Source: Aequorivita vladivostokensis
GTDB lineage: Bacteria; Bacteroidota; Bacteroidia; Flavobacteriales; Flavobacteriaceae
Assembly (NCBI RefSeq): GCF_000952855.1
Contig: NZ_JSVU01000006.1
Location: 62,001 to 126,000 of the forward strand
DNA length: 64,000 bases
Reading direction: 5' to 3'
In this document: piece by piece, positions 1 to 64,000 of the stretch
Layout: every line of letters begins with the position of its first letter
Position numbering within the stretch: the stretch's first letter is position 1
Notes under the pieces: model-generated
Database searches by the model: none
The model's input: only the letters and a program-made list of their open reading frames with translations
What the model was told of the DNA's origin: nothing
Made by a program: the position numbers and the translations under genes

Positions 1-784
1 TTTTGCTCACAACCCCTGCCAGAAGTGCAAATACGAAGAAAGGAGCGGCCTGCATCACCAAATCGACCATTTTTAGAAAAACTTCCATGGCACTGTCCAT
101 AAAATCGGTCACGGGCTTTGACTTTTCATTCGGAATCAGCAGCAGACAGACCCCGAAGAATATTCCGAAGAAAATAATCTGCAGCATCAATCCATTGTCA
201 GTCAACGAAAAAAAGAAGTTTTCGGGCACTATATCAACCAAAGGTTGCAGCGGGGTGCTTTCTTTGGTCTTTTGGGCGGTCTCCATCTTTTCCGCCACGG
301 CGGCATCTTTCAGCTCCCCTCTAGAGAGGTCTGTTATTTTCTGGGCCCTTTCAAAAAATGCCGGATCCTGCAGATAATTGATGCCGTCCTTTACCTCGTG
401 GCCTTCTGAGGCCGACCAAATTTCATAACTTATCCGGTTATCGATCCTGCTTTGTTCGTCAATCAATTTTCCGGGCTGAATGACATTTACCAACATGAGG
501 CCCAAACTCACTGCGAAAAGCGTTGTAATGAGATACGCCAAAAGCGTCTTCCCTCCCATTCTCCCAAGGCTTGAGGGATCGCCAATATTTGCCACTCCGC
601 TGATAATGGAAACCAAGACCAAAGGCACGGCAATCAATTTTAACAAATTGATGAAAATTTTGCCGAAGGGTGCTATCCAGTCTATCGTAAATTCACTCCA
701 CCCCAACTGGCTGCTGAGCAACGCCCAAATGATCCCTAAAACAAGTCCGATGATTATTTTCCAGTGAAGTGCGAGTTTTTTCAT
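1..784 (-). CDS. Dicarboxylate/cation symporter (DAACS family), 3' end outside window
   Basis: This is the N-terminal 261 residues of a sodium- or proton-coupled dicarboxylate/amino-acid symporter of the inner membrane. Reading the minus strand from ATG at 784 gives MKKLALHWKIIIGLVLG, followed by hydrophobic helices and the stretch INLLKLIAVPLVLVSIISGV, which is typical of the GltP/DctA family. A polar stretch at about residues 110-180 fits the extra loop seen in many Bacteroidota members. The reading frame is open to base 1, so the C-terminal transport core is missing from the window. It lies 44 bp downstream of aroC on the same strand. The substrate (glutamate, aspartate or C4-dicarboxylate) cannot be decided from this part. 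Confidence 0.85.
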   Translation of the reverse strand, partial: MKKLALHWKIIIGLVLGIIWALLSSQLGWSEFTIDWIAPFGKIFINLLKLIAVPLVLVSIISGVANIGDPSSLGRMGGKTLLAYLITTLFAVSLGLMLVNVIQPGKLIDEQSRIDNRISYEIWSASEGHEVKDGINYLQDPAFFERAQKITDLSRGELKDAAVAEKMETAQKTKESTPLQPLVDIVPENFFFSLTDNGLMLQIIFFGIFFGVCLLLIPNEKSKPVTDFMDSAMEVFLKMVDLVMQAAPFFVFALLAGVVSK

Positions 785-800
785 AGTTGGGTGATGGATT

Positions 801-828
801 TTAGACGTGAGATATTAGACTTGAGATT
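801..828. repeat. Heptad-phase repeat, two 14-bp units
   Basis: The spacer between aroC and the symporter holds two adjacent 14-bp units, TTAGACGTGAGATA and TTAGACTTGAGATT, which match at 12 of 14 positions. Each is two heptamers (TTAGACn TGAGATn). It belongs with the other 7-bp-period arrays in this window. Confidence 0.7.
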
Positions 829-1893
829 TTATATTTTCGAAATTTTACTTAACAACCAAAAATCGGCGATGACCAACGCTGCCATTGCCTCCACAATAGG
901 CACGGCTCGCGGTACAACACAGGGGTCGTGGCGGCCTTTGCCTTCTGCCGTCACTTTGTTTCCTTTGTTATCAATGGTTTCCTGTTTTTGCATAATGGTT
1001 GCAACGGGTTTAAAAGCCACTTTAAAATAAATATCTTGCCCATTGCTGATACCGCCCTGAATTCCCCCGCTGTGGTTTGTTTTTGTACTGCCGTCCGCTT
1101 TAAATGAATCATTATGGACACTGCCTTTCATTGCTGTTCCTGCGAAACCGCTTCCGTATTCAAAACCTTTTACGGCGTTTATGGAAAGCATTGCCTTGCC
1201 AAGCTCGGCGTGCAGTTTGTCGAAAACCGGTTCTCCCAAACCGACGGGCACATTTTGGATAACACAGCTAACAGTTCCACCAACGGTATCGCCTTCTTTT
1301 CGAATGGATTTTATGTAATTTACCATCTCGGAAGCAATTTCCGCATCGGGACATCGCACCGGATTTTTTTCGATTTCTGAAAAATCTACTTCGGAATAAG
1401 GTTCTGTAAGTTCCATTTCGCCTACAGAAGAAACGTATGCCGTGATTTTGATGCCTTTCAACAACTGTTTTGCGATTGCTCCCGCCACAACCCTGCAAGC
1501 AGTTTCGCGCGCCGAGGAACGGCCGCCCCCGCGATAGTCACGGATTCCGTATTTTTTATCATAGGTAAAATCGGCATGCGACGGACGGTAAATATCCTTT
1601 ATATGGCTGTAATCCTTGCTTTTTTGGTCGGTATTTTCAATGAGGAAACCGATGGGCGTGCCAGTGGTTTTACCTTCAAAAATTCCTGAGAGGAACTTTA
1701 CCTCGTCTTCTTCTTTCCGTTGGGTAACAATTGCAGATTGCCCGGGTTTGCGGCGTTGCATTTCACGATTGATTGCTTCAAAATCGAGAGAAAGTCCGGC
1801 GGGGCAGCCATCTATGATTCCGCCAATGGCCGCTCCGTGCGATTCGCCAAAGGTGGTGAGTTTAAAAATTTTTCCGAAGGAATTGCCCGCCAT
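829..1893 (-). CDS. aroC: Chorismate synthase
   Basis: The enzyme converts 5-enolpyruvylshikimate 3-phosphate to chorismate, the last common step of aromatic amino acid synthesis, using reduced FMN. The 354-residue protein has the usual family length and conserved blocks: [19 protein letters not shown] near residue 14, [17 protein letters not shown] near 48, [29 protein letters not shown] near 104-133 (His106 region, RGGGRSS), and [16 protein letters not shown] near 275. It ends in TAA. The ATG at 1893 gives the canonical N-terminus [10 protein letters not shown]. It lies between the FAD/Fe-S oxidase upstream and the symporter downstream, all on the minus strand, but no pathway partner is adjacent. 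Confidence 0.97.
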
Positions 1894-1932
1894 AGATGTG
1901 TTTTGAACAAATGTAAACTTTCGGGTTTAATT

Positions 1933-1967
1933 ATTCAAGATTCAAGGTTTAAAATTCAGGATTGAAG
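1933..1967. repeat. Heptamer array, five units
   Basis: Five consecutive 7-mers read ATTCAAG, ATTCAAG, GTTTAAA, ATTCAGG, ATTGAAG. On the other strand the main word is CTTGAAT, the same word as in the array at 53580-53649. The array covers the stop codon (1956-1958) of the FAD/Fe-S oxidase gene. Confidence 0.75.
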
Positions 1968-4880
1968 AAGCGCATTTTTAAGAATCGTAACCGGATGCAA
2001 AGCTTTCCGGCCCGTTCCGTCCAAAATTTGATGTCGGCAACTTGTGCCATTAGCCGAAATAAGGGTGTCTTCGGAAGCCTTTCGCACTGCCGGGAATAGC
2101 TTCAACTCCCCTATTTTCATACTCACGTCGAAATGCTCCTTTTCATACCCAAAACTGCCAGCCATCCCGCAGCAGCCCGAAGGAATAATGGTAGGTTTAT
2201 AATTTTTGGGAAGGTTTAATATGTTGAAAGTTACTTTAAGATTGCTCAGTGATTTCTGATGGCAGTGAGCGTGGATTTTAATCTGTTTTTCTTCGGAAGT
2301 GAACTGTGCCGCGGAAATATTTCCGCTTTGAATTTCGGCAGCCAAAAATTCCTCAATCAAAAATGTGTTTTTTGAAATGGTTTCCGCCGAAGCTTTATCG
2401 TCCGCCAATCGCAGGTATTCATCGCGAAAGGACAGGATTGCCGAGGGTTCAATGCCAATAAGCGGAACATTTTCTGAAACTTTTTGTTTTAAAAATGCAA
2501 TGTTTTTGTTCGCTTCCAATTTCGCTTCTTCCAAAAAACCTTTGGACAGCAGGGCGCGACCGCTATCCAAAGAATCAATTACATCTACATCATAATCCAA
2601 ACCGCTTAAAAGTAAAAACGAATCCACGGCAATTTCGGCATCCAAATAATTGCTGAATTCATCTATAAATAGTATTAATTTTTTGTTTTTATTATTTATC
2701 GTAACATATTCATTTTTAATTGTTTCTAATTCCTTACTGAAACTTCTATTTGAAATCTTCGGAAGGGATCTACTTTGATGTACGCCGCCTATATTTTTTA
2801 TAATTTTTGAAGTGAAGCCATTCGCAAAAAACCAATTGGAAAGCTTGGGAAATTTGGAAGCCATCTTATTCAGTTTTGTACTTTTTCCGAAGAGTTTATT
2901 TGAAAAACTTACCCCGTTCGCTTTGTTGTACTGATATAAAAATTCCGCCTTCGCCGTGCTGATATCCACATTGCTAGGGCATTCGCTGGCACAGGCCTTG
3001 CAGCTAAGGCAGAGGTCAAAAACTTCCTTTAATTCCTTGGAATTGAATTTGTTGACCGCCTCATTATTGGTTAAAACTTCCCGCAACGCGTTGGCGCGGG
3101 CGCGGGTGGTATCTTTTTCGTTTTTTGTGGCGTGATAGCTGGGGCACATGGCTCCCGCCGAATCTGAGGTTTTGCGACAATCGCCACTGCCGTTGCAGCT
3201 TTCGGCCAACCGGAGTATGCCTTGGTAATCGCCAAAATCCATCAGCGTTTCAACCTTTGGCTCCTCGCGGCCCGGTTCGTACCGAAGCGATTTGTCCATT
3301 TTATAAGCATTTACAATCTTTCCCGGATTGAAAATGTTTTGAGGGTCAAAAGCCGATTTGATCCGCTTTAAAAGTTCGTAGTTTTTCTCGCCTATCATCA
3401 AAGGAATAAACTCGGCCCGCACAATCCCGTCGCCGTGTTCGCCGCTAAAGGAGCCTTTGTATTTTTTGCAAAGGATGGCCACGTCTGTCGTGATTTTTCG
3501 GAAATAATCCAACCCTTCCTTTTCCTTTAAATTCAAAATTGGCCGCAGGTGGAGCTCCCCTGCGCCGGCGTGTGCATAATAAACGGCTTGTTGCCCGTAC
3601 TTTTTCATCAAAGCCGAAAATTCCGAAATATAACTGGGCAAATCTTCCAAGGCCACGGCTGTGTCTTCAATACACGCAACAGCCTTTTGGTCGCCGACCA
3701 TATTTCCGAGCAGCCCGAGGCCGGCCTTGCGCAGTTCGAGTGCCATTTCAATTTCCGCTCCGCGCAGGATTGGGCTGTGGTAACTATGTTTGGAAAGCGC
3801 GAGCGATTTTTGCAACGCGGCTATCTGCTCCTGTAGGTTGTCTTCGGATTCGCTCTTCAATTCCAAAAGCAGGATTGCCTTTGGATTGGCCTTTACAAAA
3901 AAACGGTAGGGCTCGTAGGTCTTGCTTTTTTTGGTGCAGTCCAGAATTACGTCGTCCATCATTTCGCAGGTGTGCAAGTTGTGCTGCATTGCGACTACCA
4001 CATCGTTTAAGCAAGCTTCCAGAGTGCTGTAATGGGTGGCTACCATAGCGGTGAACGGTGGCGGCAGAGGGTCTAATTGCAGCGTGATTTCAGTGGTAAA
4101 AGCGAGCGTGCCCTCACTGCCGCAAAGCAGTTTGCACGGATTGATTTTTTCATCAAAATCGCCAAAAACATTCGTATGCAACAAACTGTCAACCGCGTAA
4201 CCCGTGTTTCTTCGGTGAATTTCGGATTTTGGGAATTCCCGCCAAATTTCTTGCTGGGTCGCTTCCGAACGCAGTTCATTGTAAAGGGTTTTATAGATTT
4301 TTCCTTCCAAGGAATTATCTTCCGTTTTCTTCAAAAAATCTTCTTTTGAAAGCGGTTCAAAAACCACTTCCTCGCCATTGGAAAGAATGGTTTTCAGTTT
4401 TAAAACCTTGTCGCGCGTTACGCCGTATTGAATGGAGGTGGTCCCACTACTGTTGTTGCCCACCATTCCGCCAATCATACAGCGGTTGCTGGTGGAAGTG
4501 TTGGGACCAAAAAAGAGCCCAAACCGCTTTAAACGTTGGTTCAATTCATCGCGAATTACGCCCGGCTGGAGCGTAACCGTTCGGTTTTCCCTATCCACTG
4601 CAAGAATTTGAGTGAAATGTTTTGAAACGTCCACCACTATTCCCTCGCCCACACATTGCCCGGCAAGGGAGGTGCCAGCGGTCCTTGGAATGAGTGAAAT
4701 ATTATTTTCTTCCGCAAAGGCCACGAGCTGCTTGATTCCCCTGTCATTTTTGGGATAAGCTACCGCGAGTGGAATTTTCCGGTACACCGAAGCATCGGTG
4801 GCATATAATGCTGTGTAGAGGGAATCGGTAAAAATTTCCCCATTGAATATTTTCTGAAAAACTTGAATTTGCTCTTTCAT
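1956..4880 (-). CDS. FAD-linked oxidase fused to 4Fe-4S and CCG domains
   Basis: This 974-residue protein is a likely D-2-hydroxyacid dehydrogenase or related FAD-dependent oxidoreductase that passes electrons through iron-sulfur clusters. The order is an FAD-binding domain (IPRTAGTSLAGQCVGEG near residue 60 and NRCMIGGMVGNNSSGT near 132), an FAD-oxidase C-terminal domain (AHAGAGELHLRP and SGEHGDGIVRAEFIP near 440-490), two cysteine-rich ferredoxin-like motifs (CNGSGDCRKT... CP near 570, CLSCKACASECP near 630) and a C-terminal CCG region (HCHQKSL near 870, GCCGMAGSFGYEKEH near 905). It resembles the one-polypeptide YdiJ-type arrangement of a GlcD/GlcF-like system. The substrate is not shown by the sequence. 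Its 3' end overlaps a heptamer repeat array. Confidence 0.88.
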   Translation of the reverse strand: MKEQIQVFQKIFNGEIFTDSLYTALYATDASVYRKIPLAVAYPKNDRGIKQLVAFAEENNISLIPRTAGTSLAGQCVGEGIVVDVSKHFTQILAVDRENRTVTLQPGVIRDELNQRLKRFGLFFGPNTSTSNRCMIGGMVGNNSSGTTSIQYGVTRDKVLKLKTILSNGEEVVFEPLSKEDFLKKTEDNSLEGKIYKTLYNELRSEATQQEIWREFPKSEIHRRNTGYAVDSLLHTNVFGDFDEKINPCKLLCGSEGTLAFTTEITLQLDPLPPPFTAMVATHYSTLEACLNDVVVAMQHNLHTCEMMDDVILDCTKKSKTYEPYRFFVKANPKAILLLELKSESEDNLQEQIAALQKSLALSKHSYHSPILRGAEIEMALELRKAGLGLLGNMVGDQKAVACIEDTAVALEDLPSYISEFSALMKKYGQQAVYYAHAGAGELHLRPILNLKEKEGLDYFRKITTDVAILCKKYKGSFSGEHGDGIVRAEFIPLMIGEKNYELLKRIKSAFDPQNIFNPGKIVNAYKMDKSLRYEPGREEPKVETLMDFGDYQGILRLAESCNGSGDCRKTSDSAGAMCPSYHATKNEKDTTRARANALREVLTNNEAVNKFNSKELKEVFDLCLSCKACASECPSNVDISTAKAEFLYQYNKANGVSFSNKLFGKSTKLNKMASKFPKLSNWFFANGFTSKIIKNIGGVHQSRSLPKISNRSFSKELETIKNEYVTINNKNKKLILFIDEFSNYLDAEIAVDSFLLLSGLDYDVDVIDSLDSGRALLSKGFLEEAKLEANKNIAFLKQKVSENVPLIGIEPSAILSFRDEYLRLADDKASAETISKNTFLIEEFLAAEIQSGNISAAQFTSEEKQIKIHAHCHQKSLSNLKVTFNILNLPKNYKPTIIPSGCCGMAGSFGYEKEHFDVSMKIGELKLFPAVRKASEDTLISANGTSCRHQILDGTGRKALHPVTILKNALLQS

Positions 4881-4958
4881 TGCCTTGCTGTAAATGTAAA
4901 AAACTTCCTTAACAAAACTTTGTAAAATTTGATGTATGGATTAGCATCGCCTTAACGA

Positions 4959-4986
4959 TTGGCACGCTATAATACCACTACATTTA
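4959..4986 (+). promoter_or_regulatory. Candidate flavobacterial promoter for the 5013 gene
   Basis: TTG at 4959-4961 is followed after 17 bases by TACATTTA at 4979-4986. This is one mismatch from the Bacteroidota consensus TTG-N17/23-TAnnTTTG and lies 26 bp before the ATG at 5013. Confidence 0.35.
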
Positions 4987-5012
4987 CTACATCTAAACTA
5001 AAATCAAGAATT

Positions 5013-5516
5013 ATGAAAAATGCAGCTTTTTTAATTATTGCAATTGTCCTTTTAGGATTCCAGGGCCAGGCGCAGGAAATTTCCAAAAACGCAATTGGAA
5101 TTCGTCTAAGTGAAAGCAACGGTTTTGGTCCCGAGGTTAACTACCAACGCGCACTTGGCGATAACAACAGGCTGGAGTTAGGACTGGCTTGGCACAGCGA
5201 ACGCTATTGGGACGACGTAAAATTTACAGGAATCTACCAATGGGTATGGAATATTGACGGGGGTTTCAACTGGTATGCCGGCCCCGGATTGGGTGCAGGT
5301 ATTGAAAGCTATGACCGGTATTATGATGATGATGATTCTCCATATTACAGAAGCAAGGATTCTGAAGCCTTTGTGTTTTTCACCGGTGATGTGGGTATAG
5401 AATACAGCTTTGATTTCCCACTGCTGGTTTCCTTCGACTTTAGACCGCAAGTGAATTTGAATTATCGCGATGACGTTAATTTTGATGTGGGAATTAGTGC
5501 CCGTTATCAATTCTAA
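5013..5516 (+). CDS. Small outer-membrane beta-barrel-like protein
   Basis: The function is unknown. The 167-residue product from ATG 5013 starts with a clear signal peptide (MKNAAFLIIAIVLLGFQGQAQ). The rest alternates polar and aromatic residues in short strands (RLELGLAWHSERYWDD, GGFNWYAGPGLGAG, VGIEYSFDFPLLVSFDFRP) and ends in a terminal aromatic (ISARYQF), as expected for a small outer-membrane barrel. An acidic loop (DRYYDDDDSPYYRSKD) lies near residue 110. The frame extends upstream to 4959 (a TTG), but the ATG is preferred because it sits exactly at the signal peptide. The gene is divergent from the FAD/Fe-S oxidase and is followed by two hairpins. Confidence 0.8.
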   Translation: MKNAAFLIIAIVLLGFQGQAQEISKNAIGIRLSESNGFGPEVNYQRALGDNNRLELGLAWHSERYWDDVKFTGIYQWVWNIDGGFNWYAGPGLGAGIESYDRYYDDDDSPYYRSKDSEAFVFFTGDVGIEYSFDFPLLVSFDFRPQVNLNYRDDVNFDVGISARYQF

Positions 5517-5540
5517 GGAGATATATATTTTATTTTGAAA

Positions 5541-5574
5541 GAAATGCCCCACATAAAAAAGGGGCATTTCCCTT
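5541..5574 (+). terminator. Rho-independent terminator of the 5013 gene
   Basis: A perfect 10-bp stem GAAATGCCCC (5541-5550) / GGGGCATTTC (5561-5570) encloses a 10-base loop and is followed by CCTTTT. It lies 25 bp after the stop of the barrel protein. Confidence 0.75.
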
Positions 5575-5580
5575 TTAAAT

Positions 5581-5600
5581 AAACAGGAAAAATCCTGTTT
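5581..5600. terminator. Second hairpin behind the terminator
   Basis: AAACAGGA (5581-5588) and TCCTGTTT (5593-5600) form an 8-bp perfect stem with an AAAA loop. There is no long T-tract after it on the plus strand, so it may be a back-up terminator or part of the leader of the next gene. Confidence 0.45.
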
Positions 5601-5649
5601 CATAAGTTCACATTTTGTTGCAATTTTATAGAATTCAATAAAATGCAAT

Positions 5650-7104
5650 ATGAAAAAGCACTATGTGGATATACATTGCCATCCTTCCCTGAAGCCGTAT
5701 AGCAAGAGCTTTAAGTATAAACCGCCCAAACAAAACGCCCAGGACCCAAATCGGAAAAACTCCATTTGGCACTACAGTCCGCCAAATTTTTTGGAAAAGT
5801 TCGTAAACAGGATGGTATCGCTCACCAAATTCACACAGACCGATTTAACGGCGCTCGCCAAGGCTAATACCAAGGTGGTAATCGTTTCCCTCTATCCTTT
5901 TGAAAAACATTTCTTCGGAAAGAAAATCTTGGGAATTAAAGGCGTAACAGACGTGCTGGTAAATCTAGCCGCCAGCATTAGCCAGTCGCGAATGGATTAC
6001 ATCCGCAGCAACAATGATTATTTTGCCGATTTGATGGATGAATACCAGTATTATAAACAGCTCCATAATCAAGTGGTGACTGTTGACGGAAAAATCTATA
6101 CCTATAGACTGGTCAGAAATTTTAAGGATATTGAAAATAATTTCGCCGCGGAAACCGATTCCAAAAAAATTATAAACATCATTCTTTCCATCGAGGGAGG
6201 GCACAGTTTCAATACGGGGCTGGACATGACTAAAGATATGGCCAGCAGGACTGAGGTAATTGGTAATATAAATGCTATCAAAAATTGGGAACATCGCCCG
6301 TTGTTCGTCACGCTCGCCCATCATTTTTACAATGAACTTTGTGGCCACGCACGTAGTATTTCCATAGGAATGCTAAAGAAAAATCAGGACCGTGGATTAA
6401 ATACGGGTTTCACCGAGCTTGGGATTGAGGCTATAGATTTGCTGCTGGATAATACTGAAGGAAAACGAATCCCGATTGATGTGAAGCATTTGAGCACGGC
6501 CTCGCGAAAAGCTTATTACCATTTGCTTGACACCAAGTACGCCTCGGAAAATATTCCCGTAATTGCCAGTCATGGTGCGTGTAACGGAAAGCACTCGATT
6601 GTGCAGTGGAACAAGACCGATATTCCTGAGCACGAGGATTGGTTTTGCGATATCGACATCAATTTTTATGATGAGGAATTCATCCGCATTGCACGCAGTA
6701 ACGGTATTTTCGGAATCCAATTGGACGAACGTCGCATAGGCAGCAGCAAGGCCATTTCAGAAAGTAAAATATTCTTTCCGAACAAAAGAAAACAATTGCG
6801 AAAAAAAGCCTTGTTGGTTTGGAGACAAGTGCAGCACATAGCCGAGGTTTTGGACAGGGATGGCCTGTTTTGCTGGGGAATACAGTGTATCGGCAGTGAC
6901 TTTGACGGAATCGTAAATCCTATAAATGGGCTCTGGACCGCTGAAAATATGAAGGACTTAGCCGAAGAAATGCTAAACCACGCACAGGATTATCTTTCAA
7001 AAAACTTAATCGTGTTAAAAGATTTCAACAGAATAGACGCTTCTGAAATAGTGGAGCGCGTAATGCACGGAAATGCAATGAAGTTTATTGAAAAGAATTA
7101 TTAG
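5650..7104 (+). CDS. Membrane dipeptidase (peptidase M19)-like metallohydrolase
   Basis: This is a likely zinc-dependent dipeptidase or amidohydrolase of the renal-dipeptidase (M19) group. The metal-site order of that family can be followed: VDIHCH (residues 6-11) in place of the usual DxHxD-type motif, LSIEGGHSF near 180 (bridging Glu), LAHHFYNE near 224, IDVKHLS near 278, IASHGAC near 305, and GSDFDG near 419. At 484 residues it is longer than many M19 enzymes, with an insert rich in Lys and Arg near 370-390. No signal peptide is seen, so it is probably cytoplasmic. It ends three bases before the convergent bshA stop. Substrate unknown. Confidence 0.78.
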   Translation: MKKHYVDIHCHPSLKPYSKSFKYKPPKQNAQDPNRKNSIWHYSPPNFLEKFVNRMVSLTKFTQTDLTALAKANTKVVIVSLYPFEKHFFGKKILGIKGVTDVLVNLAASISQSRMDYIRSNNDYFADLMDEYQYYKQLHNQVVTVDGKIYTYRLVRNFKDIENNFAAETDSKKIINIILSIEGGHSFNTGLDMTKDMASRTEVIGNINAIKNWEHRPLFVTLAHHFYNELCGHARSISIGMLKKNQDRGLNTGFTELGIEAIDLLLDNTEGKRIPIDVKHLSTASRKAYYHLLDTKYASENIPVIASHGACNGKHSIVQWNKTDIPEHEDWFCDIDINFYDEEFIRIARSNGIFGIQLDERRIGSSKAISESKIFFPNKRKQLRKKALLVWRQVQHIAEVLDRDGLFCWGIQCIGSDFDGIVNPINGLWTAENMKDLAEEMLNHAQDYLSKNLIVLKDFNRIDASEIVERVMHGNAMKFIEKNY

Positions 7105-7107
7105 ACC

Positions 7108-8244
7108 TTAGCTATGGTTTTTCTGAAAAATAGCTTCTTCATATAATTTTTCATACAGCGGAACAATTTTTTTGGTATCATAAACCATCGCAGATTCAAC
7201 GGCCTGTTTTTTGAATTTGTCTAAGACTTCATCAGAAGCCAAAATCTTCAAGGCGTTTTCCGCCATTTCTTCCACATTACCTACTTCACTTAAAAAACCG
7301 CTTACGCCTTCAATATTCACTTCCGGTAAACCGCCCGTAGTGCTCGAAATAACCGGGACGCCGCAGGCCATCGCCTCCAGGGCCGCAAGCCCAAAACTCT
7401 CCTTTTCGGAAGGAAGAATGAAAAGATCAGTAAAGCAAAGAATTTTGTCCACTTCATTGCTATTGCCTACAAAGAGTACTTTTTCCTCTATTCCCTTTTG
7501 TTCGCATAGCTGTTCCGATGCTTCCCTTTCCGGTCCTTCGCCCACGATGATTAACTTTGCTGGAATTTTTTTCTGGATCCGGTCAAAAACCTCAATTACA
7601 TCCGTAACGCGTTTCACTTTCCGAAGATTGCTTACGTGGGTAATAATCCGTTCCTCGGGTTTCGCCATCAAATCGCGCTGGCAGTCGGTATAGGTTTTTA
7701 TTTTCTTTGGAATATCAATAAAATTGGGCACCACGTGGATTTCCTTTTTTATATCAAAAAGATGTAGGGTGTCTTCCTTCAGACTATTGGAAACCGAAGT
7801 TACCACATCGCTGTTATTTATGCTGAAAGTAACGGCGGGTTTATAGAAAGGATGGTTGCCCACAAGGGTAATATCCGTACCGTGGAGCGTCGTGACCATT
7901 GGGATGTAGATGTTGTCTTCCTCCAGCATTTTTTTTGCCATATAGCCCGCATACGCATGGGGAATGGCGTAATGCACGTGCAGCACCTCAATTTTATGCA
8001 GCTTTACCATATCTACCAATTTACTGGAGAGCGCAAGCTCATAGGGCTGATAATGGAATAATGGATACACCGGTACTGAAACCTCGTGAAAGTGGATGTT
8101 TTTTGAAAGCAGTTCAAGCCTTACGGGTTGTTTATAGGTAATGAAATGAATTTCGTGACCGTGTTCGGCTAAGGCCAAGCCGAGCTCGGTGGCCACTACT
8201 CCGCTTCCTCCGAAGGTTGGGTAACATACTATTGCTATTTTCAT
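7108..8244 (-). CDS. bshA: N-acetyl-alpha-D-glucosaminyl L-malate synthase
   Basis: This GT4-family glycosyltransferase makes GlcNAc-malate from UDP-GlcNAc and L-malate, the first step of bacillithiol synthesis. The 378-residue protein shows the diagnostic BshA start (KIAIVCYPTFGGSGVVATEL), LHVHYAIPHA near residue 95, LHGTDITLVG near 121, HVSNLRKVKRV near 206 and the GT4 donor-site block LPSEKESFGLAALEAMACGVPVI near 281-303. Length and motifs are full. It is the last gene of the long minus-strand run that starts with the amidase gene, but 179 bp separate it from the GH3 fusion, so it may have its own promoter. Bacillithiol fits the redox theme of the window (msrA, Fe-S proteins). Confidence 0.95.
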   Translation of the reverse strand: MKIAIVCYPTFGGSGVVATELGLALAEHGHEIHFITYKQPVRLELLSKNIHFHEVSVPVYPLFHYQPYELALSSKLVDMVKLHKIEVLHVHYAIPHAYAGYMAKKMLEEDNIYIPMVTTLHGTDITLVGNHPFYKPAVTFSINNSDVVTSVSNSLKEDTLHLFDIKKEIHVVPNFIDIPKKIKTYTDCQRDLMAKPEERIITHVSNLRKVKRVTDVIEVFDRIQKKIPAKLIIVGEGPEREASEQLCEQKGIEEKVLFVGNSNEVDKILCFTDLFILPSEKESFGLAALEAMACGVPVISSTTGGLPEVNIEGVSGFLSEVGNVEEMAENALKILASDEVLDKFKKQAVESAMVYDTKKIVPLYEKLYEEAIFQKNHS

Positions 8245-8262
8245 ATTTTTTTATTTTTGAAA

Positions 8263-8290
8263 CAAGACTCAGGACTGAGGGATACAGGAC
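8263..8290. repeat. Heptad-phase repeat near bshA start
   Basis: Four 7-mers in register read CAAGACT, CAGGACT, GAGGGAT, ACAGGAC. They lie in the 179-bp spacer upstream of bshA. Related words (TACAAGACCGCTTCGCTACAGG on the other strand, split here: TACAAGACC then CTACAGG) recur at 8385-8417. No gene is seen in this spacer. Confidence 0.5.
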
Positions 8291-8423
8291 GGCTTGTTGC
8301 TTTTTTTTAAAAGAGGAACTACACTAAAACGAAACTGGACAATTTCATCTTTACATCTCTAATTTTATCAAAATCCGTCTTGTTTCCTGTAGCGAAGCGG
8401 TCTTGTACCCCTTTAGTCCATTT

Positions 8424-11342
8424 TCAGTAATCAATGGCCTCATAAATGGCTTCCTGTATTTTGCTGCGCAGATCGCTTTTTATCAATTTTCGATTTTCCG
8501 CATCCGGGAATGTTCTGTTTGATAGAAATACGTAAACTATTTCCTGCTCGGGGTCTGCCCAGGCAAAGGTGCCGGTAAAGCCGCTATGTCCAAAACTGGT
8601 CATGGAAACGCAGCCACAGGTTGGCCCCGAAGTGCCCAGTTGCGGTTTGTCAAAACCCACGCCCCTTCTTACGTTTTTATCGCAGTAATAGCAGGTATTG
8701 AAAAGATCCAAAACATCGGGATCAAAATACCGTTTGCCGCCGTAAAATCCTTTCCAAAGATACATTTGCATGACTTTCGCCACATCATTTGCATTGCTGA
8801 ACAGTCCCGCATGGCCGCTTACTCCGCCAAGCATCGCAGCGCCTTGGTCGTGCACATAGCCCTGAACTTTCTGGTTTCTGAAAATATTGTCCTGCTCCGT
8901 GGGCGGAATATTGTCTTTTGAAAATTTTTCCAACGGTAGATACGTCATATAGTTTGCGCCCAAGGATTCGTAAAGGTTTTCCTGGACAATTTGCTCCATC
9001 GGTTTGCCGAATTTTCGCTCAAAATATCGTTTCAAAATGTAGTATGGCAGATCGCTATATTTATACTCAAGCCTTGAATTCAGGTCGCTTTCGCGGATGG
9101 TTTTAAAAATGGTATCCATATAATCGCGGCGCATATAGAGATTTTGGGCCACTTGCACGTTAAAATCCTTATCGGGAATATCTGAATAATACTTTGGGGA
9201 AACTTCCGTTTTATCCTCATTGAGCGTATATCTGTAAAAAGGTATCCAGGCCTTTAAACGCGCGTAGTGCGAGAGCATTTCCTTTAAGGTAATATTCGCT
9301 TTGTTTGAATTTTTATACTCGGGAAGCATTTCTGAAAGTTTCGTATTCATACCCAACTCCTTCTTGTCCACGAGCTGCATTACCAAAGGTAAGGATGCCA
9401 AAATCTTCGTGAGCGAAGCCAAATCGTAAACGGTACTGTCCATTACTTCAATTTTATTAGCGTATTCGTGGTATCCAAAATTTTTCTGATAGACCACCTT
9501 TCCCTTTCGGGCGACCAAAATTTGGGCTCCTGGGTACATGCCTTCACGTATTCCCAAAGTGGCAAGCGAGTCGATTTTTTTCAACTTATAACTGTTGATG
9601 CCCACGCTTTCAGGGGTTCCGTATTGTAGTCTGCGAAGGGATTTTGTTTTCAGAATTGTATTCAAGGGAAAATCCTCACCTAAAGAGACGGGAAGTTTTC
9701 CTTTGGCCTCCCGTGCGCCAAAAATGAGCTGCGCCGAAAGTTTTTGGGAAATCTCGCTGTTTTGATAAGACATTACCACTCCTTCAAAATTGGCCGTGGT
9801 CTTTAAGTCGAGCATTGCATACGGTCTGGCAAAAACATCTAAAATCACGGTGTTTGTGCGGGCAATTTCATAAAGCCACACGAGCTCGTTTTCAGAAAAC
9901 TCAAACTTCTTCCAAGGGTTGTCATTGCTTTTGTGAAACCCGATAATCACGTAATTGTAGCTTTTCAGTTTCTGGATATAATCGTCGAGACCGTTTGCTT
10001 TTACCCAATCTACTTCGCCGTATTTTTTCAATTCATTGAGGAAAATTTCGCCCGAATCATCGCCAAAATTTATGTAGGCAATCTTTTTTTCCTGTAAATC
10101 CTTTATGGGAAGAATGGCGCGATTGTTTTTAATAACAGTAAGCGCATTGTCCATCGCTTCCTCGTAAAGGGCATCGTCGTTCACCGAATTCAAATCGTCA
10201 TATAAATAGGCGGTTTTTACAGGCTGGTAGTGATTAAGACCCACCTTATACTTTGCATAAAGAATCTTCTTTACGGAGTACGCCAAACGTTTTTCGGTAA
10301 TAACTTCTTCATTATAGGAATTGATAAGAAACTCCATGGCCTTCGGAATATCTTCGGAAATCAACAGCACATCGTTTCCGGCGAGGAATGCGGCCAGTTC
10401 TATTTCCCCGGGTTTTTTGAAATCGGAAGCGCCCTTCATATTCAGGGCATCGGTAAAAATCAGCCCGTTGAAACCAAGTTCATTTTTTAACAAATCAGTC
10501 ACCACCTTTGAGGAAAGTGATGAGGGGTAATTCATCTGTATTTCCAACGAAGGCACGTTAAGATGGGCAACCATTACGCTGTTTAGCCCTTCATTTATAA
10601 GTTTTTTGTAGGGATACAGCTCCAAAGTATCCAATCGCGCTCTCGTGAAATCTACCGTCGGTAGGGTTTTGTGGCTGTCCATATCGGTATCGCCATGGCC
10701 CGGAAAATGTTTGGCGCTGCCCATAATACCGGCGCTCTGCATGCCCTTCATAAACGCGAGCGCTTTTTCGGTAACGTTGTCCCTATCCTCCCCAAAGGAC
10801 CGGTTGCCGATAATGGGGTTTTTCGGGTTTGTATTTATGTCCACAACCGGCGCAAAGTTGATGTGTACGCCCAAACGCTTGGACTGCTCGCCAATGCGGC
10901 GGCCAATTTTCTCCACAATTTTGTTGTCTGTAATGGCGCCGAGCGTCATATTCCACGGAAAAGCATAGGTAGAATCGAGCCGCATGGCTAAGCCCCATTC
11001 AGCGTCCATACCAATCATTAAAGGAACTTTTGCAAGAGCTTGGAATTCGTTGTTCAGCCTTGCCTGGCGCACGGGACCGCCCTTGGAAAAAATGATCCCT
11101 CCCAAGTGATAGTTTGTTATTAGGTCTTTTATTTTATCGGTTTTTGCCTTCGGGTCGCTCGAAAAAATATCTGCCATAAAAAGTTGGCCCATTTTTTCTT
11201 CCAAAGTCATAGAATCATAAATACTATCGACCCACTTTTTTTGGTTCTGAAAATCGTTTTTTACGATAAGTGGATTTTTATCCTGCGAAAAGGAAGAAAG
11301 ACAAGCAAACGCCAGTATTGTAGTGAACACAAATTTTTTCAT
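8424..11342 (-). CDS. GH3 beta-N-acetylhexosaminidase fused to a serine beta-lactamase-like domain
   Basis: This exported enzyme probably acts on peptidoglycan fragments or other GlcNAc glycans. After a signal peptide (MKKFVFTTILAFACLSSFSQ) a GH3 domain carries the NagZ-type motif KHFPGHGDTDMDSHKTLP (about residue 210-227) and the nucleophile block GLIFTDALNMKGA (near 290). A GH3 C-terminal domain follows. From about residue 580 there is a class-C beta-lactamase/esterase-like domain with SLTK (SxxK), KYSDLPYY (YxD/N) and FGHSGFTGT (HSG) motifs. The ATG at 11342 is chosen over one at 11411 because it begins the signal peptide and avoids overlap with the gene upstream. The whole is 972 residues. 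This two-enzyme fusion is known in Bacteroidota; the role of the second domain is not clear. Confidence 0.9.
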   Translation of the reverse strand: MKKFVFTTILAFACLSSFSQDKNPLIVKNDFQNQKKWVDSIYDSMTLEEKMGQLFMADIFSSDPKAKTDKIKDLITNYHLGGIIFSKGGPVRQARLNNEFQALAKVPLMIGMDAEWGLAMRLDSTYAFPWNMTLGAITDNKIVEKIGRRIGEQSKRLGVHINFAPVVDINTNPKNPIIGNRSFGEDRDNVTEKALAFMKGMQSAGIMGSAKHFPGHGDTDMDSHKTLPTVDFTRARLDTLELYPYKKLINEGLNSVMVAHLNVPSLEIQMNYPSSLSSKVVTDLLKNELGFNGLIFTDALNMKGASDFKKPGEIELAAFLAGNDVLLISEDIPKAMEFLINSYNEEVITEKRLAYSVKKILYAKYKVGLNHYQPVKTAYLYDDLNSVNDDALYEEAMDNALTVIKNNRAILPIKDLQEKKIAYINFGDDSGEIFLNELKKYGEVDWVKANGLDDYIQKLKSYNYVIIGFHKSNDNPWKKFEFSENELVWLYEIARTNTVILDVFARPYAMLDLKTTANFEGVVMSYQNSEISQKLSAQLIFGAREAKGKLPVSLGEDFPLNTILKTKSLRRLQYGTPESVGINSYKLKKIDSLATLGIREGMYPGAQILVARKGKVVYQKNFGYHEYANKIEVMDSTVYDLASLTKILASLPLVMQLVDKKELGMNTKLSEMLPEYKNSNKANITLKEMLSHYARLKAWIPFYRYTLNEDKTEVSPKYYSDIPDKDFNVQVAQNLYMRRDYMDTIFKTIRESDLNSRLEYKYSDLPYYILKRYFERKFGKPMEQIVQENLYESLGANYMTYLPLEKFSKDNIPPTEQDNIFRNQKVQGYVHDQGAAMLGGVSGHAGLFSNANDVAKVMQMYLWKGFYGGKRYFDPDVLDLFNTCYYCDKNVRRGVGFDKPQLGTSGPTCGCVSMTSFGHSGFTGTFAWADPEQEIVYVFLSNRTFPDAENRKLIKSDLRSKIQEAIYEAIDY

Positions 11343-11355
11343 AAGTAATTTTATT

Positions 11356-11841
11356 TTATGATAAAAATCTATTGTGCCAGCTTTCGTGTGCGGGAACTTC
11401 CCAATTTTCAAGATATTCGGCTTTGGTATTTACGAGATTGTTGAAGACGATGGTGTTTTTTGAAACAGATTTGTCCTTTGCCATTTTTCTGAAATCCGCC
11501 AAGGGTTTATAAGCGATATATTCTCCTGAATAAAAGGTCACGTTCATTTTGTCCAAAAGGTCAACATCAAATTTATCCTGTAGCGACTGGATAAAATGTA
11601 CCGAGGCATCAATGCTGCAGCCCGATGCTGAAGCATTTGCCTGGTTGAGGCCAATTACGATAAAACGGTTGTATTTTATTTCAACGGCGGCCTCAAGTTC
11701 GGCTCCGTGGGCGGTCCATTTGGTCAAAAATTCTTCTGTAAGTTTTTCAATTTCCGCAACTTCATCGTCGCTCAATTTTCTATTGGCCTGATAGATCCAT
11801 ATTCTGGAATCATCGGGTAGGTTTTTAAAATCTGTCAGCAT
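11356..11841 (-). CDS. Conserved flavobacterial protein of unknown function
   Basis: I do not know the function. The protein has 161 residues, no signal peptide and no membrane segment, with a mixed alpha/beta look (RIWIYQANRKLSDDEVAEIEKL at the start, NRFIVIGLNQANASASGCSID in the middle, WEVPAHESWHNRFL at the end). Relatives in Flavobacteriia are, as I recall, often labelled 'ABC transporter ATPase', but no Walker A or signature motif is visible, so that name is not supported. It lies 81 bp downstream of the CCG Fe-S protein gene and 13 bp before the GH3 fusion, so it is likely co-transcribed with both. Confidence 0.75.
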   Translation of the reverse strand: MLTDFKNLPDDSRIWIYQANRKLSDDEVAEIEKLTEEFLTKWTAHGAELEAAVEIKYNRFIVIGLNQANASASGCSIDASVHFIQSLQDKFDVDLLDKMNVTFYSGEYIAYKPLADFRKMAKDKSVSKNTIVFNNLVNTKAEYLENWEVPAHESWHNRFLS

Positions 11842-11922
11842 TATTAATCAGTCTTATTGTTTCATTCCTACTTGTTCATTTCAACTTCGCTCCAAGACGT
11901 GGAAAAAACAATCTATTGGTTT

Positions 11923-12714
11923 TTATAAATCTTCTGCATTTGCAATCATTTCGGCAACGTCCATTACCTGCACGTTGTCTTCTGCGTTTTTCGCTTTTAC
12001 GCCGTCGGTCATCATTACCATACAAAATGGACAACCGGTAGCAATTATGTCTGCCGAAACTTCCATGGCTTGTTCCGTCCGGGCAACGTTTACGTCCTTA
12101 TTTCCTGGTTCGGGTTCCTTAAACATTTGGGCTCCGCCCGCACCACAACACATGCCGTGTTTTTTGTTTCGCCTCATCTCTACCAATTCGCCCTCCAGTT
12201 TTTCAAGTAAATTTCTTGGGGCTTCGTATTCGTTATTTGCCCTACCAAGATAACACGGATCGTGGAAGGTTATTTTCTTCCCCTTGAATTTTCCGCCTTC
12301 CACTTTTAATCTGCCCTCATCCAAAAGCGCTTTTAAGAATTGGGTGTGGTGCATTATTTCATACTTGCCGCCGAGTTCAGGGTATTCATTTCCGATGGTA
12401 TTAAAGCAGTGCGGACAGGTGGTTACAATCTTTTTTATTCCATAGCCGTTGAGCACCTCAATATTGGTCATGGCCTGCATTTGGAACAAAAACTCGTTTC
12501 CTGCCCTTTTTGCCGGGTCGCCGGTACAGCTTTCCTCGGTTCCCAAAACTGCGAAATCTATATTTGCTTTGTTCAACAATTTTACAAAGGCTTTCGTTAT
12601 TTTTTTGGCACGATCGTCAAAACTTCCCGCACAACCTACCCAAAAAAGCACTTCGGGCTGTTTGTCTTGGGCCATATATTCGGCCATTGTTGGGACTTTT
12701 ATTGGTTCACTCAT
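11923..12714 (-). CDS. CCG-domain Fe-S oxidoreductase subunit (HdrB-like)
   Basis: This 263-residue soluble protein has two cysteine-rich CCG-type modules like those of heterodisulfide reductase subunit B and GlcF. They are FWVGCAGSFDDRAKK near residue 25, TTCPHCFNTIGNEYPELGG near 98, FHDPCYLGRANNEYE near 150 and MCCGAGGAQMFKEPE near 190, and a further ATGCPFCMVMM near 225. Such modules bind a non-cubane or [4Fe-4S] cluster and carry electrons. Its natural partner is the membrane 4Fe-4S protein at 13887-15218. The two are adjacent in relatives as far as I recall; here three genes lie between them. Confidence 0.87.
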   Translation of the reverse strand: MSEPIKVPTMAEYMAQDKQPEVLFWVGCAGSFDDRAKKITKAFVKLLNKANIDFAVLGTEESCTGDPAKRAGNEFLFQMQAMTNIEVLNGYGIKKIVTTCPHCFNTIGNEYPELGGKYEIMHHTQFLKALLDEGRLKVEGGKFKGKKITFHDPCYLGRANNEYEAPRNLLEKLEGELVEMRRNKKHGMCCGAGGAQMFKEPEPGNKDVNVARTEQAMEVSADIIATGCPFCMVMMTDGVKAKNAEDNVQVMDVAEMIANAEDL

Positions 12715-12728
12715 TTGTTTATGTTTTT

Positions 12729-12781
12729 ACCCCCAGCCCCTAAAGGGGAGCTGTTCCGAAGGCTCCCTTTAGAACTGGGGT
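12729..12781. repeat. Interspersed palindromic repeat (CCCCAGCCCCTAAAGGGGAGC type)
   Basis: The spacer upstream of the CCG protein is an imperfect palindrome. The left arm CCCCAGCCCCTAAAGGGGAG starts at 12731 and the right arm GCTCCCTTTAGAACTGGGG spans 12762-12780; the reverse complement of the right arm matches the left with two substitutions and a small gap. The left arm also contains a smaller hairpin, CCCCTAAAGGGG. This sequence type is familiar as an abundant dispersed repeat in flavobacterial genomes, which is from memory and not tested here. Confidence 0.7.
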
Positions 12782-12788
12782 ATATTTG

Positions 12789-13223
12789 TTAATCTTCAAA
12801 TACTTCAATAGTTACTTCTTTCTCCACTAAATCGGTGAATTTTCCTTTGTAGCGGGTTGCCTTTACCAAATGGTTGTCCACCCAGTGATAGTTGCCGCCA
12901 CGGGGTTTTCCCATCAACATGCTGTGGTATTTAAAACCATGTTTATTAAGCCACGTTTCCGTTACTTCGCGATGGGCTTCGGTGCGGGAGGTGAAAAAGC
13001 AGATAATATGGCCTTCGTCGTACCATTTGTTCAGGGTTTTTAAGGCATCGGGAAATGGCTTGCAAGTCGCCATCCTTTCGGGCTCTTCGTTTGGGATGTC
13101 CTCAGTAATGGTGCCGTCAATATCAATCAAGTAGTTTTTTATCCCTTCGGGAAGAATCGGGCTTACGAGTTCGCCCTTTTCTACTTTGTCGTGCAGCATT
13201 TTTTCTACTTCTTCTTTTTTCAT
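12789..13223 (-). CDS. HAD-superfamily phosphatase-like protein
   Basis: This 144-residue protein is a small haloacid-dehalogenase-type phosphatase of unknown substrate. It shows motif I as YLIDIDGTITED near residue 31 (nucleophile Asp34, acid Asp36), motif II as ICFFTSRTEAHRE near 75, a Lys/Gly/Arg segment LMGKPRGGNYHW near 103, and an acidic-site candidate VDNH near 115. No cap domain of size is present. It starts three bases after the hepT stop, so it is translated from the same message as mntA-hepT. Relatives have been called phosphoheptose isomerase, which the motifs do not support. Confidence 0.75.
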   Translation of the reverse strand: MKKEEVEKMLHDKVEKGELVSPILPEGIKNYLIDIDGTITEDIPNEEPERMATCKPFPDALKTLNKWYDEGHIICFFTSRTEAHREVTETWLNKHGFKYHSMLMGKPRGGNYHWVDNHLVKATRYKGKFTDLVEKEVTIEVFED

Positions 13224-13226
13224 GTT

Positions 13227-13562
13227 TTATTTTTTCAGAATAACATCGACTTCATTTTTTAAGTTTGGAAGATGTTTTTTAATAATCACCCAAACAATTG
13301 ATGAGTCAATACTGTCGTAGGCATGAACTAATCTATTTCTCATTGCAATTATTTCAGCTTCATTTTCAATGATTAAATCGTTGTCAATTTTTTTCAGCTT
13401 ATTTAAGGCTTCACCAATAATTGCCAAATGCCGTTCTACAGCACTTTGGGTTTTGATATCCTCTTCATAATCGCCAAAAGTATCAATATCACTTATAAAT
13501 TCTTCAATTAAATTTATTGATAAGGAAATATCCATCAAGAATTTCTCAACTTCCAGCTTCAT
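13227..13562 (-). CDS. hepT: HepT-like RNase toxin (HepT/MntA system)
   Basis: This 111-residue helical protein belongs to the HEPN/HepT (DUF86) family. The diagnostic motif R-x4-6-H is seen as RNRLVHAYDSID near residue 76-87, including the HxY part that MntA-type antitoxins modify by adding AMP to the Tyr. Its start overlaps the end of mntA by 17 bp, the usual antitoxin-toxin overlap, and the HAD gene follows after three bases. The pair is markedly more AT-rich than the flanking Fe-S genes, which suggests that it came by transfer. Function in vivo (stress, phage defence or plasmid-like maintenance) is not shown by the sequence. Confidence 0.88.
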   Translation of the reverse strand: MKLEVEKFLMDISLSINLIEEFISDIDTFGDYEEDIKTQSAVERHLAIIGEALNKLKKIDNDLIIENEAEIIAMRNRLVHAYDSIDSSIVWVIIKKHLPNLKNEVDVILKK

Positions 13563-13866
13563 ATATTAATATCTTGGTAGCATCAATATTTCTTTTTAAG
13601 ATTGGGTTTTTGATTGATTTATAGGTCAATAAATCTACTTTTCTTTGAAAGAAGCTCTCTAACTTATTCCAAATAGAAATTAAATTTTCACCGCGTTCCA
13701 TTGCGTCTTCAACGTTAATCTCAATCAATAAATCAATGTCGCTTTCCCTTTCAGAAAAATCATTACGAATAGAAGAACCAAAGGCATATAGTTTTCCAAC
13801 CTTATGATTTTCACATAAGGATCGAAAATCCTCTTTTTTGGATTTTATTTCTTCAATGATTTTCAC
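13546..13866 (-). CDS. mntA: MntA-like nucleotidyltransferase antitoxin
   Basis: This 106-residue minimal nucleotidyltransferase should neutralise HepT by AMPylation. It has the family signature GSSIRNDFSERESDIDLLIE (residues about 30-49), that is GS-x10ish-DxD with Asp44 and Asp46 as the metal ligands. The size fits MntA proteins. The gene begins 20 bp after the membrane Fe-S gene and overlaps hepT at its end. The region upstream is too short for a clear separate promoter, so it may be read from the amidase/MCE/Fe-S transcript, although toxin-antitoxin pairs often have an internal promoter. Confidence 0.87.
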   Translation of the reverse strand: MKIIEEIKSKKEDFRSLCENHKVGKLYAFGSSIRNDFSERESDIDLLIEINVEDAMERGENLISIWNKLESFFQRKVDLLTYKSIKNPILKRNIDATKILIYEAGS

Positions 13867-13886
13867 TTCTCTTTAAATAGGTTCAA

Positions 13887-15218
13887 TCAATTTTCATCCT
13901 TCCAGTTCAACCGGTCCATTTGGTTGTATGGCCAGGGCGCGCCGTTGTTTTCTATATTGGTCATGGCAACATTCAACTCTGTTGGGGCAGCAGACTGTTC
14001 CATAACCAAATATTGCCTCATATCCATAATAATGCTCAATGGGTCAATACTTACGGGGCAAGCTTCCACACAGGCGTTGCAGGTGGTACAGGCCCAAAGT
14101 TCTTCGCGGGTTATGTAATCGTCCAACAGCTGTTTTCCGTCTGGTTTGAACTCGCCGTTTTGGTCGATGTTTTTTCCTATTTCTTCCAAACGGTCGCGGG
14201 TATCCATCATTATTTTACGTGGCGAAAGTTTTTTCCCGGTGTTGTTTGCGGGGCATTCATCCGTACAACGGCCGCACTCGGTACAGGTATATGCGTTCAA
14301 TAATTGAATCCTGCTCAAATCCATTACATCGCTGGCGCCAAACTTGGCAGGGGCTTCGACGGCTCCTTCCGCGGGAGCGGCAAAGGGATCGGCATTTGGA
14401 TCCATCATCATCTTCACTTCGTTGGTAACCGATTCCAGATTTTTGAATTTCCCCTTTGGAACCACTTTTCCGAAATAAACATTTGGAAAAGCCAAGATAA
14501 TATGAAGGTGTTTTGAAAAGTATAAATAATTCAAAAACACAAGTATTCCCAAGATGTGGAGCCACCACGTACCGCGCTCTATGGCAATCAGGGAGGCCTC
14601 AGAGAGATTATCCAAAAACGGCACTATAAACTGGCTTACGGGATAGGATCCGGCCTCTACATAATGTGCCGCGCCCAATGCCTGTAATTGTTGGTCTGCA
14701 GCATTCATGGTCAAAAATAGAATCATTAAGACCATTTCAAAATAAAGAATATAATTGGCATCATTTTTAGGCCAGCCCTTCATTTCATTTGCCCAAAATC
14801 TTCGCAATTTTTGAATATTTCTTCGGGTCCAGAAAAGAATGACCCCCATTAAAACCAGCAGTGCCAAAATTTCAAAGGAAGCGATTAAAAAATTATACAG
14901 CCCAAGGGGCAGCACGGTGGAAAGCAATCTGTGGGTTCCGAAAATGCCGTCAATAATAATTTCAAGCACTTCAATATTTATAATAATAAACCCTACGTAA
15001 ACGAGAATATGAAGGAGCCCCGGAATGGGACGGACCACCATTTTTGACTGTCCCAGCGCAATGCGCAATACGTTGCCCCATCTTTCCGAAGTATGGTCTG
15101 AAGCATCTACTTCGTGGCCAAGTTTGATGTTGCGGATTATCTTGCGAATGTTAATTGTGAAATATCCCACACCAGCGGCAAGGGCTATCAAAAAAAGTAT
15201 GTTCGGAATGTATTGCAT
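13887..15218 (-). CDS. Membrane-anchored 4Fe-4S oxidoreductase (NarI/HdrC-like)
   Basis: The 443-residue protein has an N-terminal membrane part of about six helices (IPNILFLIALAAGVGYFTI at residue 4, LLHILVYVGFIIINIEVL near 68, then FLIASFEILALLVLMGVILF and others up to about 250), similar to NarI-type cytochrome b domains. A soluble part follows with two ferredoxin motifs, CTECGRCTDECP near 312 and CTTCNACVEACP near 384. It probably passes electrons between a quinone pool and the CCG protein encoded at 11923-12714. The start lies three bases after the MCE gene stop. The two subunit genes of this presumed complex are here separated by mntA-hepT and the HAD gene. Confidence 0.87.
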   Translation of the reverse strand: MQYIPNILFLIALAAGVGYFTINIRKIIRNIKLGHEVDASDHTSERWGNVLRIALGQSKMVVRPIPGLLHILVYVGFIIINIEVLEIIIDGIFGTHRLLSTVLPLGLYNFLIASFEILALLVLMGVILFWTRRNIQKLRRFWANEMKGWPKNDANYILYFEMVLMILFLTMNAADQQLQALGAAHYVEAGSYPVSQFIVPFLDNLSEASLIAIERGTWWLHILGILVFLNYLYFSKHLHIILAFPNVYFGKVVPKGKFKNLESVTNEVKMMMDPNADPFAAPAEGAVEAPAKFGASDVMDLSRIQLLNAYTCTECGRCTDECPANNTGKKLSPRKIMMDTRDRLEEIGKNIDQNGEFKPDGKQLLDDYITREELWACTTCNACVEACPVSIDPLSIIMDMRQYLVMEQSAAPTELNVAMTNIENNGAPWPYNQMDRLNWKDEN

Positions 15219-15221
15219 AGG

Positions 15222-16172
15222 TTACTCGTCTGGATTGGCTGGTGGTTCGTATTCTTTGTTCTTTCTGCCGAAAACTGAAATGTGCACATAACGTTTTGGA
15301 TTTAGTTTTACATCTTGAAGCAATTGCTCAAGCTGTCTCGATGCCCCTTCCAGATTTTCGTATAGTTTGTCGTCTTTTAACAGTTTCCCAATAGAACCTT
15401 CGCCATTATCAACACCCGCTACAATTTTATCCATTTTGTCCACTACATTTTGAAGATCAGTGACCAATTTACCTGTTTCCAGCTGTGCCAGCGAATCGGT
15501 TAGTCTTGAAAGGTTGCCTGCAGTCTTGTCCAGATTGGTAAAGGTGTTATCCAATTTACCCGTATTGTTTGAGAGTATTTTGTTTAGATTTTCAGAAACC
15601 CCTGCGAAGGAATTGAGGGTGGTATTCAAATTTGCGATGGCCTCCTGTAGGTTTTGACGGGTCTGTTCATCTACAATAGCGTTTATGCTCAATAAAAGCG
15701 TATCCACGGTGGCCAGGGTGTTGTTTACTTTCTTCTCCAATGGGCCAAGGGCTTTCGTAACCGCGGTGAGCATGCCATCCTCCACATCACCTCTCAGGGT
15801 ATCTCCACTTTTTGCAATGTTATTTACATCATATTGTGGAAAAATTCCGAGCGATTTTCCTCCGATCAGGCCAGTGCTATATATCCTGACAATACTGTTT
15901 TTTGAAAAGTCGAAATCTTTCTCTACAGTAAATTTCACTACCAGACTTCCTTTGGAATTGGCAAAACTTATGTTCTGCACTTTTCCCACGGTAAGACCAT
16001 TGATAGTAACAGGCGCAGCTTGGGCCAAACCTTCAACGTTATCATATTTTACGTAGAATTCCCTGTTTTTGTCGAGTAGATTGGTGCCCTTTAAAAAACT
16101 GTAACCAAAGATTAACAGCAATATAGCTCCTATGGCGAGGATTCCGGTTTTAACTTCCTTCGATAGTTTCAA
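15222..16172 (-). CDS. MlaD/MCE-family lipid transport protein
   Basis: This 316-residue protein is the periplasmic MCE-domain component expected in phospholipid transport between the membranes. It has one N-terminal membrane anchor (TGILAIGAILLLIFGYSFL) and then the MCE domain (FYVKYDNVEGLAQAAPVTING near residues 38-58, VGKVQNISF, VRIYSTGLIGGKSLGIFP near 95). The second half is a long coiled coil (about residues 140-280). No ABC permease or ATPase partner is next to it. It sits between the amidase gene (54 bp upstream) and the membrane Fe-S gene (three bases downstream), a common flavobacterial order. Confidence 0.9.
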   Translation of the reverse strand: MKLSKEVKTGILAIGAILLLIFGYSFLKGTNLLDKNREFYVKYDNVEGLAQAAPVTINGLTVGKVQNISFANSKGSLVVKFTVEKDFDFSKNSIVRIYSTGLIGGKSLGIFPQYDVNNIAKSGDTLRGDVEDGMLTAVTKALGPLEKKVNNTLATVDTLLLSINAIVDEQTRQNLQEAIANLNTTLNSFAGVSENLNKILSNNTGKLDNTFTNLDKTAGNLSRLTDSLAQLETGKLVTDLQNVVDKMDKIVAGVDNGEGSIGKLLKDDKLYENLEGASRQLEQLLQDVKLNPKRYVHISVFGRKNKEYEPPANPDE

Positions 16173-16226
16173 ATGTATATTTTTAGATTGTGAACAAATT
16201 TAAAGGATAAATATAAAGAATGCACG

Positions 16227-17348
16227 CTAATTGGCTTTCGATTTTAACACTTCGGGTAGATTAACTTTCTTTCCTTTTTTAAAAGCTACAATATATGCCG
16301 AAGGATATCCTTTTTGCTGCACAAAGGTTTTCATCACCTGAATTTTTTTATAGTCGGAGGTATCACCGTAATAATATTTAAATAGACCGCTTTCCTTTTC
16401 ACGCGATACATCTTTGAGTCCCTTAAAGTTGCTGGGCTTTGGATCCAATTTTTTACTGGTAGCGGCCAATTGTACCTTAAATGTTACACCTTCGTAAATG
16501 TCTTCCTTGGTGGATTCAATGGTTTTTTCCACCTGAATCTTTTCAATTTCAGGATCCTTTATTTTTTCGGTAGCAACGGAAAGACTGTTTATGTAAGCTT
16601 TAATGGCATTCCCAATTTCCCGCGCCATTTCGGCCTGGCCTTTGGCGGAATTCAAATAAGCGCCCTCGCTTTTATTGGTAAGAAATCCCGTTTCAATCAA
16701 AACACTCGGCATATGGGTATTATGAAGTACCCAGAAACCAGCCTGCTTAACGCTCCTATCTTTTCTTTTTAGATTATTTATAACGTTGTTTTGCACCAAA
16801 CTGGCCAATAGAATGCTTTGGTCCAGATATTCTTCCTGCATCAGCACCATACCTATCAATGATTCCGGCGCATTTGGATCAAAGCCGCCGTATTTTTCCT
16901 GATAGTTGTCCTCCAAATAAATTACCTCGTTTTCCTTTTTTGCAACCTCAAAATTGGCTTGGCTTTTGTGAAGTCCAAGCACGAAAGTCTCTGCCCCGTA
17001 TGCGTCTGAGTGATGGGCATTGCAGTGTACCGAAACAAAAAGGTCTGCATCGGCCTTATTTGCAATTGCAGCCCGCTCCCGCAACTCAATAAAAACATCG
17101 GACTTTCTTGTGTAGATTACCTTTACATTAGGAAGTTTTTCCAGCTCTGCGCCTATTTTTAAGACAATGTTAAGCGATATTTCAGATTCCTTATAACCGT
17201 TTCCTTTGTTTCCGTGGTCGTGACCCCCGTGGCCTGCATCCAATACCACGACGAATGGCTTCGTTGGGTTTTCAGCGGCCGAAGCTGAAAAAAGACAACT
17301 TGAAACTGCGATAATTAATACGAAAGAAGAAAAAAGTTTCGTTTTCAT
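16227..17348 (-). CDS. N-acetylmuramoyl-L-alanine amidase with C-terminal SPOR-like domain
   Basis: This exported zinc amidase (Amidase_3) cuts between MurNAc and L-Ala in peptidoglycan. After the signal peptide MKTKLFSSFVLIIAVSSCLF the catalytic domain shows VVLDAGHGGHDHGNKG (first His), KESEISLNIVLKI (Glu ligand), FVSVHCNAH (His) and SVLIETGFLTNKSEG (catalytic Glu). Residues from about 290 to the end (VTFKVQLAATSKKLDP ... GYPSAYIVAFKKGKKV) look like a SPOR domain, which binds denuded glycan at the septum. ATG 17348 is preferred over 17399 because it starts the signal peptide. It is the first gene of the minus-strand envelope/redox run and is divergent from lptD. Confidence 0.92.
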   Translation of the reverse strand: MKTKLFSSFVLIIAVSSCLFSASAAENPTKPFVVVLDAGHGGHDHGNKGNGYKESEISLNIVLKIGAELEKLPNVKVIYTRKSDVFIELRERAAIANKADADLFVSVHCNAHHSDAYGAETFVLGLHKSQANFEVAKKENEVIYLEDNYQEKYGGFDPNAPESLIGMVLMQEEYLDQSILLASLVQNNVINNLKRKDRSVKQAGFWVLHNTHMPSVLIETGFLTNKSEGAYLNSAKGQAEMAREIGNAIKAYINSLSVATEKIKDPEIEKIQVEKTIESTKEDIYEGVTFKVQLAATSKKLDPKPSNFKGLKDVSREKESGLFKYYYGDTSDYKKIQVMKTFVQQKGYPSAYIVAFKKGKKVNLPEVLKSKAN

Positions 17349-17510
17349 CTGTAAAAGAATATTTGATAAAGAGAAAAATTGTCTGTCCAAATTGTACATC
17401 CTTTATTGTTTTGCAAATAGTTAATGGGCATTTTATACAACCACTAACGATTGGGAAAATTTGATATTTTAAAAAAATGATTTAAAAAAACGTACCCGAA
17501 AAAATATGTT

Positions 17511-17518
17511 TATTTTTG
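17511..17518 (+). promoter_or_regulatory. Candidate -7 element for the lptD-like gene
   Basis: TATTTTTG is a perfect match to the Bacteroidota -7 box TAnnTTTG and ends 48 bp before the TTG start codon. No clear -33 TTG is found at the usual distance. Confidence 0.35.
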
Positions 17519-17566
17519 ACCGTTTCAAATACTGAGCCAAATCTACAAAATAATAGCATCTAAGCA

Positions 17567-20278
17567 TTGCAGACAAACAGGCATTACTTAACAATCTTCT
17601 TAACATTTCTGCTACTTTGCGGCACTCTTGTGCATGCGCAGGACGTCCCGCCAAAGAATGAAACCAAGCTGCCCAAAACTACTCAGGACGATACAATTAC
17701 GGTAAACCTAAAACCCGTTATAGCCGAGGTTAATGAAAAGGCCCAAGATACTGTAAGGACAGACACCATTAAGCCCGAGAAAGAAACCTTGACAGATGTT
17801 GTGGATTATTACGGCGAAGACTATGTATTCCTGAACCGAAAGGAAAACAAAGTATATATGTATAACAATGCCTACATCATCTATGGCGATATGCGGATAG
17901 ATGCAGGTTTGATAATCCTGGATTATAATAAGAACGAAGTATATGCCAAAGGAATTGACAGCGCGGGCATCTATAGCCAGCGCCCCGTGTTTGTGCAGGC
18001 TGCCAATAAAGTGGAGCCCGATTCCATCCGTTATAATTTTGATACCGAAAAAGCTCTGGTTTACAACAGTCGGACGGAACAAAACGGGTTTAGGGTAATT
18101 GCCGATGTTACCAAAAAAGTAAACGACTCTGTGGTATATCTTAGGAACGTGAAGTTCACCACTTCAAAAAATATAGACGACCCTGAATATTATTTCTATA
18201 CACGAAAGGCAAAATTTGTCCCAAAAAAGAAAGTGGTTACTGGCCTGACCAATATGTACATTGCCGACGTACCCACGCCGGTGGGATTGCCTTTTGCTTA
18301 TTTTCCGCTCACTGAGGACCGTACTTCTGGTTTCATAATTCCTTCCTTCGGGGAAAACAACAGTCGCGGTTTCTTTTTTCAGAATGGCGGCTACTATTTC
18401 GCAATTAATGAATACTTGGATTTAAGTCTTTTGGGTGATTATTACACAAACGGTAGCTATGCCCTTCGCGGAGAAACATCGTATGCCGTTCGTTATAAAT
18501 TTAAGGGAAATGTGAGCGCGCGTTTTGAAAAACTTGTGCAGGAAGAGCGCGGATTTCCTGATTTTAATGAAACTAGTATCTACAACATTCGGTGGTCGCA
18601 TTCCCAAGATATAAAGAGCAGTCCCAGCTCCCGTTTTTCGGCTTCGGTGAATATTGGTAGCAGCAAGTATTTTACGCAGTCCATCAATCAAACCAATAAT
18701 GCCAGCGCCCTGGTCAATACCTTGAGTTCCTCTATTTCCTATTCTAAAACGTTTGAGGGCGAGCCGCAAGTGAATCTCGCCGTGGCCGCAACGCATTCAC
18801 AAAATACCAATACGCAGGAAATCTCAATGTCATTGCCAAATTTAAATACCAGCGTTTCCAGAATTTACCCCTTTGCCCCAAAAGACGGTACCAAAAAAGG
18901 CATTATTCAAAACATAAACTTTCAGTACGATCTTTCCGCCGAAAACCGCATCCAAACAACAGATTCGCTTTTCTTTAAATCGGAAATGTTCAACAATGCA
19001 CAAATTGGCGCCCAGCACAACATTCCCATTACCACAAATTTTAAAATATTAAAGTATCTAAGTGCCTCTGCAGGTACCAATTACCGCGAAACCTGGGTTT
19101 TGAAGAGTACACGACAGCGCTATGACCGAACGGTGAACAATGGTTTGGGAGGTATTGTAAAAGATACGGTTTCCGGTTTTGAGAGTTATCGCACCTATAA
19201 TTTTTCGACCAGTTTGGGAACCACTCTCTACGGACTTTTCAATTTCGGAAAGGATAAAAAGATCCAGGCCATCCGCCACGTAGTCCGCCCTTCCATTGGT
19301 TACAATATAAATCCCGCTTTTGATAGATATTACGATGAATTCATCATTCCACAAACTGCCGATGAAGCTGCCCAAGTAGTGGAGTATTCCCGTTTTGAAA
19401 ACACACTTTACGGGCCACCAAATAAGGTGTATTCCAGCAGTATTGGAATGTCGCTGAGCAACACTTTTGAGGCTAAAATCCGCGATCGCGATACCACTGC
19501 CCTGGAACCAAAGAAGGTGACTTTGCTAAACAACCTGAATTTTTCTACAGCCTATAATCTTGCGGGCGATTCGTTGCGGTGGAGCCCGTTGCAGTTTACG
19601 GGAAGCATTCCCATAGTGCCGAAGCTCGATTTCAACTTCAGTGGAACTTTGGATCCGTATGCGCTGGACAATAACAATAAAAAAATTGATGTTTTCAATA
19701 TTGACAATGGCGGCAGTCTTTTCCGGCTTACCAATGCCAATGTGAGCATCAATTATTCCTTCTCTAGCAAGGATTTTGATGGGAGCGGCAGAAAGAATTT
19801 AGACCGGATAGATAACGAAACCTTCCGAAATGGCGGTCGCCCGGACGATCTCTTTGGCGATGCGGCCGATATTTATGATGGCCAGATCTATGAAGAGGAT
19901 GATGAAGATGTAGATAAGACCAATATAGATTGGTATAACTACAAAATTCCTTGGGATATGCGCCTGGCCTATACCATAACCTATGGAAATGCGCAGCGTC
20001 AAAATGAAATTTCAAGCCAATCCCTTATGGTAAGCACCAATATGGAGCTGGCGCCACGATGGACCGTTGGGGTTTCTTCTGGTTACGACTTTAAGAACAA
20101 TGGGGTTACCCTCACACAGTTCCGTTTCCAGCGCGATTTGGAGAGTTGGCAAATGAGTTTTAATTGGACGCCCATCGGAAGCATAAATACGGCCTGGTAC
20201 TTCTTTATCGGTATTAAATCTTCGGTGCTAAGTGACATTAAATATGACAAGCGCCGCGAGAGCGATAAGCGATTGTAG
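17567..20278 (+). CDS. lptD: LptD-like LPS assembly outer-membrane protein
   Basis: The 903-residue protein is the putative outer-membrane LPS transporter of Bacteroidota. A signal peptide (YLTIFLTFLLLCGTLVHAQ) is followed by an OstA/LptA-like jellyroll (NKVYMYNNAYIIYGDMRIDAG near residue 93, VYAKGIDSAGIYSQRPVF near 125), then TPVGLPFAYFPLTEDRTSGF near 233-253, a hallmark of LptD proteins, and a large barrel. The start codon is TTG at 17567: an in-frame TAA lies six bases upstream and there is no ATG before the signal peptide. An acidic loop (EEDDEDVDKTN) lies near residue 770. The usual LptE partner is not adjacent. The gene is divergent from the amidase gene. Confidence 0.85.
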   Translation: MQTNRHYLTIFLTFLLLCGTLVHAQDVPPKNETKLPKTTQDDTITVNLKPVIAEVNEKAQDTVRTDTIKPEKETLTDVVDYYGEDYVFLNRKENKVYMYNNAYIIYGDMRIDAGLIILDYNKNEVYAKGIDSAGIYSQRPVFVQAANKVEPDSIRYNFDTEKALVYNSRTEQNGFRVIADVTKKVNDSVVYLRNVKFTTSKNIDDPEYYFYTRKAKFVPKKKVVTGLTNMYIADVPTPVGLPFAYFPLTEDRTSGFIIPSFGENNSRGFFFQNGGYYFAINEYLDLSLLGDYYTNGSYALRGETSYAVRYKFKGNVSARFEKLVQEERGFPDFNETSIYNIRWSHSQDIKSSPSSRFSASVNIGSSKYFTQSINQTNNASALVNTLSSSISYSKTFEGEPQVNLAVAATHSQNTNTQEISMSLPNLNTSVSRIYPFAPKDGTKKGIIQNINFQYDLSAENRIQTTDSLFFKSEMFNNAQIGAQHNIPITTNFKILKYLSASAGTNYRETWVLKSTRQRYDRTVNNGLGGIVKDTVSGFESYRTYNFSTSLGTTLYGLFNFGKDKKIQAIRHVVRPSIGYNINPAFDRYYDEFIIPQTADEAAQVVEYSRFENTLYGPPNKVYSSSIGMSLSNTFEAKIRDRDTTALEPKKVTLLNNLNFSTAYNLAGDSLRWSPLQFTGSIPIVPKLDFNFSGTLDPYALDNNNKKIDVFNIDNGGSLFRLTNANVSINYSFSSKDFDGSGRKNLDRIDNETFRNGGRPDDLFGDAADIYDGQIYEEDDEDVDKTNIDWYNYKIPWDMRLAYTITYGNAQRQNEISSQSLMVSTNMELAPRWTVGVSSGYDFKNNGVTLTQFRFQRDLESWQMSFNWTPIGSINTAWYFFIGIKSSVLSDIKYDKRRESDKRL

Positions 20279-20401
20279 GCTCTTTAACCTCCAAGAAAAT
20301 GTCATTCATAATTTAAAAGTCTAAATTAAATGTATAAAATTCGTATTACTAACCTCTAAGCGCAATAACACATTAACTTAATAACCCATTAACCCAAAAC
20401 T

Positions 20402-20782
20402 ATGAAAACAATAATCACCACCCCCCACGCCCCCGCTCCCATCGGCCCCTATAGCCAAGCCGTTTTAAAGGGAAATATGCTTTACACCTCTGGGCAGATT
20501 GCCATAGACCCCAAAACCGGCAACTTGGTTACCGATGATATCAAAACTGAAACGAAATTGGTTATGGAAAATCTAAAGGCAATTCTTGAGAAAGCGGGAA
20601 TGGGTTTTGAAAACGTATTGAAATCAACGATTTTCATCAGTGATATGCACAACTTCGCAGCTATTAACGAAGTGTATGGCACCTATTTTAATGAAGCCAC
20701 TGCTCCCGCCCGGGAAACTGTGGAAGTTGCAAATCTTCCTAAGTTCGTGAATGTTGAAATTTCAGTGATTGCATCACTTTAA
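20402..20782 (+). CDS. ridA: RidA family reactive imine/enamine deaminase
   Basis: This 126-residue protein hydrolyses reactive 2-aminoacrylate and related imines released by PLP enzymes. The family features are complete: PHAPAPIGPYSQAV near residue 8, LYTSGQIAIDP near 28, MENLKAILEKAGMGFENVLK near 56, and the C-terminal substrate-binding block PARETVEVANLPK (Arg about 104) with EISVIASL at the end. It stops 16 bp before the convergent tamB stop. The leader is A-rich and has no Shine-Dalgarno sequence. Confidence 0.95.
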   Translation: MKTIITTPHAPAPIGPYSQAVLKGNMLYTSGQIAIDPKTGNLVTDDIKTETKLVMENLKAILEKAGMGFENVLKSTIFISDMHNFAAINEVYGTYFNEATAPARETVEVANLPKFVNVEISVIASL

Positions 20783-20798
20783 ACAGAAGTTGTAGATA

Positions 20799-23700
20799 CT
20801 AATCTTCTTCTTCATTTGGTGTAGCCTGTGGCTTGAAGTCAACTGGATAGGTATTATCATCCGGTATTACTGGCAATTCTGTATCAATGGTTACTTTTTT
20901 GTTGAATAGCTTGCGGTAAAGCTCCTGAAAGGTATTAAAATCTACCGAATAGGAAATTCCTGTACCTTGTTCAAATATCTGGTCTTCCCCGATAAATTGT
21001 AAGTCTGCCTGCCTATTGAAGAATTTCATCCGAAGGCTTCCATCCTCGTTTATAAGCCATTGCACTTCAATATCGCCAGCCACCGAGGTTTCATTGGCCC
21101 CGCCTACTGGCACTCCCACTTTGCCATTGATTAAAATACGTTCGTTAATTTGTGTGGAAAGGGTAATGCCAAATCTATCTGAGGTTTCTTGGTTCGGGGT
21201 TCTATTGCCCACGGAATAATCCAGACCTACACGAAACTTCCCATCCTGATCGGCAAACAGATTGTTTACCAATCCAGAAACCCTATCGGCAACGGTTCCG
21301 GCAAAGGCGTTTGACCCAGCATAATTATCGCTCACAAATGAGTTGGAAGCCAACAAAAATAAAGCCTGGTTCTGCATCTGTTCCTGGTTTTGGAGTTTGT
21401 ACTGCAACTCACTTTTCAGAGTGGAACTAACACGCGGAAAATCTATATCAAAACTGAGCTCGGGTTGCGCGAGTTCTCCATCCAGATCTACATAAACTTC
21501 CACAGGTATTTTTGTATTGATGGAGGGATTGTCTAGCAAAACCGAAGGATTTGCCTGCGTTTTATAAACAGCGCTCAAATTTAGATTGGCTCGTTCGGGA
21601 GCTCCATCCCACGTAATATTTCCGCCGGGCACAACTCCAATATTTCTTTGGATAATACCTCCATATCTAAAATCGAACTCTCCTTCGTAAACCTGAAAAT
21701 CGCCGTACATCTGGAATTTTCCATTCGTATTTATTTCAATAAGAAGAATTCCCGCACCACGGCCCTTCAAGGTCGAATTGTTCTCTTGGTCCACAACCAC
21801 TTCCACTTCCGCATTTTTGTTGATGTCCAATTCAAAATTTAGCGACAGTCCCTTTACCTCTTCGGTAAAAAGAACTTCCCCATTGTTGCGCGCCTCCTTT
21901 TCCTTTGGTGAAAGAAAATGCACAAAGGAATCATCGCCAATGGATTCAGTATCGCTAATGGGAATTTTAAAAGTAGTGCCTCGCTGGGTTGTAGCATCCA
22001 CGTCTATCACCAATTCATCTATGGGCCCCGTGATGTCCGCCCTTCCGCTTATAAAGGCAGTGCCATAATAAAGGGCGTCCTCCTCGGGCGGAGTGTCCAG
22101 AACAACTAGTCTTTCGGGAGCTTCAATATGCAGATCCAATTCCCAATCACTAAAATTGGTATGGGTTGCATTTCCATAGAGCACGCCAACCGTTCCATAT
22201 TTGGTATCGGTAATCTGGGTGCCGTCTATTTCAAACTTATTCTTGGTTACAATAATTTGTGCGCCGTTTTCAATATTGAAATCAGTATTCAAGTAGGGAA
22301 TTTTCAAACCGCTGTTTTCCAAGGTAAAACGACCCAAAATATCGGGTGATTTGTAATTGCCGGAAACTCTGGCATTCCCCGTAATCAATCCTCGGATATC
22401 CGTAATAACATCGGCGCCAAACGGACTGAAGGCCTGCATATTAAACTGGTTTAGATCTATATTGAGTTGTATTTGGGGATTTCGTGGCGAAACGTCAATT
22501 TCGCCCACGGCATTAATTGATTTCACGTTATTATTAATAAGCGAAGTGTTTATGCGGTATTTTGTAAGATCTTCGTTTCCGTCTATTTTCAAATTTAAAT
22601 CTCCGAAGGGAATCTCATTAATCTCTACATCGTCAATGGTCACGGCGCTGTTGGGATAATACGCACCGTTTTTCTGAAGAAAATCAAACTTGCCGTTCAT
22701 GTTTCCCTTCAGCCGCAGACTATCAATCTCTGGGGTTATGTTCCCGATGTTCACATCCTTAAACCGAACCTTTAAATCCTTGTAAGTGGAATCGCGTAGA
22801 ACGCCTGCCATTTGTATCAATTCATCGTTATGGCTCAGTACCAGTGAATCTATGCGGACTTCCCGAAAATTATCATCAAAAACCACTTTGTTCAGACGGT
22901 TGTTGTTTTCATTCAAATACCAAACATTTCCCTTGTAGGTGATATCAGATTTTTTTACGCCAATAACCGATTTACCCGCCGGGTTAATGGTGTGGTAAAG
23001 CGAAAGGTTGAATAAATCCTCCTTTTTGGGCCCACCGGCAAATTCGGAACGCACATACATAGTATCATTCAAGGTTTTATTGATAACATTCAAATCCCTA
23101 ATATTGTAAAATCCCGTATAAACCGAATCAGCCGATATATAGGTGTTATACAATGGATTATCATTATCTATCTGAATGTTTAATTCACCGATATAATTAT
23201 CAAATAGAAGAATTTCCGGAGAACGGAAATCGAGTTCAAACTTTGACTGATCAGAAGAAACCGATCCCTTTACCCTGGTATTGTCCCCTAACTTCAATTG
23301 CGGCACAAATACATCCACGATTTTATTATACACCACAAATTCGTATTCTATGTATTGATTGGTGGTTACTTCCTGCGGAATATAATTGGCATAAATACTG
23401 GCTATCCCGTTTTGGAAAAGATTGGGGATATCCTCAATAAGAAATTCTCCCGAAATCTTCCCGTTCATAATATCGGGGGAATTTATTTCAATGGTGCGAA
23501 CGGGCCCGTCAAAAGATGAAGTAACGGTGAAATCGTCAAAATAGTAGTATTCCCTTTCGTTCTGATAAAAGGTTTGGCTGAAATTGATAGTGCCCACCAC
23601 GTCATCAATAGTGCTGCCGTCCATATCCACCACTACTTTTCCCGTAAATACCGCAATGCTATCGCGCGTTATCAGGTTAAGTTTATTCAAATCTGAATAC

Positions 23701-25187
23701 TCCACGTCTGCTTCAAAATCCAGATGGTTGGTTTCGGCAGAGGCGTCTATGAGCCCTTTGAAATCGAGTTTCAAATTGGGATCGTCAATGGAAAGCTCGC
23801 CATTAAATAATGGGTTTTTCAAATTTCCCGAAACCGTGATGTTCTGATAGTTATAACCTTCAAAATTGAAGGAAGATACCGTACCCGAAACCTCCGTGTT
23901 AACGGTATTCTTATCAAACCCGCGGCCGTCAAAATCTAAATTGGCGGTCATCTTTCCGAGCGAAGTGGTCTTTGCTATTTTCCCGAGGTCGAAGTTTCGC
24001 AACACTACGTTTCCTTGATAATAGGCATAGTCAATATTGGTAATGTTGCCGATTTTCAAATCGAGCTTAGCCTGGCCAATCCCGCTTTGCAAATTACTTT
24101 TTGTATTTAATTCATCCCCAACGATCGAAGTATTCCCGCTAAGGTTAAAGTTTTTGAGTTCCTTGAGCTCAGCAGGAACAACATTACCCAAAACTCGCGG
24201 CATAAATCTTCTTAAATCGTAATAATTTGTGGCAATGTAATGATTGGTAGCCGTTATGGAATAGCCATTTTCGGAGTTTAGAATATTCTGAAAAGCGTAA
24301 TCGCCCTTGATGTTTGTATGGCCTGTCCTGAAATTTACGTCGGTTGCCGTAAAATCATTCAAGGTGCCCTTCATTGCTGCATCCAAGAAGATTATTTGAT
24401 TCGGGCCGAATTCATTGTAGAAATCGTTCAAATCATTTGTGGCCACTTTTGAATCCTTCAGATTTGCGGTTATCACAACATCATTGACAAAATCTGCCAT
24501 TCCGTTTTTGGAATAATCCAGATCTACATCTCCTATTAGCTGCGACTCAGTGGTCTTTAAATTCAGATCTTTTAAGGTAATGTTGGTTTCGGTATAGGAA
24601 AAGTCGGCCTGCATATCTTCTATCACAAAGCCGCGGGCAGCGACGAGCGAAAGATTCTCAATGTTCACTTGTACCTCCGGCCCGTTGATTTTTAAATTAT
24701 TGGCGGTAATATTTACATTGTTTAAAATGAAAATATCAGGATTCTCCAGATTTTCATTGATGATCTTTACACGACTATTGGTGAGCTGTACATCGTTCCC
24801 GAATAGAGAAAAAGGCGAAGTGCTGGGCTTTCCCGTATCAAACTTTTTTGCAAAAATGGAAAGGTTGTCAGATTCTTCACCTTTGTAAATTTTCACATAC
24901 AGTTTCGCCTCGTCCAGCGCTATATCGCCAAAACCGAGATCGCCCTGCACCATGTTCTGAAAATTTATAATATTGGTTTGTACCTCCTTGCTGTAAATCA
25001 AGGTATCGTTATGATGGTCTGCAATGTAAACCTCCCGGATATCCACCTCTCCTTTCCAGTTCAAGCCAAGTCGTTTTATGTGGATGTCGGTGCCGTAGGT
25101 CTCGTTTAAATTGGTCGTTACTTTTTTTGCGACCCAGGTCTGAACCGATGGAATGGAAAAAATAATCACTATAAGCACGAGCAGCAA
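20799..25187 (-). CDS. TamB-like translocation/assembly module protein (start uncertain)
   Basis: This very large (1462 residues from the first ordinary start) beta-rich protein belongs to the TamB/DUF490 (AsmA-like) group. It bridges inner and outer membranes and takes part in outer-membrane protein assembly or lipid transport. It has an N-terminal anchor (VLLLVLIVIIFSIPSVQTW), then repetitive beta-strand segments (IDGTQITD, LNFELDINKNAEVEV), and the family C-terminal domain (GNITWDGAPERANLNLSAVYKT and YKLQNQEQMQNQALFLL near 1270-1330, GLDYSVGNRTP, NERILINGKVGVP). The only ordinary start near the N-terminus is TTG at 25187, but the basic segment KRIKKLRKIIVRTF lies just upstream in frame and begins right after a TAA at 25242-25244. 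The true N-terminus may reach about 25241. Confidence 0.88.
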   Translation of the reverse strand: MLLVLIVIIFSIPSVQTWVAKKVTTNLNETYGTDIHIKRLGLNWKGEVDIREVYIADHHNDTLIYSKEVQTNIINFQNMVQGDLGFGDIALDEAKLYVKIYKGEESDNLSIFAKKFDTGKPSTSPFSLFGNDVQLTNSRVKIINENLENPDIFILNNVNITANNLKINGPEVQVNIENLSLVAARGFVIEDMQADFSYTETNITLKDLNLKTTESQLIGDVDLDYSKNGMADFVNDVVITANLKDSKVATNDLNDFYNEFGPNQIIFLDAAMKGTLNDFTATDVNFRTGHTNIKGDYAFQNILNSENGYSITATNHYIATNYYDLRRFMPRVLGNVVPAELKELKNFNLSGNTSIVGDELNTKSNLQSGIGQAKLDLKIGNITNIDYAYYQGNVVLRNFDLGKIAKTTSLGKMTANLDFDGRGFDKNTVNTEVSGTVSSFNFEGYNYQNITVSGNLKNPLFNGELSIDDPNLKLDFKGLIDASAETNHLDFEADVEYSDLNKLNLITRDSIAVFTGKVVVDMDGSTIDDVVGTINFSQTFYQNEREYYYFDDFTVTSSFDGPVRTIEINSPDIMNGKISGEFLIEDIPNLFQNGIASIYANYIPQEVTTNQYIEYEFVVYNKIVDVFVPQLKLGDNTRVKGSVSSDQSKFELDFRSPEILLFDNYIGELNIQIDNDNPLYNTYISADSVYTGFYNIRDLNVINKTLNDTMYVRSEFAGGPKKEDLFNLSLYHTINPAGKSVIGVKKSDITYKGNVWYLNENNNRLNKVVFDDNFREVRIDSLVLSHNDELIQMAGVLRDSTYKDLKVRFKDVNIGNITPEIDSLRLKGNMNGKFDFLQKNGAYYPNSAVTIDDVEINEIPFGDLNLKIDGNEDLTKYRINTSLINNNVKSINAVGEIDVSPRNPQIQLNIDLNQFNMQAFSPFGADVITDIRGLITGNARVSGNYKSPDILGRFTLENSGLKIPYLNTDFNIENGAQIIVTKNKFEIDGTQITDTKYGTVGVLYGNATHTNFSDWELDLHIEAPERLVVLDTPPEEDALYYGTAFISGRADITGPIDELVIDVDATTQRGTTFKIPISDTESIGDDSFVHFLSPKEKEARNNGEVLFTEEVKGLSLNFELDINKNAEVEVVVDQENNSTLKGRGAGILLIEINTNGKFQMYGDFQVYEGEFDFRYGGIIQRNIGVVPGGNITWDGAPERANLNLSAVYKTQANPSVLLDNPSINTKIPVEVYVDLDGELAQPELSFDIDFPRVSSTLKSELQYKLQNQEQMQNQALFLLASNSFVSDNYAGSNAFAGTVADRVSGLVNNLFADQDGKFRVGLDYSVGNRTPNQETSDRFGITLSTQINERILINGKVGVPVGGANETSVAGDIEVQWLINEDGSLRMKFFNRQADLQFIGEDQIFEQGTGISYSVDFNTFQELYRKLFNKKVTIDTELPVIPDDNTYPVDFKPQATPNEEED

Positions 25188-25230
25188 TACAATGATTACA
25201 AAGGTGCGAACTATTATTTTCCGAAGTTTT

Positions 25231-25258
25231 TTGATACGCTTTTAAAGTTTTAATTTTA
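25231..25258 (+). promoter_or_regulatory. Candidate promoter for the tsaD run
   Basis: TTG at 25231-25233 is followed after 17 bases by TAATTTTA at 25251-25258, one mismatch from TAnnTTTG. It lies 27 bp before the tsaD start and inside the 5' end of tamB on the other strand, so the divergent promoters overlap. Confidence 0.4.
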
Positions 25259-25284
25259 CAACCAATAAATATACCCCTTTCACT

Positions 25285-26307
25285 TTGACACAGAAAAACT
25301 GCTACATTCTTGGGATTGAATCCTCTTGCGACGATACAGCCGCAGCCGTAATCAACAACGCCAAAATACTCAGCAATGTTGTTGCCACTCAAGCAATTCA
25401 CGAACAATATGGCGGGGTGGTGCCCGAACTTGCCTCGCGGGCCCATCAACAGAACATTGTTCCCGTGGTACACCAAGCGTTGCATAAGGCAAATATCGAT
25501 AAAAATCAGTTATCAGCCATTGCTTTTACACGCGGGCCCGGCTTGATGGGTTCCTTGCTTGTAGGCGCCTCATTTTCAAAATCTTTGGCGCTGGGTCTGG
25601 GCATTCCGTTGATAGATGTAAACCATATGCAAGCCCATATTTTGGCACATTTTATTAAGGCCGAAGGACAAACGGCTCCCAATTTTCCTTTTTTGGCAAT
25701 GACCATTAGCGGCGGCCATACACAAATTGTGAAAGTGACCGAATATTTTGAAATGGAAATAATAGGCCAAACCATAGACGATGCCGTGGGCGAAGCCTTT
25801 GACAAAAGCGCCAAAATCCTCGGCCTGCCCTATCCCGGCGGTCCCTTGGTAGATAAATACGCCCAACAGGGAAACCCAAAAGCGTTTAAATTTCCGAAAC
25901 CGAAAGTGGGGCCCATGGATTTCAGCTTTAGCGGCTTAAAGACTTCCGTGCTCTATTTTATTGAAAAGGAAGTGGCCCAAAACCCTGATTTTATTTCAGA
26001 AAATATAGCAGATATTTGTGCCAGTATTCAATTTACCATTGTAGATTATTTAATGGACAAGCTGAAAAATGCCGTCAAAAAAACCGGAATAAAGGAAGTG
26101 GCCATAGGTGGCGGCGTATCTGCAAATAGCGGAATACGCAAAGCGCTAAAGGAGGCCGAAACAAAATACGGTTGGAAAACCCACATCCCCAAATTTGAGT
26201 TTTGTACGGACAATGCGGCTATGATTGCCATGGTGGGCGAACTGAAATTCAAGACCCAGAATTTTGCCGAAAATAATGTGGTAGCTTCGGCGCGGATGAA
26301 GTTTTAA
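25285..26307 (+). CDS. tsaD: tRNA N6-adenosine threonylcarbamoyltransferase
   Basis: TsaD transfers the threonylcarbamoyl group to A37 of ANN-decoding tRNAs to make t6A, with TsaB and TsaE. The 340-residue protein shows the ASKHA start ILGIESSCDDTAAA, the metal-binding HMQAH (His114 and His118), TISGGHTQIV near 144, DDAVGEAFDKSAKILGLPYPGGP near 165-187, FSFSGLKTSVL near 213, GGGVSANSGIR near 266 and CTDNAAMIA near 301. It starts with TTG, which gives the expected N-terminus. It is the first of five plus-strand genes up to 30102 and is divergent from tamB with almost no spacer. Confidence 0.96.
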   Translation: MTQKNCYILGIESSCDDTAAAVINNAKILSNVVATQAIHEQYGGVVPELASRAHQQNIVPVVHQALHKANIDKNQLSAIAFTRGPGLMGSLLVGASFSKSLALGLGIPLIDVNHMQAHILAHFIKAEGQTAPNFPFLAMTISGGHTQIVKVTEYFEMEIIGQTIDDAVGEAFDKSAKILGLPYPGGPLVDKYAQQGNPKAFKFPKPKVGPMDFSFSGLKTSVLYFIEKEVAQNPDFISENIADICASIQFTIVDYLMDKLKNAVKKTGIKEVAIGGGVSANSGIRKALKEAETKYGWKTHIPKFEFCTDNAAMIAMVGELKFKTQNFAENNVVASARMKF

Positions 26308-26323
26308 CAATCGATAAAAACAA

Positions 26324-27037
26324 ATGCAGCTTTTTTACAATCCAAATATTTCCGAATCTACCAAAGAAATAATCTTTGACAAAGAGGAAAGCCGCCACAT
26401 TGTAAAAGTATTGCGAATGAAGGAAGGCGATACGTTCAGCATCACCAATGGAAAAGGTTCTCTTTTTTCTGCGGAAATTTTAAACGCAAATCCAAAGGGT
26501 TGTTTGGTAAAAATTCTTTCCGAAGAAACGCAGCAACCCCTTCCCTATCACCTCCATTTAGCTGTGGCTCCCACAAAACTCAACGACCGCTACGAATGGT
26601 TTTTGGAAAAAGCAACGGAGATAGGCATTTCAGAAATCACCCCAATAATCTGCGACCACAGTGAACGGAAAACGATAAAACCCGAACGCTACGAAAAAAT
26701 CCTGCAAAGTGCGATGAAACAATCGCTGAAAGCATATCTTCCCGTTTTGAATAAAGCTGTTTCATTCAAGGATTTTATCACTTCCGGGAAATCTTCGGAA
26801 AATTTAAAGTTTATTGCGCATTGTGAGGAAACCGATAGAAAATCGTTGAAATCCACCCTGCTTCCCAAAAAAAACGTCCTAATTCTCATCGGTCCCGAAG
26901 GCGATTTTTCTTCTGAGGAAATTGAACTTGCAAAGGCGAATAGCTTTGTACCTGTTAGCTTGGGCGAAAGCCGTTTGCGCACCGAAACCGCGGCCGTTGT
27001 GGCCTGCCACAGCGTGGCATTCGTAAATGAAAATTAA
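26324..27037 (+). CDS. rsmE: 16S rRNA (uracil-1498-N3)-methyltransferase
   Basis: RsmE methylates U1498 of 16S rRNA and is a SPOUT (trefoil-knot) enzyme. The 237-residue protein has the N-terminal PUA-like part (ESRHIVKVLRMKEGD near residue 27-41), LEKATEIGISEITPIIC near 94, SERKTIKPERYEKIL, and the knot with the SAM site LIGPEGDFSSEEIELA near 190 and LGESRLRTETAAVVA near 213. It lies 16 bp after tsaD, so the two are probably one transcript. Confidence 0.94.
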   Translation: MQLFYNPNISESTKEIIFDKEESRHIVKVLRMKEGDTFSITNGKGSLFSAEILNANPKGCLVKILSEETQQPLPYHLHLAVAPTKLNDRYEWFLEKATEIGISEITPIICDHSERKTIKPERYEKILQSAMKQSLKAYLPVLNKAVSFKDFITSGKSSENLKFIAHCEETDRKSLKSTLLPKKNVLILIGPEGDFSSEEIELAKANSFVPVSLGESRLRTETAAVVACHSVAFVNEN

Positions 27038-27109
27038 ACCCCAAAAGTTTAAAAAACCTTTGGATTTTGGTCCATAAATATTCTCTTTGAATTTGTACTT
27101 TTGAAATCT

Positions 27110-27754
27110 ATGCGGAAAATATTTTTTTCAATTCTCTTTTTTGCTTTTATCGGAAGCCTGTCAGCTCAGGAAATCGCGCTGCTGCAATACGGTGGCGGTG
27201 GCGATTGGTACGCAAACCCGACGGCCCTGCCCAATTTGTTGAAATTCTGCAACCAAAACATCAGTACCGTCATTAAGGAGAAGCCTCAGACCGTAACGCC
27301 GGGAAGTGTCGATATTTTTGACTACCCCTTTGTGCATATGACGGGGCACGGCAATGTTTTTTTCTCTTCCGAAGAGGCTGAAAATCTCAGAAACTATTTG
27401 ATGAGCGGCGGTTTTCTATATATAGATGATAACTACGGCATGGACCAATACATCCGAAAGGAACTCGTGAAAATCTTCCCCAATAAAGAATTGAAGGAAC
27501 TTCCAGCCAACTTTCCGATGTTCAGTTACGTTTATAAATTTCCGCAGGGAATGCCAAAAATCCACGAACACGACGGCGGCCGTCCACAGGCCTTTGGCAT
27601 ATTTGTGGAAGACAGATTGGTATTGCTCTACACCTTTGAAACGGACCTCGGAGACGGTTGGGAAAACCCCGAAGTGCACAACGACCCCGCAGAAGTTCGC
27701 TTAAAGGCATTGCAGATGGGCGCCAATATTGTCAAATATGTCTTTGAAAACTAA
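27110..27754 (+). CDS. DUF4159 domain exported protein
   Basis: The 214-residue protein starts with a signal peptide (MRKIFFSILFFAFIGSLSAQ) and then carries the DUF4159 signature: LLQYGGGGDWYANPTALPNL, FVHMTGHGNVFFSSEEAENL near residue 75, and GGFLYIDDNYGMDQYIRKEL near 102. The domain is of unknown function; its fold recalls glutamine-amidotransferase-like or ThuA-like domains. ATG 27110 is chosen over the TTG at 27101 because it begins the signal peptide. It lies between rsmE and the AI-2E family gene, an order I recall from other flavobacteria. Confidence 0.85.
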   Translation: MRKIFFSILFFAFIGSLSAQEIALLQYGGGGDWYANPTALPNLLKFCNQNISTVIKEKPQTVTPGSVDIFDYPFVHMTGHGNVFFSSEEAENLRNYLMSGGFLYIDDNYGMDQYIRKELVKIFPNKELKELPANFPMFSYVYKFPQGMPKIHEHDGGRPQAFGIFVEDRLVLLYTFETDLGDGWENPEVHNDPAEVRLKALQMGANIVKYVFEN

Positions 27755-27796
27755 AATTGCTCTGACAGTACCTACCCCAACATCCTTAACAAAACT

Positions 27797-27830
27797 TTGA
27801 TTATTCGTACTTTGGAATGTAGTATATTTA
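27797..27830 (+). promoter_or_regulatory. Candidate promoter for the AI-2E family gene
   Basis: TTG at 27797-27799 and TATATTTA at 27823-27830 are 23 bases apart. The -7 box ends only four bases before the GTG start codon, so a transcript from here would be nearly leaderless, which lowers confidence. Confidence 0.3.
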
Positions 27831-27834
27831 CGAA

Positions 27835-28929
27835 GTGAAAAAATCTGCAGCTGCAATAACCGTTGGTATTTTACGAGCCCTCGCAGTACTGGTGGGCATA
27901 GTTATCTTGCTGTGGTTCGTATACGAAATCCAGGCACTCATCCTGTACATTGGCCTTGCCTTGGTGCTGTCACTTATTGGGCGGCCCGTTGTTATCTTTT
28001 TAAAAAGAAGACTGAAATTTGGAAACACCTTTGCTTCGGTAATTACCTTATTGCTTATTATTGGATCCATCAGCCTGGTGCTCAGTATTTTTGTTCCTAT
28101 CATTATTGAGCAGGGCAAGCATATTTCACAAATAGATTTTGAGCAGGTAAAACGCGATTTGAACGAATTGAACATCCAGGCCAGCGATTATCTGGGCGTA
28201 GATCATTTTCAACTGGTGGAGGCCATTAAGCGCACCACCTATGTGCAGAACTTGGACGTCGAAATCATTCCCAGCTTTATAGATATTTTCTTCGGAAATA
28301 TCGCCGGAACCATCGTTGGAATATTCTCGGTACTTTTCATTTCCTTTTTTCTTTTGAAGGACGAAAGTCTAATCGCGCGGTCCGTTTTGGTTTTCGCAAA
28401 AAGTGGCGACGAACAGAAATTTAAGCGAATTCTCATAAAAATCAAGGAATTGCTTTCAAGATATTTTATCGGCCTGCTGCTCCAAATTTTTATCCTTTCG
28501 CTGTTCTATGCCGTGTTGCTGCTCTATTTGGACATAAACGATGCCGTGGCCGTAGCTTTGATTTGCGCATTTTTAAATATTGTACCTTATTTGGGCCCCA
28601 TAATCGGCTGGGTTTTAATGTTGCTCGTTATAGTTTCCAATAACCTGGGCGCTGATTTTTCATCGGGGCTTTTGCCGCTTTTATTTATTGCTTCCGGGGG
28701 TTATGCCGTGGCACAGATTTTTGATAATTTCATCTCGCAACCCGTTATTTTCGGGCATAGTGTACGCTCGCATCCGCTGGAAATCTTTATCGTTATCCTA
28801 ACCGCAGGTTTCGTTTTTGGCATTCCGGGAATGATTCTCGCCGTGCCAACCTACACCGCCCTAAAAGTGGTTGCCAAGGAATTTCTTTCGGAATACAAAA
28901 TCGTCAAGCGCCTCACCCATAATCTTTGA
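27835..28929 (+). CDS. AI-2E family transporter
   Basis: This 364-residue inner-membrane protein has about eight helices and belongs to the AI-2E (PerM/TqsA-like) family, whose members include ion/proton antiporters and exporters of small molecules; the substrate here is unknown. Helices lie at about residues 9-60, 66-85, 150-172, 210-240, 242-262, 270-285 and 312-340. The family block ALICAFLNIVPYLGPIIGWVLMLLV is at 241-265. GTG at 27835 is the only start after an in-frame TAG. It stops four bases before the next gene, so the two are translationally close. Confidence 0.9.
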   Translation: MKKSAAAITVGILRALAVLVGIVILLWFVYEIQALILYIGLALVLSLIGRPVVIFLKRRLKFGNTFASVITLLLIIGSISLVLSIFVPIIIEQGKHISQIDFEQVKRDLNELNIQASDYLGVDHFQLVEAIKRTTYVQNLDVEIIPSFIDIFFGNIAGTIVGIFSVLFISFFLLKDESLIARSVLVFAKSGDEQKFKRILIKIKELLSRYFIGLLLQIFILSLFYAVLLLYLDINDAVAVALICAFLNIVPYLGPIIGWVLMLLVIVSNNLGADFSSGLLPLLFIASGGYAVAQIFDNFISQPVIFGHSVRSHPLEIFIVILTAGFVFGIPGMILAVPTYTALKVVAKEFLSEYKIVKRLTHNL

Positions 28930-28932
28930 CCC

Positions 28933-30102
28933 TTGCCCATTACACCGCTGTTAAATAAAGAAATCCAAGAATTTATACGAGATTTTGAAGGCAATATTAG
29001 CGAACTCGCCTTCGCGGGAAGTCCTTTTGAAAATGTTTCCATCCAAGAGCTCATACAACAAATTGAAAGCCGAAGGAGAATAGAGAAAAAGCTGCCCACT
29101 TGGTTCAACACCGCGAATATCCTTTTTCCACCAAAACTGAATCTGGAACAGACCTCTTCGGAAATTACCGCAAAATACAAGGCATCGCTGGTCAAAGGAA
29201 CAACGATAGCGGATATTACTGGGGGCTTTGGCGTAGATAGCTTTTATTTTGCTGAAAAATTCAAAACCGTCCACCATTTTGAGACCAATCCAAATCTCGC
29301 AGAATTAGCAAAACACAATTTTGGTGTTTTCGGCAAGGAAAACATCCATTGCCACGCCGCGGATGGATTGCAAACTGCCTTGAACAGTAAATATGACGTG
29401 ATATATGCAGACCCCTCCCGCCGCCACGATAGCAAGGGCAAGGTTTTCTTTTTGTCGGACTGTGAACCGAACATACCCAATAATATTTCAGAAATATTAA
29501 AAAACTGCAACCAATTTCTTTTGAAAACCTCCCCTATGCTTGATATTTCGGTAGGTTTAAATGAATTGCAGCCCATTTCTGAGATTCACATCGTGGCGGT
29601 GGACAATGAGGTTAAGGAATTACTGTGGCTACTTCAAAAGGAGAATTCGGGCGCACTAAAAGTAAAAACCGTCAATTTTACCAAAAAGGGCGCCGAAACA
29701 TTTGATTTTGATTGGAACGAACGAGCTATGGCAACTTACGACTTACCCCAAAAATACCTCTACGAACCCAATGCGGCAATCCTAAAAAGTGGTGCGTTTG
29801 ATATGGTTTCCGAAAAATTAAAAGTGAACAAGCTTCATAAAAATACCCATCTCTACACTGGCGAAGATTTAATTGATTTCCCCGGAAGGCGTTTTTCAAT
29901 TGAGCAAACGGTGCCCTATTCAAAAAAGCAAATGCGTGCGGCTTTGAATTTTAAGAAAGCCAATATTGCTACTAGAAACTTTCCGGAAAGTGTGGAAACA
30001 CTTCGTAAAAAGTGGAAAATTGCCGATGGAGGGGAAATTTATTTATTTTTTGAAACCAATTTGGACGATAAAAAGGAAATGTTGATTTGTTCAAAAGTTT
30101 AA
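28933..30102 (+). CDS. Class I SAM-dependent methyltransferase with THUMP-like domain
   Basis: This 389-residue protein is a probable RNA or other methyltransferase of the THUMP-like group. The Rossmann core shows IADITGGFGVDSFYFAE near residue 92-108 (SAM-binding motif I), HFETNPNLAELAKHN near 116 and the catalytic-type motif YADPSRRHDSKGK near 157-169. The C-terminal third carries the THUMP-like domain (NKLHKNTHLYTGED, FPGRRFSIEQTVPYSKKQMR near 318). The start is TTG at 28933, four bases after the previous stop. Substrate not known. Confidence 0.85.
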   Translation: MPITPLLNKEIQEFIRDFEGNISELAFAGSPFENVSIQELIQQIESRRRIEKKLPTWFNTANILFPPKLNLEQTSSEITAKYKASLVKGTTIADITGGFGVDSFYFAEKFKTVHHFETNPNLAELAKHNFGVFGKENIHCHAADGLQTALNSKYDVIYADPSRRHDSKGKVFFLSDCEPNIPNNISEILKNCNQFLLKTSPMLDISVGLNELQPISEIHIVAVDNEVKELLWLLQKENSGALKVKTVNFTKKGAETFDFDWNERAMATYDLPQKYLYEPNAAILKSGAFDMVSEKLKVNKLHKNTHLYTGEDLIDFPGRRFSIEQTVPYSKKQMRAALNFKKANIATRNFPESVETLRKKWKIADGGEIYLFFETNLDDKKEMLICSKV

Positions 30103-30186
30103 AACAGTATATTTCGAAATTGCTTAAACGGCATATACTTGATTTAAACCGCTTTAAAATATATCTGCAAAAAAGGCAATTTTTTG

Positions 30187-30218
30187 TTTGCGTTATTACA
30201 TTTGAAGACTTACATTTG
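30187..30218 (+). promoter_or_regulatory. Promoter of the tRNA cluster
   Basis: TTTG at 30187-30190, 20 bases, then TACATTTG at 30211-30218, a perfect match to TTTG-N17/23-TAnnTTTG. A second TACATTTG sits at 30197-30204. The box lies 35 bp before tRNA-Ser. Confidence 0.7.
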
Positions 30219-30253
30219 CAACCGCATTTTGGATGACACGTTCATAAAAAACT

Positions 30254-30337
30254 GGAGAGGTGCCGGAGTGGTAACGGAGCAGATTGCTAATCTGTCGACG
30301 GGCAACCGTCGCCAGGGTTCGAATCCCTGTCTCTCCG
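30254..30337 (+). tRNA. tRNA-Ser (GCT)
   Basis: A class II tRNA with a long variable arm. The acceptor GGAGAGG (30254-30260) pairs with TCTCTCC (30330-30336), with one G-U pair. The anticodon arm CAGATTGCTAATCTG gives anticodon GCT. The T-arm is CAGGGTTCGAATCCCTG. CCA is not encoded. Confidence 0.96.
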
Positions 30338-30397
30338 CATTATAGAGTTGACAAAAAAACTCCAAAATTACAGTGAACAATAGATAATTGCTGTTCA

Positions 30398-30472
30398 CGG
30401 GGTGTAGCGTAGCCCGGTTATCGCGCCTGCTTTGGGAGCAGGAGGCCGCAGGTTCGAATCCTGCCACCCCGA
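30398..30472 (+). tRNA. tRNA-Pro (TGG)
   Basis: The acceptor CGGGGTG pairs perfectly with CACCCCG, and the discriminator is A. The anticodon loop CTTTGGGAG gives anticodon TGG, and the T-arm is GCAGGTTCGAATCCTGC. CCA is not encoded. It follows tRNA-Ser by 60 bp. Confidence 0.97.
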
Positions 30473-30473
30473 C

Positions 30474-30501
30474 AAAAACCGGACACATAGTTCGGTTTTT
30501 T
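30474..30501 (+). terminator. Hairpin between tRNA-Pro and tRNA-Arg
   Basis: AAAAACCGGA (30474-30483) and TTCGGTTTTT (30491-30500) form a 10-bp stem with one G-T pair and a 7-base loop, with one further T at 30501. It begins two bases after tRNA-Pro. It may act as a partial terminator or guide processing, since tRNA-Arg follows only 13 bp later. Confidence 0.55.
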
Positions 30502-30513
30502 GGTTTATTAATT

Positions 30514-30587
30514 GGTCGCGTAGCTCAGCTGGATAGAGCATCTGCCTTCTAAGCAGACGGTCTCAGGTTCGAATCCTGACGCGATCA
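30514..30587 (+). tRNA. tRNA-Arg (TCT)
   Basis: The acceptor GGTCGCG pairs with CGCGATC (one G-T), and the discriminator is A. The D-arm is GCTCAGCTGGATAGAGC, the anticodon arm CTGCCTTCTAAGCAG gives TCT, and the T-arm is CAGGTTCGAATCCTG. CCA is not encoded. Confidence 0.97.
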
Positions 30588-30592
30588 CATCG

Positions 30593-30616
30593 AATCCCCT
30601 ACATAGGGGATTTTTT
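30593..30616 (+). terminator. Terminator of the tRNA cluster
   Basis: AATCCCCT (30593-30600) and AGGGGATT (30605-30612) form a perfect 8-bp stem with an ACAT loop, followed by further Ts. It lies 5 bp after tRNA-Arg. Confidence 0.85.
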
Positions 30617-30647
30617 GTATGAAGTATTTAGTATATATATTATTCTC

Positions 30648-30678
30648 TGCCCAGCTGGATAGATAGGGGATTTTTTGT
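30648..30678 (+). repeat. tRNA-Arg D-arm joined to terminator tail (remnant)
   Basis: AGCTGGATAGA at 30653-30663 equals the D-arm of the tRNA-Arg upstream, and it runs straight into ATAGGGGATTTTTTGT (30663-30678), a 16-base exact copy of 30603-30618 in the terminator. The bases between (rest of the tRNA) are missing. It looks like a decayed duplicate of the tRNA-Arg/terminator unit. Confidence 0.65.
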
Positions 30679-30690
30679 TTTTATAAAACA

Positions 30691-32736
30691 TTACTCCGGA
30701 TATTCTACCCTTAAGTGGTAAATATTATTCAACTTCTTCTTTAAAACCTTTTTTATGGTCTCAATTTCCTTAAAGGTAATATTCGCATTCAAAAACTGCC
30801 CTTGCGCCATTTGATTGTTTATTATCTTTTCCACAAACTCATCTATAATTGTGGACGAAGGTTCCTTTAGGCTTTTGCTGGCAGCTTCCACGCTATCAGC
30901 CATCATTAAAATAGCGGTCTCCTTAGAAAAGGGAATGGGCCCTGGATAGATAAAATCTTCTTTATTGGCCTGTCCTTGCTGTTCACGCTCCTTCTTATAA
31001 AAATAATATACCAAGCTGGTGCCGTGGTGGGTGCGGATAAAATCGATCACTCTATCCGGAAGATTGTTTTTTCTGGCTATTTCAATACCCTTAATTACAT
31101 GATCTATAATTATCTGGGCACTTTCCTTTGGATCCAACTCGTTGTGCGAATTGATTGAATTTGCCTGATTTTCGGTAAACATTGTTGGGTTCAGCATTTT
31201 ACCGATATCGTGATATAGCGCTCCTACCCTAACGAGCATGCTATTCGCGCCAATTTCATTGGCAGCTGCCTCGGCCAAATTTGCAACGTTCAAGGAATGA
31301 TGGAAAGTACCGGGAGCTTTGTTTGATAGCTCTTTTAGCAATTTGGAATTGGTATCGCTCAACTCGAGCAGCGAAACATCGGAAACCAATCCAAAGATCT
31401 TTTCATAAAAATAAATCAGCGGATGGGCAAAGAGGGTTGCCAACCCACAAAGAATAAAATACTGGAAGTTCTGCCATTGCATGGCCTGGATATTTCCTTC
31501 CTGTATCACGAAAAACGCGAAGTAGCCAAGAATATAGATCAACGTTATTTGTCCTACCGATATAAACAGATTGGCTCTTTTGTACAGTTCAGAAACAGTT
31601 AGAATGGTCACAATACCCGCAATAAACTGAAGAAACATATACTCAAAACTGTTGGGAACTATAAAACCCAAAAGCAGAATGGTGAGAACGTGTACGAAAA
31701 GCCCAACGCGTGGATCAAAAAACGCCTTCAAAATTAGGGGCAGAATACATATTGGAACCACATACACATAATCGGCGTGCACTTTAACCACCAACGTGGT
31801 GAGAAAGACCATTAAAAGTATGTTGAAAAATATAAAAGTTACCTTGGTATTATTGCTGTAAATAACCGGCCTGTAATTTTTCAGAAAAAGGAAAAGCATC
31901 AAAAACACCAATGAAACCAACATGGAATAGCCCACCAAGAGCCACAGATAGTTATTTTTGCTCCAAATTTGACTGTCAAATTCTGCCTTCAACGAATTCA
32001 AAATCTGAAACTTATCGCCCTCAACCACTTCGCCTTTTGCAATTATTCTTCCTCCTTTTTCAATAATACCCCGATTGGGGTTGAGAGCCGCGATCTCGGC
32101 TTCTATCGCTGCTTCTGTTAAACGGGTATTAAGCTTTACATTGGGCTGAAGCACATCATTAAGAAGATTGTAAAGCAATACTTGAACGTCTTCAGTATTG
32201 TTTTTTTCTACCAAATCCCTTACTCTTTTGTTTAGATTTTCTTTCTTGAACAACTGCGAATAGCTGCGCTCCTCGATTTCGTTGCCATTTTTTAAATAGA
32301 TGAGTCGGCCATCTTCGTAATTGTAAATTTCATCGGTAACGCCATTTTCATATACCTCGTTTAATAACGACTCCCCTAACCGTTCCACAGTCTTGCGAGA
32401 CGTATTATAAAGACTGTCCACATATCTAATTTCAAGTTTTTCGCGAAAATCCTCAGCTACGCGCGCTGCTGTTTCAGCATCATATTCAAAATAAGGTATG
32501 GTGTTTCCACGTATCTCCTCACGCTCTTTCTTTAAAGTATCTTCATCTTTTTTTATGGTGAAGCTAAAGGGAGCGTACAGATTTTCATATTGCCAGGGTT
32601 TTCCTTTTTGGAAATTATACTTAAACTGTCCGCCTTTCGGAAGAAAATATATTACTAGAAGCGTGGAAGCTATAAATAGGAAAACCTTAAAAATAAGAGA
32701 CTGGTTTTTCGCAAAGAAGGAAAAAAGGTTCTTCAT
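30691..32736 (-). CDS. PgpH-like 7TM-HD phosphohydrolase (c-di-AMP phosphodiesterase type)
   Basis: The 681-residue inner-membrane protein has an N-terminal helix (FKVFLFIASTLLVIYFL), a large extracytoplasmic 7TMR-HDED domain (about residues 45-255), about seven helices (about 260-450) and a cytoplasmic HD domain with the metal motifs APGTFHHSLNVANLAEAA near 475, VGALYHDIGKM near 505 and RTHHGTSLVYYFY near 568. The family hydrolyses cyclic di-AMP in the cytoplasm. ATG 32736 is preferred over an upstream start at 32970 because it matches the usual MKNL... start and leaves the divergent thiolase promoter free. No diadenylate cyclase gene is in the window. Confidence 0.9.
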   Translation of the reverse strand: MKNLFSFFAKNQSLIFKVFLFIASTLLVIYFLPKGGQFKYNFQKGKPWQYENLYAPFSFTIKKDEDTLKKEREEIRGNTIPYFEYDAETAARVAEDFREKLEIRYVDSLYNTSRKTVERLGESLLNEVYENGVTDEIYNYEDGRLIYLKNGNEIEERSYSQLFKKENLNKRVRDLVEKNNTEDVQVLLYNLLNDVLQPNVKLNTRLTEAAIEAEIAALNPNRGIIEKGGRIIAKGEVVEGDKFQILNSLKAEFDSQIWSKNNYLWLLVGYSMLVSLVFLMLFLFLKNYRPVIYSNNTKVTFIFFNILLMVFLTTLVVKVHADYVYVVPICILPLILKAFFDPRVGLFVHVLTILLLGFIVPNSFEYMFLQFIAGIVTILTVSELYKRANLFISVGQITLIYILGYFAFFVIQEGNIQAMQWQNFQYFILCGLATLFAHPLIYFYEKIFGLVSDVSLLELSDTNSKLLKELSNKAPGTFHHSLNVANLAEAAANEIGANSMLVRVGALYHDIGKMLNPTMFTENQANSINSHNELDPKESAQIIIDHVIKGIEIARKNNLPDRVIDFIRTHHGTSLVYYFYKKEREQQGQANKEDFIYPGPIPFSKETAILMMADSVEAASKSLKEPSSTIIDEFVEKIINNQMAQGQFLNANITFKEIETIKKVLKKKLNNIYHLRVEYPE

Positions 32737-32803
32737 AAATTGATAACTTAAAGTAAAGGTATAAATAAGGAATGAGTTATCCCAAAAGCAATACTTGCAA
32801 AGA

Positions 32804-32834
32804 TTGATATTTAAGTTAGAAATCCGTAATTTCG
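32804..32834 (+). promoter_or_regulatory. Candidate thiolase promoter
   Basis: TTG at 32804-32806, 20 bases, then TAATTTCG at 32827-32834 (one mismatch from TAnnTTTG), 32 bp before the ATG. Confidence 0.4.
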
Positions 32835-32866
32835 CAGTCCTTATTTCAAATATAAAACACAGTAGC

Positions 32867-34045
32867 ATGAGCAATAAAGTAGTTATCGTATCCGCAGCCA
32901 GAACCCCCATAGGTAGTTTTATGGGAAGTCTTTCTTCACTAACCGCAACCCAATTGGGCTCAGCGGCCATAAAAGGAGCATTGGATAAAATTAATCTCGA
33001 CCCTTCATTGGTTCAAGAAGTGTATATGGGCAATGTGGTTCAGGCCGGTGTGGGCCAGGCTCCGGCACGTCAAGCTGCTTTGGGGGCTGGAATTCCGGAT
33101 ACCGTTCCCGCAACAACGGTTAATAAGGTATGTGCTTCCGGTATGAAAGCTGTAATGCAAGCCGCCCAGGCCATTGCTTTGGGCGATGCCGAGGTGATTG
33201 TGGTCGGCGGAATGGAAAGCATGAGCAATATCCCCCATTATGTGCATATGCGGAACGGAACAAAATTTGGTCCCGCTACATTGATAGATGGAATGCAAAA
33301 AGACGGTCTCGTAGATGCTTACGACCACAACGCCATGGGCACCTGTGCAGACCTTTGTGCTACCGAATATAATTTCTCACGTGAAGATCAGGATGCGTTT
33401 GCTATAAAATCATACGAGCGCTCGGCAAAAGCTTGGGCAGATGGAAAATTCAAGGATGAAGTTGTTCCCGTCGAGGTACCACAGCGCCGTGGGGAGCCGG
33501 TGACAGTTTCTGAAGACGAAGAATATAAAAACGTAAAGATGGACAAAATTGCCTCCCTGCGCCCTGCCTTTTCAAAAGACGGAACCGTTACTGCGGCAAA
33601 TGCATCCACAATTAATGATGGTGCCGGCGCTATGATTTTAATGAGTGAGGCAAAAGCACAAGAATTGGGCTTAACCCCTTTGGCCTACATTAAAAGCTAC
33701 GCTGATGCCGCACAGGAACCAAAGTGGTTTACCACTGCACCAGCAAAGGCACTTCCAAAAGCAATTGCCAAAGCGGGAATCGATATTAAGGATGTAGATT
33801 ATTTTGAATTCAATGAAGCATTTGCTGTGGTGGGTCTTGCCAATATGAAAATTTTGGGATTGGACGATAGCAATGTAAACGTAAACGGTGGTGCTGTTTC
33901 CTTGGGCCACCCCCTTGGTTGTAGTGGGGTCCGCATTTTGATCACACTGCTAAATGTTTTAAAACAAAACGATGCCAAAATTGGTGCTGCGGCAATCTGT
34001 AATGGCGGCGGCGGGGCATCTGCAATGGTTATTGAAAGAGTCTAA
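32867..34045 (+). CDS. Acetyl-CoA C-acetyltransferase (thiolase)
   Basis: This thiolase condenses two acetyl-CoA molecules or cleaves acetoacetyl-CoA. The 392-residue protein has the active-site NKVCASGMKAV (Cys89), GGMESMSNIPHY near 107, NEAFAVV near 320, the GGAVSLGHPLGCSGVRI block with His, and the second catalytic Cys in AICNGGGGASAMVIE at the end. ATG 32867 gives the standard start MSNKVVIVSAARTPIGSF; the frame is open further upstream to 32795. It may take part in fatty acid breakdown, ketone-body or isoprenoid metabolism. The NlpC/P60 gene follows after 28 bp. Confidence 0.95.
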   Translation: MSNKVVIVSAARTPIGSFMGSLSSLTATQLGSAAIKGALDKINLDPSLVQEVYMGNVVQAGVGQAPARQAALGAGIPDTVPATTVNKVCASGMKAVMQAAQAIALGDAEVIVVGGMESMSNIPHYVHMRNGTKFGPATLIDGMQKDGLVDAYDHNAMGTCADLCATEYNFSREDQDAFAIKSYERSAKAWADGKFKDEVVPVEVPQRRGEPVTVSEDEEYKNVKMDKIASLRPAFSKDGTVTAANASTINDGAGAMILMSEAKAQELGLTPLAYIKSYADAAQEPKWFTTAPAKALPKAIAKAGIDIKDVDYFEFNEAFAVVGLANMKILGLDDSNVNVNGGAVSLGHPLGCSGVRILITLLNVLKQNDAKIGAAAICNGGGGASAMVIERV

Positions 34046-34073
34046 ACACCGTAATTATTTGAATAGTTTCTGA

Positions 34074-34823
34074 ATGGATTACGGCATCAGTAATTTAAGT
34101 ATTGTCCCGCTTCGAGCCGAGGCTTCCGACGCGAGTGAAATGGTGACCCAAGTACTTTACGGCGAGCATTTCAAAATTTTGGAAGTCCGAAAGAAATGGA
34201 GCCGCATCCGTTTGGCGTTTGATAATTATGAAGGCTGGATAGACAACAAACAATACGTATCCATTTCCGAAGAAAATTATACAGATTTTGAAAGGAAAGA
34301 ACTTAAACTTTCGTCAGATTTGGTTGATTTTGTTACGTCGCAGGACAATCAATTGTTTTCGATTTGTTTGGGAAGCACGATCTCTTCCTCTGAATTTTTA
34401 AAGCACCATTTTGAAGGTAAGCTTATTTCTGGAATTCTTCCGAAAGAACATATAATTGAAACCGCGTTGCTCTACTTAAATTCTCCATATCTGTGGGGAG
34501 GTAAAACTCCGTTTGGTATTGACTGCAGTGGCTTTACACAAATGGTCTATAAACTGAACGGTTACAAACTGCTACGTGACGCTAGCCAACAAGCCACGCA
34601 AGGGGAAGCTTTGAGTTTTATTGAAGAAAGCGAACCGGGCGATTTGGCTTTTTTTGACAATGAGGAAGGGAAAATTACGCATGTTGGTATCATAATGAAA
34701 GAGAATTACATCATCCACGCCCACGGTAAGGTACGTATTGATAGATTGGACCACAGCGGTATTTTCAATTATGAAATGCGCGGTCACACTCATAAATTAC
34801 GTGTAATTAAAAGAATTGTTTAA
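34074..34823 (+). CDS. NlpC/P60 family (C40) cell-wall peptidase with SH3-like N-terminus
   Basis: The 249-residue protein is a likely gamma-D-glutamyl/L-diamino acid endopeptidase acting on peptidoglycan peptides. The N-terminus contains one SH3b-like domain (VTQVLYGEHFKILEVRKKWSRIR ... GWIDNKQY, in two parts at about residues 24-60). The catalytic domain has GIDCSGFTQMVY (Cys151), ITHVGIIM (His203) and HAHGKV (His217). No signal peptide is seen, so it could be cytoplasmic and recycle wall peptides. It follows the thiolase gene by 28 bp and is closed by a bidirectional terminator. Confidence 0.92.
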   Translation: MDYGISNLSIVPLRAEASDASEMVTQVLYGEHFKILEVRKKWSRIRLAFDNYEGWIDNKQYVSISEENYTDFERKELKLSSDLVDFVTSQDNQLFSICLGSTISSSEFLKHHFEGKLISGILPKEHIIETALLYLNSPYLWGGKTPFGIDCSGFTQMVYKLNGYKLLRDASQQATQGEALSFIEESEPGDLAFFDNEEGKITHVGIIMKENYIIHAHGKVRIDRLDHSGIFNYEMRGHTHKLRVIKRIV

Positions 34824-34837
34824 AATATAAAAAAAGA

Positions 34838-34862
34838 AAAGCCCCTATTTAAAGGGGCTTTC
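34838..34862. terminator. Bidirectional terminator
   Basis: AAAGCCCCT (34838-34846) pairs with AGGGGCTTT (34853-34861) around a 6-base loop. A-rich sequence precedes it and T/C-rich sequence follows it, so it can serve both the NlpC/P60 gene (plus) and the convergent TPR gene (minus). Confidence 0.8.
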
Positions 34863-34891
34863 TTCCTATTTTCAATATTGTTTATACGGGC

Positions 34892-36151
34892 TTATCCTTG
34901 TTTTTCCAAGGCTTCCAATTTAGCTTTCATTTCCTTGTATTTAGCATCATCCGCCAATTGACCGTAAATGTTCATCATAGTTCTTACAACTTCTGGGTTA
35001 TTTGGGTTCAGCTCTAAAGCCTTGTTTAAATAAGGTAATACGTCTCTATAAATTTGTTTACGCTCCTCCTTCAAGGCATCATAACGTTGATTATCTGCTC
35101 TGGAGTTCCCCAAACTATTCATCTCTTCTACCAACTTATCTTCTGCAGCAAGTTTTAAAACAGCGATATTGATAAGTGCAGCTTCGTAATCGGGTTTCAA
35201 TTCCAAAGCCTTTTCGTAGTATTCTATAGCTTTATCATTTTTTCCTATTTCCCCACTACCTACACCCAGGTTAAAGTAAATTTCGGGATTTTCAGGATCG
35301 GAAGCGACAATTTTGTTCATTAGCTCGTTATACCGTGCTACATCGCCCATTTTATAACTCATATCTGCATCTGCGCGCATCAAAAATATATCATCTGGGT
35401 TTTCTTCGCGGGCGGCCTTCATAAGTGCCGTAGCTTTTTCAGTATCTCCTTCTTCCAAATAAATAAGAGTCATATTTCTTAAAATCTCCCCTTTTCTGGA
35501 TTCTGTCACCCTTTCTTCGGGCTTAATGAATTCTCCAGATTTCACGGCAATGTTTCTAAGGTTTTCGTTATCAAACGCCTCAACCTCACCAGTTTCCTTA
35601 CGAGTGGCTACAAATTCTTCTGTTTCACCGGTATAACCAGTATCCAATAACATTTGGTAGTATTTTAATGCTGAAGCGTAATCTTTTCCATTTACTGCGT
35701 TACTGGCTGCAAAATATAAATCTGAAGGATCATTACTTACTAGATAGCTGGTATATAGTTTATCAGTAGCCATTTTATATTCCCCTGCATTTTGGTCTTT
35801 TACGGCCCCATTTATCAGGCTAGCTCTCAAATTTTGTAAGGGTTCCGCTAGTTGAGTCTGCATATTGGGATCCAGTTTTAGTGCCTCACCAAAAGCTTCA
35901 GCAGCCCGTTTCTGTTTTGAGAAATCATTTGATCCGGAACCTAACAATGCTTGTCCGCGAGCTGCATAAAACTGGGCCTTCATTTCATTATCTGCGCTTC
36001 CCAGCATGGGCTCTGCCTCGTTGAGATAGTTCAGTGCCTCGCTGTACTCATTTGATTTTATGGCTTTTTCAGCTTTTTTGATTTCCTTTTTTTGTCCAAA
36101 TGAAATAGCAGAAACGAAAGCCAGTCCTGTTATTAAAATTCGTGTTTTCAT
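34892..36151 (-). CDS. Exported tetratricopeptide-repeat protein
   Basis: The 419-residue protein has a signal peptide (MKTRILITGLAFVSAISFGQ) and then TPR helices throughout, the clearest being NPEIYFNLGVGSGEIGKNDK and AIEYYEKALELKPDYEAALI near residues 290-330 and ALELNPNNPEVVRTMMNIYG near 385. It is probably a periplasmic scaffold of unknown partners. It starts 10 bp after gyrA on the same strand, so it is likely co-transcribed with gyrA, a common flavobacterial pairing as I recall. Confidence 0.88.
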   Translation of the reverse strand: MKTRILITGLAFVSAISFGQKKEIKKAEKAIKSNEYSEALNYLNEAEPMLGSADNEMKAQFYAARGQALLGSGSNDFSKQKRAAEAFGEALKLDPNMQTQLAEPLQNLRASLINGAVKDQNAGEYKMATDKLYTSYLVSNDPSDLYFAASNAVNGKDYASALKYYQMLLDTGYTGETEEFVATRKETGEVEAFDNENLRNIAVKSGEFIKPEERVTESRKGEILRNMTLIYLEEGDTEKATALMKAAREENPDDIFLMRADADMSYKMGDVARYNELMNKIVASDPENPEIYFNLGVGSGEIGKNDKAIEYYEKALELKPDYEAALINIAVLKLAAEDKLVEEMNSLGNSRADNQRYDALKEERKQIYRDVLPYLNKALELNPNNPEVVRTMMNIYGQLADDAKYKEMKAKLEALEKQG

Positions 36152-36161
36152 GTGTTAAAGT

Positions 36162-38693
36162 TTATTCGTTATTTTCGGTTTGAGTTTCATTGTTATCAAG
36201 AGTAGTGCCATCGTTATCGTCATTTGTTATTTCGATGTCTTTATCCACTTCCTCTTCATCCTTCATTGCTTTCGCAACAGCGGCAATGGCATCATCTTCC
36301 CTTACCTTAATCAATCGCACGCCTTGTGTAGCCCTGCCCATAACTCGAAGGTCTGAAACGGCCATTCTAATTGCAATTCCAGATTTATTGATGATCATCA
36401 AATCATCGTCATCGGTTACATTTTTTATGGCTACTAATTTACCGGTTTTTTCGGTAATGTTAATGGTTTTCACACCTTTTCCTCCGCGGTTGGTGATTCT
36501 GTAATCTTCAATGGACGATCGTTTGCCATAGCCATTTTCAGAAACTACCAATATATCGGAATCGCCTTCATTTACGGCAACCATTCCTATTACTTCATCA
36601 TTTTTGCTGCCCAAGGTAATTCCACGCACGCCGGATGCATTTCTACCCATAGGTCTGGTTTTTTCCTCTTCAAAACGTATGGCTTTTCCAGATTTAACAG
36701 CAAGCATAACTTGACTGTCGCCTGTAGTTAGTTTGGCCTCTAGCAATTCATCATCTTCACGGATAGTAATTGCGTTAATACCATTGGTTCGTGGTCTTGA
36801 ATATTGCTCCAGCGGCGTTTTCTTTACTTGGCCTTTTTTGGTGGCCATAATCACATAATGACTGTTTATGTAATCTTCGTCCTTCAAATCCTGGGTGCAA
36901 ATGAACGCTTTAACTTTATCATCCGGCTCGATGTTTATCAGGTTTTGGATCGCTCTTCCTTTTGATGTGCGTGTGCCCTCGGGTATTTCAAAAACGCGCA
37001 TCCAGAAACATTTACCTTTTTGAGTGAAGAATAACATATATTGATGATTGGTCCCCACGAAAAGGTGTTCAAGAAAATCCTCGTTGCGGGTGGCCGAGGC
37101 TTTTTGCCCCACTCCTCCTCTATTCTGTGTTTTATATTCTGATAACGATGTACGCTTAATATAACCCGCGTGCGAAATGGTCAAAACAACTTGCTCATCG
37201 GCAATTAAGTCGGTAATGCTTACGTCACCACCCGCATATTCAATAGTGGAACGGCGCTCATCCCCATATTTTGCTCTAATTTCCTCAAGCTCTTCTTTTA
37301 TTATTTGCATTCTGCGATCCTTGCTGGCAAGAATTTCTTTGTAATCTTGAATTGTCTTCATCAATTCCTCATACTCGCTTCTAAGCTTATCCTGCTCCAG
37401 CCCCGTCAATTGACGGAGACGCATTTCAACAATTGCTTTGGCCTGTATTTCTGTAAGTTTAAAGGATTCCATTAAGCGCTCCCTTGCTTCATCTGCATTG
37501 GAAGAAGCACGGATTAACCTAATTACTTCATCTATATTATCTGAAGCTATAATCAAACCTTCCAAAATATGGGCGCGTTCCTCTGCTTTACGCAGCAAAT
37601 ATTCAGTACGGCGCACCACAACTTCGTGGCGATGTTCCACAAAATAATGGATCAACTCCTTTAAATTGAGCATTTGCGGCCTTCCCTTTACCAAGGCAAT
37701 ATTGTTTACGCTAAAACTTGACTGTAATGCCGTGTATTTATATAGTGTATTTAAAACAATGTTTGGAACTGCATCACGCTTCAAGATGTAAACAATGCGC
37801 ATTCCCTTTCTATCACTTTCATCGCGAATGTTTGAAATGCCATCTATTTTTTTCTCATTAACCATATCAGCGGTTTTTTTGATCATTTCCGCTTTATTTA
37901 CCTGATATGGAATTTCAGAAACTACAATACACTCCCGCCCATTTACTTCCTCAAAACTGGCCTTGGCCCGCATTACCACGCGACCACGACCAGTATGGAA
38001 GGCTTCGCGCACTCCCTCATATCCATAAACAATCCCACCAGTTGGAAAATCGGGGGCCTTGATGTGCTGCATAAGCTCATCAATTTCAATATCGTTGTTT
38101 TCTATATATGCTATCGTTCCGTTTACCACCTCGGTAAGGTTGTGTGGAGGCATATTGGTAGCCATACCCACGGCAATACCCGAGGCCCCATTGATCAATA
38201 ATCCTGGGACACGAGTGGGAAGCACGGTGGGTTCTTTCAAGGTGTCGTCAAAATTCAATTGGTGGTCCACGGTTTCCTTATCGATATCGGCGAGCATATC
38301 TTCAGAAATTTTCTGCATTCGCGCTTCCGTATATCGCATCGCCGCCGGACTATCTCCATCAACCGAACCAAAGTTACCTTGGCCGTCCACCAGCAAATAG
38401 CGCAGGCTCCATTCCTGGGCCATCCGTACCATCGCATCGTAAACTGAGGTATCACCGTGTGGGTGATATTTACCCAGAACCTCTCCCACAATTCTCGCAG
38501 ATTTTTTATGTGCGCCCGTAGCTCTAATGCCCAGTTCGTGCATTCCGAACAAAACTCTTCGGTGAACGGGTTTCATTCCATCGCGAACATCTGGCAGCGC
38601 ACGTGACACTATGACCGACATCGAATAATCGATGTAGGCAGATTTCATTTCATCTTCAATGTTAATAGGGATTATTTTATCACCTTCAGCCAT
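36162..38693 (-). CDS. gyrA: DNA gyrase subunit A
   Basis: GyrA cuts and rejoins DNA during supercoiling, together with GyrB. The 843-residue protein has the catalytic Tyr121 in [12 protein letters not shown] and a quinolone-determining region [18 protein letters not shown]. The residues at the E. coli positions 83 and 87 are Thr82 and Asp86 here; Thr is the wild-type state in flavobacteria, so there is no visible resistance change. The coiled-coil gate and six beta-pinwheel blades follow (for example [20 protein letters not shown]). The acidic tail ([22 protein letters not shown], in parts) is typical of the family in this class. Start ATG 38693. It is divergent from clpC, with a 258-bp spacer in which I see no gene. 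Confidence 0.98.
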
Positions 38694-38951
38694 AAAAAAT
38701 AGGTTTAATTATCGTTGTTGAACTAATGGAGCAAGATACACTTTTTCCTAGGTTTAACAGGGGTTTTTGACAGCTGTTATTCACGAATTTATTAACAAAT
38801 TTAGGGGGTGAAATCGTTAATAAGTATCCTGGAATATCCTTTGAATTCCACTATATATTTTGTCCTTTTACTAAAATGATATCAAAGAGGAACAGTTTTT
38901 GTCCTATTTTGGTTAATTTAGTACTTATATTAAGAAGAGAGGATTTTAAAT

Positions 38952-41504
38952 ATGGATGATAATTTTTCCCCAAGAGTAAAAGATGTAATTGCCTATAGCA
39001 AAGAAGAAGCCCTTCGCCTAGGCCACGATTTTATTGGCACAGAGCACTTAATGCTCGGGCTTTTAAGAAATGGTAACGGTAAGGCGGTAACCATTCTCAA
39101 CGCATTGGCCATTGACTTGAATCACTTAAGAAGAAAAGTGGAAATTCTAAGTCCAGCCAACCCCGGCATTACTACAAATACAAACGATAAGAAGAACCTA
39201 CATTTAACCCGTCAAGCGGAAAGGGCGCTGAAGACTACCTTTTTGGAAGCAAAGCTTTTCCAGAGCAATTCCATTAACACAGCGCATTTGCTGTTGTGTA
39301 TTCTTCGGAACGAAAACGATCCGACGACAAAATTGTTGAACAAAATGAAGGTGGACTATGATGTGGTTAAGGATCAATTTAAACTTATGATTACAAACGA
39401 TGACGATTATATAGACACGCCTAGTGCTGAGTCATTTCCAAATGAAGATGACACTTCGGCCGAAGATGCCGGCAAGGACAACCTATTTTCCGGCACCTCG
39501 GCAAAAACGAACAAGAAATCCAAGACTCCGGTTTTGGATAACTTTGGGAGGGATTTGACCGCTATGGCCGAGGAAGGCAAGCTCGATCCCGTTGTGGGCC
39601 GCGAAAAGGAAATAGAACGCGTTTCACAAATTTTGAGCCGAAGAAAGAAAAACAACCCATTGTTGATTGGCGAACCCGGGGTGGGTAAATCTGCCATTGC
39701 CGAAGGTTTGGCCCTGCGCATAATTCAGCGCAAAGTATCGCGAATTCTTTATGACAAACGTGTGGTCACACTTGATTTGGCAAGCCTTGTGGCGGGTACC
39801 AAATACAGAGGACAGTTTGAGGAGCGTATGAAAGCTGTGATGAATGAACTCGAAAAAAATGATGATATCATTTTATTCATCGATGAAATCCACACCATTG
39901 TGGGTGCCGGTGGTGCCACGGGCTCCTTGGATGCTTCAAATATGTTCAAGCCAGCTTTGGCAAGAGGCGAAATTCAATGTATAGGAGCTACCACTCTTGA
40001 TGAGTACCGTCAATATATTGAAAAGGACGGCGCTTTGGAAAGACGTTTTCAGAAGGTCTTAGTGGAACCCACAACCGTGGAGGAAACAATAGAAATTCTT
40101 ACTAATATAAAAGATAAATACGAATCGCACCACAACGTAATTTATACTGATGAAGCAATAAAAGCGTGCGTTACCCTTACAAATAGATATATGACCGAGA
40201 GGTTTTTACCAGACAAGGCAATTGACGCCATGGATGAAGCTGGCTCGCGGGTGCATATTACAAATATTCACGTTCCTGATAAAATTTTGCAAATTGAAAA
40301 ACAATTGGAAGAAGTGCGTGAGCTTAAAAATACTGTCGTAAAAAAACAGAAATATGAAGAAGCTGCCAAACTGCGGGACGATGAAAAGAATTTAGAAAAA
40401 GAGCTAGCAACCGAACAGGAAAAATGGGAAGCGGACTCAAAGCTTCATAAGGAAACTGTGGACGAGGAAAATGTTGCCGAAGTAGTATCGATGATGACGG
40501 GCGTTCCCGTAAATAGAATCGCACAGACGGAGACCAAAAAACTTGCTGCCCTACCAGATCGCATTAAAGGAAAAGTGATTGGCCAGGACGAAGCGGTAGC
40601 TAAAGTTGTGAAAGCCATCCAGAGAAACCGTGCGGGATTAAAAGATCCCAACAAACCTATTGGATCCTTTATTTTCTTGGGCCAAACGGGCGTGGGAAAA
40701 ACACAACTTGCAAAAGTTTTGGCCCGAGAACTTTTTGACTCAGACAATGCTCTGATCAGAATCGATATGAGCGAGTATATGGAAAAATTTGCCATTTCGC
40801 GCTTGGTAGGGGCACCTCCCGGGTATGTAGGTTATGAAGAAGGCGGACAACTTACCGAGAAAATAAGAAGAAAGCCATACGCAGTTGTACTTCTGGATGA
40901 GATAGAAAAAGCACATCCCGATGTGTTTAATATGCTGCTGCAGGTTTTGGACGACGGTTATTTAACGGACAGCCTAGGAAGAAAAATTGATTTCAGAAAT
41001 ACGATTATCATTATGACTTCCAACATTGGCGCCCGTCAGATAAAGGATTTTGGACAAGGTGTAGGGTTTGGAACGGCTGCAAAAAAGAGTCAGGAAGATT
41101 CGCACACCAAGAGTGTTATTGAAAATGCCTTAAAGAAAACGTTCGCTCCTGAATTTTTAAACCGAATAGATGATGTTATGGTATTCAACGCACTGGAAAG
41201 AGAGGATATCCATAAAATTATAGATATTGAGCTTAAAAAGCTTTTTGCGCGTATCTCGGATATCGGATATGAGTTGAAACTGACTGATAAAGCAAAGGAT
41301 TTTATAGCCGATAAAGGTTTCGACAAACAGTATGGAGCTCGACCGTTAAACAGAGCCATCCAAAAGTATATTGAAGATGCGCTGGCAGAGGAAATTATAA
41401 AAAGTAATCTGCAGGAAGGAGATTCCATAACCATGGATTTTGACGAAAAAGCTGATGAACTTACCATTAAAATCAAGAAGCAAAAGAAACCTACGGAATC
41501 GTAG
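38952..41504 (+). CDS. clpC: ATP-dependent Clp protease ATP-binding subunit ClpC
   Basis: This AAA+ unfoldase feeds proteins to ClpP. The 850-residue protein has the double Clp-N repeat (residues 1-145: FSPRVKDVIAYSKEEALRLGHDFIGTEH in parts), a first AAA+ domain with GEPGVGKSAIAEG and ILFIDEIHTIVGAG, a UVR-type middle segment (KQKYEEAAKLRDDEKNLEKE near 455), and a second AAA+ domain with GQTGVGKTQLAKVLA, APPGYVGYEEGGQLTE and VLLDEIEKAHPDVFN. The C-terminal D2-small domain ends in ITMDFDEKADELTIKIK. No McsA/McsB partners are adjacent. The last codons lie inside the terminator stem. Confidence 0.96.
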   Translation: MDDNFSPRVKDVIAYSKEEALRLGHDFIGTEHLMLGLLRNGNGKAVTILNALAIDLNHLRRKVEILSPANPGITTNTNDKKNLHLTRQAERALKTTFLEAKLFQSNSINTAHLLLCILRNENDPTTKLLNKMKVDYDVVKDQFKLMITNDDDYIDTPSAESFPNEDDTSAEDAGKDNLFSGTSAKTNKKSKTPVLDNFGRDLTAMAEEGKLDPVVGREKEIERVSQILSRRKKNNPLLIGEPGVGKSAIAEGLALRIIQRKVSRILYDKRVVTLDLASLVAGTKYRGQFEERMKAVMNELEKNDDIILFIDEIHTIVGAGGATGSLDASNMFKPALARGEIQCIGATTLDEYRQYIEKDGALERRFQKVLVEPTTVEETIEILTNIKDKYESHHNVIYTDEAIKACVTLTNRYMTERFLPDKAIDAMDEAGSRVHITNIHVPDKILQIEKQLEEVRELKNTVVKKQKYEEAAKLRDDEKNLEKELATEQEKWEADSKLHKETVDEENVAEVVSMMTGVPVNRIAQTETKKLAALPDRIKGKVIGQDEAVAKVVKAIQRNRAGLKDPNKPIGSFIFLGQTGVGKTQLAKVLARELFDSDNALIRIDMSEYMEKFAISRLVGAPPGYVGYEEGGQLTEKIRRKPYAVVLLDEIEKAHPDVFNMLLQVLDDGYLTDSLGRKIDFRNTIIIMTSNIGARQIKDFGQGVGFGTAAKKSQEDSHTKSVIENALKKTFAPEFLNRIDDVMVFNALEREDIHKIIDIELKKLFARISDIGYELKLTDKAKDFIADKGFDKQYGARPLNRAIQKYIEDALAEEIIKSNLQEGDSITMDFDEKADELTIKIKKQKKPTES

Positions 41505-41518
41505 GTTTCTTTCTTTTG
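41483..41518 (+). terminator. clpC terminator overlapping the coding end
   Basis: AAAGAAACCTACG (41483-41495) and CGTAGGTTTCTTT (41500-41512) form a perfect 13-bp stem with a GAAT loop, followed by CTTTT. The clpC stop codon (41502-41504) lies in the right arm. Confidence 0.88.
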
Positions 41519-41597
41519 GTTTCAAGAAGCAAATTTTTGAAAATCATATTTTTATAAAGCATTAAATTTCCGTAACTTAGAGTGAACTTTTTCATCC

Positions 41598-41975
41598 ATG
41601 ATTAAAAGATTATTTTATGATTTCGGAGAAATCAATGTGTTTAGGAATTTCGTTATTGCCATAATGAATGAGGGCACTACGGTTAGACCGGAACATAACG
41701 ATGATCTTGTGGAAGTGGCCAACACTTATTTTTTCAACAGACCCTTTGGTTATATTACCTACCGCAAAAACAGTTATGCCGTAGATCCAATGGTTTATTT
41801 GAAAACTTCCGAAATAAAAAACCTCGTGGCCTTTGCCGTAGTAGCGGATGATGAGCAGAAATTGAGAAATTCAAAGATTGAAAAACTCTTTCTAAAAAAG
41901 CCGCTGGAAATTTTTTCTAATTTGGACGAAGCAAAAGATTGGGTCAATAATCTTATTGAAAACAACGATTTCTAA
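41598..41975 (+). CDS. Conserved small protein of unknown function
   Basis: I do not recognise a characterised family. The 125-residue protein is soluble and mixed alpha/beta: a strand-rich start (IKRLFYDFGEINVFRNFVIA), FGYITYRKNSYAVDPMVYLK near residue 51-70, VAFAVVADDEQKLRNSKIEK and a helical end (NLDEAKDWVNNLI). The pattern recalls the STAS/SEC14-like 'SpoIIAA' small proteins found in flavobacteria, which is only a guess. The start ATG 41598 follows CATCC with no Shine-Dalgarno. It sits between clpC and a convergent T9SS protein. Confidence 0.7.
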   Translation: MIKRLFYDFGEINVFRNFVIAIMNEGTTVRPEHNDDLVEVANTYFFNRPFGYITYRKNSYAVDPMVYLKTSEIKNLVAFAVVADDEQKLRNSKIEKLFLKKPLEIFSNLDEAKDWVNNLIENNDF

Positions 41976-41986
41976 AGTTACTCTTT

Positions 41987-42874
41987 CTATTTAACGATTT
42001 TAAAAGTTCGTTTAATATCTCCCATTCCCCGGGCTATTATAATATACATTCCTGAATTAAAGCGGGATAGGTCAATAGTCATTTTTTGATTAAAACTATT
42101 TTGTATGGTCATTAATTTTTTACCACTTAAATCATAGACATTCGCTTCTTTCACATGCATCGCATTATTCAGCCAACAAATGTCGCTGCTATTGGATTTT
42201 GAGATAATTACTTCCCTGAGCATTCGCTCGGGAAGGTTCATATAAACTGGCACGCAGTCGTCAATGGAATCTAAATTTGAATAAAAAACCTCTGTGTTTT
42301 TAAAATAGCAACTTAAAGCTCCTACGCCGATAAGGTCAGGATGACCACCGGGTGCATTGATCAATGAAAGAGAGCCAACCCCTTCTACCCAAATGGCATT
42401 TTCTGTACTATTGGAATTTGTGGGAGTGGGCGAAAAATAGAAATGATCATAATTAATCCCATCTACCAACGGTCTCGGAACTATAGAGTCTAATCTAAAA
42501 TACCCACCATCTTGAGGAAACGGGGTGATAGGATTTAGCATATTGATGGTATCGCCTACTTCAAGCGTAAAATCATATAACAGAAATTCTTCTGTACCGC
42601 CGCCAGGGCGAATTTTCAAAAAATATAATTTTTTTTCGGAAACTTCTTCCCGTAACAGGAAAGTTCGGGATATAAAATGGTATCCTTCCAATATTTTATA
42701 TATTTTTCCCCCAACCAAAGTATCTCCATCCGTATAATATTTATCGGTATAGCATCCAAAATCACATGTAGTAAAATGCCACTCATTGCGATAATCCAAA
42801 ATAGGTTTATAGTTCTGGGCCAATGTTGCAAATGCTCCAATAAAAAACAAAACGGTTGTAATAATAGATTTCAT
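41987..42874 (-). CDS. Secreted protein with T9SS type A sorting domain
   Basis: The 295-residue protein has a signal peptide (MKSIITTVLFFIGAFATLAQ), a middle part of unknown function with four Cys in or near WHFTTCDFGCYTDKYY and SIDDCVP, and a C-terminal sorting domain (KEANVYDLSGKKLMTI ... DLSRFNSGMYIIIARG ... KRTFKIVK) that directs export by the type IX secretion system and anchoring to the surface. The ligand or enzyme activity of the middle part is not evident. It is convergent with the 125-residue gene upstream, with an 11-bp gap, and lies downstream of hutH. Confidence 0.85.
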   Translation of the reverse strand: MKSIITTVLFFIGAFATLAQNYKPILDYRNEWHFTTCDFGCYTDKYYTDGDTLVGGKIYKILEGYHFISRTFLLREEVSEKKLYFLKIRPGGGTEEFLLYDFTLEVGDTINMLNPITPFPQDGGYFRLDSIVPRPLVDGINYDHFYFSPTPTNSNSTENAIWVEGVGSLSLINAPGGHPDLIGVGALSCYFKNTEVFYSNLDSIDDCVPVYMNLPERMLREVIISKSNSSDICWLNNAMHVKEANVYDLSGKKLMTIQNSFNQKMTIDLSRFNSGMYIIIARGMGDIKRTFKIVK

Positions 42875-42912
42875 AGTCCAAAAAACTTATAGGAATTACC
42901 AAGATACCACTT

Positions 42913-44421
42913 TTATTCAAAAAGTATTTCCCCGTCCACATCCATGGATTGGATATACGCTATGCTGGCGTGGATATCATCCGCAAGGAGCCTATCATCT
43001 TCTATAAAAGGAACAATGGATCGATATGGCTTTAGAAAAGATTCCACAAAAGGTGATGATCTCTTCGGTTCCCGAAACTTTAATGCCTGAGAGGCATTCA
43101 TTAATTCTATGGAAAGGATGGTTTCCAGGTTTTCCACAATTCGCAAACACTTAGTTGCTCCATTGGCACCCATACTCACATGATCTTCCTGCCCGTTGGA
43201 CGAAACAATGGAATCCACAGATGCCGGGGTGGCCAATTGCTTGTTCTGACTCACTATGCTCGCTGCCGTATATTGCGGAATCATAAAACCGCTATTTAGG
43301 CCCGGATTATTTACTAAAAATGCGGGCAATTCCCGAAGTCCGGAAACCAATTGATATGTTCTTCTTTCAGAAATATTTCCTAATTCGGCCAGTGCAATCG
43401 CTAGATAATCCAATGCAAGGGCTAAAGGCTGACCGTGAAAATTTCCACCAGATATAATAACATCTTCCTTTACAAAAATGTTCGGATTATCGGTTATCGA
43501 ATTAATTTCTGTCTTAAAAGTTTTGTGCACAAAATGTATGGTATCTTTTGTTGCTCCGTGAACCTGTGGAATGCATCGAAAAGAATAAGGATCCTGTACG
43601 TTCTTCTTTTCGGAAAGGCCGAGTTCGCTGCCCTCCAAAAATTCCAATATTCTTTCGGCAGTTTTTACCTGTCCACGGTGTGGCCGCACCAAATGTACCA
43701 ATGCATTAAAAGGACTCATATTACAGTCAAAAGCATCAACGGAAACGGCTGCTATTAAATCTGCTAGATAGGATAGTTTATAGCTTTTCAAAAGGCAGTG
43801 CACTCCGTAAGCGCTCATAAACTGTGTACCATTCAGCAGGGCAAGGCCTTCTTTGGCTTGTAGGGTTATTGGTTCCCAGTTGAATTTCTTGAGCACTTTA
43901 TCGGCTTGCACGCGCTCGCCTCCGTAATAAACCTCTCCCTTGCCTAGAAGCGGCAACGATAGATGCGCCAATGGCGCCAAATCGCCAGAGGCGCCTAGGC
44001 TACCTTGGGAATAAATCACTGGCAGTATATCATTGTTATAGAAATCTATCAGTCGTTCCACGGTTTCAATCTGCACGCCACTGTAACCATAACTCAACGA
44101 TTGTATTTTTAGCAGGAGCATCAGTTTTATAATCGGTTTCGGGACAAATTCCCCGGTTCCACAAGCGTGGGACATAACCAGATTTTCCTGCAATTTTGAG
44201 AGATTTTCTGAAGAAATTTTCACATTGCACAAAGAGCCGAACCCTGTGTTTATTCCATAGACAGGGGTTTGGTTATTCTTCATTTTACCAATAAGATATT
44301 CCCTGGATTTCTTGATATTTAATTGGGCTTCTTCGGAAAGGGCAAGATGGCTATGGTTTTCAATTATATCCTTGATCGTGGAAAGATCCAGGATTTCTGA
44401 ACTAATATAATGTGTTTTCAT
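42913..44421 (-). CDS. hutH: Histidine ammonia-lyase
   Basis: HutH deaminates L-histidine to urocanate. The 502-residue protein has the Ala-Ser-Gly (residues 144-146 in GSLGASGDLAPLAHLSL) that forms the MIO cofactor, the Tyr lid in VYGINTGFGSL (near 54), LLNGTQFMSAYG near 190, DPYSFRCIPQVHGA near 275 and the ISGGNFHGQPLAL block near 323. The length is standard. No other hut gene (hutU, hutI, hutG) is in the window, so the pathway genes are dispersed. Alternatives are other aromatic ammonia-lyases, but the SH at residues 84-85 (MSHACGTG) favours histidine. Confidence 0.93.
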   Translation of the reverse strand: MKTHYISSEILDLSTIKDIIENHSHLALSEEAQLNIKKSREYLIGKMKNNQTPVYGINTGFGSLCNVKISSENLSKLQENLVMSHACGTGEFVPKPIIKLMLLLKIQSLSYGYSGVQIETVERLIDFYNNDILPVIYSQGSLGASGDLAPLAHLSLPLLGKGEVYYGGERVQADKVLKKFNWEPITLQAKEGLALLNGTQFMSAYGVHCLLKSYKLSYLADLIAAVSVDAFDCNMSPFNALVHLVRPHRGQVKTAERILEFLEGSELGLSEKKNVQDPYSFRCIPQVHGATKDTIHFVHKTFKTEINSITDNPNIFVKEDVIISGGNFHGQPLALALDYLAIALAELGNISERRTYQLVSGLRELPAFLVNNPGLNSGFMIPQYTAASIVSQNKQLATPASVDSIVSSNGQEDHVSMGANGATKCLRIVENLETILSIELMNASQALKFREPKRSSPFVESFLKPYRSIVPFIEDDRLLADDIHASIAYIQSMDVDGEILFE

Positions 44422-44440
44422 TAGGAAGAAATTCTAAGGA

Positions 44441-44448
44441 CAAAAATA
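44441..44448 (-). promoter_or_regulatory. Candidate -7 element for hutH
   Basis: On the minus strand these bases read TATTTTTG, a perfect TAnnTTTG box 19 bp before the hutH ATG. I do not see a -33 TTG at the usual distance. Confidence 0.35.
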
Positions 44449-44548
44449 CTGTTTTTTAATTGCCCTGCCACCTTTCTTCGTTTCAAAAGCGGTGCGAACT
44501 TTTTTATCCGCCAAAAACCCAATTTCCTAAAATAACCGCAGCGATTTG

Positions 44549-44578
44549 TTTGAAATGTAGATTTCATACGTAATTTTA
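44549..44578 (+). promoter_or_regulatory. Candidate promoter for the TlpA-like lipoprotein
   Basis: TTTG at 44549-44552, 18 bases, then TAATTTTA at 44571-44578, one mismatch from TAnnTTTG, 22 bp before the ATG. Confidence 0.5.
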
Positions 44579-44600
44579 CCTAAAATTTTAAAACAAGGAA

Positions 44601-45968
44601 ATGAAAAAAATAAGCTTACTTCTTATAATGCTTTTGGCGATAGCCTGCACGCAGGAAGAGAAAAACCAATACGCAATTTTGAGCGGTACGGTTGAAAACA
44701 ATACCGCAGAAACAGTTTTTGTGCGCGGCAACGATTTTGAAAAGCGTATGCCAATAAGTGAAAACGGAACCTTCCAAGATACGCTGTACATAAAAAATGA
44801 TGGCTTTTATGAAATGTACGTAGGCCGCGAACGCACAGGAATTTATTTGGAAAAAGGAAAAAACCTTTCCGTAGTCCTAGATGCCAGTGAATTTGATGAA
44901 ACCCTTAAATATACCGGCGATTTGGGAAACATCAATGACTTTTTGGCCGCCAAATATCTCTGGAACGAGCAGAATCTGGATTACAAGGATATGTTCTCCT
45001 TAGATGAGACGAATTTTTTCCAGAAATTGGATAACAACCAGAAAAGCTATGATAGCTTATTTGCGGCCAATCAAATTTCCAACGAAAATTTCAAGAAAAA
45101 ACTGGCCGTGGAAGACAATTATTCCCGTGCTATCATGCTGGAAAACTACGCCGAGGCACATCGCTATTACAGTGGCGTGAACGATTTTCAGATTTCCGAT
45201 AATTTTTATGACGAATTAAAAAATATAGATTATGCAGACACCCTTGCCTATCGTAATTCCGTAGCATATCAGAATCTTTTGGACACCCATTTCAACAGAC
45301 TGGCGAGCGCAGAGGCCGAAAAGGATGAAAACGCAGACCAAGCCGTTCTTTATTTGAAAAAAGTAAATGAAAGTCTTCCCGATGGTTATGCTAAGGACAA
45401 AATAATGACATCCTATTTGCAATATGGCCTAAAGCCAAATGAAAGTCTTGACGAAGTTTTCAATATATACAAAAACAGTAATCCCAGCGCTGAAAACTTG
45501 GCGATGCTCACTAAACGCTACAACCAACTGAAAGCAATAACTAAGGGAAACCCCTCACCCACCTTTACCTTTGAAAATCATAAAGACGGTTTTACCTCCT
45601 TGGAAAGCTTAAAGGGAAAATATGTTTATATTGATGTATGGGCAACCTGGTGCGGGCCCTGTATTCGTGAAATTCCCTATTTAAAGGAGGTAGAAAAGGA
45701 TTACCACAACAAGCCAGTTTCTTTTGTAAGCATATCCATAGATGAACCGAAGGATTACGAAAAATGGAAAACAATGGTTTCTGAAAAAGAATTGGGCGGC
45801 ATCCAACTTATAGCGGACAATAACTGGAATTCCAAATTTGTGAAGGAATATGCAATTCTTGGAATCCCAAGATTTATATTAATTGATCCCCAGGGAAATA
45901 TAGTTTCTGCCGACGCTCCAAGACCATCGGACCCAGCACTGAGAACGCTGCTTGACGGGCTATTGTAA
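44601..45968 (+). CDS. TlpA-like thioredoxin-fold lipoprotein
   Basis: The 455-residue protein is a periplasmic thiol-disulfide oxidoreductase anchored as a lipoprotein (KKISLLLIMLLAIAC, lipobox Cys16). Residues about 20-110 resemble the DUF4369-like N-terminal domain common in Bacteroidota; a helical middle follows, and the C-terminal thioredoxin domain carries WATWCGPCIREIPYL with the CGPC active site near residue 348 and the cis-Pro loop ILGIPRFILIDPQG near 422. It may help disulfide formation or cytochrome maturation. A large hairpin follows the stop. Confidence 0.9.
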   Translation: MKKISLLLIMLLAIACTQEEKNQYAILSGTVENNTAETVFVRGNDFEKRMPISENGTFQDTLYIKNDGFYEMYVGRERTGIYLEKGKNLSVVLDASEFDETLKYTGDLGNINDFLAAKYLWNEQNLDYKDMFSLDETNFFQKLDNNQKSYDSLFAANQISNENFKKKLAVEDNYSRAIMLENYAEAHRYYSGVNDFQISDNFYDELKNIDYADTLAYRNSVAYQNLLDTHFNRLASAEAEKDENADQAVLYLKKVNESLPDGYAKDKIMTSYLQYGLKPNESLDEVFNIYKNSNPSAENLAMLTKRYNQLKAITKGNPSPTFTFENHKDGFTSLESLKGKYVYIDVWATWCGPCIREIPYLKEVEKDYHNKPVSFVSISIDEPKDYEKWKTMVSEKELGGIQLIADNNWNSKFVKEYAILGIPRFILIDPQGNIVSADAPRPSDPALRTLLDGLL

Positions 45969-45990
45969 AAATTGCCAGCCAATAATTTTA

Positions 45991-46046
45991 AGCCACATAT
46001 TCAAAAGTAATATTTAAGATACTTTTGAATATGTGGCTATTTTTTT
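45991..46046. terminator. 19-bp perfect hairpin, bidirectional terminator
   Basis: The arms at 45991-46009 (starting AGCCACATATTC) and 46020-46038 are perfect reverse complements over 19 bp, with a 10-base AT-rich loop and a run of eight Ts after it. The stop codon of the convergent NAD(P)HX repair gene (46037-46039) lies at the edge of the right arm. Confidence 0.85.
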
Positions 46047-47587
46047 TCATCCGGTTCCGTTGTGCTTGGTTCCTGTCTAGCAAATAAATCCAGATATGCT
46101 TCCGAAAGATTGTCAATAACATCACCGGTCATCACCGCTTCATAACCCAGTTGTCCCGCGGCAATATCGCCCGCACGGCCGTGCATATATACTCCAAATA
46201 CAGAGGCCAGCAAGGGATCGTATCCCTGGGAAAGCAACCCGGTAATTACCCCACATAGGGCGTCGCCGCTTCCGGCAGTTCCCATTCCCGGATTGCCCGT
46301 GGTATTTATATAGAGCTTCTCCCCATAAACCGTGACGGTATAAGCTCCTTTTATAATTACTATTACTTCGTATTTTTCTGAAAATTGCCTTGTCTTTTCA
46401 AGCTTGTCGTAATCATTCTTCCAGTCACCGATCAGTCTTTTCAGTTCTCCCGGATGTGGGGTCAATATCGTATTCTTCGGAAGCAGTTTCAGCATTGATT
46501 TCTTTTCCGAAAGAATATTCAAGGCATCGGCATCCAACACCATAGGAATATCTTTTTTACTTTTGAGGATTCCATCCAGAGCCTTGACCGTAGCTTCCTT
46601 TTTACCGATTCCCATTCCTATGCCCATTGCGGAAGGCTCAAATTCTATGGAAAGCTGCGTTAAATAATCATTTTCGCTATCGGTAACAACCATGGCCTCA
46701 GGCACCGTGGTCTGCAATATAGAATAACCACATTTGGGAACAAAAGCGGTAACCATCCCTGCTCCAATCCTAAATGCAGCGGTGGTTGACAAAACTGCGG
46801 CGCCAATTTTTCCGTAGCTTCCCGCGACAATGAGCGCGTGGCCGTAAGTTCCTTTATGGTCAAATTTTTCCCTTGGCCTGTAGAATCTCTGTGCTTCCAA
46901 TTTCCCAATAAGTTGCGCCAAGGGCTCAGTTGTTTGCAGAAATTCGATATCCAATCCTATCTCGAACGCATCAAAATTTGATGCATAAGGCGCCGTTTCT
47001 GGAAGAAAAAAAGCTAGTTTGGGGGTTTGGAAGGTGAGGGTATGGTTTGCTTTCAGTACCGCTTCCGTATCTTCCAATGGCGCATTGGGATATAATCCAC
47101 TGGGAATATCAATGGCCAGTTTAAATGCGCTACTTTCGTTTAAATATTGAATGAGTTTCTTTACCCAGCCGCCCGGGCAACGGTTTAATCCTATTCCAAA
47201 GATGGCGTCCACAATTATATCCTCGGCATTTATCTCAGGGAAATCATCCTCCCCCTTCATAAGGATGGGCCATTTTTTGGTTACGTTTTTAATTCGATCG
47301 TAATTGAGCAGAAAGTTCTTCGAGCGCTTGTCGCTGCAATTTACCACATAGACAATTACATTATATCCGTGCTCGATCAACATACGCCCCACTACCAGCC
47401 CATCGCCGCCATTGTTGCCAATTCCGCAAAAAATGCGAATGGGCACGGGAGCTCCATTCAAGCGTTGATGCAGCCAATTGAATATTTGTATTCCTGCCCG
47501 CTCCATCAGGGCTTCTGAAGTTATCTGTTGCTTTTCAACCGTTACTTTATCGGCTTCGTATAACTGTTCTGCTGAAAATATTTTCAT
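46037..47587 (-). CDS. Bifunctional NAD(P)HX epimerase/dehydratase (Nnr)
   Basis: This 516-residue enzyme repairs hydrated NADH and NADPH. The N-terminal YjeF epimerase domain (residues about 1-215) shows LMERAGIQIFNWL near 27, CGIGNNGGDGLVVGRML near 54-70 and IVDAIFGIGLNR. The C-terminal ribokinase-like dehydratase (about 225-505) shows GTYGHALIVAGSYGKIGAAV near 248, LDADALNILSE near 343, TPHPGELKRLIGDW near 375 and the ADP-binding NTTGNPGMGTAGSGDALCGV near 428. Both parts are intact. The stop codon overlaps the shared terminator hairpin. Confidence 0.95.
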   Translation of the reverse strand: MKIFSAEQLYEADKVTVEKQQITSEALMERAGIQIFNWLHQRLNGAPVPIRIFCGIGNNGGDGLVVGRMLIEHGYNVIVYVVNCSDKRSKNFLLNYDRIKNVTKKWPILMKGEDDFPEINAEDIIVDAIFGIGLNRCPGGWVKKLIQYLNESSAFKLAIDIPSGLYPNAPLEDTEAVLKANHTLTFQTPKLAFFLPETAPYASNFDAFEIGLDIEFLQTTEPLAQLIGKLEAQRFYRPREKFDHKGTYGHALIVAGSYGKIGAAVLSTTAAFRIGAGMVTAFVPKCGYSILQTTVPEAMVVTDSENDYLTQLSIEFEPSAMGIGMGIGKKEATVKALDGILKSKKDIPMVLDADALNILSEKKSMLKLLPKNTILTPHPGELKRLIGDWKNDYDKLEKTRQFSEKYEVIVIIKGAYTVTVYGEKLYINTTGNPGMGTAGSGDALCGVITGLLSQGYDPLLASVFGVYMHGRAGDIAAGQLGYEAVMTGDVIDNLSEAYLDLFARQEPSTTEPDEKK

Positions 47588-47775
47588 CTTTCTATTTCAA
47601 TTTTTTGCGACTTATGGGCTTCCGTCATGTTTTCTTAATCGTAAAAGGTCCGAGGAGCGACCGTTTTTTCCAAAGATAACAACTTCATCGGCATTGTTGA
47701 AAAGAACGTTTATAACTAATTGTGAATGCTGCCCAAATGCCTTTAATTCTTTCTAATTTTAGAAAAAACCATACA

Positions 47776-48180
47776 ATGGAAACACGAGATAGTTTACTAC
47801 TCCGTATGCGCCCAGAAATTCCCACGGCCAAAATTAACCCCACCATGTCTGCCGATGAATGTTTTCAGAATAAAACCTTGAGGCCTGTCGCAAAGCTTCA
47901 GAATGAACTTTTGTTGGCGGTTTTTCGGAATTATGTGGCAAAACACAAAAATGTATTTTACGACCTTACCATAGAAAAGAGGTTGGATTATATAGAAAAC
48001 GCTATCCATAAGGATATGAAATTTCGGAATTCGCTCAAAGGCATCATCATAGGTCAGTTTACGCTGGAGGAATTTGAAATCTATACCCAAAACTCATCTG
48101 CGCTGAACAAACGGATGATGGACATAGTTAAGGAACGATTGAAAAGCAATATCCAGCTTTTGGAATACGATTTTGCATAA
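47776..48180 (+). CDS. Conserved flavobacterial small protein, function unknown
   Basis: The 134-residue protein is soluble and helical (TLRPVAKLQNELLLAVFRNY near residue 34, YDLTIEKRLDYIENAIHKD near 62, LKGIIIGQFTLEEFEIY near 86). I recall relatives labelled 'glyoxalase', but I see no His/Glu metal pattern of that fold, so I do not adopt the name. ATG 47776 is chosen over an open frame reaching 47722 because METRDSLLLRMRPEIP looks like the family start. It is divergent from the NAD(P)HX repair gene. Confidence 0.72.
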   Translation: METRDSLLLRMRPEIPTAKINPTMSADECFQNKTLRPVAKLQNELLLAVFRNYVAKHKNVFYDLTIEKRLDYIENAIHKDMKFRNSLKGIIIGQFTLEEFEIYTQNSSALNKRMMDIVKERLKSNIQLLEYDFA

Positions 48181-48198
48181 TATAATATTGTAGGGTTG

Positions 48199-48238
48199 GT
48201 AGTAATCTTGAAATTGATTTATCGAAGTAGATTACTAC
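48199..48238. terminator. Inverted repeat between convergent genes
   Basis: GTAGTAATCT (48199-48208) and AGATTACTAC (48229-48238) are perfect complements with a 20-base loop. There is no T-tract, so a role as terminator is uncertain. Confidence 0.4.
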
Positions 48239-48254
48239 TATCGGCAAAACCGTG

Positions 48255-48944
48255 CTACCGGCTACCCTCCAAAATGGATTCCCCATTTAAATCTGTTGTC
48301 AAAACATCGCTCATATAGTTGAAGAATGGCCGCAGCAGTTGATAATGGTAGATCAACTTCTCTTTAAAATCGGGTGAAAATACTTCCGTATCGGTAAAGG
48401 GATGGTTTACGAAGTAACTCTTTAAACGTATTAAATCTATGTTTTCATCGTCTTTGCTGAATCCTTGGGGCGCGGTCTTTACAGCATATTCCTGATTAAA
48501 ATTCCCAAATGCTTTTTTGAATTCCTTTTTATTCAAAATATCGCGTATTTCTGAACTATCCATTTCAAACTCCTTGCGTATTCTTAAAAGATCTGCGGGG
48601 TTGGGATCAAAGAAACCACCCGCCATAAAACTATTACCAGGTTCCAATCGCAAGTAATAGCCACCTCTTCGGTGCGCTCCTGACCTACTGAAACTTACGC
48701 TCCGGTGCACATTATACGGTGTTTTATCATTGGTGAACCGTACATCCCGATTGATACGAAAAATTTTGATTTTGTCAATTTCATCTGTGGTATTTAGTTC
48801 CTTTTCCACTGCGGCATAAAATTCCTTCAGCGCCTTTTCATTGGCCAAATATTCTTTTTTATGTTCCTGCATCCACTCTCTATTGTTATTTTCTTTTAGT
48901 CTTAATAGAAAATCGAAGGCCGTTTTGGGAATTACTGGAGTCAT
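48255..48944 (-). CDS. DUF2461 family protein
   Basis: The 229-residue protein belongs to the DUF2461 (TIGR02453) family of unknown function. The marks are FLLRLKENNNREWMQEHKKEY at the start (in parts), KIFRINRDVRFTNDKTPYNVH near residue 59 and GGYYLRLEPGNSFMAGGFFDP near 93-113. No signal peptide or membrane segment is seen. It is convergent with the small protein upstream and divergent from the four-helix membrane protein. Confidence 0.92.
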   Translation of the reverse strand: MTPVIPKTAFDFLLRLKENNNREWMQEHKKEYLANEKALKEFYAAVEKELNTTDEIDKIKIFRINRDVRFTNDKTPYNVHRSVSFSRSGAHRRGGYYLRLEPGNSFMAGGFFDPNPADLLRIRKEFEMDSSEIRDILNKKEFKKAFGNFNQEYAVKTAPQGFSKDDENIDLIRLKSYFVNHPFTDTEVFSPDFKEKLIYHYQLLRPFFNYMSDVLTTDLNGESILEGSR

Positions 48945-49111
48945 ATTTCAGATTTTGTGGAAAGATATGAAATGTTAGGGGTTCACCTTTTAGGATAACT
49001 ATGAAAATTATGAGTTGAAAACCAATCCTTTTCTTGATAAAGATAATTACATAATACACTTTACAGGAAAAAACTCTAAATTTACATCAACAACATTAAA
49101 GCCAACTAAAT

Positions 49112-49546
49112 ATGAATACGACTACAAAACCAAATACGGCATTTTGGATTATTGCCGTTTTTGCCCTACTATGGAATTTAATAGGAGTTTATTTGTGGCT
49201 CTACGAATATTTCCTAATAACCGACGAAGTAAGGGCCACTCTTCCTCAGGAACAAGTGGAGATTATGGCCAGCGCTCCAATATGGAGTATGTATGTGTAT
49301 GGACTCGCAGTTATTACCGGACTATTGGCAAGTGTATTTCTACTGATGCGTAAAAAATTGGCAGTTGCTGTATTCCTGCTCTCCTTAATCGCTGTGCTAA
49401 TTCTGCAATTATATTGGATATTTGCTATGGGCACTATAGAAAAGCTTGGGCCGCAGTCGCTTTTTATGCCGCTCATAGTAATCGCACTTGCAATTTTTGA
49501 ATATTTCTATAGTATGGGCGCGGCACGCAATGGGTGGCTTACTTAA
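49112..49546 (+). CDS. Small four-helix membrane protein
   Basis: The 144-residue protein has four predicted helices: AFWIIAVFALLWNLIGVYLWLY (in part, residues 9-30), MYVYGLAVITGLLASVFLLM near 58, AVAVFLLSLIAVLILQLYWI near 82, and SLFMPLIVIALAIFEYFYS near 115. The spacing fits small flavobacterial membrane proteins of unknown function (sometimes labelled sugar transporter without support). ATG 49112 follows an A-rich leader. Confidence 0.75.
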   Translation: MNTTTKPNTAFWIIAVFALLWNLIGVYLWLYEYFLITDEVRATLPQEQVEIMASAPIWSMYVYGLAVITGLLASVFLLMRKKLAVAVFLLSLIAVLILQLYWIFAMGTIEKLGPQSLFMPLIVIALAIFEYFYSMGAARNGWLT

Positions 49547-49560
49547 GAACAAACCAAAGA

Positions 49561-50616
49561 TTAGTTTTTAAGCGAAGCCATATCGATAACAAAACGATAT
49601 TTCACATCAGCCTTTACAACGCGTTCGTATGCGTCATTAATGTCTTTAATATCAATAATCTCAATTTCAGAAACAATATTGTGCTTTCCGCAGAAATCGA
49701 GCATTTCTTGGGTTTCTTTTATGCCTCCTATTAACGAACCTGCTATGCGCTTTCGACCCATAATAATACCACCTCCGTGGAAAGGCTCTAAAGGTTCTAC
49801 CGCTCCTACAAGCACCATCGTTCCATCTACCTTTAATAGATTTATATATGGATCCATTTTATGGCCTACGGGAATTGTATTAAGAATCAAATCAAAACTG
49901 CCTCGATGCTCTGCCATTTCTTCCTCATTCTTGCTGATAAGCACTTGGTGCGCGCCAAGCTTTTTTGCATCTTCCGCCTTTGACGGTGAAGTGGTGATCA
50001 TTACAACATTAGCTCCCAAAGCATTAGCAAATTTGATCCCCATATGACCTAAACCTCCAAGGCCAATTACTCCCACCTTGTCACCTTTTTTCACCTTCCA
50101 GTGACTTAACGGCGACCAGGTGGTTATACCCGCACACAATAAAGGTGCTGCTCCGGCCGGATCCAAGTTTTTTGGAATATGCAGTACAAATTCTTTATTT
50201 ACTACAACATCTGTTGAATATCCGCCATAGGTTTGTTGGCCTTCTAAATGTTTATCCGCACTATTATAAGTAAAGGTAGCTCCGTTTTCACAGAATTGTT
50301 CCAAATCGTTTTTGCACTGTGCGCAGGTTTGGCAGGAATCTACTAGACAGCCTACTCCCACAATATCACCTTCCGTGAAATTATGGACATTTTTTCCAAC
50401 TGCTGTAACACGACCAATTATTTCGTGGCCGGGCACTACGGGATAGGTGCTTCCACCCCACTCATTACGCGCGGTGTGAATATCACTATGGCAGACCCCA
50501 CAATGGGTGATTTTTATTTCCACATCATCGTCGCCCGTCTCACGGCGCTTTATATCCATCGGTTTAAGTTCTGCTTTTTCACTTTTTACGCCGTATGCTT
50601 TTACAGTTGTAGTCAT
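49561..50616 (-). CDS. Zinc-dependent alcohol dehydrogenase (cinnamyl-alcohol/YahK type)
   Basis: The 351-residue enzyme reduces aldehydes or oxidises alcohols with NAD(P)H. It has the catalytic zinc site CGVCHSDIHTARNEWGG (Cys37 and neighbours) and GHEIIGRV, the structural zinc cysteines CLVDSCQTCAQCKNDLEQFC near 95-114, a Rossmann motif GLGGLGHMGIKFANALGA near 184-201, and VLVGAVEPL near 267. A Ser/Thr at the ribose site (TTSPSKAEDAKKLGA) suggests NADP(H). It is convergent with the four-helix protein and starts 228 bp from the small membrane protein on the other strand. Confidence 0.94.
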   Translation of the reverse strand: MTTTVKAYGVKSEKAELKPMDIKRRETGDDDVEIKITHCGVCHSDIHTARNEWGGSTYPVVPGHEIIGRVTAVGKNVHNFTEGDIVGVGCLVDSCQTCAQCKNDLEQFCENGATFTYNSADKHLEGQQTYGGYSTDVVVNKEFVLHIPKNLDPAGAAPLLCAGITTWSPLSHWKVKKGDKVGVIGLGGLGHMGIKFANALGANVVMITTSPSKAEDAKKLGAHQVLISKNEEEMAEHRGSFDLILNTIPVGHKMDPYINLLKVDGTMVLVGAVEPLEPFHGGGIIMGRKRIAGSLIGGIKETQEMLDFCGKHNIVSEIEIIDIKDINDAYERVVKADVKYRFVIDMASLKN

Positions 50617-50802
50617 TGATTGTTTTATATTTTTAGGATTTATAATTTATGTGTGCCAAAATTTTTAATCAGCACAATCCGATTTATTTCCGTAAAGATA
50701 TTCACCCTTGAAGTTATTTCAGGTTAAGGCCGTGTTAATACCTTTGGCTACTTCACTTTTAAATGAGTTATGATTAAATGTAAATAAGTCAAGAAAAATG
50801 AC

Positions 50803-50829
50803 GTAAAACCGATACATTCACCTAACTAA
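50803..50829 (+). promoter_or_regulatory. Upstream motif shared with the YtxH gene
   Basis: GTAAAACCGATACATTCACC (continuing TAACTAA) lies 15 bp before the ATG at 50845. A closely similar stretch stands at 59664-59690, 11 bp before the YtxH gene: GTAAA-purine-CCG, then TTCAC and TAA-CTAA in the same order. It is unlike the TAnnTTTG promoters seen elsewhere in the window and may be read by an alternative sigma factor. Confidence 0.5.
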
Positions 50830-50844
50830 CAAAAAAACAAAATC

Positions 50845-51000
50845 ATGGGTAACATTTTATGGATAATTGTAGTCTTACTGGTAATCGGTTGGCTATTCGG
50901 GTTTTTAATATTTCCTGCCATTGGCGGAATAATTCACATATTGCTGGTAATTGCAGTAATTATGGTAATCTACAAACTACTTAGTGGCCGCAAGGTTTAA
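50845..51000 (+). CDS. Lmo0937-family small membrane protein
   Basis: This is a 51-residue protein (start MGNILWIIVVLLVIGWLFGF, end YKLLSGRKV) with two hydrophobic segments and a short basic tail. It fits the Lmo0937 family of small membrane proteins found across bacteria and often tied to stress, a point from memory. It has its own promoter-like motif upstream and a strong terminator 7 bp downstream, so it is a single-gene unit. Confidence 0.85.
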   Translation: MGNILWIIVVLLVIGWLFGFLIFPAIGGIIHILLVIAVIMVIYKLLSGRKV

Positions 51001-51007
51001 TAAGCTT

Positions 51008-51047
51008 AAACAGGGTTTTTAATTTAGTTTAAAAATCCTGTTTTTTT
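51008..51047 (+). terminator. Terminator of the Lmo0937-family gene
   Basis: AAACAGGGTTTTTAA (51008-51022) pairs with TTAAAAATCCTGTTT (51029-51043) over 15 bp with one G-T, and a T-run follows to 51047. Confidence 0.88.
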
Positions 51048-51145
51048 ATAATTCTGGTTCGAAGTCTTATTTCAAAATACTCCGTTACAGGGCATTGCAC
51101 TTGAGAAAATGATTATTATACTATTGAAATTGTTATACGTATAGA

Positions 51146-52078
51146 TTACTTTCTAATCTTTCCCGAAAACCGAGGCAGAGTAAGGGTTGTCTTGCTTGTA
51201 TTTATGAAATATACCCCGGTTAAAAGCACGGCTGCTGCTACAATGGATTGGGTAGTAATTTCTTCATTTAAAACATACCAGCCCAAAATCAGGGCAATAA
51301 TAGGATTTACATAGGTGGAGGTAGCAACCTTATCTGGTGATACCGTTTTTAACAGATAATTGAAGGAAGTGAAGGCCACGATGCTCCCAAAAATAATCAG
51401 CAATACCATACTCCATTGCACGGGGGCTTCCCATTGCTTTGGCGCAATCCATTCTTCCCCAAAGAGAAAACTAGCAACGGCAAGGGTAATTCCCGCAGTA
51501 AACATTTGATATCCGGTATTTACAAAGAAATTCTTGGGAAGATCCGCTTTACCCACGAAAAGACTGCCGTAGGCCCAACTGAGCATACAGGCAAATATCA
51601 TCACCATTCCCAATACCGTTCCCTCTTGGGCAATGAGTTGTTTTTGTACAACGAGCAGAAAAATTCCTATAATTCCCAGGCCCACACCCACCAACGACAT
51701 TGGCTTGATGCGCTTGCCCTGTAGTAGCCACATAAGAAGCAAAACCACCAAAGGCTGCGCAGAAATCTCCAAGGCAGCAAACCCACTATCTACATATTTT
51801 AGTGCCCAAACAATAATGCCGTTTCCAAAGGAAAGAAACAACACGCCCACTATAAATGCATTTATAAATTGCTTTCGGGTAATGGCAAGGCTTTTCCCCA
51901 TAATTTTGGCAATTATAAATATAAGAAGTCCAGCGGAGGTAAAACGAATAGAGGCCAAAAAAAACGGCGGCAATTCCGCAACGGCCACTTTATTGAGCAT
52001 ATACGTACTTCCCCAAATAACGTAAATGGAGAAAAAGGCAAGAATTATTAAAACGGGGTTTCTTGTTTCTGGCTTCAA
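51146..52078 (-). CDS. EamA/DMT-superfamily transporter
   Basis: The 310-residue inner-membrane protein has ten helices in two EamA repeats. The first repeat has the motif FSIYVIWGSTYMLNKVAV near residues 17-34 and FLASIRFTSAGLLIF near 40-54. The second has FACMLSWAYGSLFVGK near 160 and YVNPIIALILGWYVLNEE near 255-272. Members export metabolites or drugs; the substrate here is unknown. It stops 45 bp before the end of the DEAD-box gene region and is transcribed in the same direction as that gene. Confidence 0.92.
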   Translation of the reverse strand: MKPETRNPVLIILAFFSIYVIWGSTYMLNKVAVAELPPFFLASIRFTSAGLLIFIIAKIMGKSLAITRKQFINAFIVGVLFLSFGNGIIVWALKYVDSGFAALEISAQPLVVLLLMWLLQGKRIKPMSLVGVGLGIIGIFLLVVQKQLIAQEGTVLGMVMIFACMLSWAYGSLFVGKADLPKNFFVNTGYQMFTAGITLAVASFLFGEEWIAPKQWEAPVQWSMVLLIIFGSIVAFTSFNYLLKTVSPDKVATSTYVNPIIALILGWYVLNEEITTQSIVAAAVLLTGVYFINTSKTTLTLPRFSGKIRK

Positions 52079-52124
52079 GGGTTTCGTTTGTGGTTAATTT
52101 GGTTTGGTACTTGAAATTAGGAAT

Positions 52125-53471
52125 TTATTTCCCACGTTTATTCTTTCTAAAATTTTTATCGCCTCTGGTTTTGGGCTTTTTGTACTTCTGCTTTATTACG
52201 CGCTTGTAAGAACCTCCCTGATTTTCCTTTTTATTTTTTTCCTTCTTCTCGTGAAAAGCGGGTCCAGCTTCCTCTACATTGGTGGGGTTATTGATTTCAA
52301 CTATTTGGGGTTTTTCCTCAAAGGTGAGCTGTTTTGAAATCTTTACTTCTTTTGGAAATTCAAATTCTTTAATTTTTAAATCCATCAAGGTTTCGATAGT
52401 CGCCTTTGCATCCTCTTCCTTTTCGGTGTAGAGCAAAATGGAAGTTCCCTCCTGCTCTGCCCTTCCGGTACGGCCTATGCGGTGCATATAGTTTTCGGGG
52501 AAGTTGGGCACGTCAAAGTTGATAACGTGGCTTATCTGGTCCAAATCCAAACCGCGCGCCATAACATCGGTCGTTACGAGGATTCGCGTTTTTTCGGCAT
52601 TGAAGTTTTCTATGGAACGGATTCTGTAATTCTGTGTTTTGTTGCTGTGGATTACGGCAACTTCACTTCCGAAGAATTCATCCAAAATATCAAAAAGCAA
52701 ATCGGCACTTTTTTTATTCGGAACAAAGACGAGTACTTTTTTGAAATCGCTTTCATTCTGAAGCAAATGTTTCAGCAGATTGGCTTTTGTATAAAAATTC
52801 TCAACCTTGTAAGCGTATTGCGAAATATTCTCCAATGGCGTTCCGCTTACCGCCACCGATACTGTAGTAGGCGCAATAAAGAAATCGTGGATAAACACAT
52901 TTACATCATCGGTCATCGTTGCCGAAAACATAATGTTTTGGCGCTTGTTGGGAAGCAGCTCCAAAATATTGGTAAGCTGAAACCGGAAGCCCAGATCGAG
53001 CATTACATCCACTTCATCAATTACCACTTTTTTTACGGCCTTTAGCTGAAGCGCGCGGCTTACCACCAAATCATACAATCGCCCCGGAGTGGCAACGATT
53101 ATGTCGGCTCCTTCGGCAACGGCTTCCTTTTGGCGGTTGATGTTGGTTCCGCCAAAAACCCCGATTACTCTAATTGATGAATATTTTCCAAATTTCTCAA
53201 TCTCTTCCACCACCTGTAAAACCAACTCCCGAGTGGGAACCATTACTAGAACGCGCGGGTTTATTTCCTTCGAAAATTTCAAATCCTGAAGAATGGGGAG
53301 CATATAGGCAAATGTTTTTCCCGTTCCCGTTTGCGCAATCCCGACCATATCGGTCCCCGACATGATTACCGAAAACGACTGCACCTGTATGGGCGTGGGT
53401 TTTTCAAAACCCAAATCGGCGATGGCATACTGCAGTTGGTTGGAAATATTAAACTCGTTGAATGATTCCAT
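52125..53471 (-). CDS. DEAD-box-type ATP-dependent RNA helicase (DEVD variant)
   Basis: This 448-residue RNA helicase remodels RNA, for example in ribosome assembly or cold adaptation. It shows the Q motif (FNEFNISNQLQYAIADLGFE ... PTPIQ), motif I AQTGTGKT near residue 46, PTRELVLQV, TPGRL, motif II as DEVD (VIDEVDVMLDLGF near 147), SAT near 182, and HRIGRTGRAEQ near 329. The last Asp is kept, so DEVD should still bind ATP. The tail is basic (KKPKTRGDKNFRKNKRGK). Its spacer upstream holds GGGATT heptads. Confidence 0.92.
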   Translation of the reverse strand: MESFNEFNISNQLQYAIADLGFEKPTPIQVQSFSVIMSGTDMVGIAQTGTGKTFAYMLPILQDLKFSKEINPRVLVMVPTRELVLQVVEEIEKFGKYSSIRVIGVFGGTNINRQKEAVAEGADIIVATPGRLYDLVVSRALQLKAVKKVVIDEVDVMLDLGFRFQLTNILELLPNKRQNIMFSATMTDDVNVFIHDFFIAPTTVSVAVSGTPLENISQYAYKVENFYTKANLLKHLLQNESDFKKVLVFVPNKKSADLLFDILDEFFGSEVAVIHSNKTQNYRIRSIENFNAEKTRILVTTDVMARGLDLDQISHVINFDVPNFPENYMHRIGRTGRAEQEGTSILLYTEKEEDAKATIETLMDLKIKEFEFPKEVKISKQLTFEEKPQIVEINNPTNVEEAGPAFHEKKEKNKKENQGGSYKRVIKQKYKKPKTRGDKNFRKNKRGK

Positions 53472-53510
53472 GGAAAAAAGTTTGTTGTAAATATAACGCT
53501 TTGTTAATTG

Positions 53511-53538
53511 GGGATTTGGGATTCGTTAATTCGGGATT
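53511..53538. repeat. GGGATT-type heptads
   Basis: Four 7-mers in register read GGGATTT, GGGATTC, GTTAATT, CGGGATT. They lie in the 179-bp spacer between the two helicase genes, just before the larger array at 53580. No gene is seen in the spacer. Confidence 0.55.
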
Positions 53539-53579
53539 TGTGGATTGAACTTTTAATTCTTATAAACTTAAAATCCCTC

Positions 53580-53649
53580 CTTAAATCTTAAATTTTGAAT
53601 TTTGAATTTTAAATCTTGAATCTTGAACCTTGAATCTTGAATCTCGAAC
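53580..53649. repeat. Ten-unit heptamer array, consensus YTTRAAT
   Basis: Seventy bases are made of ten unbroken 7-mers: CTTAAAT twice, TTTGAAT twice, TTTAAAT, CTTGAAT, CTTGAAC, CTTGAAT twice, CTCGAAC. Positions 3 (T in nine of ten), 5-6 (AA in all) are almost fixed. The array ends one base before the stop-codon end (53651) of the SF2 helicase gene. The same word on the other strand forms the array at 1933-1967. Confidence 0.85.
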
Positions 53650-53650
53650 C

Positions 53651-55204
53651 CTAATCCTCCGGCGGATGCCCGTGAATCTCTTCAAAAACGGTATCAAAAT
53701 TATCCCGCAGATAACTGCGTAATTTTAGGCGATAATCGTCTTTCAACCAGCTGATGAAATTGTGGGTGCTCTTACTGATGCACTGCGAGTACTTCTCAAT
53801 TCGGTGATCTATATCGTCGCCCAGCATTTTTGCCAATCCAAGCGCATCGTAAACATCTTCGCTGTTTTCTATACAAATATAGGCGTGCTGTGCAATAGAC
53901 CGTTCCAAAACCACTTTGCTCGATTCACCTTTAAAGGTTGCCTCTTGGTAAGTTTCCTTTATGTCGAAATACACTTCCTTGCTATTGGCAAACTCAGCGC
54001 GTAGCTCATCGGGCATTTCATACCTGAAATGGCTTTCCAATTCCTCATCGCTCAACAGTCTGTCCATATAATAATCAGGGGAGCGGAATATTGCCTGCCA
54101 GTCCAAAGGCGCTTCCCACGGGCCAAAACGCTGATAATTGTTCCCAAGGTCAATCACGGAAAATTTCGATTTATTGTTCAAAATACGCGAACCTCGACCA
54201 ATCATTTGGAAATAAAGCGTCAAGGAACGGGTTGCTCTATTTAAAATAATGGTATCAATGGTAGGTTCGTCAAAACCTGTGGTCAAAATACTTACGGAAG
54301 TTAAAATAGCGTCCGGCGTATCGCGAAACCATTTCAAAATTTGTTTCCGCTGTTTTTTGGTAGCCGTATTATCCAAGTGCATAATGGGCAAACCTTCGGC
54401 CTTTAAATGATAATATACTTGAATGGAAGTATTGATACCGTTATTAAAAATCAGGGTTTTTTTCCCTTTAGAATGATTTAAATATGCTTGGTATAATTGG
54501 TCAAGCATTCCGACGGCGGAATAAAGATCATCCGAGGATTTTACGGTATAATCACCATTGGAGCCAATCTCCAGTGAAGTTAGCCCCATATTGTATTGAA
54601 AGACTTCCACTTCAGCCAAAAACTCATTTTCGATCAAGGATTGAATACTTTCGCCCACAATGAGTTCGTCATAATTATCCTTCATAGGAAGGCTACGATT
54701 GGAACTTAAAGGAGTAGCTGTAACACCAAGTATAAAGGACTTTTCAAAAAATTTGAAAAGTTTTGTAAATGAGTTATAGTGCGCTTCGTCAATGATAACA
54801 AGGCCTATATCCGAAATGTCCAATTTATTATCGTTCAAACGGTTATTAAGCGTTTCCACCATCGCGACAAAACAACTGTACTTTTCTTGATCATCGAGAT
54901 TTGCAGTGCTGTTCACCACTTTGTTTACCACCCCAAAACTGGTAAGCATTTCTGAAGTTTGCTTGCAAAGCTCCACACGATGGGTCATCACAAGCACTTT
55001 TTTGTTGTGGATCTTTAAATATTGACGGACTATTTCAGAAAATATTACCGTTTTTCCACCGCCAGTAGGAAGCTGATACAGCAGATGATAATCATCCGGC
55101 GCAGTCTCAAATTTCTCGAAAATCTTATCAATCGCTCCTTTTTGGTAGCTATAAAGCTCTTTATCTGTTTTCTTTTCTTGAATTGCGTCTTGTATCTCTG
55201 TCAT
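53651..55204 (-). CDS. Stand-alone superfamily II DEAD/DEAH helicase
   Basis: The 517-residue protein is a DNA- or RNA-dependent ATPase related to the helicase parts of restriction and repair enzymes. It has YSYQKGAIDKIFEKF near residue 19, motif I QLPTGGGKTVIFSEIV near 42, MTHRVELCKQTSEML near 75, motif II VIIDEAHYNSFTKLF near 127, VTATPLSSNRSLP near 149, LTTGFDEPTIDTIILNRAT near 309 and QMIGRGSRIL near 335 (motif VI). A helical C-terminal part of about 150 residues has no domain that I recognise. ATG 55204 is preferred over 55231. No nuclease, methylase or other defence gene is adjacent, so the role is open. Confidence 0.87.
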   Translation of the reverse strand: MTEIQDAIQEKKTDKELYSYQKGAIDKIFEKFETAPDDYHLLYQLPTGGGKTVIFSEIVRQYLKIHNKKVLVMTHRVELCKQTSEMLTSFGVVNKVVNSTANLDDQEKYSCFVAMVETLNNRLNDNKLDISDIGLVIIDEAHYNSFTKLFKFFEKSFILGVTATPLSSNRSLPMKDNYDELIVGESIQSLIENEFLAEVEVFQYNMGLTSLEIGSNGDYTVKSSDDLYSAVGMLDQLYQAYLNHSKGKKTLIFNNGINTSIQVYYHLKAEGLPIMHLDNTATKKQRKQILKWFRDTPDAILTSVSILTTGFDEPTIDTIILNRATRSLTLYFQMIGRGSRILNNKSKFSVIDLGNNYQRFGPWEAPLDWQAIFRSPDYYMDRLLSDEELESHFRYEMPDELRAEFANSKEVYFDIKETYQEATFKGESSKVVLERSIAQHAYICIENSEDVYDALGLAKMLGDDIDHRIEKYSQCISKSTHNFISWLKDDYRLKLRSYLRDNFDTVFEEIHGHPPED

Positions 55205-55221
55205 AAAAACCCCATTTTTTA

Positions 55222-55255
55222 AGTTTTGCAAAACTACACCCTTTTGTAGGTTTTG
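55222..55255. promoter_or_regulatory. Nested inverted repeats upstream of the SF2 helicase
   Basis: AGTTTTGCAAAACT (55222-55235) is a perfect 14-bp palindrome. It overlaps a second inverted repeat, CAAAACTACA (55229-55238) against TGTAGGTTTTG (55245-55255), which matches with a one-base gap. They lie 18-51 bp before the helicase ATG, a place suited to an operator or a leader hairpin. Confidence 0.4.
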
Positions 55256-55299
55256 GACGAAGTTTTAAGAAATTTATTATGCAGGAATTTTCCGATGGT

Positions 55300-55521
55300 T
55301 TATTTCTGCTTTGTCTTGAGATAAAGTTGTTCTATTTTATCTCGGGCCCAAGGGGTTTTTCGAAGAAATGTTAAGCTCGATTTGATGGAAGGGTTGCTGT
55401 TAAAGCAATTGATCCTTATTTTTTCACCTAAAACCTCCCAGCCATAGTAATCAACCAGAAATTCAAGAATATCCGCAAGTTTAATACCGTGCAAAGGATT
55501 ATTGGGTTGTTGGTTATCCAT
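55300..55521 (-). CDS. VF530-family small DNA-binding protein (DUF2132)
   Basis: The 73-residue protein has the family marks [20 protein letters not shown] near the start, [20 protein letters not shown] in the middle and [12 protein letters not shown] at the end. The family is a small helical domain related by structure to DNA-binding folds; the cellular role is unknown. It lies between the SDR gene (upstream, 53 bp) and the SF2 helicase gene on the same strand. Confidence 0.93.
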
Positions 55522-55574
55522 AATAATTTGTAATAATTGTTTCGCTTAGTCTTTCATTTTTATTCTGAAAAGAA

Positions 55575-57194
55575 CTACCAATCTATTGGCCTATAATCCT
55601 TTAAAAACTTTCCGCTCCAGTGTTTACCGGTATTTATACCATCAATTAACGGATCCATTACGCGGGCCGCCCCATCAACAATATCCAGCGGCGGTTGAAA
55701 GTCGTGCAGCTCCATTTTACGCTTTGCCAGCTCTACCGGATCTTCGTCGGTTACCCAACCCGTATCAACTGCATTAATATATATTCCTTCCTTTGCAAGG
55801 CTTCCCGCTGCCGTATGCGTCAACATATTGAGGGCGGCCTTGGCCATATTGGTATGTGGGTGGCGATCTTCCTTGAAAAAACGATGGAACTTCCCTTCCA
55901 TCGCCGAAACATTTATAATGTGCTTTTTACCTGTATTTTGCTTCTTCATAATTTCGCCCAAACGGTTACAAAGCACAAAAGGCGCAATTGAGTTTACTAA
56001 CTGAACCTCAATCATTTCCGTAGTTTCAATTTCACCAAGCCTTAAACGCCAGCTATTGGTTTTTCGAAGATCGACTTGTTGCAAGTCCGCATCCAATTTT
56101 CCTTCGGGAAATACTTCCTTTGCGCTCAAGGAATTGTCAAAACTATAAGGAATCTGCGAGAGTTTTGCCGAAGCTCGAATGCCGATTCCCGGTTCTGCAC
56201 CATGCCAAGTTACGGGTAAATTTTTATTTGAATTTTTCACCATCTCTGTACTGATGGTTTTTAATTCGTGCAAACAATTGATGTGATCTTTGAGCAAATC
56301 CTTCACAAATTGCGGATGTTCCTCCAAAGGCATCTCTTCCCGGGCCATTAAATGTTGGTAGAAAGCTGCGGGCCTTCGCACGGTTTGGGCGGCGTTATTA
56401 ATAAGTATGTCAAGATTTTCATATTTCTGCTCAATATAATTGCAGAAAATTTCAACACTCGGAATATGCCGAAGATCCAGACCGTGAATCTTTAAACGGT
56501 CTGCCCATTGATGAAAATCTTCTTCCTGTGCAAAGCGATAGGCCGAATCTGCCGGAAACCGCGTGGTAGCGACCACGGTAGCGCCCGCCCGAAGCAGCAT
56601 CAAAGAAATATGATAACCGATTTTTAAGCGGGAACCTGTTAGCACTGCAACTTGTCCAGTTAAATCCGCGCTTTGAAAACGCTTTGCATAATTGAAATCG
56701 CCACACTCGGTACACATAGTATCATAAAAGTGATGAAGCTTGGTATAAAGTGTCTTGCAGACATAGCAATTGCGCGGGGTTTCAAGTTCAAGTTCTTTTT
56801 TTGAAGAAAGTTCCGAGGTTTGAAGCAATTTTGGAGCTACAAAAACTATGTTTTCGCGCGCGCTTCTAATACCGGTTTCTTTTCTTGCGGTTCGATCCTT
56901 ATTTGCCTGTTTTCGTTTTTCGGCTTTTTTTGCATCTTTTTTTCTTCGGGAAAACTCATCGCGGTTCGGTCTCGAAAGCTGTCCCGAAGCCTTTATTAAG
57001 GCCGTGCGCTGTTCCTTGGGAATTTCAAATATTTGATCGGTATTGCTGTTCAAATATTCCAGAATGGCAATACACCTTGCTATTTCGGTTTCATCTATCG
57101 TTCCGTTTTTAGCCAATCCAGAAATGTCCGGCACTGCCTCCATCCCATCTTTCCCAACGGCAAGCTTAATCTCTGACACTTTTTCTTGTGACAT
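55575..57194 (-). CDS. Zinc-ribbon plus short-chain dehydrogenase/reductase fusion
   Basis: The 539-residue protein has an N-terminal region (1-75) of unknown fold, a highly basic segment ([20 protein letters not shown] near 82-101), a probable zinc ribbon with CYVC (143-146) and CTEC (161-164), and then a Rossmann SDR domain starting at [16 protein letters not shown] near 182. The SDR marks are [13 protein letters not shown] near 267 and INVSAMEG near 442 (catalytic Ser). At the YxxxK position it reads TNMAK, so the usual Tyr is Thr and the Lys is kept. Similar multi-domain SDR proteins occur in bacteria and eukaryotes as I recall. Its substrate is unknown. It lies 74 bp downstream of the EF-G-like gene. 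Confidence 0.85.
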
Positions 57195-57268
57195 ATTAAA
57201 TTTTCGGCAAATATACTCACAGTTTGAACGTGGAAAACATTTTGCCCCAAATAGTATAAGCCAGTTTT

Positions 57269-58156
57269 CTATTTACTTACCAACTCCTTTTGAATATTGG
57301 CAGGAACAGCTTGATACATTGAAAATGAAGATTTAAAAGTAGCCCGTCCCTGGGTGAGCGAACGCAAATCTGTAGAGAAGTTATAGAGTTCTGCTTCTGG
57401 TGTCAAACATTTTAAAACTTGATAATTGTTATTGCTCTCTATTCCTTGTATCATGGAGCGTCGCGCCTGTAAGTCGGTCATTACATTGCCCACCATTTCC
57501 TCCGGAACTTTTACGGTTAGTTCCAATACCGGTTCCAAAAGTTTGGGATTGGCATTTAAGAATGCTTCCTTAAAAGCGTGTGCGCCAGCAATTTTAAAGG
57601 AAATATCATTGCTATCCACAGAGTGCATCTTACCGTCATAGACCATGACCCGAACATCCCGTATGTAGGAACCGGTGAGCGGACCTTCTTCCATAACTTC
57701 CAAAACACCTTTCATTATGGAAGGCAGATAGCGCTGGTCTATCACGCCGCCGACGATGCAATTGTAAAAAATTAATTTCCCACCCCAGGAAAGATCCATT
57801 TCTTCCTTGCCTCTAATATTAAAACCTTGGGGCTCCTCCATATTTTCATACCAAGGTTCAATCTTTAGATGAACCTCGGCAAACTGCCCAGAACCGCCGG
57901 ATTGTTTTTTATGTCGGTAATTAGAAGTGGAAGATCGCTGAATGGTTTCCCTGAAAGCTATTTTCGGCTTGTCGAAACGTGCTTCTACCCCATAAATATT
58001 CTTCAGCGTCCAGTCTATGGTAGCTAAATGGAGTTCTCCTTGACACGACAAAATAAGTTGTTTCGCTTCCGAAGAAAAGGAAATTTGTACGGTAGGATCT
58101 TGGCTATGTATTTTCCTTAACGATTCGCTCAGTTTTTCCTCGTCTTTTGTATTCAC
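57269..58156 (-). CDS. EF-G-like protein, C-terminal part (domains III-V)
   Basis: This open frame carries the translocation-factor C-terminal domains: [20 protein letters not shown] (domain III), [20 protein letters not shown] and [19 protein letters not shown] (domain IV), [20 protein letters not shown], and [21 protein letters not shown] (domain V). As a separate gene it would have to start at GTG 58156, inside domain III: the conserved residues KFPVTVKPIKFPPSKIKKAVF lie upstream, in the same frame, directly after the TAA that ends the other half. It is best seen as the second half of the interrupted gene. Confidence 0.75.
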
Positions 58157-58231
58157 TGCAAAAACCGCTTTTTTGATTTTTGAAGGTGGAAATTTGATCG
58201 GTTTTACGGTAACGGGAAATTTCGCAGCGGT

Positions 58232-59371
58232 TTAGGTGTCATTCGTTTCAGTATATTTTAATTTCAACGTTGCGCCGATGTCTCCCACTGTTAGTTTATT
58301 TACGGGTTGCCTGTCCTTTCCATCCATAATGAAAAGCTGGTTGATTACTTCGGTTTCATCGTTTCTGGAATTTATGAGTTTGTCATTCAATTTGACTTCT
58401 CCACTTATAACCTTAAAAAATGTAATCTGGCCTAAATTGGGCTGATAAACCGTTTTGAAAATAAAGAGCACCGTGGGGTTTTCTTTGGACGCAATTATTT
58501 CCTCGCCATCAATACTTTGTTCGGGCGTTAAATCGGCCGCAGAAGGTGCTACGTTGTCTATAAAGCCCATTAATCTTCCGGTACCCATATCATTTAAGGC
58601 GGATACACAGAATACGGGAAAGAGTTCGTGGTTCAGCATTCCGGCCTTTATTCCTTGTCGCATTTCGTCTTCGTTCAAGGTGCCTTTCTCAAAAAAAAGC
58701 TCCATCAATGGTTCGTCATTTTCGGCAGCTTTTTCTATCAATTCGTTATTTAGTTCCTTGGCCCATTCCATTTGATCTTTCGGAATTTCGAGCTTCTCTG
58801 GTTTGCCACCCTGAGGCTTAAACTTGTACATTTTCATTTTTAGGACGTCTATAATGCACTGCGCACCATTTAATAGCAAAGGATACTGTATTTGCACAGC
58901 ATTCTTGCCTACCAACTTTTTTATGCTTTTGAGACTTTCCTCAAATTTGGCATTTATATGGTCTATTTGATTTATTACAAAAAGGGTGGGCTTGTGGAAT
59001 TTGTCAATATAGTTCCAAATAATTTCGGTGCCTACTTCCACGCCATGCTGTGCATTTAGAACCATAACAATGGTATCTGCCACGCGGATGGAGGAAATGA
59101 TTTCGCCAATGAAATCGTCCAGGCCAAGCGTATCTATAATGTTAATTTTGAAATTGCGCCATTCGGTATGGAGCGGGGTGGCGAAGATTGAATTGCCGCG
59201 CTCGTGCTCAATTTCGTGATAATCCGAAACTGTGTTCTTGTTTTCAACCGTGCCCCGCCGATTTATGAGCCCAGCTTCAAAAAGCATGGTTTCGGCGAGA
59301 GTAGTCTTCCCGCTATTGTGGGCACCTACAAAGACTACGTTTTTGATGTGTTTGTCGTCATATATTTTCAT
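58232..59371 (-). CDS. EF-G-like protein, N-terminal part (G domain and domain II)
   Basis: The 379-residue open frame has the P-loop FVGAHNSGKTTLAETML (residues 14-30), HEIEHERGNSIFATP in the switch region, G3 as DTLGLDD (80-86) instead of DTPGHxD, and G4 as NQID (134-137) instead of NKxD. Domain II follows (FIFKTVYQPNLGQITFFKVI, then GEVKLNDKLIN). The changes in G3 and G4 are seen in the second, EF-G-like group whose role is not fixed. It ends at TAA directly after KLKYTETNDT, where domain II normally passes into domain III. Confidence 0.8.
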   Translation of the reverse strand: MKIYDDKHIKNVVFVGAHNSGKTTLAETMLFEAGLINRRGTVENKNTVSDYHEIEHERGNSIFATPLHTEWRNFKINIIDTLGLDDFIGEIISSIRVADTIVMVLNAQHGVEVGTEIIWNYIDKFHKPTLFVINQIDHINAKFEESLKSIKKLVGKNAVQIQYPLLLNGAQCIIDVLKMKMYKFKPQGGKPEKLEIPKDQMEWAKELNNELIEKAAENDEPLMELFFEKGTLNEDEMRQGIKAGMLNHELFPVFCVSALNDMGTGRLMGFIDNVAPSAADLTPEQSIDGEEIIASKENPTVLFIFKTVYQPNLGQITFFKVISGEVKLNDKLINSRNDETEVINQLFIMDGKDRQPVNKLTVGDIGATLKLKYTETNDT

Positions 59372-59701
59372 CTGTTTAAAAATTTTGGTTAGTACTTCTT
59401 CAGATGCAATGCGCCAAACACTGTTGGTTTGGACTTGCCTATTTTTCGTTGTCCATATATTATTTTTAATTTTTTGGGTTCTTAAATTTAAGGAATTAAT
59501 TCAAGAAAATCTGAATGTATAATTATTTTCACTTTGAAAAATGACACACATTATAAATTTCCTATTCGACAAACCGTTCAGAAACATTATGAATATTTTT
59601 AGTTATTAAATCCTTTATTATTAAATATTTATTAAAGTGAATTTATAATTATGTTAGGGTAAGGTAAAGCCGTATCTTCACGTAAACTAAAAAAAAACAA
59701 C
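59372..59701. other. 330-bp spacer without a gene
   Basis: The AT-rich spacer between the EF-G-like start and the YtxH gene holds only very short frames (the longest plus-strand candidate starts at 59541 and has 22 codons). At 59664-59690 is the motif described separately. I see no tRNA, repeat array or clear hairpin. Confidence 0.6.
59664..59690 (+). promoter_or_regulatory. Upstream motif shared with the Lmo0937-family gene
   Basis: GTAAAGCCGTATCTTCACGT (continuing AAACTAA) lies 11 bp before the YtxH ATG. It matches the motif at 50803-50829 at most positions when a one-base shift is allowed. Both genes also share an A-rich leader ending in CAA before the start. Confidence 0.5.
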
Positions 59702-59935
59702 ATGAACAATAAAGGAAAAGGATTATTAGCACTGCTAGGAGTAGCAGCGGGCGCATTTGCATTTTGGAAATACAAAAACATGTCGCCACAGGAAAAACAA
59801 AGACTAAAGGATAAAGCCAGCGAGACTGGCAGAAAAATCAAGGAAAAGGTAGAGGATGTTGAAGAAACCATTTCAGGTAAATATGACCAACTTAAAAATT
59901 CTGCCAAAAAGGAAGCTAACGATTTAGCAAATTAA
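59702..59935 (+). CDS. YtxH-domain small stress-type protein
   Basis: The 77-residue protein has a short N-terminal hydrophobic helix (GLLALLGVAAGAFAFWKY) followed by a charged amphipathic region (SPQEKQRLKDKASETGRKIK, then KVEDVEETISGKYDQLKNSA), the layout of YtxH-domain (general-stress) proteins. It probably sits at the membrane with a coiled-coil tail in the cytoplasm. It is a single-gene unit with a strong terminator 23 bp downstream. Confidence 0.88.
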   Translation: MNNKGKGLLALLGVAAGAFAFWKYKNMSPQEKQRLKDKASETGRKIKEKVEDVEETISGKYDQLKNSAKKEANDLAN

Positions 59936-59958
59936 AATGCTAGAGAGTTTATAAATTG

Positions 59959-59986
59959 AAAAATCCCGCAAAAAGCGGGATTTTTT
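59959..59986. terminator. Terminator of the YtxH gene (bidirectional)
   Basis: AAAAATCCCGC (59959-59969) and GCGGGATTTTT (59975-59985) form a perfect 11-bp stem with an AAAAA loop, with a T after it. The A-tract on the left lets it serve the convergent cold-shock gene also. Confidence 0.92.
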
Positions 59987-60007
59987 AATTTAAGAATATA
60001 ACGAAGA

Positions 60008-60454
60008 TTATATTTTTTGAACTTTTACTGCGTTCATTCCGCGCTGGCCTTTTTCCAGTTCAAAGGACACGGCATCATTTTCTGTTATTTCGTCTATAAT
60101 GCCACTCACGTGGGTAAAATATTTCTCATTATTTTCATCATCAATTATAAACCCGAAACCTTTGGAGGAATCGTAAAATGAAACTTTTCCGTTTCGTACA
60201 GGGTCAAAAGCCTCGCGCTCGCCCTCTTCTTTTGGCGGAATTCCGAGAACTATATCTTCTGCCTCAATCTCAGGCTTTAAGGATGGATCTGGGGGAGTGT
60301 CGGTCAAATTTCCGTTATGGTCCACATACACGAAATCTATACCCGGAGTTTTTTCGGCTTTTCGAGCTTCCTTCTTCTTTTGCTTCTCTTCCCGTTTTTT
60401 CAGTTTTGCTTTTTCTTTTTCCTTTTTACTATATGTCTGTTGCGATTTTGCCAT
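60008..60454 (-). CDS. Cold-shock domain protein with long charged N-terminus
   Basis: The 148-residue protein is a probable RNA chaperone. Residues about 85-148 form the cold-shock domain with KVSFYDSSKGFGFIIDDENN (RNP1-type GFGFI), YFTHVSGI (RNP2-like) and DAVSFELEKGQRGMNAVKV. The first 40 residues are extremely basic and polar (SKKEKEKAKLKKREEKQKKK) and likely bind RNA; an acidic linker follows. This extended form is common in Bacteroidota. Its leader holds a terminator-like hairpin just before the start codon. Confidence 0.9.
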   Translation of the reverse strand: MAKSQQTYSKKEKEKAKLKKREEKQKKKEARKAEKTPGIDFVYVDHNGNLTDTPPDPSLKPEIEAEDIVLGIPPKEEGEREAFDPVRNGKVSFYDSSKGFGFIIDDENNEKYFTHVSGIIDEITENDAVSFELEKGQRGMNAVKVQKI

Positions 60455-60467
60455 GTATTTTTTGAAT

Positions 60468-60496
60468 AAAAAAAGCCATCCACGTGGGCAGATGAC
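60468..60496 (-). terminator. Terminator-like hairpin in the leader of the cold-shock gene
   Basis: On the minus strand GTCATC (60496-60491) pairs with GATGGC (60480-60475), with one G-U pair and a 10-base loop containing CCCACGTG, and is followed by seven Ts (60474-60468). It ends 14 bases before the cold-shock ATG. It may be an attenuator or the end of a transcript from msrA. Confidence 0.5.
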
Positions 60497-60659
60497 TCTT
60501 GAATTAGTTATATGAAATGTTCTTTTCTATTGTTTTACCTAGATGGGTTTTAAATAATAATCATCCTATTTTTCCAAAGATACGGTAATTGGAGTGATTA
60601 AAATCACAAAAAGGGTTAAAGTATTGTAACGTAAGTATTCGCTCGCGCTATTTTTAAAT

Positions 60660-61199
60660 CTATTTCAATTTATCCGCGTGCATTTCCCTAAGTTTGGCAA
60701 GTTTTGGCGAAATAACTGCAGTACAATAACCTTGGCCTTGGTTGTTGGCATAGTAATCCTGATGGTGTGCTTCCGCTGGATGGAATTTTTCCAAAGGGCT
60801 CAATTCCGTTACAATCGGATCGTCAAAATAGGGTGCCATTTCTTTTAAAACTGTTTCGGCAATTTTTTTCTGTTCTTCATTATGGTAAAAGATTACCGAT
60901 CGATATTGGGTTCCCCTATCCGCCCCTTGTTTGTTCAGCGTAGTTGGGTTGTGGGTGGTCATAAATATAACGAGCAGGTCTTCATAAGAAACCACTGTGG
61001 GGTCGAAGGAAACTTGGATTACCTCGGCGTGGCCGGTAAGGCCGCTGCAAACTTCACGGTAGGTCGGCGTTCCCGGCACCTTTCCGCCGGAATAGCCTGA
61101 AATCACTTTCTCAACCCCTTTTATCTCATCGAAAACCGCTTCGGAGCACCAAAAGCACCCGCCTCCCACGGTCATCTGTTCTAAATTTTCTTCTTTCAT
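60660..61199 (-). CDS. msrA: Peptide-methionine (S)-S-oxide reductase
   Basis: MsrA reduces methionine S-sulfoxide in proteins. The 179-residue protein has the catalytic GGGCFWCSEAVF (Cys15), GYSGGKVPGTPTYREVCSGLTGHAE (in parts, near 40-65), and the substrate block THNPTTLNKQGADRGTQYRS near 86-105. ATG 61199 (MKEENLEQMTVGGGCFWC) is preferred over 61226. It is a single-gene unit on the minus strand upstream of the cold-shock gene, with a 205-bp spacer. No msrB is adjacent. Confidence 0.96.
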   Translation of the reverse strand: MKEENLEQMTVGGGCFWCSEAVFDEIKGVEKVISGYSGGKVPGTPTYREVCSGLTGHAEVIQVSFDPTVVSYEDLLVIFMTTHNPTTLNKQGADRGTQYRSVIFYHNEEQKKIAETVLKEMAPYFDDPIVTELSPLEKFHPAEAHHQDYYANNQGQGYCTAVISPKLAKLREMHADKLK

Positions 61200-61314
61200 A
61201 TCATAATTTTTTAATAGGCTTTCCAAAGATAATTACTGCGTTGCGGTAACTATCTAAAGTATTGTTAAACCTGAGTTTTTGTGCTTTTCATTAATTTTAT
61301 GCCGAAATATTAGT

Positions 61315-63579
61315 TTAGAAGGGATAGCCAATTCCAAAATTGAAAACGGTTTCATTCACATCAAAATTGAAGCCCTCTTCGGTAGCCGGATCGTGGAAGG
61401 GCGCGGCAAAATCAAAACGCAATACAAAGCCTTGAATATCTACACGCAGCCCCACACCGGCGCCCATGCCCAGTTCATTTATAAAATTGGAAGTGAATTT
61501 ATCGGTGCCGCCGTAGGTGGGATTGGCTTCTGAATTCCAGATATTTCCGGCATCGGCAAAAACAGCGCCCTTAAAAAAGGAAACTATGGGAAACCTGTAT
61601 TCAATATTTGCTTCCAAACGTATGTTACCCGTTTGGTCAAAATAATTATTGTTGGGATTGTCGGCATCGTTATACGTTCCCGGCCCCAAAGAGCGAATCC
61701 TAAAAGCCCTAACGCTATACGGCCCTCCAGAATAGTATTGTTTTACATACGGAATTACATCAGAATTACCATAGGCATAACCATAGCCGCCAAAGAGCCG
61801 GGCTGCAATAACCTGCTCTTTCCCAAAGTTGAAATGGTATCTCACATCGGCATCAAACTTCGCGAATTGGGCATACTCCAATCCTAAAAATTCTTTCTTG
61901 CCCATTTCATTTTCTTTCCCAAAAAGACTGATACTGTTTCCGGCAACATCTACCGTGGCATTTAGAAAAAATTGGTGCTTTTTGGAAGCATCCACCATGC
62001 CGTTATAGGTAAAGGAATAGTTTAGCCCAGAAATAAACTGCTGGTCAAAACTTCGTTTCAAGAATGGGTTTTCATTTAAAATTTCGTCAAATTCCGGTGT
62101 CGTATTAGAAGGTTTGGTATAGTTTATCGAAATGGGAATTATCTCGTGCGTAACATATTTATTGGCCTGCCATATATATCCAAACTGGGCGGTGCCCGAA
62201 AGCAGGGTGTATAACTTTGTCCGGCTTAGGTAATCCACGCCCAAACTTGTCTTGGTTTTCGGGATGGCATATTCAAAGAAATCCGTATCAATTTTAATGG
62301 GGAAAATAACGCGCGGAAAAATAAGTTCAGATTTCAACCCGATATTGATACTTGTATTTCCGCTATTGCTGCCGCTGCCCATTTGTACCTCATATCCAAA
62401 ACTCGCCGTAGTATTCAAGGTTTCGCCGCCATTGAACAGGTTGCGGTTGCTATACGTGAGCGCCAAGCCGGGCCCCGCAAAATTGTTCGATTTTGTTACC
62501 GCTTGAAGTTCGGCGCGAATGGCACGCTTATTCAATGGCGAAAGAAAGATGTTCGCCTGCAAAAACCCCAAACTATCCGTGGACAGCGAATCCACTTCCT
62601 TATATTGAATGTTCACAAACTTATAGGCGCCAACGGTAGAGAGACGGCGGGAGGTATTCCGGGAATCTTCGGGACTGTAGCGTTCTCCCTCTTCCAAAGT
62701 GATAAAGGGGTCCAGATATTTCGGTTTGAAAAAATCTGCGCTGTTGATGTAGTTTTTTTCGTTAAAGCGGGCAACATCGGTCACCGTGGAATCTTGACTG
62801 TCATATTTGGCATAAACGTTTATTTCTGAAATTTTATAGGGCACGATGGCCATTTTGGGCACTTCTTTTTTCAACCGGAGAAAAAGATCGAAGCGTTTTT
62901 TATCGTATTGATTGGTATCGGCTTCAAATATTAAAAAACTTGAATTGAAATTATAGTACCCGACCGCTTTAAGATCGCGGTCTATGCGCTCCCGCTCCAA
63001 CTTCAGGTTTGAAAGATCAAAACGCATCCCTTTTTTCAGCTTTGTTTCCGCTACACTTCGCTGAATGGCAGAATACACGGGTTGGGGCAACGAGTCCAAC
63101 TGATAGCTGGCTATAGTATATGGCGTTGTAGCCTTTACCATATAGATTGCCGAAGCCTCTTTTTCCTTTTCTTCAAATTGTGAGCTTATTTCACTGTAGA
63201 AAAAACCCCTGTTTTCCATTCTGTTCCGCAATATTTCCTCAACCTCATAAAGCTCCACATCGCTTTGATAAACGGGCTCCTGCCCTATTCTTTTATAAAA
63301 GAAGCGATTTATAAATCCCGGATTCCCCTGTTGCATTTTGTAATAGAAATGAAGGCCGGGGCGCATTCCCAAGAACTTTTTATTCGGTTTTTGGCGCAAG
63401 GCCTCTTCCAAAACAGCCTCAAGGTTTCCTTTATTTTCGATAACGGAATCCGACTTAATTTCCACGGAAGCTCCCGTATAAAGCCGCTCATCTTCGGGGA
63501 TGAATTTCTTCACCGCGCAGGATTGAAGCACGAGGAGTATGATTAAAAAAAGGACTGTTATGTTAAAAATTTTCTTCAC
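61315..63579 (-). CDS. BamA/TamA-like outer-membrane assembly lipoprotein
   Basis: The 754-residue protein belongs to the Omp85 group (surface antigen D15). It begins with a lipoprotein signal (LFLIILLVLQSC, Cys21), followed by POTRA-like segments (about 30-340: EVEEILRNRMENRGFFYSEI, RIDRDLKAVGYYNFNSSFLI) and a 16-strand-type barrel, with GGPYSVRAFRIRSLGPGTY near 625-643 (the conserved R-G-F/RxF block of Omp85 proteins) and a final Phe in FNFGIGYPF. A lipid-anchored TamA-like protein is usual in Bacteroidota. It stands directly downstream (35 bp) of a tamB-like gene, so the two probably form one translocation and assembly module. Confidence 0.9.
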   Translation of the reverse strand: MKKIFNITVLFLIILLVLQSCAVKKFIPEDERLYTGASVEIKSDSVIENKGNLEAVLEEALRQKPNKKFLGMRPGLHFYYKMQQGNPGFINRFFYKRIGQEPVYQSDVELYEVEEILRNRMENRGFFYSEISSQFEEKEKEASAIYMVKATTPYTIASYQLDSLPQPVYSAIQRSVAETKLKKGMRFDLSNLKLERERIDRDLKAVGYYNFNSSFLIFEADTNQYDKKRFDLFLRLKKEVPKMAIVPYKISEINVYAKYDSQDSTVTDVARFNEKNYINSADFFKPKYLDPFITLEEGERYSPEDSRNTSRRLSTVGAYKFVNIQYKEVDSLSTDSLGFLQANIFLSPLNKRAIRAELQAVTKSNNFAGPGLALTYSNRNLFNGGETLNTTASFGYEVQMGSGSNSGNTSINIGLKSELIFPRVIFPIKIDTDFFEYAIPKTKTSLGVDYLSRTKLYTLLSGTAQFGYIWQANKYVTHEIIPISINYTKPSNTTPEFDEILNENPFLKRSFDQQFISGLNYSFTYNGMVDASKKHQFFLNATVDVAGNSISLFGKENEMGKKEFLGLEYAQFAKFDADVRYHFNFGKEQVIAARLFGGYGYAYGNSDVIPYVKQYYSGGPYSVRAFRIRSLGPGTYNDADNPNNNYFDQTGNIRLEANIEYRFPIVSFFKGAVFADAGNIWNSEANPTYGGTDKFTSNFINELGMGAGVGLRVDIQGFVLRFDFAAPFHDPATEEGFNFDVNETVFNFGIGYPF

Positions 63580-63614
63580 TGAAAATGACGCTGTTTTTTC
63601 TGTTTATATCTAAG

Positions 63615-64000
63615 TTATTCTTTTTCGGCTTCTTTTTCTTCCTTTGGAGGTTGAGGTGTTTCTTTCTGCTCTTCTGCTTCCTTCTGCTTTTTTTCCTGTT
63701 CTTCCAAAATTCGCTTTTGCTCTTTTTCCTTTTCGGTTTCGCCACGAAGCAAGGCTTGCCACAATTCATCAAATTTGTTGAATTCCTGGGTGAAGATCAG
63801 CGCTATACCACTCGCAATGGTCTGCCCATCCACGATATTCTCAAATTGATTTCTTCTGAAACCTTTCAGCCTATATCTACCGTTTTCGGTGAGTAAATAT
63901 TCCAAGGTTACGTTGCCGATAAGGGGTGCGGGCTCGTTATTTGAACTGCTTCCCTGCAAATCCACTTCGCTGCCCACCCGTACAATTAACCGATCATCAA
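63615..64000 (-). CDS. C-terminal end of a second TamB-like protein (5' end outside window)
   Basis: The last 128 residues of a TamB-type protein are seen: DDRLIVRVGSEVDLQGSS at the window edge, PLIGNVTLEYLLTENGRYRL, and FENIVDGQTIASGIALIFTQ, then the motif FDELWQAL, as in the C-terminal domain of TamB. The end is a charged low-complexity tail rich in Glu, Lys and Gln (EEQEKKQKEAEEQKETPQPP and so on). The frame is open to base 64000. With the Omp85 lipoprotein 35 bp downstream it forms a likely TamA-TamB pair, distinct from the TamB-like gene at 20799-25187, which has no Omp85 neighbour. Confidence 0.85.
   Translation of the reverse strand, partial: DDRLIVRVGSEVDLQGSSSNNEPAPLIGNVTLEYLLTENGRYRLKGFRRNQFENIVDGQTIASGIALIFTQEFNKFDELWQALLRGETEKEKEQKRILEEQEKKQKEAEEQKETPQPPKEEKEAEKE

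Follow-up and report, generated by a model that had tools for sequence, protein, structure and literature searches.

A probable recent nonsense allele of the accessory elongation factor EF-G2 in Aequorivita vladivostokensis

One EF-G-like gene in the genome of Aequorivita vladivostokensis is interrupted by a single in-frame TAA; the gene is the accessory and dispensable EF-G2, and the interruption is most likely a nonsense allele of recent origin. The window (that is, the whole stretch of 64,000 nucleotides that was analysed; positions 62,001 to 126,000 of contig NZ_JSVU01000006.1, assembly GCF_000952855.1) holds both parts of the gene and the gene that follows it, with coordinates counted from the first letter of the window:

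58235..59371, minus strand: 5' piece of the EF-G2 gene, comprising the GTPase domain and domain II in 379 codons
58232..58234, minus strand: premature in-frame TAA; 96 of the 98 aligned relative rows, or 82 of the 84 distinct ones, have a Leu codon here
57269..58231, minus strand: 3' piece of the EF-G2 gene, comprising a variable linker and domains III, IV and V in 320 codons plus the normal stop
58154..58156, minus strand: GTG, the first in-frame start-type codon after the TAA, mostly Val and variable in relatives
59111..59134, minus strand: G3 (switch II) motif DTLGLDDF, residues 80-87 of the 5' piece
55575..57194, minus strand: SDR-family gene downstream of EF-G2, 74 bases after it on the same strand

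The open reading frame at 59371-58232 encodes 379 amino acids and terminates at the TAA (58234-58232), beyond which the frame continues without interruption from 58231 through 320 codons to the stop at 57271-57269, the next in-frame start of translation table 11 being the GTG at 58156, 25 codons past the TAA. A domain II match occupies residues 302-379 of the 5' piece (profile positions 4-80 of 84), and in the 3' piece a domain III match begins at codon 14 past the TAA and is followed by domains IV and V; together the pieces hold the full EF-G domain set, with the TAA at the domain II/III linker. An earlier note on this DNA had described a full-length EF-G-like gene cut by one in-frame TAA with the frame kept on both sides, at the point where domain II leads into domain III, and the reading frames, domain matches and profile matches agree with it: this is one EF-G-like gene, interrupted once. 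Its further remark that family-like sequence continues right after the TAA holds for the open frame and for the profile match (see below), which begins at codon 7 of the 3' piece, but not for the first eight alignment columns directly after the TAA, which form a variable linker.

For both pieces the top NCBIfam model is NF058620 (EFG2_Bacteroid), matched at positions 1-380 and 388-709 of 717, and given that the two pieces match one full-length model at consecutive positions, they represent one split gene rather than a chance arrangement. Taken apart, they score 498.5 and 445.0 bits against a curated cut-off of 1000 bits that applies to one full chain, and instead of the uninterrupted chain of about 700 residues that characterizes EF-G2, the frame carries the TAA after codon 379. 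A tetracycline-resistance ribosomal protection protein was considered and rejected, as the two pieces score 159.0 and 105.2 bits with the corresponding model (NF012153), below its cut-off of 775 bits. These profile matches identify the split gene as the accessory EF-G paralogue found in Bacteroidota, EF-G2. The canonical EF-G of the same genome is a separate, intact gene of 710 amino acids and keeps the His in its G3 motif. The best match among solved structures is PDB 7uvp/8dmf, a chain of 718 residues deposited as Tetracycline resistance protein TetQ that is presumably a Bacteroides EF-G2; the TetQ name of 7uvp_A and 8dmf looks carried over from annotation.

Comparison with relatives places the change at a conserved codon. 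The alignment comprised 98 relative loci with the 3' half, that is, 18 from the genus search and the best 80 of 293 from genome_contigs, 14 of which duplicate genus copies, leaving 84 distinct sequences. At the column of the stop, the two rows other than Leu are an Ile (L075) and a chimeric contig (L026), and none of the 98 rows has a stop there. All 17 of the other genus genomes with EF-G2 carry Leu (TTG in 8, TTA in 5, CTG in 2 and CTT in 2), and the aligned columns beside the stop codon show no indel in the genus rows. The gene is one open reading frame of 696-744 amino acids in 91 of the 98 loci, so that the single chain of about 700 residues claimed previously is borne out and the halves are not separate genes in the relatives. 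The seven shorter loci comprise the chimeric L026, four that are cut by contig ends (L037, L054, L102 and L105) and two that are shortened elsewhere, namely L079 (Salinimicrobium terrae) and L111 (CP070778), with open reading frames of 349 and 438 amino acids, no adjoining contig end and Leu at the column of the stop; in L079 the cause is apparently a frameshift at about residue 360.

The wider family gives the same picture. In a sample of 299 family genomes, 66 have an EF-G2 match at E<=1e-150, and an internal stop occurs in that of the window genome and in none of the 65 others, with the proviso that this threshold misses short relics, so that broken copies elsewhere may be undercounted. Two candidates for a second broken copy were rejected: the TAA flagged in G201 is the gene's own end, and in G015 contig C5 (L026, 1-1500) joins EF-G2 to unrelated sequence near the contig start, which we take to be an assembly chimera because by visual inspection no difference is apparent between the shared part and the end of contig C16. 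Separately, G264 holds a second, partial EF-G2 (L346, contig C17; query residues 338-699) that runs to the end of its stretch, with a full copy elsewhere in the genome.

Both halves of the interrupted gene are constrained to a normal degree. The ratio of branch length at codon positions 1 and 2 to that at position 3 is 0.050 for the 5' piece and 0.077 for the 3' piece on the branch of the window copy, compared with 0.055 and 0.078 over the whole trees (22 sequences, window copy included; third positions are near saturation, which makes the estimate rough). By this rough measure, the 3' piece would have been free of constraint for at most a few per cent of the branch that leads to the window copy. 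Normal constraint on both halves implies that the stop is very recent, or an error, or that the gene still works.

The G3 motif was compared at the position of the EF-G His, which we take to be the catalytic His of EF-G and its replacement to be a defining trait of the EF-G2 family. The window copy has Leu here, as do 92 of 93 relative rows; the remaining row has X. A 2023 paper in the EMBO Journal reportedly describes the Bacteroides EF-G2 as being without GTPase activity; since the aligned copies carry Leu where the catalytic His would stand, the marine EF-G2 proteins may share this lack, and loss of the G3 His may be general in EF-G2. Within the same motif, residue 82 has changed from Pro to Leu in the window copy alone; all 93 relative rows that have the residue carry Pro, and this change has the lowest BLOSUM62 score among 61 single-sequence changes at otherwise invariant columns. 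It is a weak hint of real decay rather than pure error; the window copy has just two private changes at invariant columns (tied ninth of 84), so general decay is not visible and the residue-82 change remains a hint.

Of 28 genus genomes, 10 lack EF-G2; all 10 are at least 99% complete and contain, as the only relative found, the distant canonical EF-G (approximately 33-36% identity). Loss of EF-G2 is thus tolerated. On a tree of canonical EF-G (27 genomes, as G018 gave no match; window genome scored as present; several nodes weakly supported), the distribution of EF-G2 requires at least six changes, or seven losses if it was never regained. Sixteen genus genomes have both EF-G2 and the SDR-family gene, which directly follows EF-G2 in 15 of them (G018 has the two on separate contigs); seven have the SDR gene and lack EF-G2, and the reverse holds for two (G009 and G026). 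As an observation on this neighbour in its own right, the copy in G017 (L160) is flagged with one TAA and that in G027, which also lacks EF-G2, consists of two fragments (L172 and L173). Horizontal replacement of the locus, suggested by the long branch of the window copy in EF-G2 DNA (0.29) when canonical EF-G groups the window genome with G024, was rejected: positions 46000-64000 of the window align with G024 contig C48 (183041-207064) in five large matches of 74-82% identity, with EF-G2 in a piece of 79%. This similar identity across the matches gives no sign that EF-G2 was imported.

On the basis of these observations, we favour a nonsense change that arose very recently, at a conserved Leu between domains II and III of EF-G2. 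Of the three options raised in the earlier note, a nonsense change is the one that agrees with the comparison (Leu in the relatives, TTA in five of the 17 genus rows and no adjacent indel), a sequencing error is unlikely and regulated readthrough is disfavoured. The stop would then be a feature of the organism itself rather than of the assembly alone; translation would end at the TAA and yield a GTPase/domain II fragment of 379 residues without domains III-V, with little or no full-length EF-G2 being made. An EF-G fragment that lacks domains III-V should not translocate. The 379-residue fragment would have no function, and EF-G2 function would be lost while the canonical EF-G remains intact.

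The main rival, which we regard as unlikely, is that the TAA arose in base calling or assembly and the organism carries an intact EF-G2. There is a single assembly, without this one codon the gene would be an ordinary single-chain EF-G2, and the two halves are normally constrained; each species is represented by one comparison genome, and a single pattern scan of viral_contigs returned no same-species contig with a further copy. Against an error, the assembly is good (3.27 Mb in 25 contigs, completeness 99.99, contamination 0.08), the stop codon lies in no homopolymer of more than three bases, and the gene has a second peculiarity in its private Pro-to-Leu change. EF-G2 is also the only clean mid-gene single stop in the small sample of about 1.1 Mb of the window genome that was compared. 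On that DNA, 43 of 928 open reading frames from the relative G007 were covered and 40 were unbroken, the broken ones being EF-G2, a 454-residue frame stopped at residue 24 and a frame of 163 amino acids with three stops at 68% identity; from G024, 18 of 57 were covered and 16 were unbroken, the others being EF-G2 and a 499-residue frame stopped at residue 33. Among these 43 and 18, no frameshift in the window genome was seen. In the reverse test, with open reading frames of the window genome placed on the relatives, 41 of 44 covered in G007 and 18 of 19 in G024 were unbroken, and the breaks all fell within the first 40 residues.

That the TAA is read through, in a regulated or leaky manner, to give both a short G-domain protein and a full EF-G2 seems very improbable, even though the frame is open on both sides, both halves are constrained, and the 80 nucleotides just after the TAA fold at -15.2 kcal/mol (z -2.1, with 4 of 200 shuffles folding as well). 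This fold was suggestive as a readthrough signal until it was compared along the gene, where 242 of 675 folding windows are at least as stable, and with 21 relatives, none of which has the same pairing. The stop itself is not conserved, TAA is an ordinary terminator in the window genome (389 of 544 open reading frames of at least 250 amino acids in the DNA examined, the commonest four bases being TAAA, with 177), and none of the 35 tRNA matches, all of which could be typed (from 150 of 190 first-look candidates that were scored), has a UUA anticodon. According to excerpts of one report, readthrough is least at UAA, and the strongest stop signal that they name is UAAU, not UAAA (PMC5289835).

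The least probable account is a functional two-piece EF-G2, in which translation restarts at the GTG at 58156 and the pieces assemble: although the cut falls between domains and N-terminal pieces of other EF-Gs (405-422 amino acids) are found among PDB entries, that GTG is present in 14 of the 98 rows and replaced by a range of other codons elsewhere, and this variable codon, mostly Val in relatives, is not a conserved start; a start there would lose the beginning of the domain III match, the codon sits in the predicted post-stop stem, and the gene is split in none of the 91 full-length aligned loci. Production of EF-G2 as two pieces or as a readthrough mixture, which would make it a translocase lacking the G3 His with G/domain II and III-V as separable modules, is given little credence.

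The break would matter little in itself, as the probable fresh loss of an accessory translation factor, and it adds a data point on EF-G2 as an expendable gene that is patchily kept in marine relatives (66 of the 299 family genomes). For Bacteroides thetaiotaomicron, the relevant parts of one study describe fusA2/EF-G2 as not essential in vitro and required for gut colonization (PMC6989115), and portions of another state that EF-G2 allows GTP-independent translation (PMC10294740). Among the literature matches listed, none concerned the EF-G2 of Aequorivita or Flavobacteriaceae, or its pseudogene, by title.

In comparison with known systems, the split gene shares with canonical EF-G (fusA) the order of the five domains and differs from it in sequence, with only about 35% identity to the 3' piece. 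It is closest to the Bacteroides EF-G2 (fusA2; NF058620, PDB 7uvp/8dmf), which both pieces match best and almost end to end; each is an accessory paralogue alongside a canonical EF-G, and the G3 His is absent from both (Leu in the Aequorivita EF-G2, Ser in PDB 7uvp). The Aequorivita copy differs in being interrupted by a stop, in its length (approximately 700 residues, compared with 718) and in its host, a marine genus of Flavobacteriaceae. With ordinary nonsense-disrupted bacterial genes and pseudogenes it shares a single premature stop, a kept frame, a dispensable gene and restriction to one lineage, and its sole distinctive trait among them is the neat position of the stop between domains.
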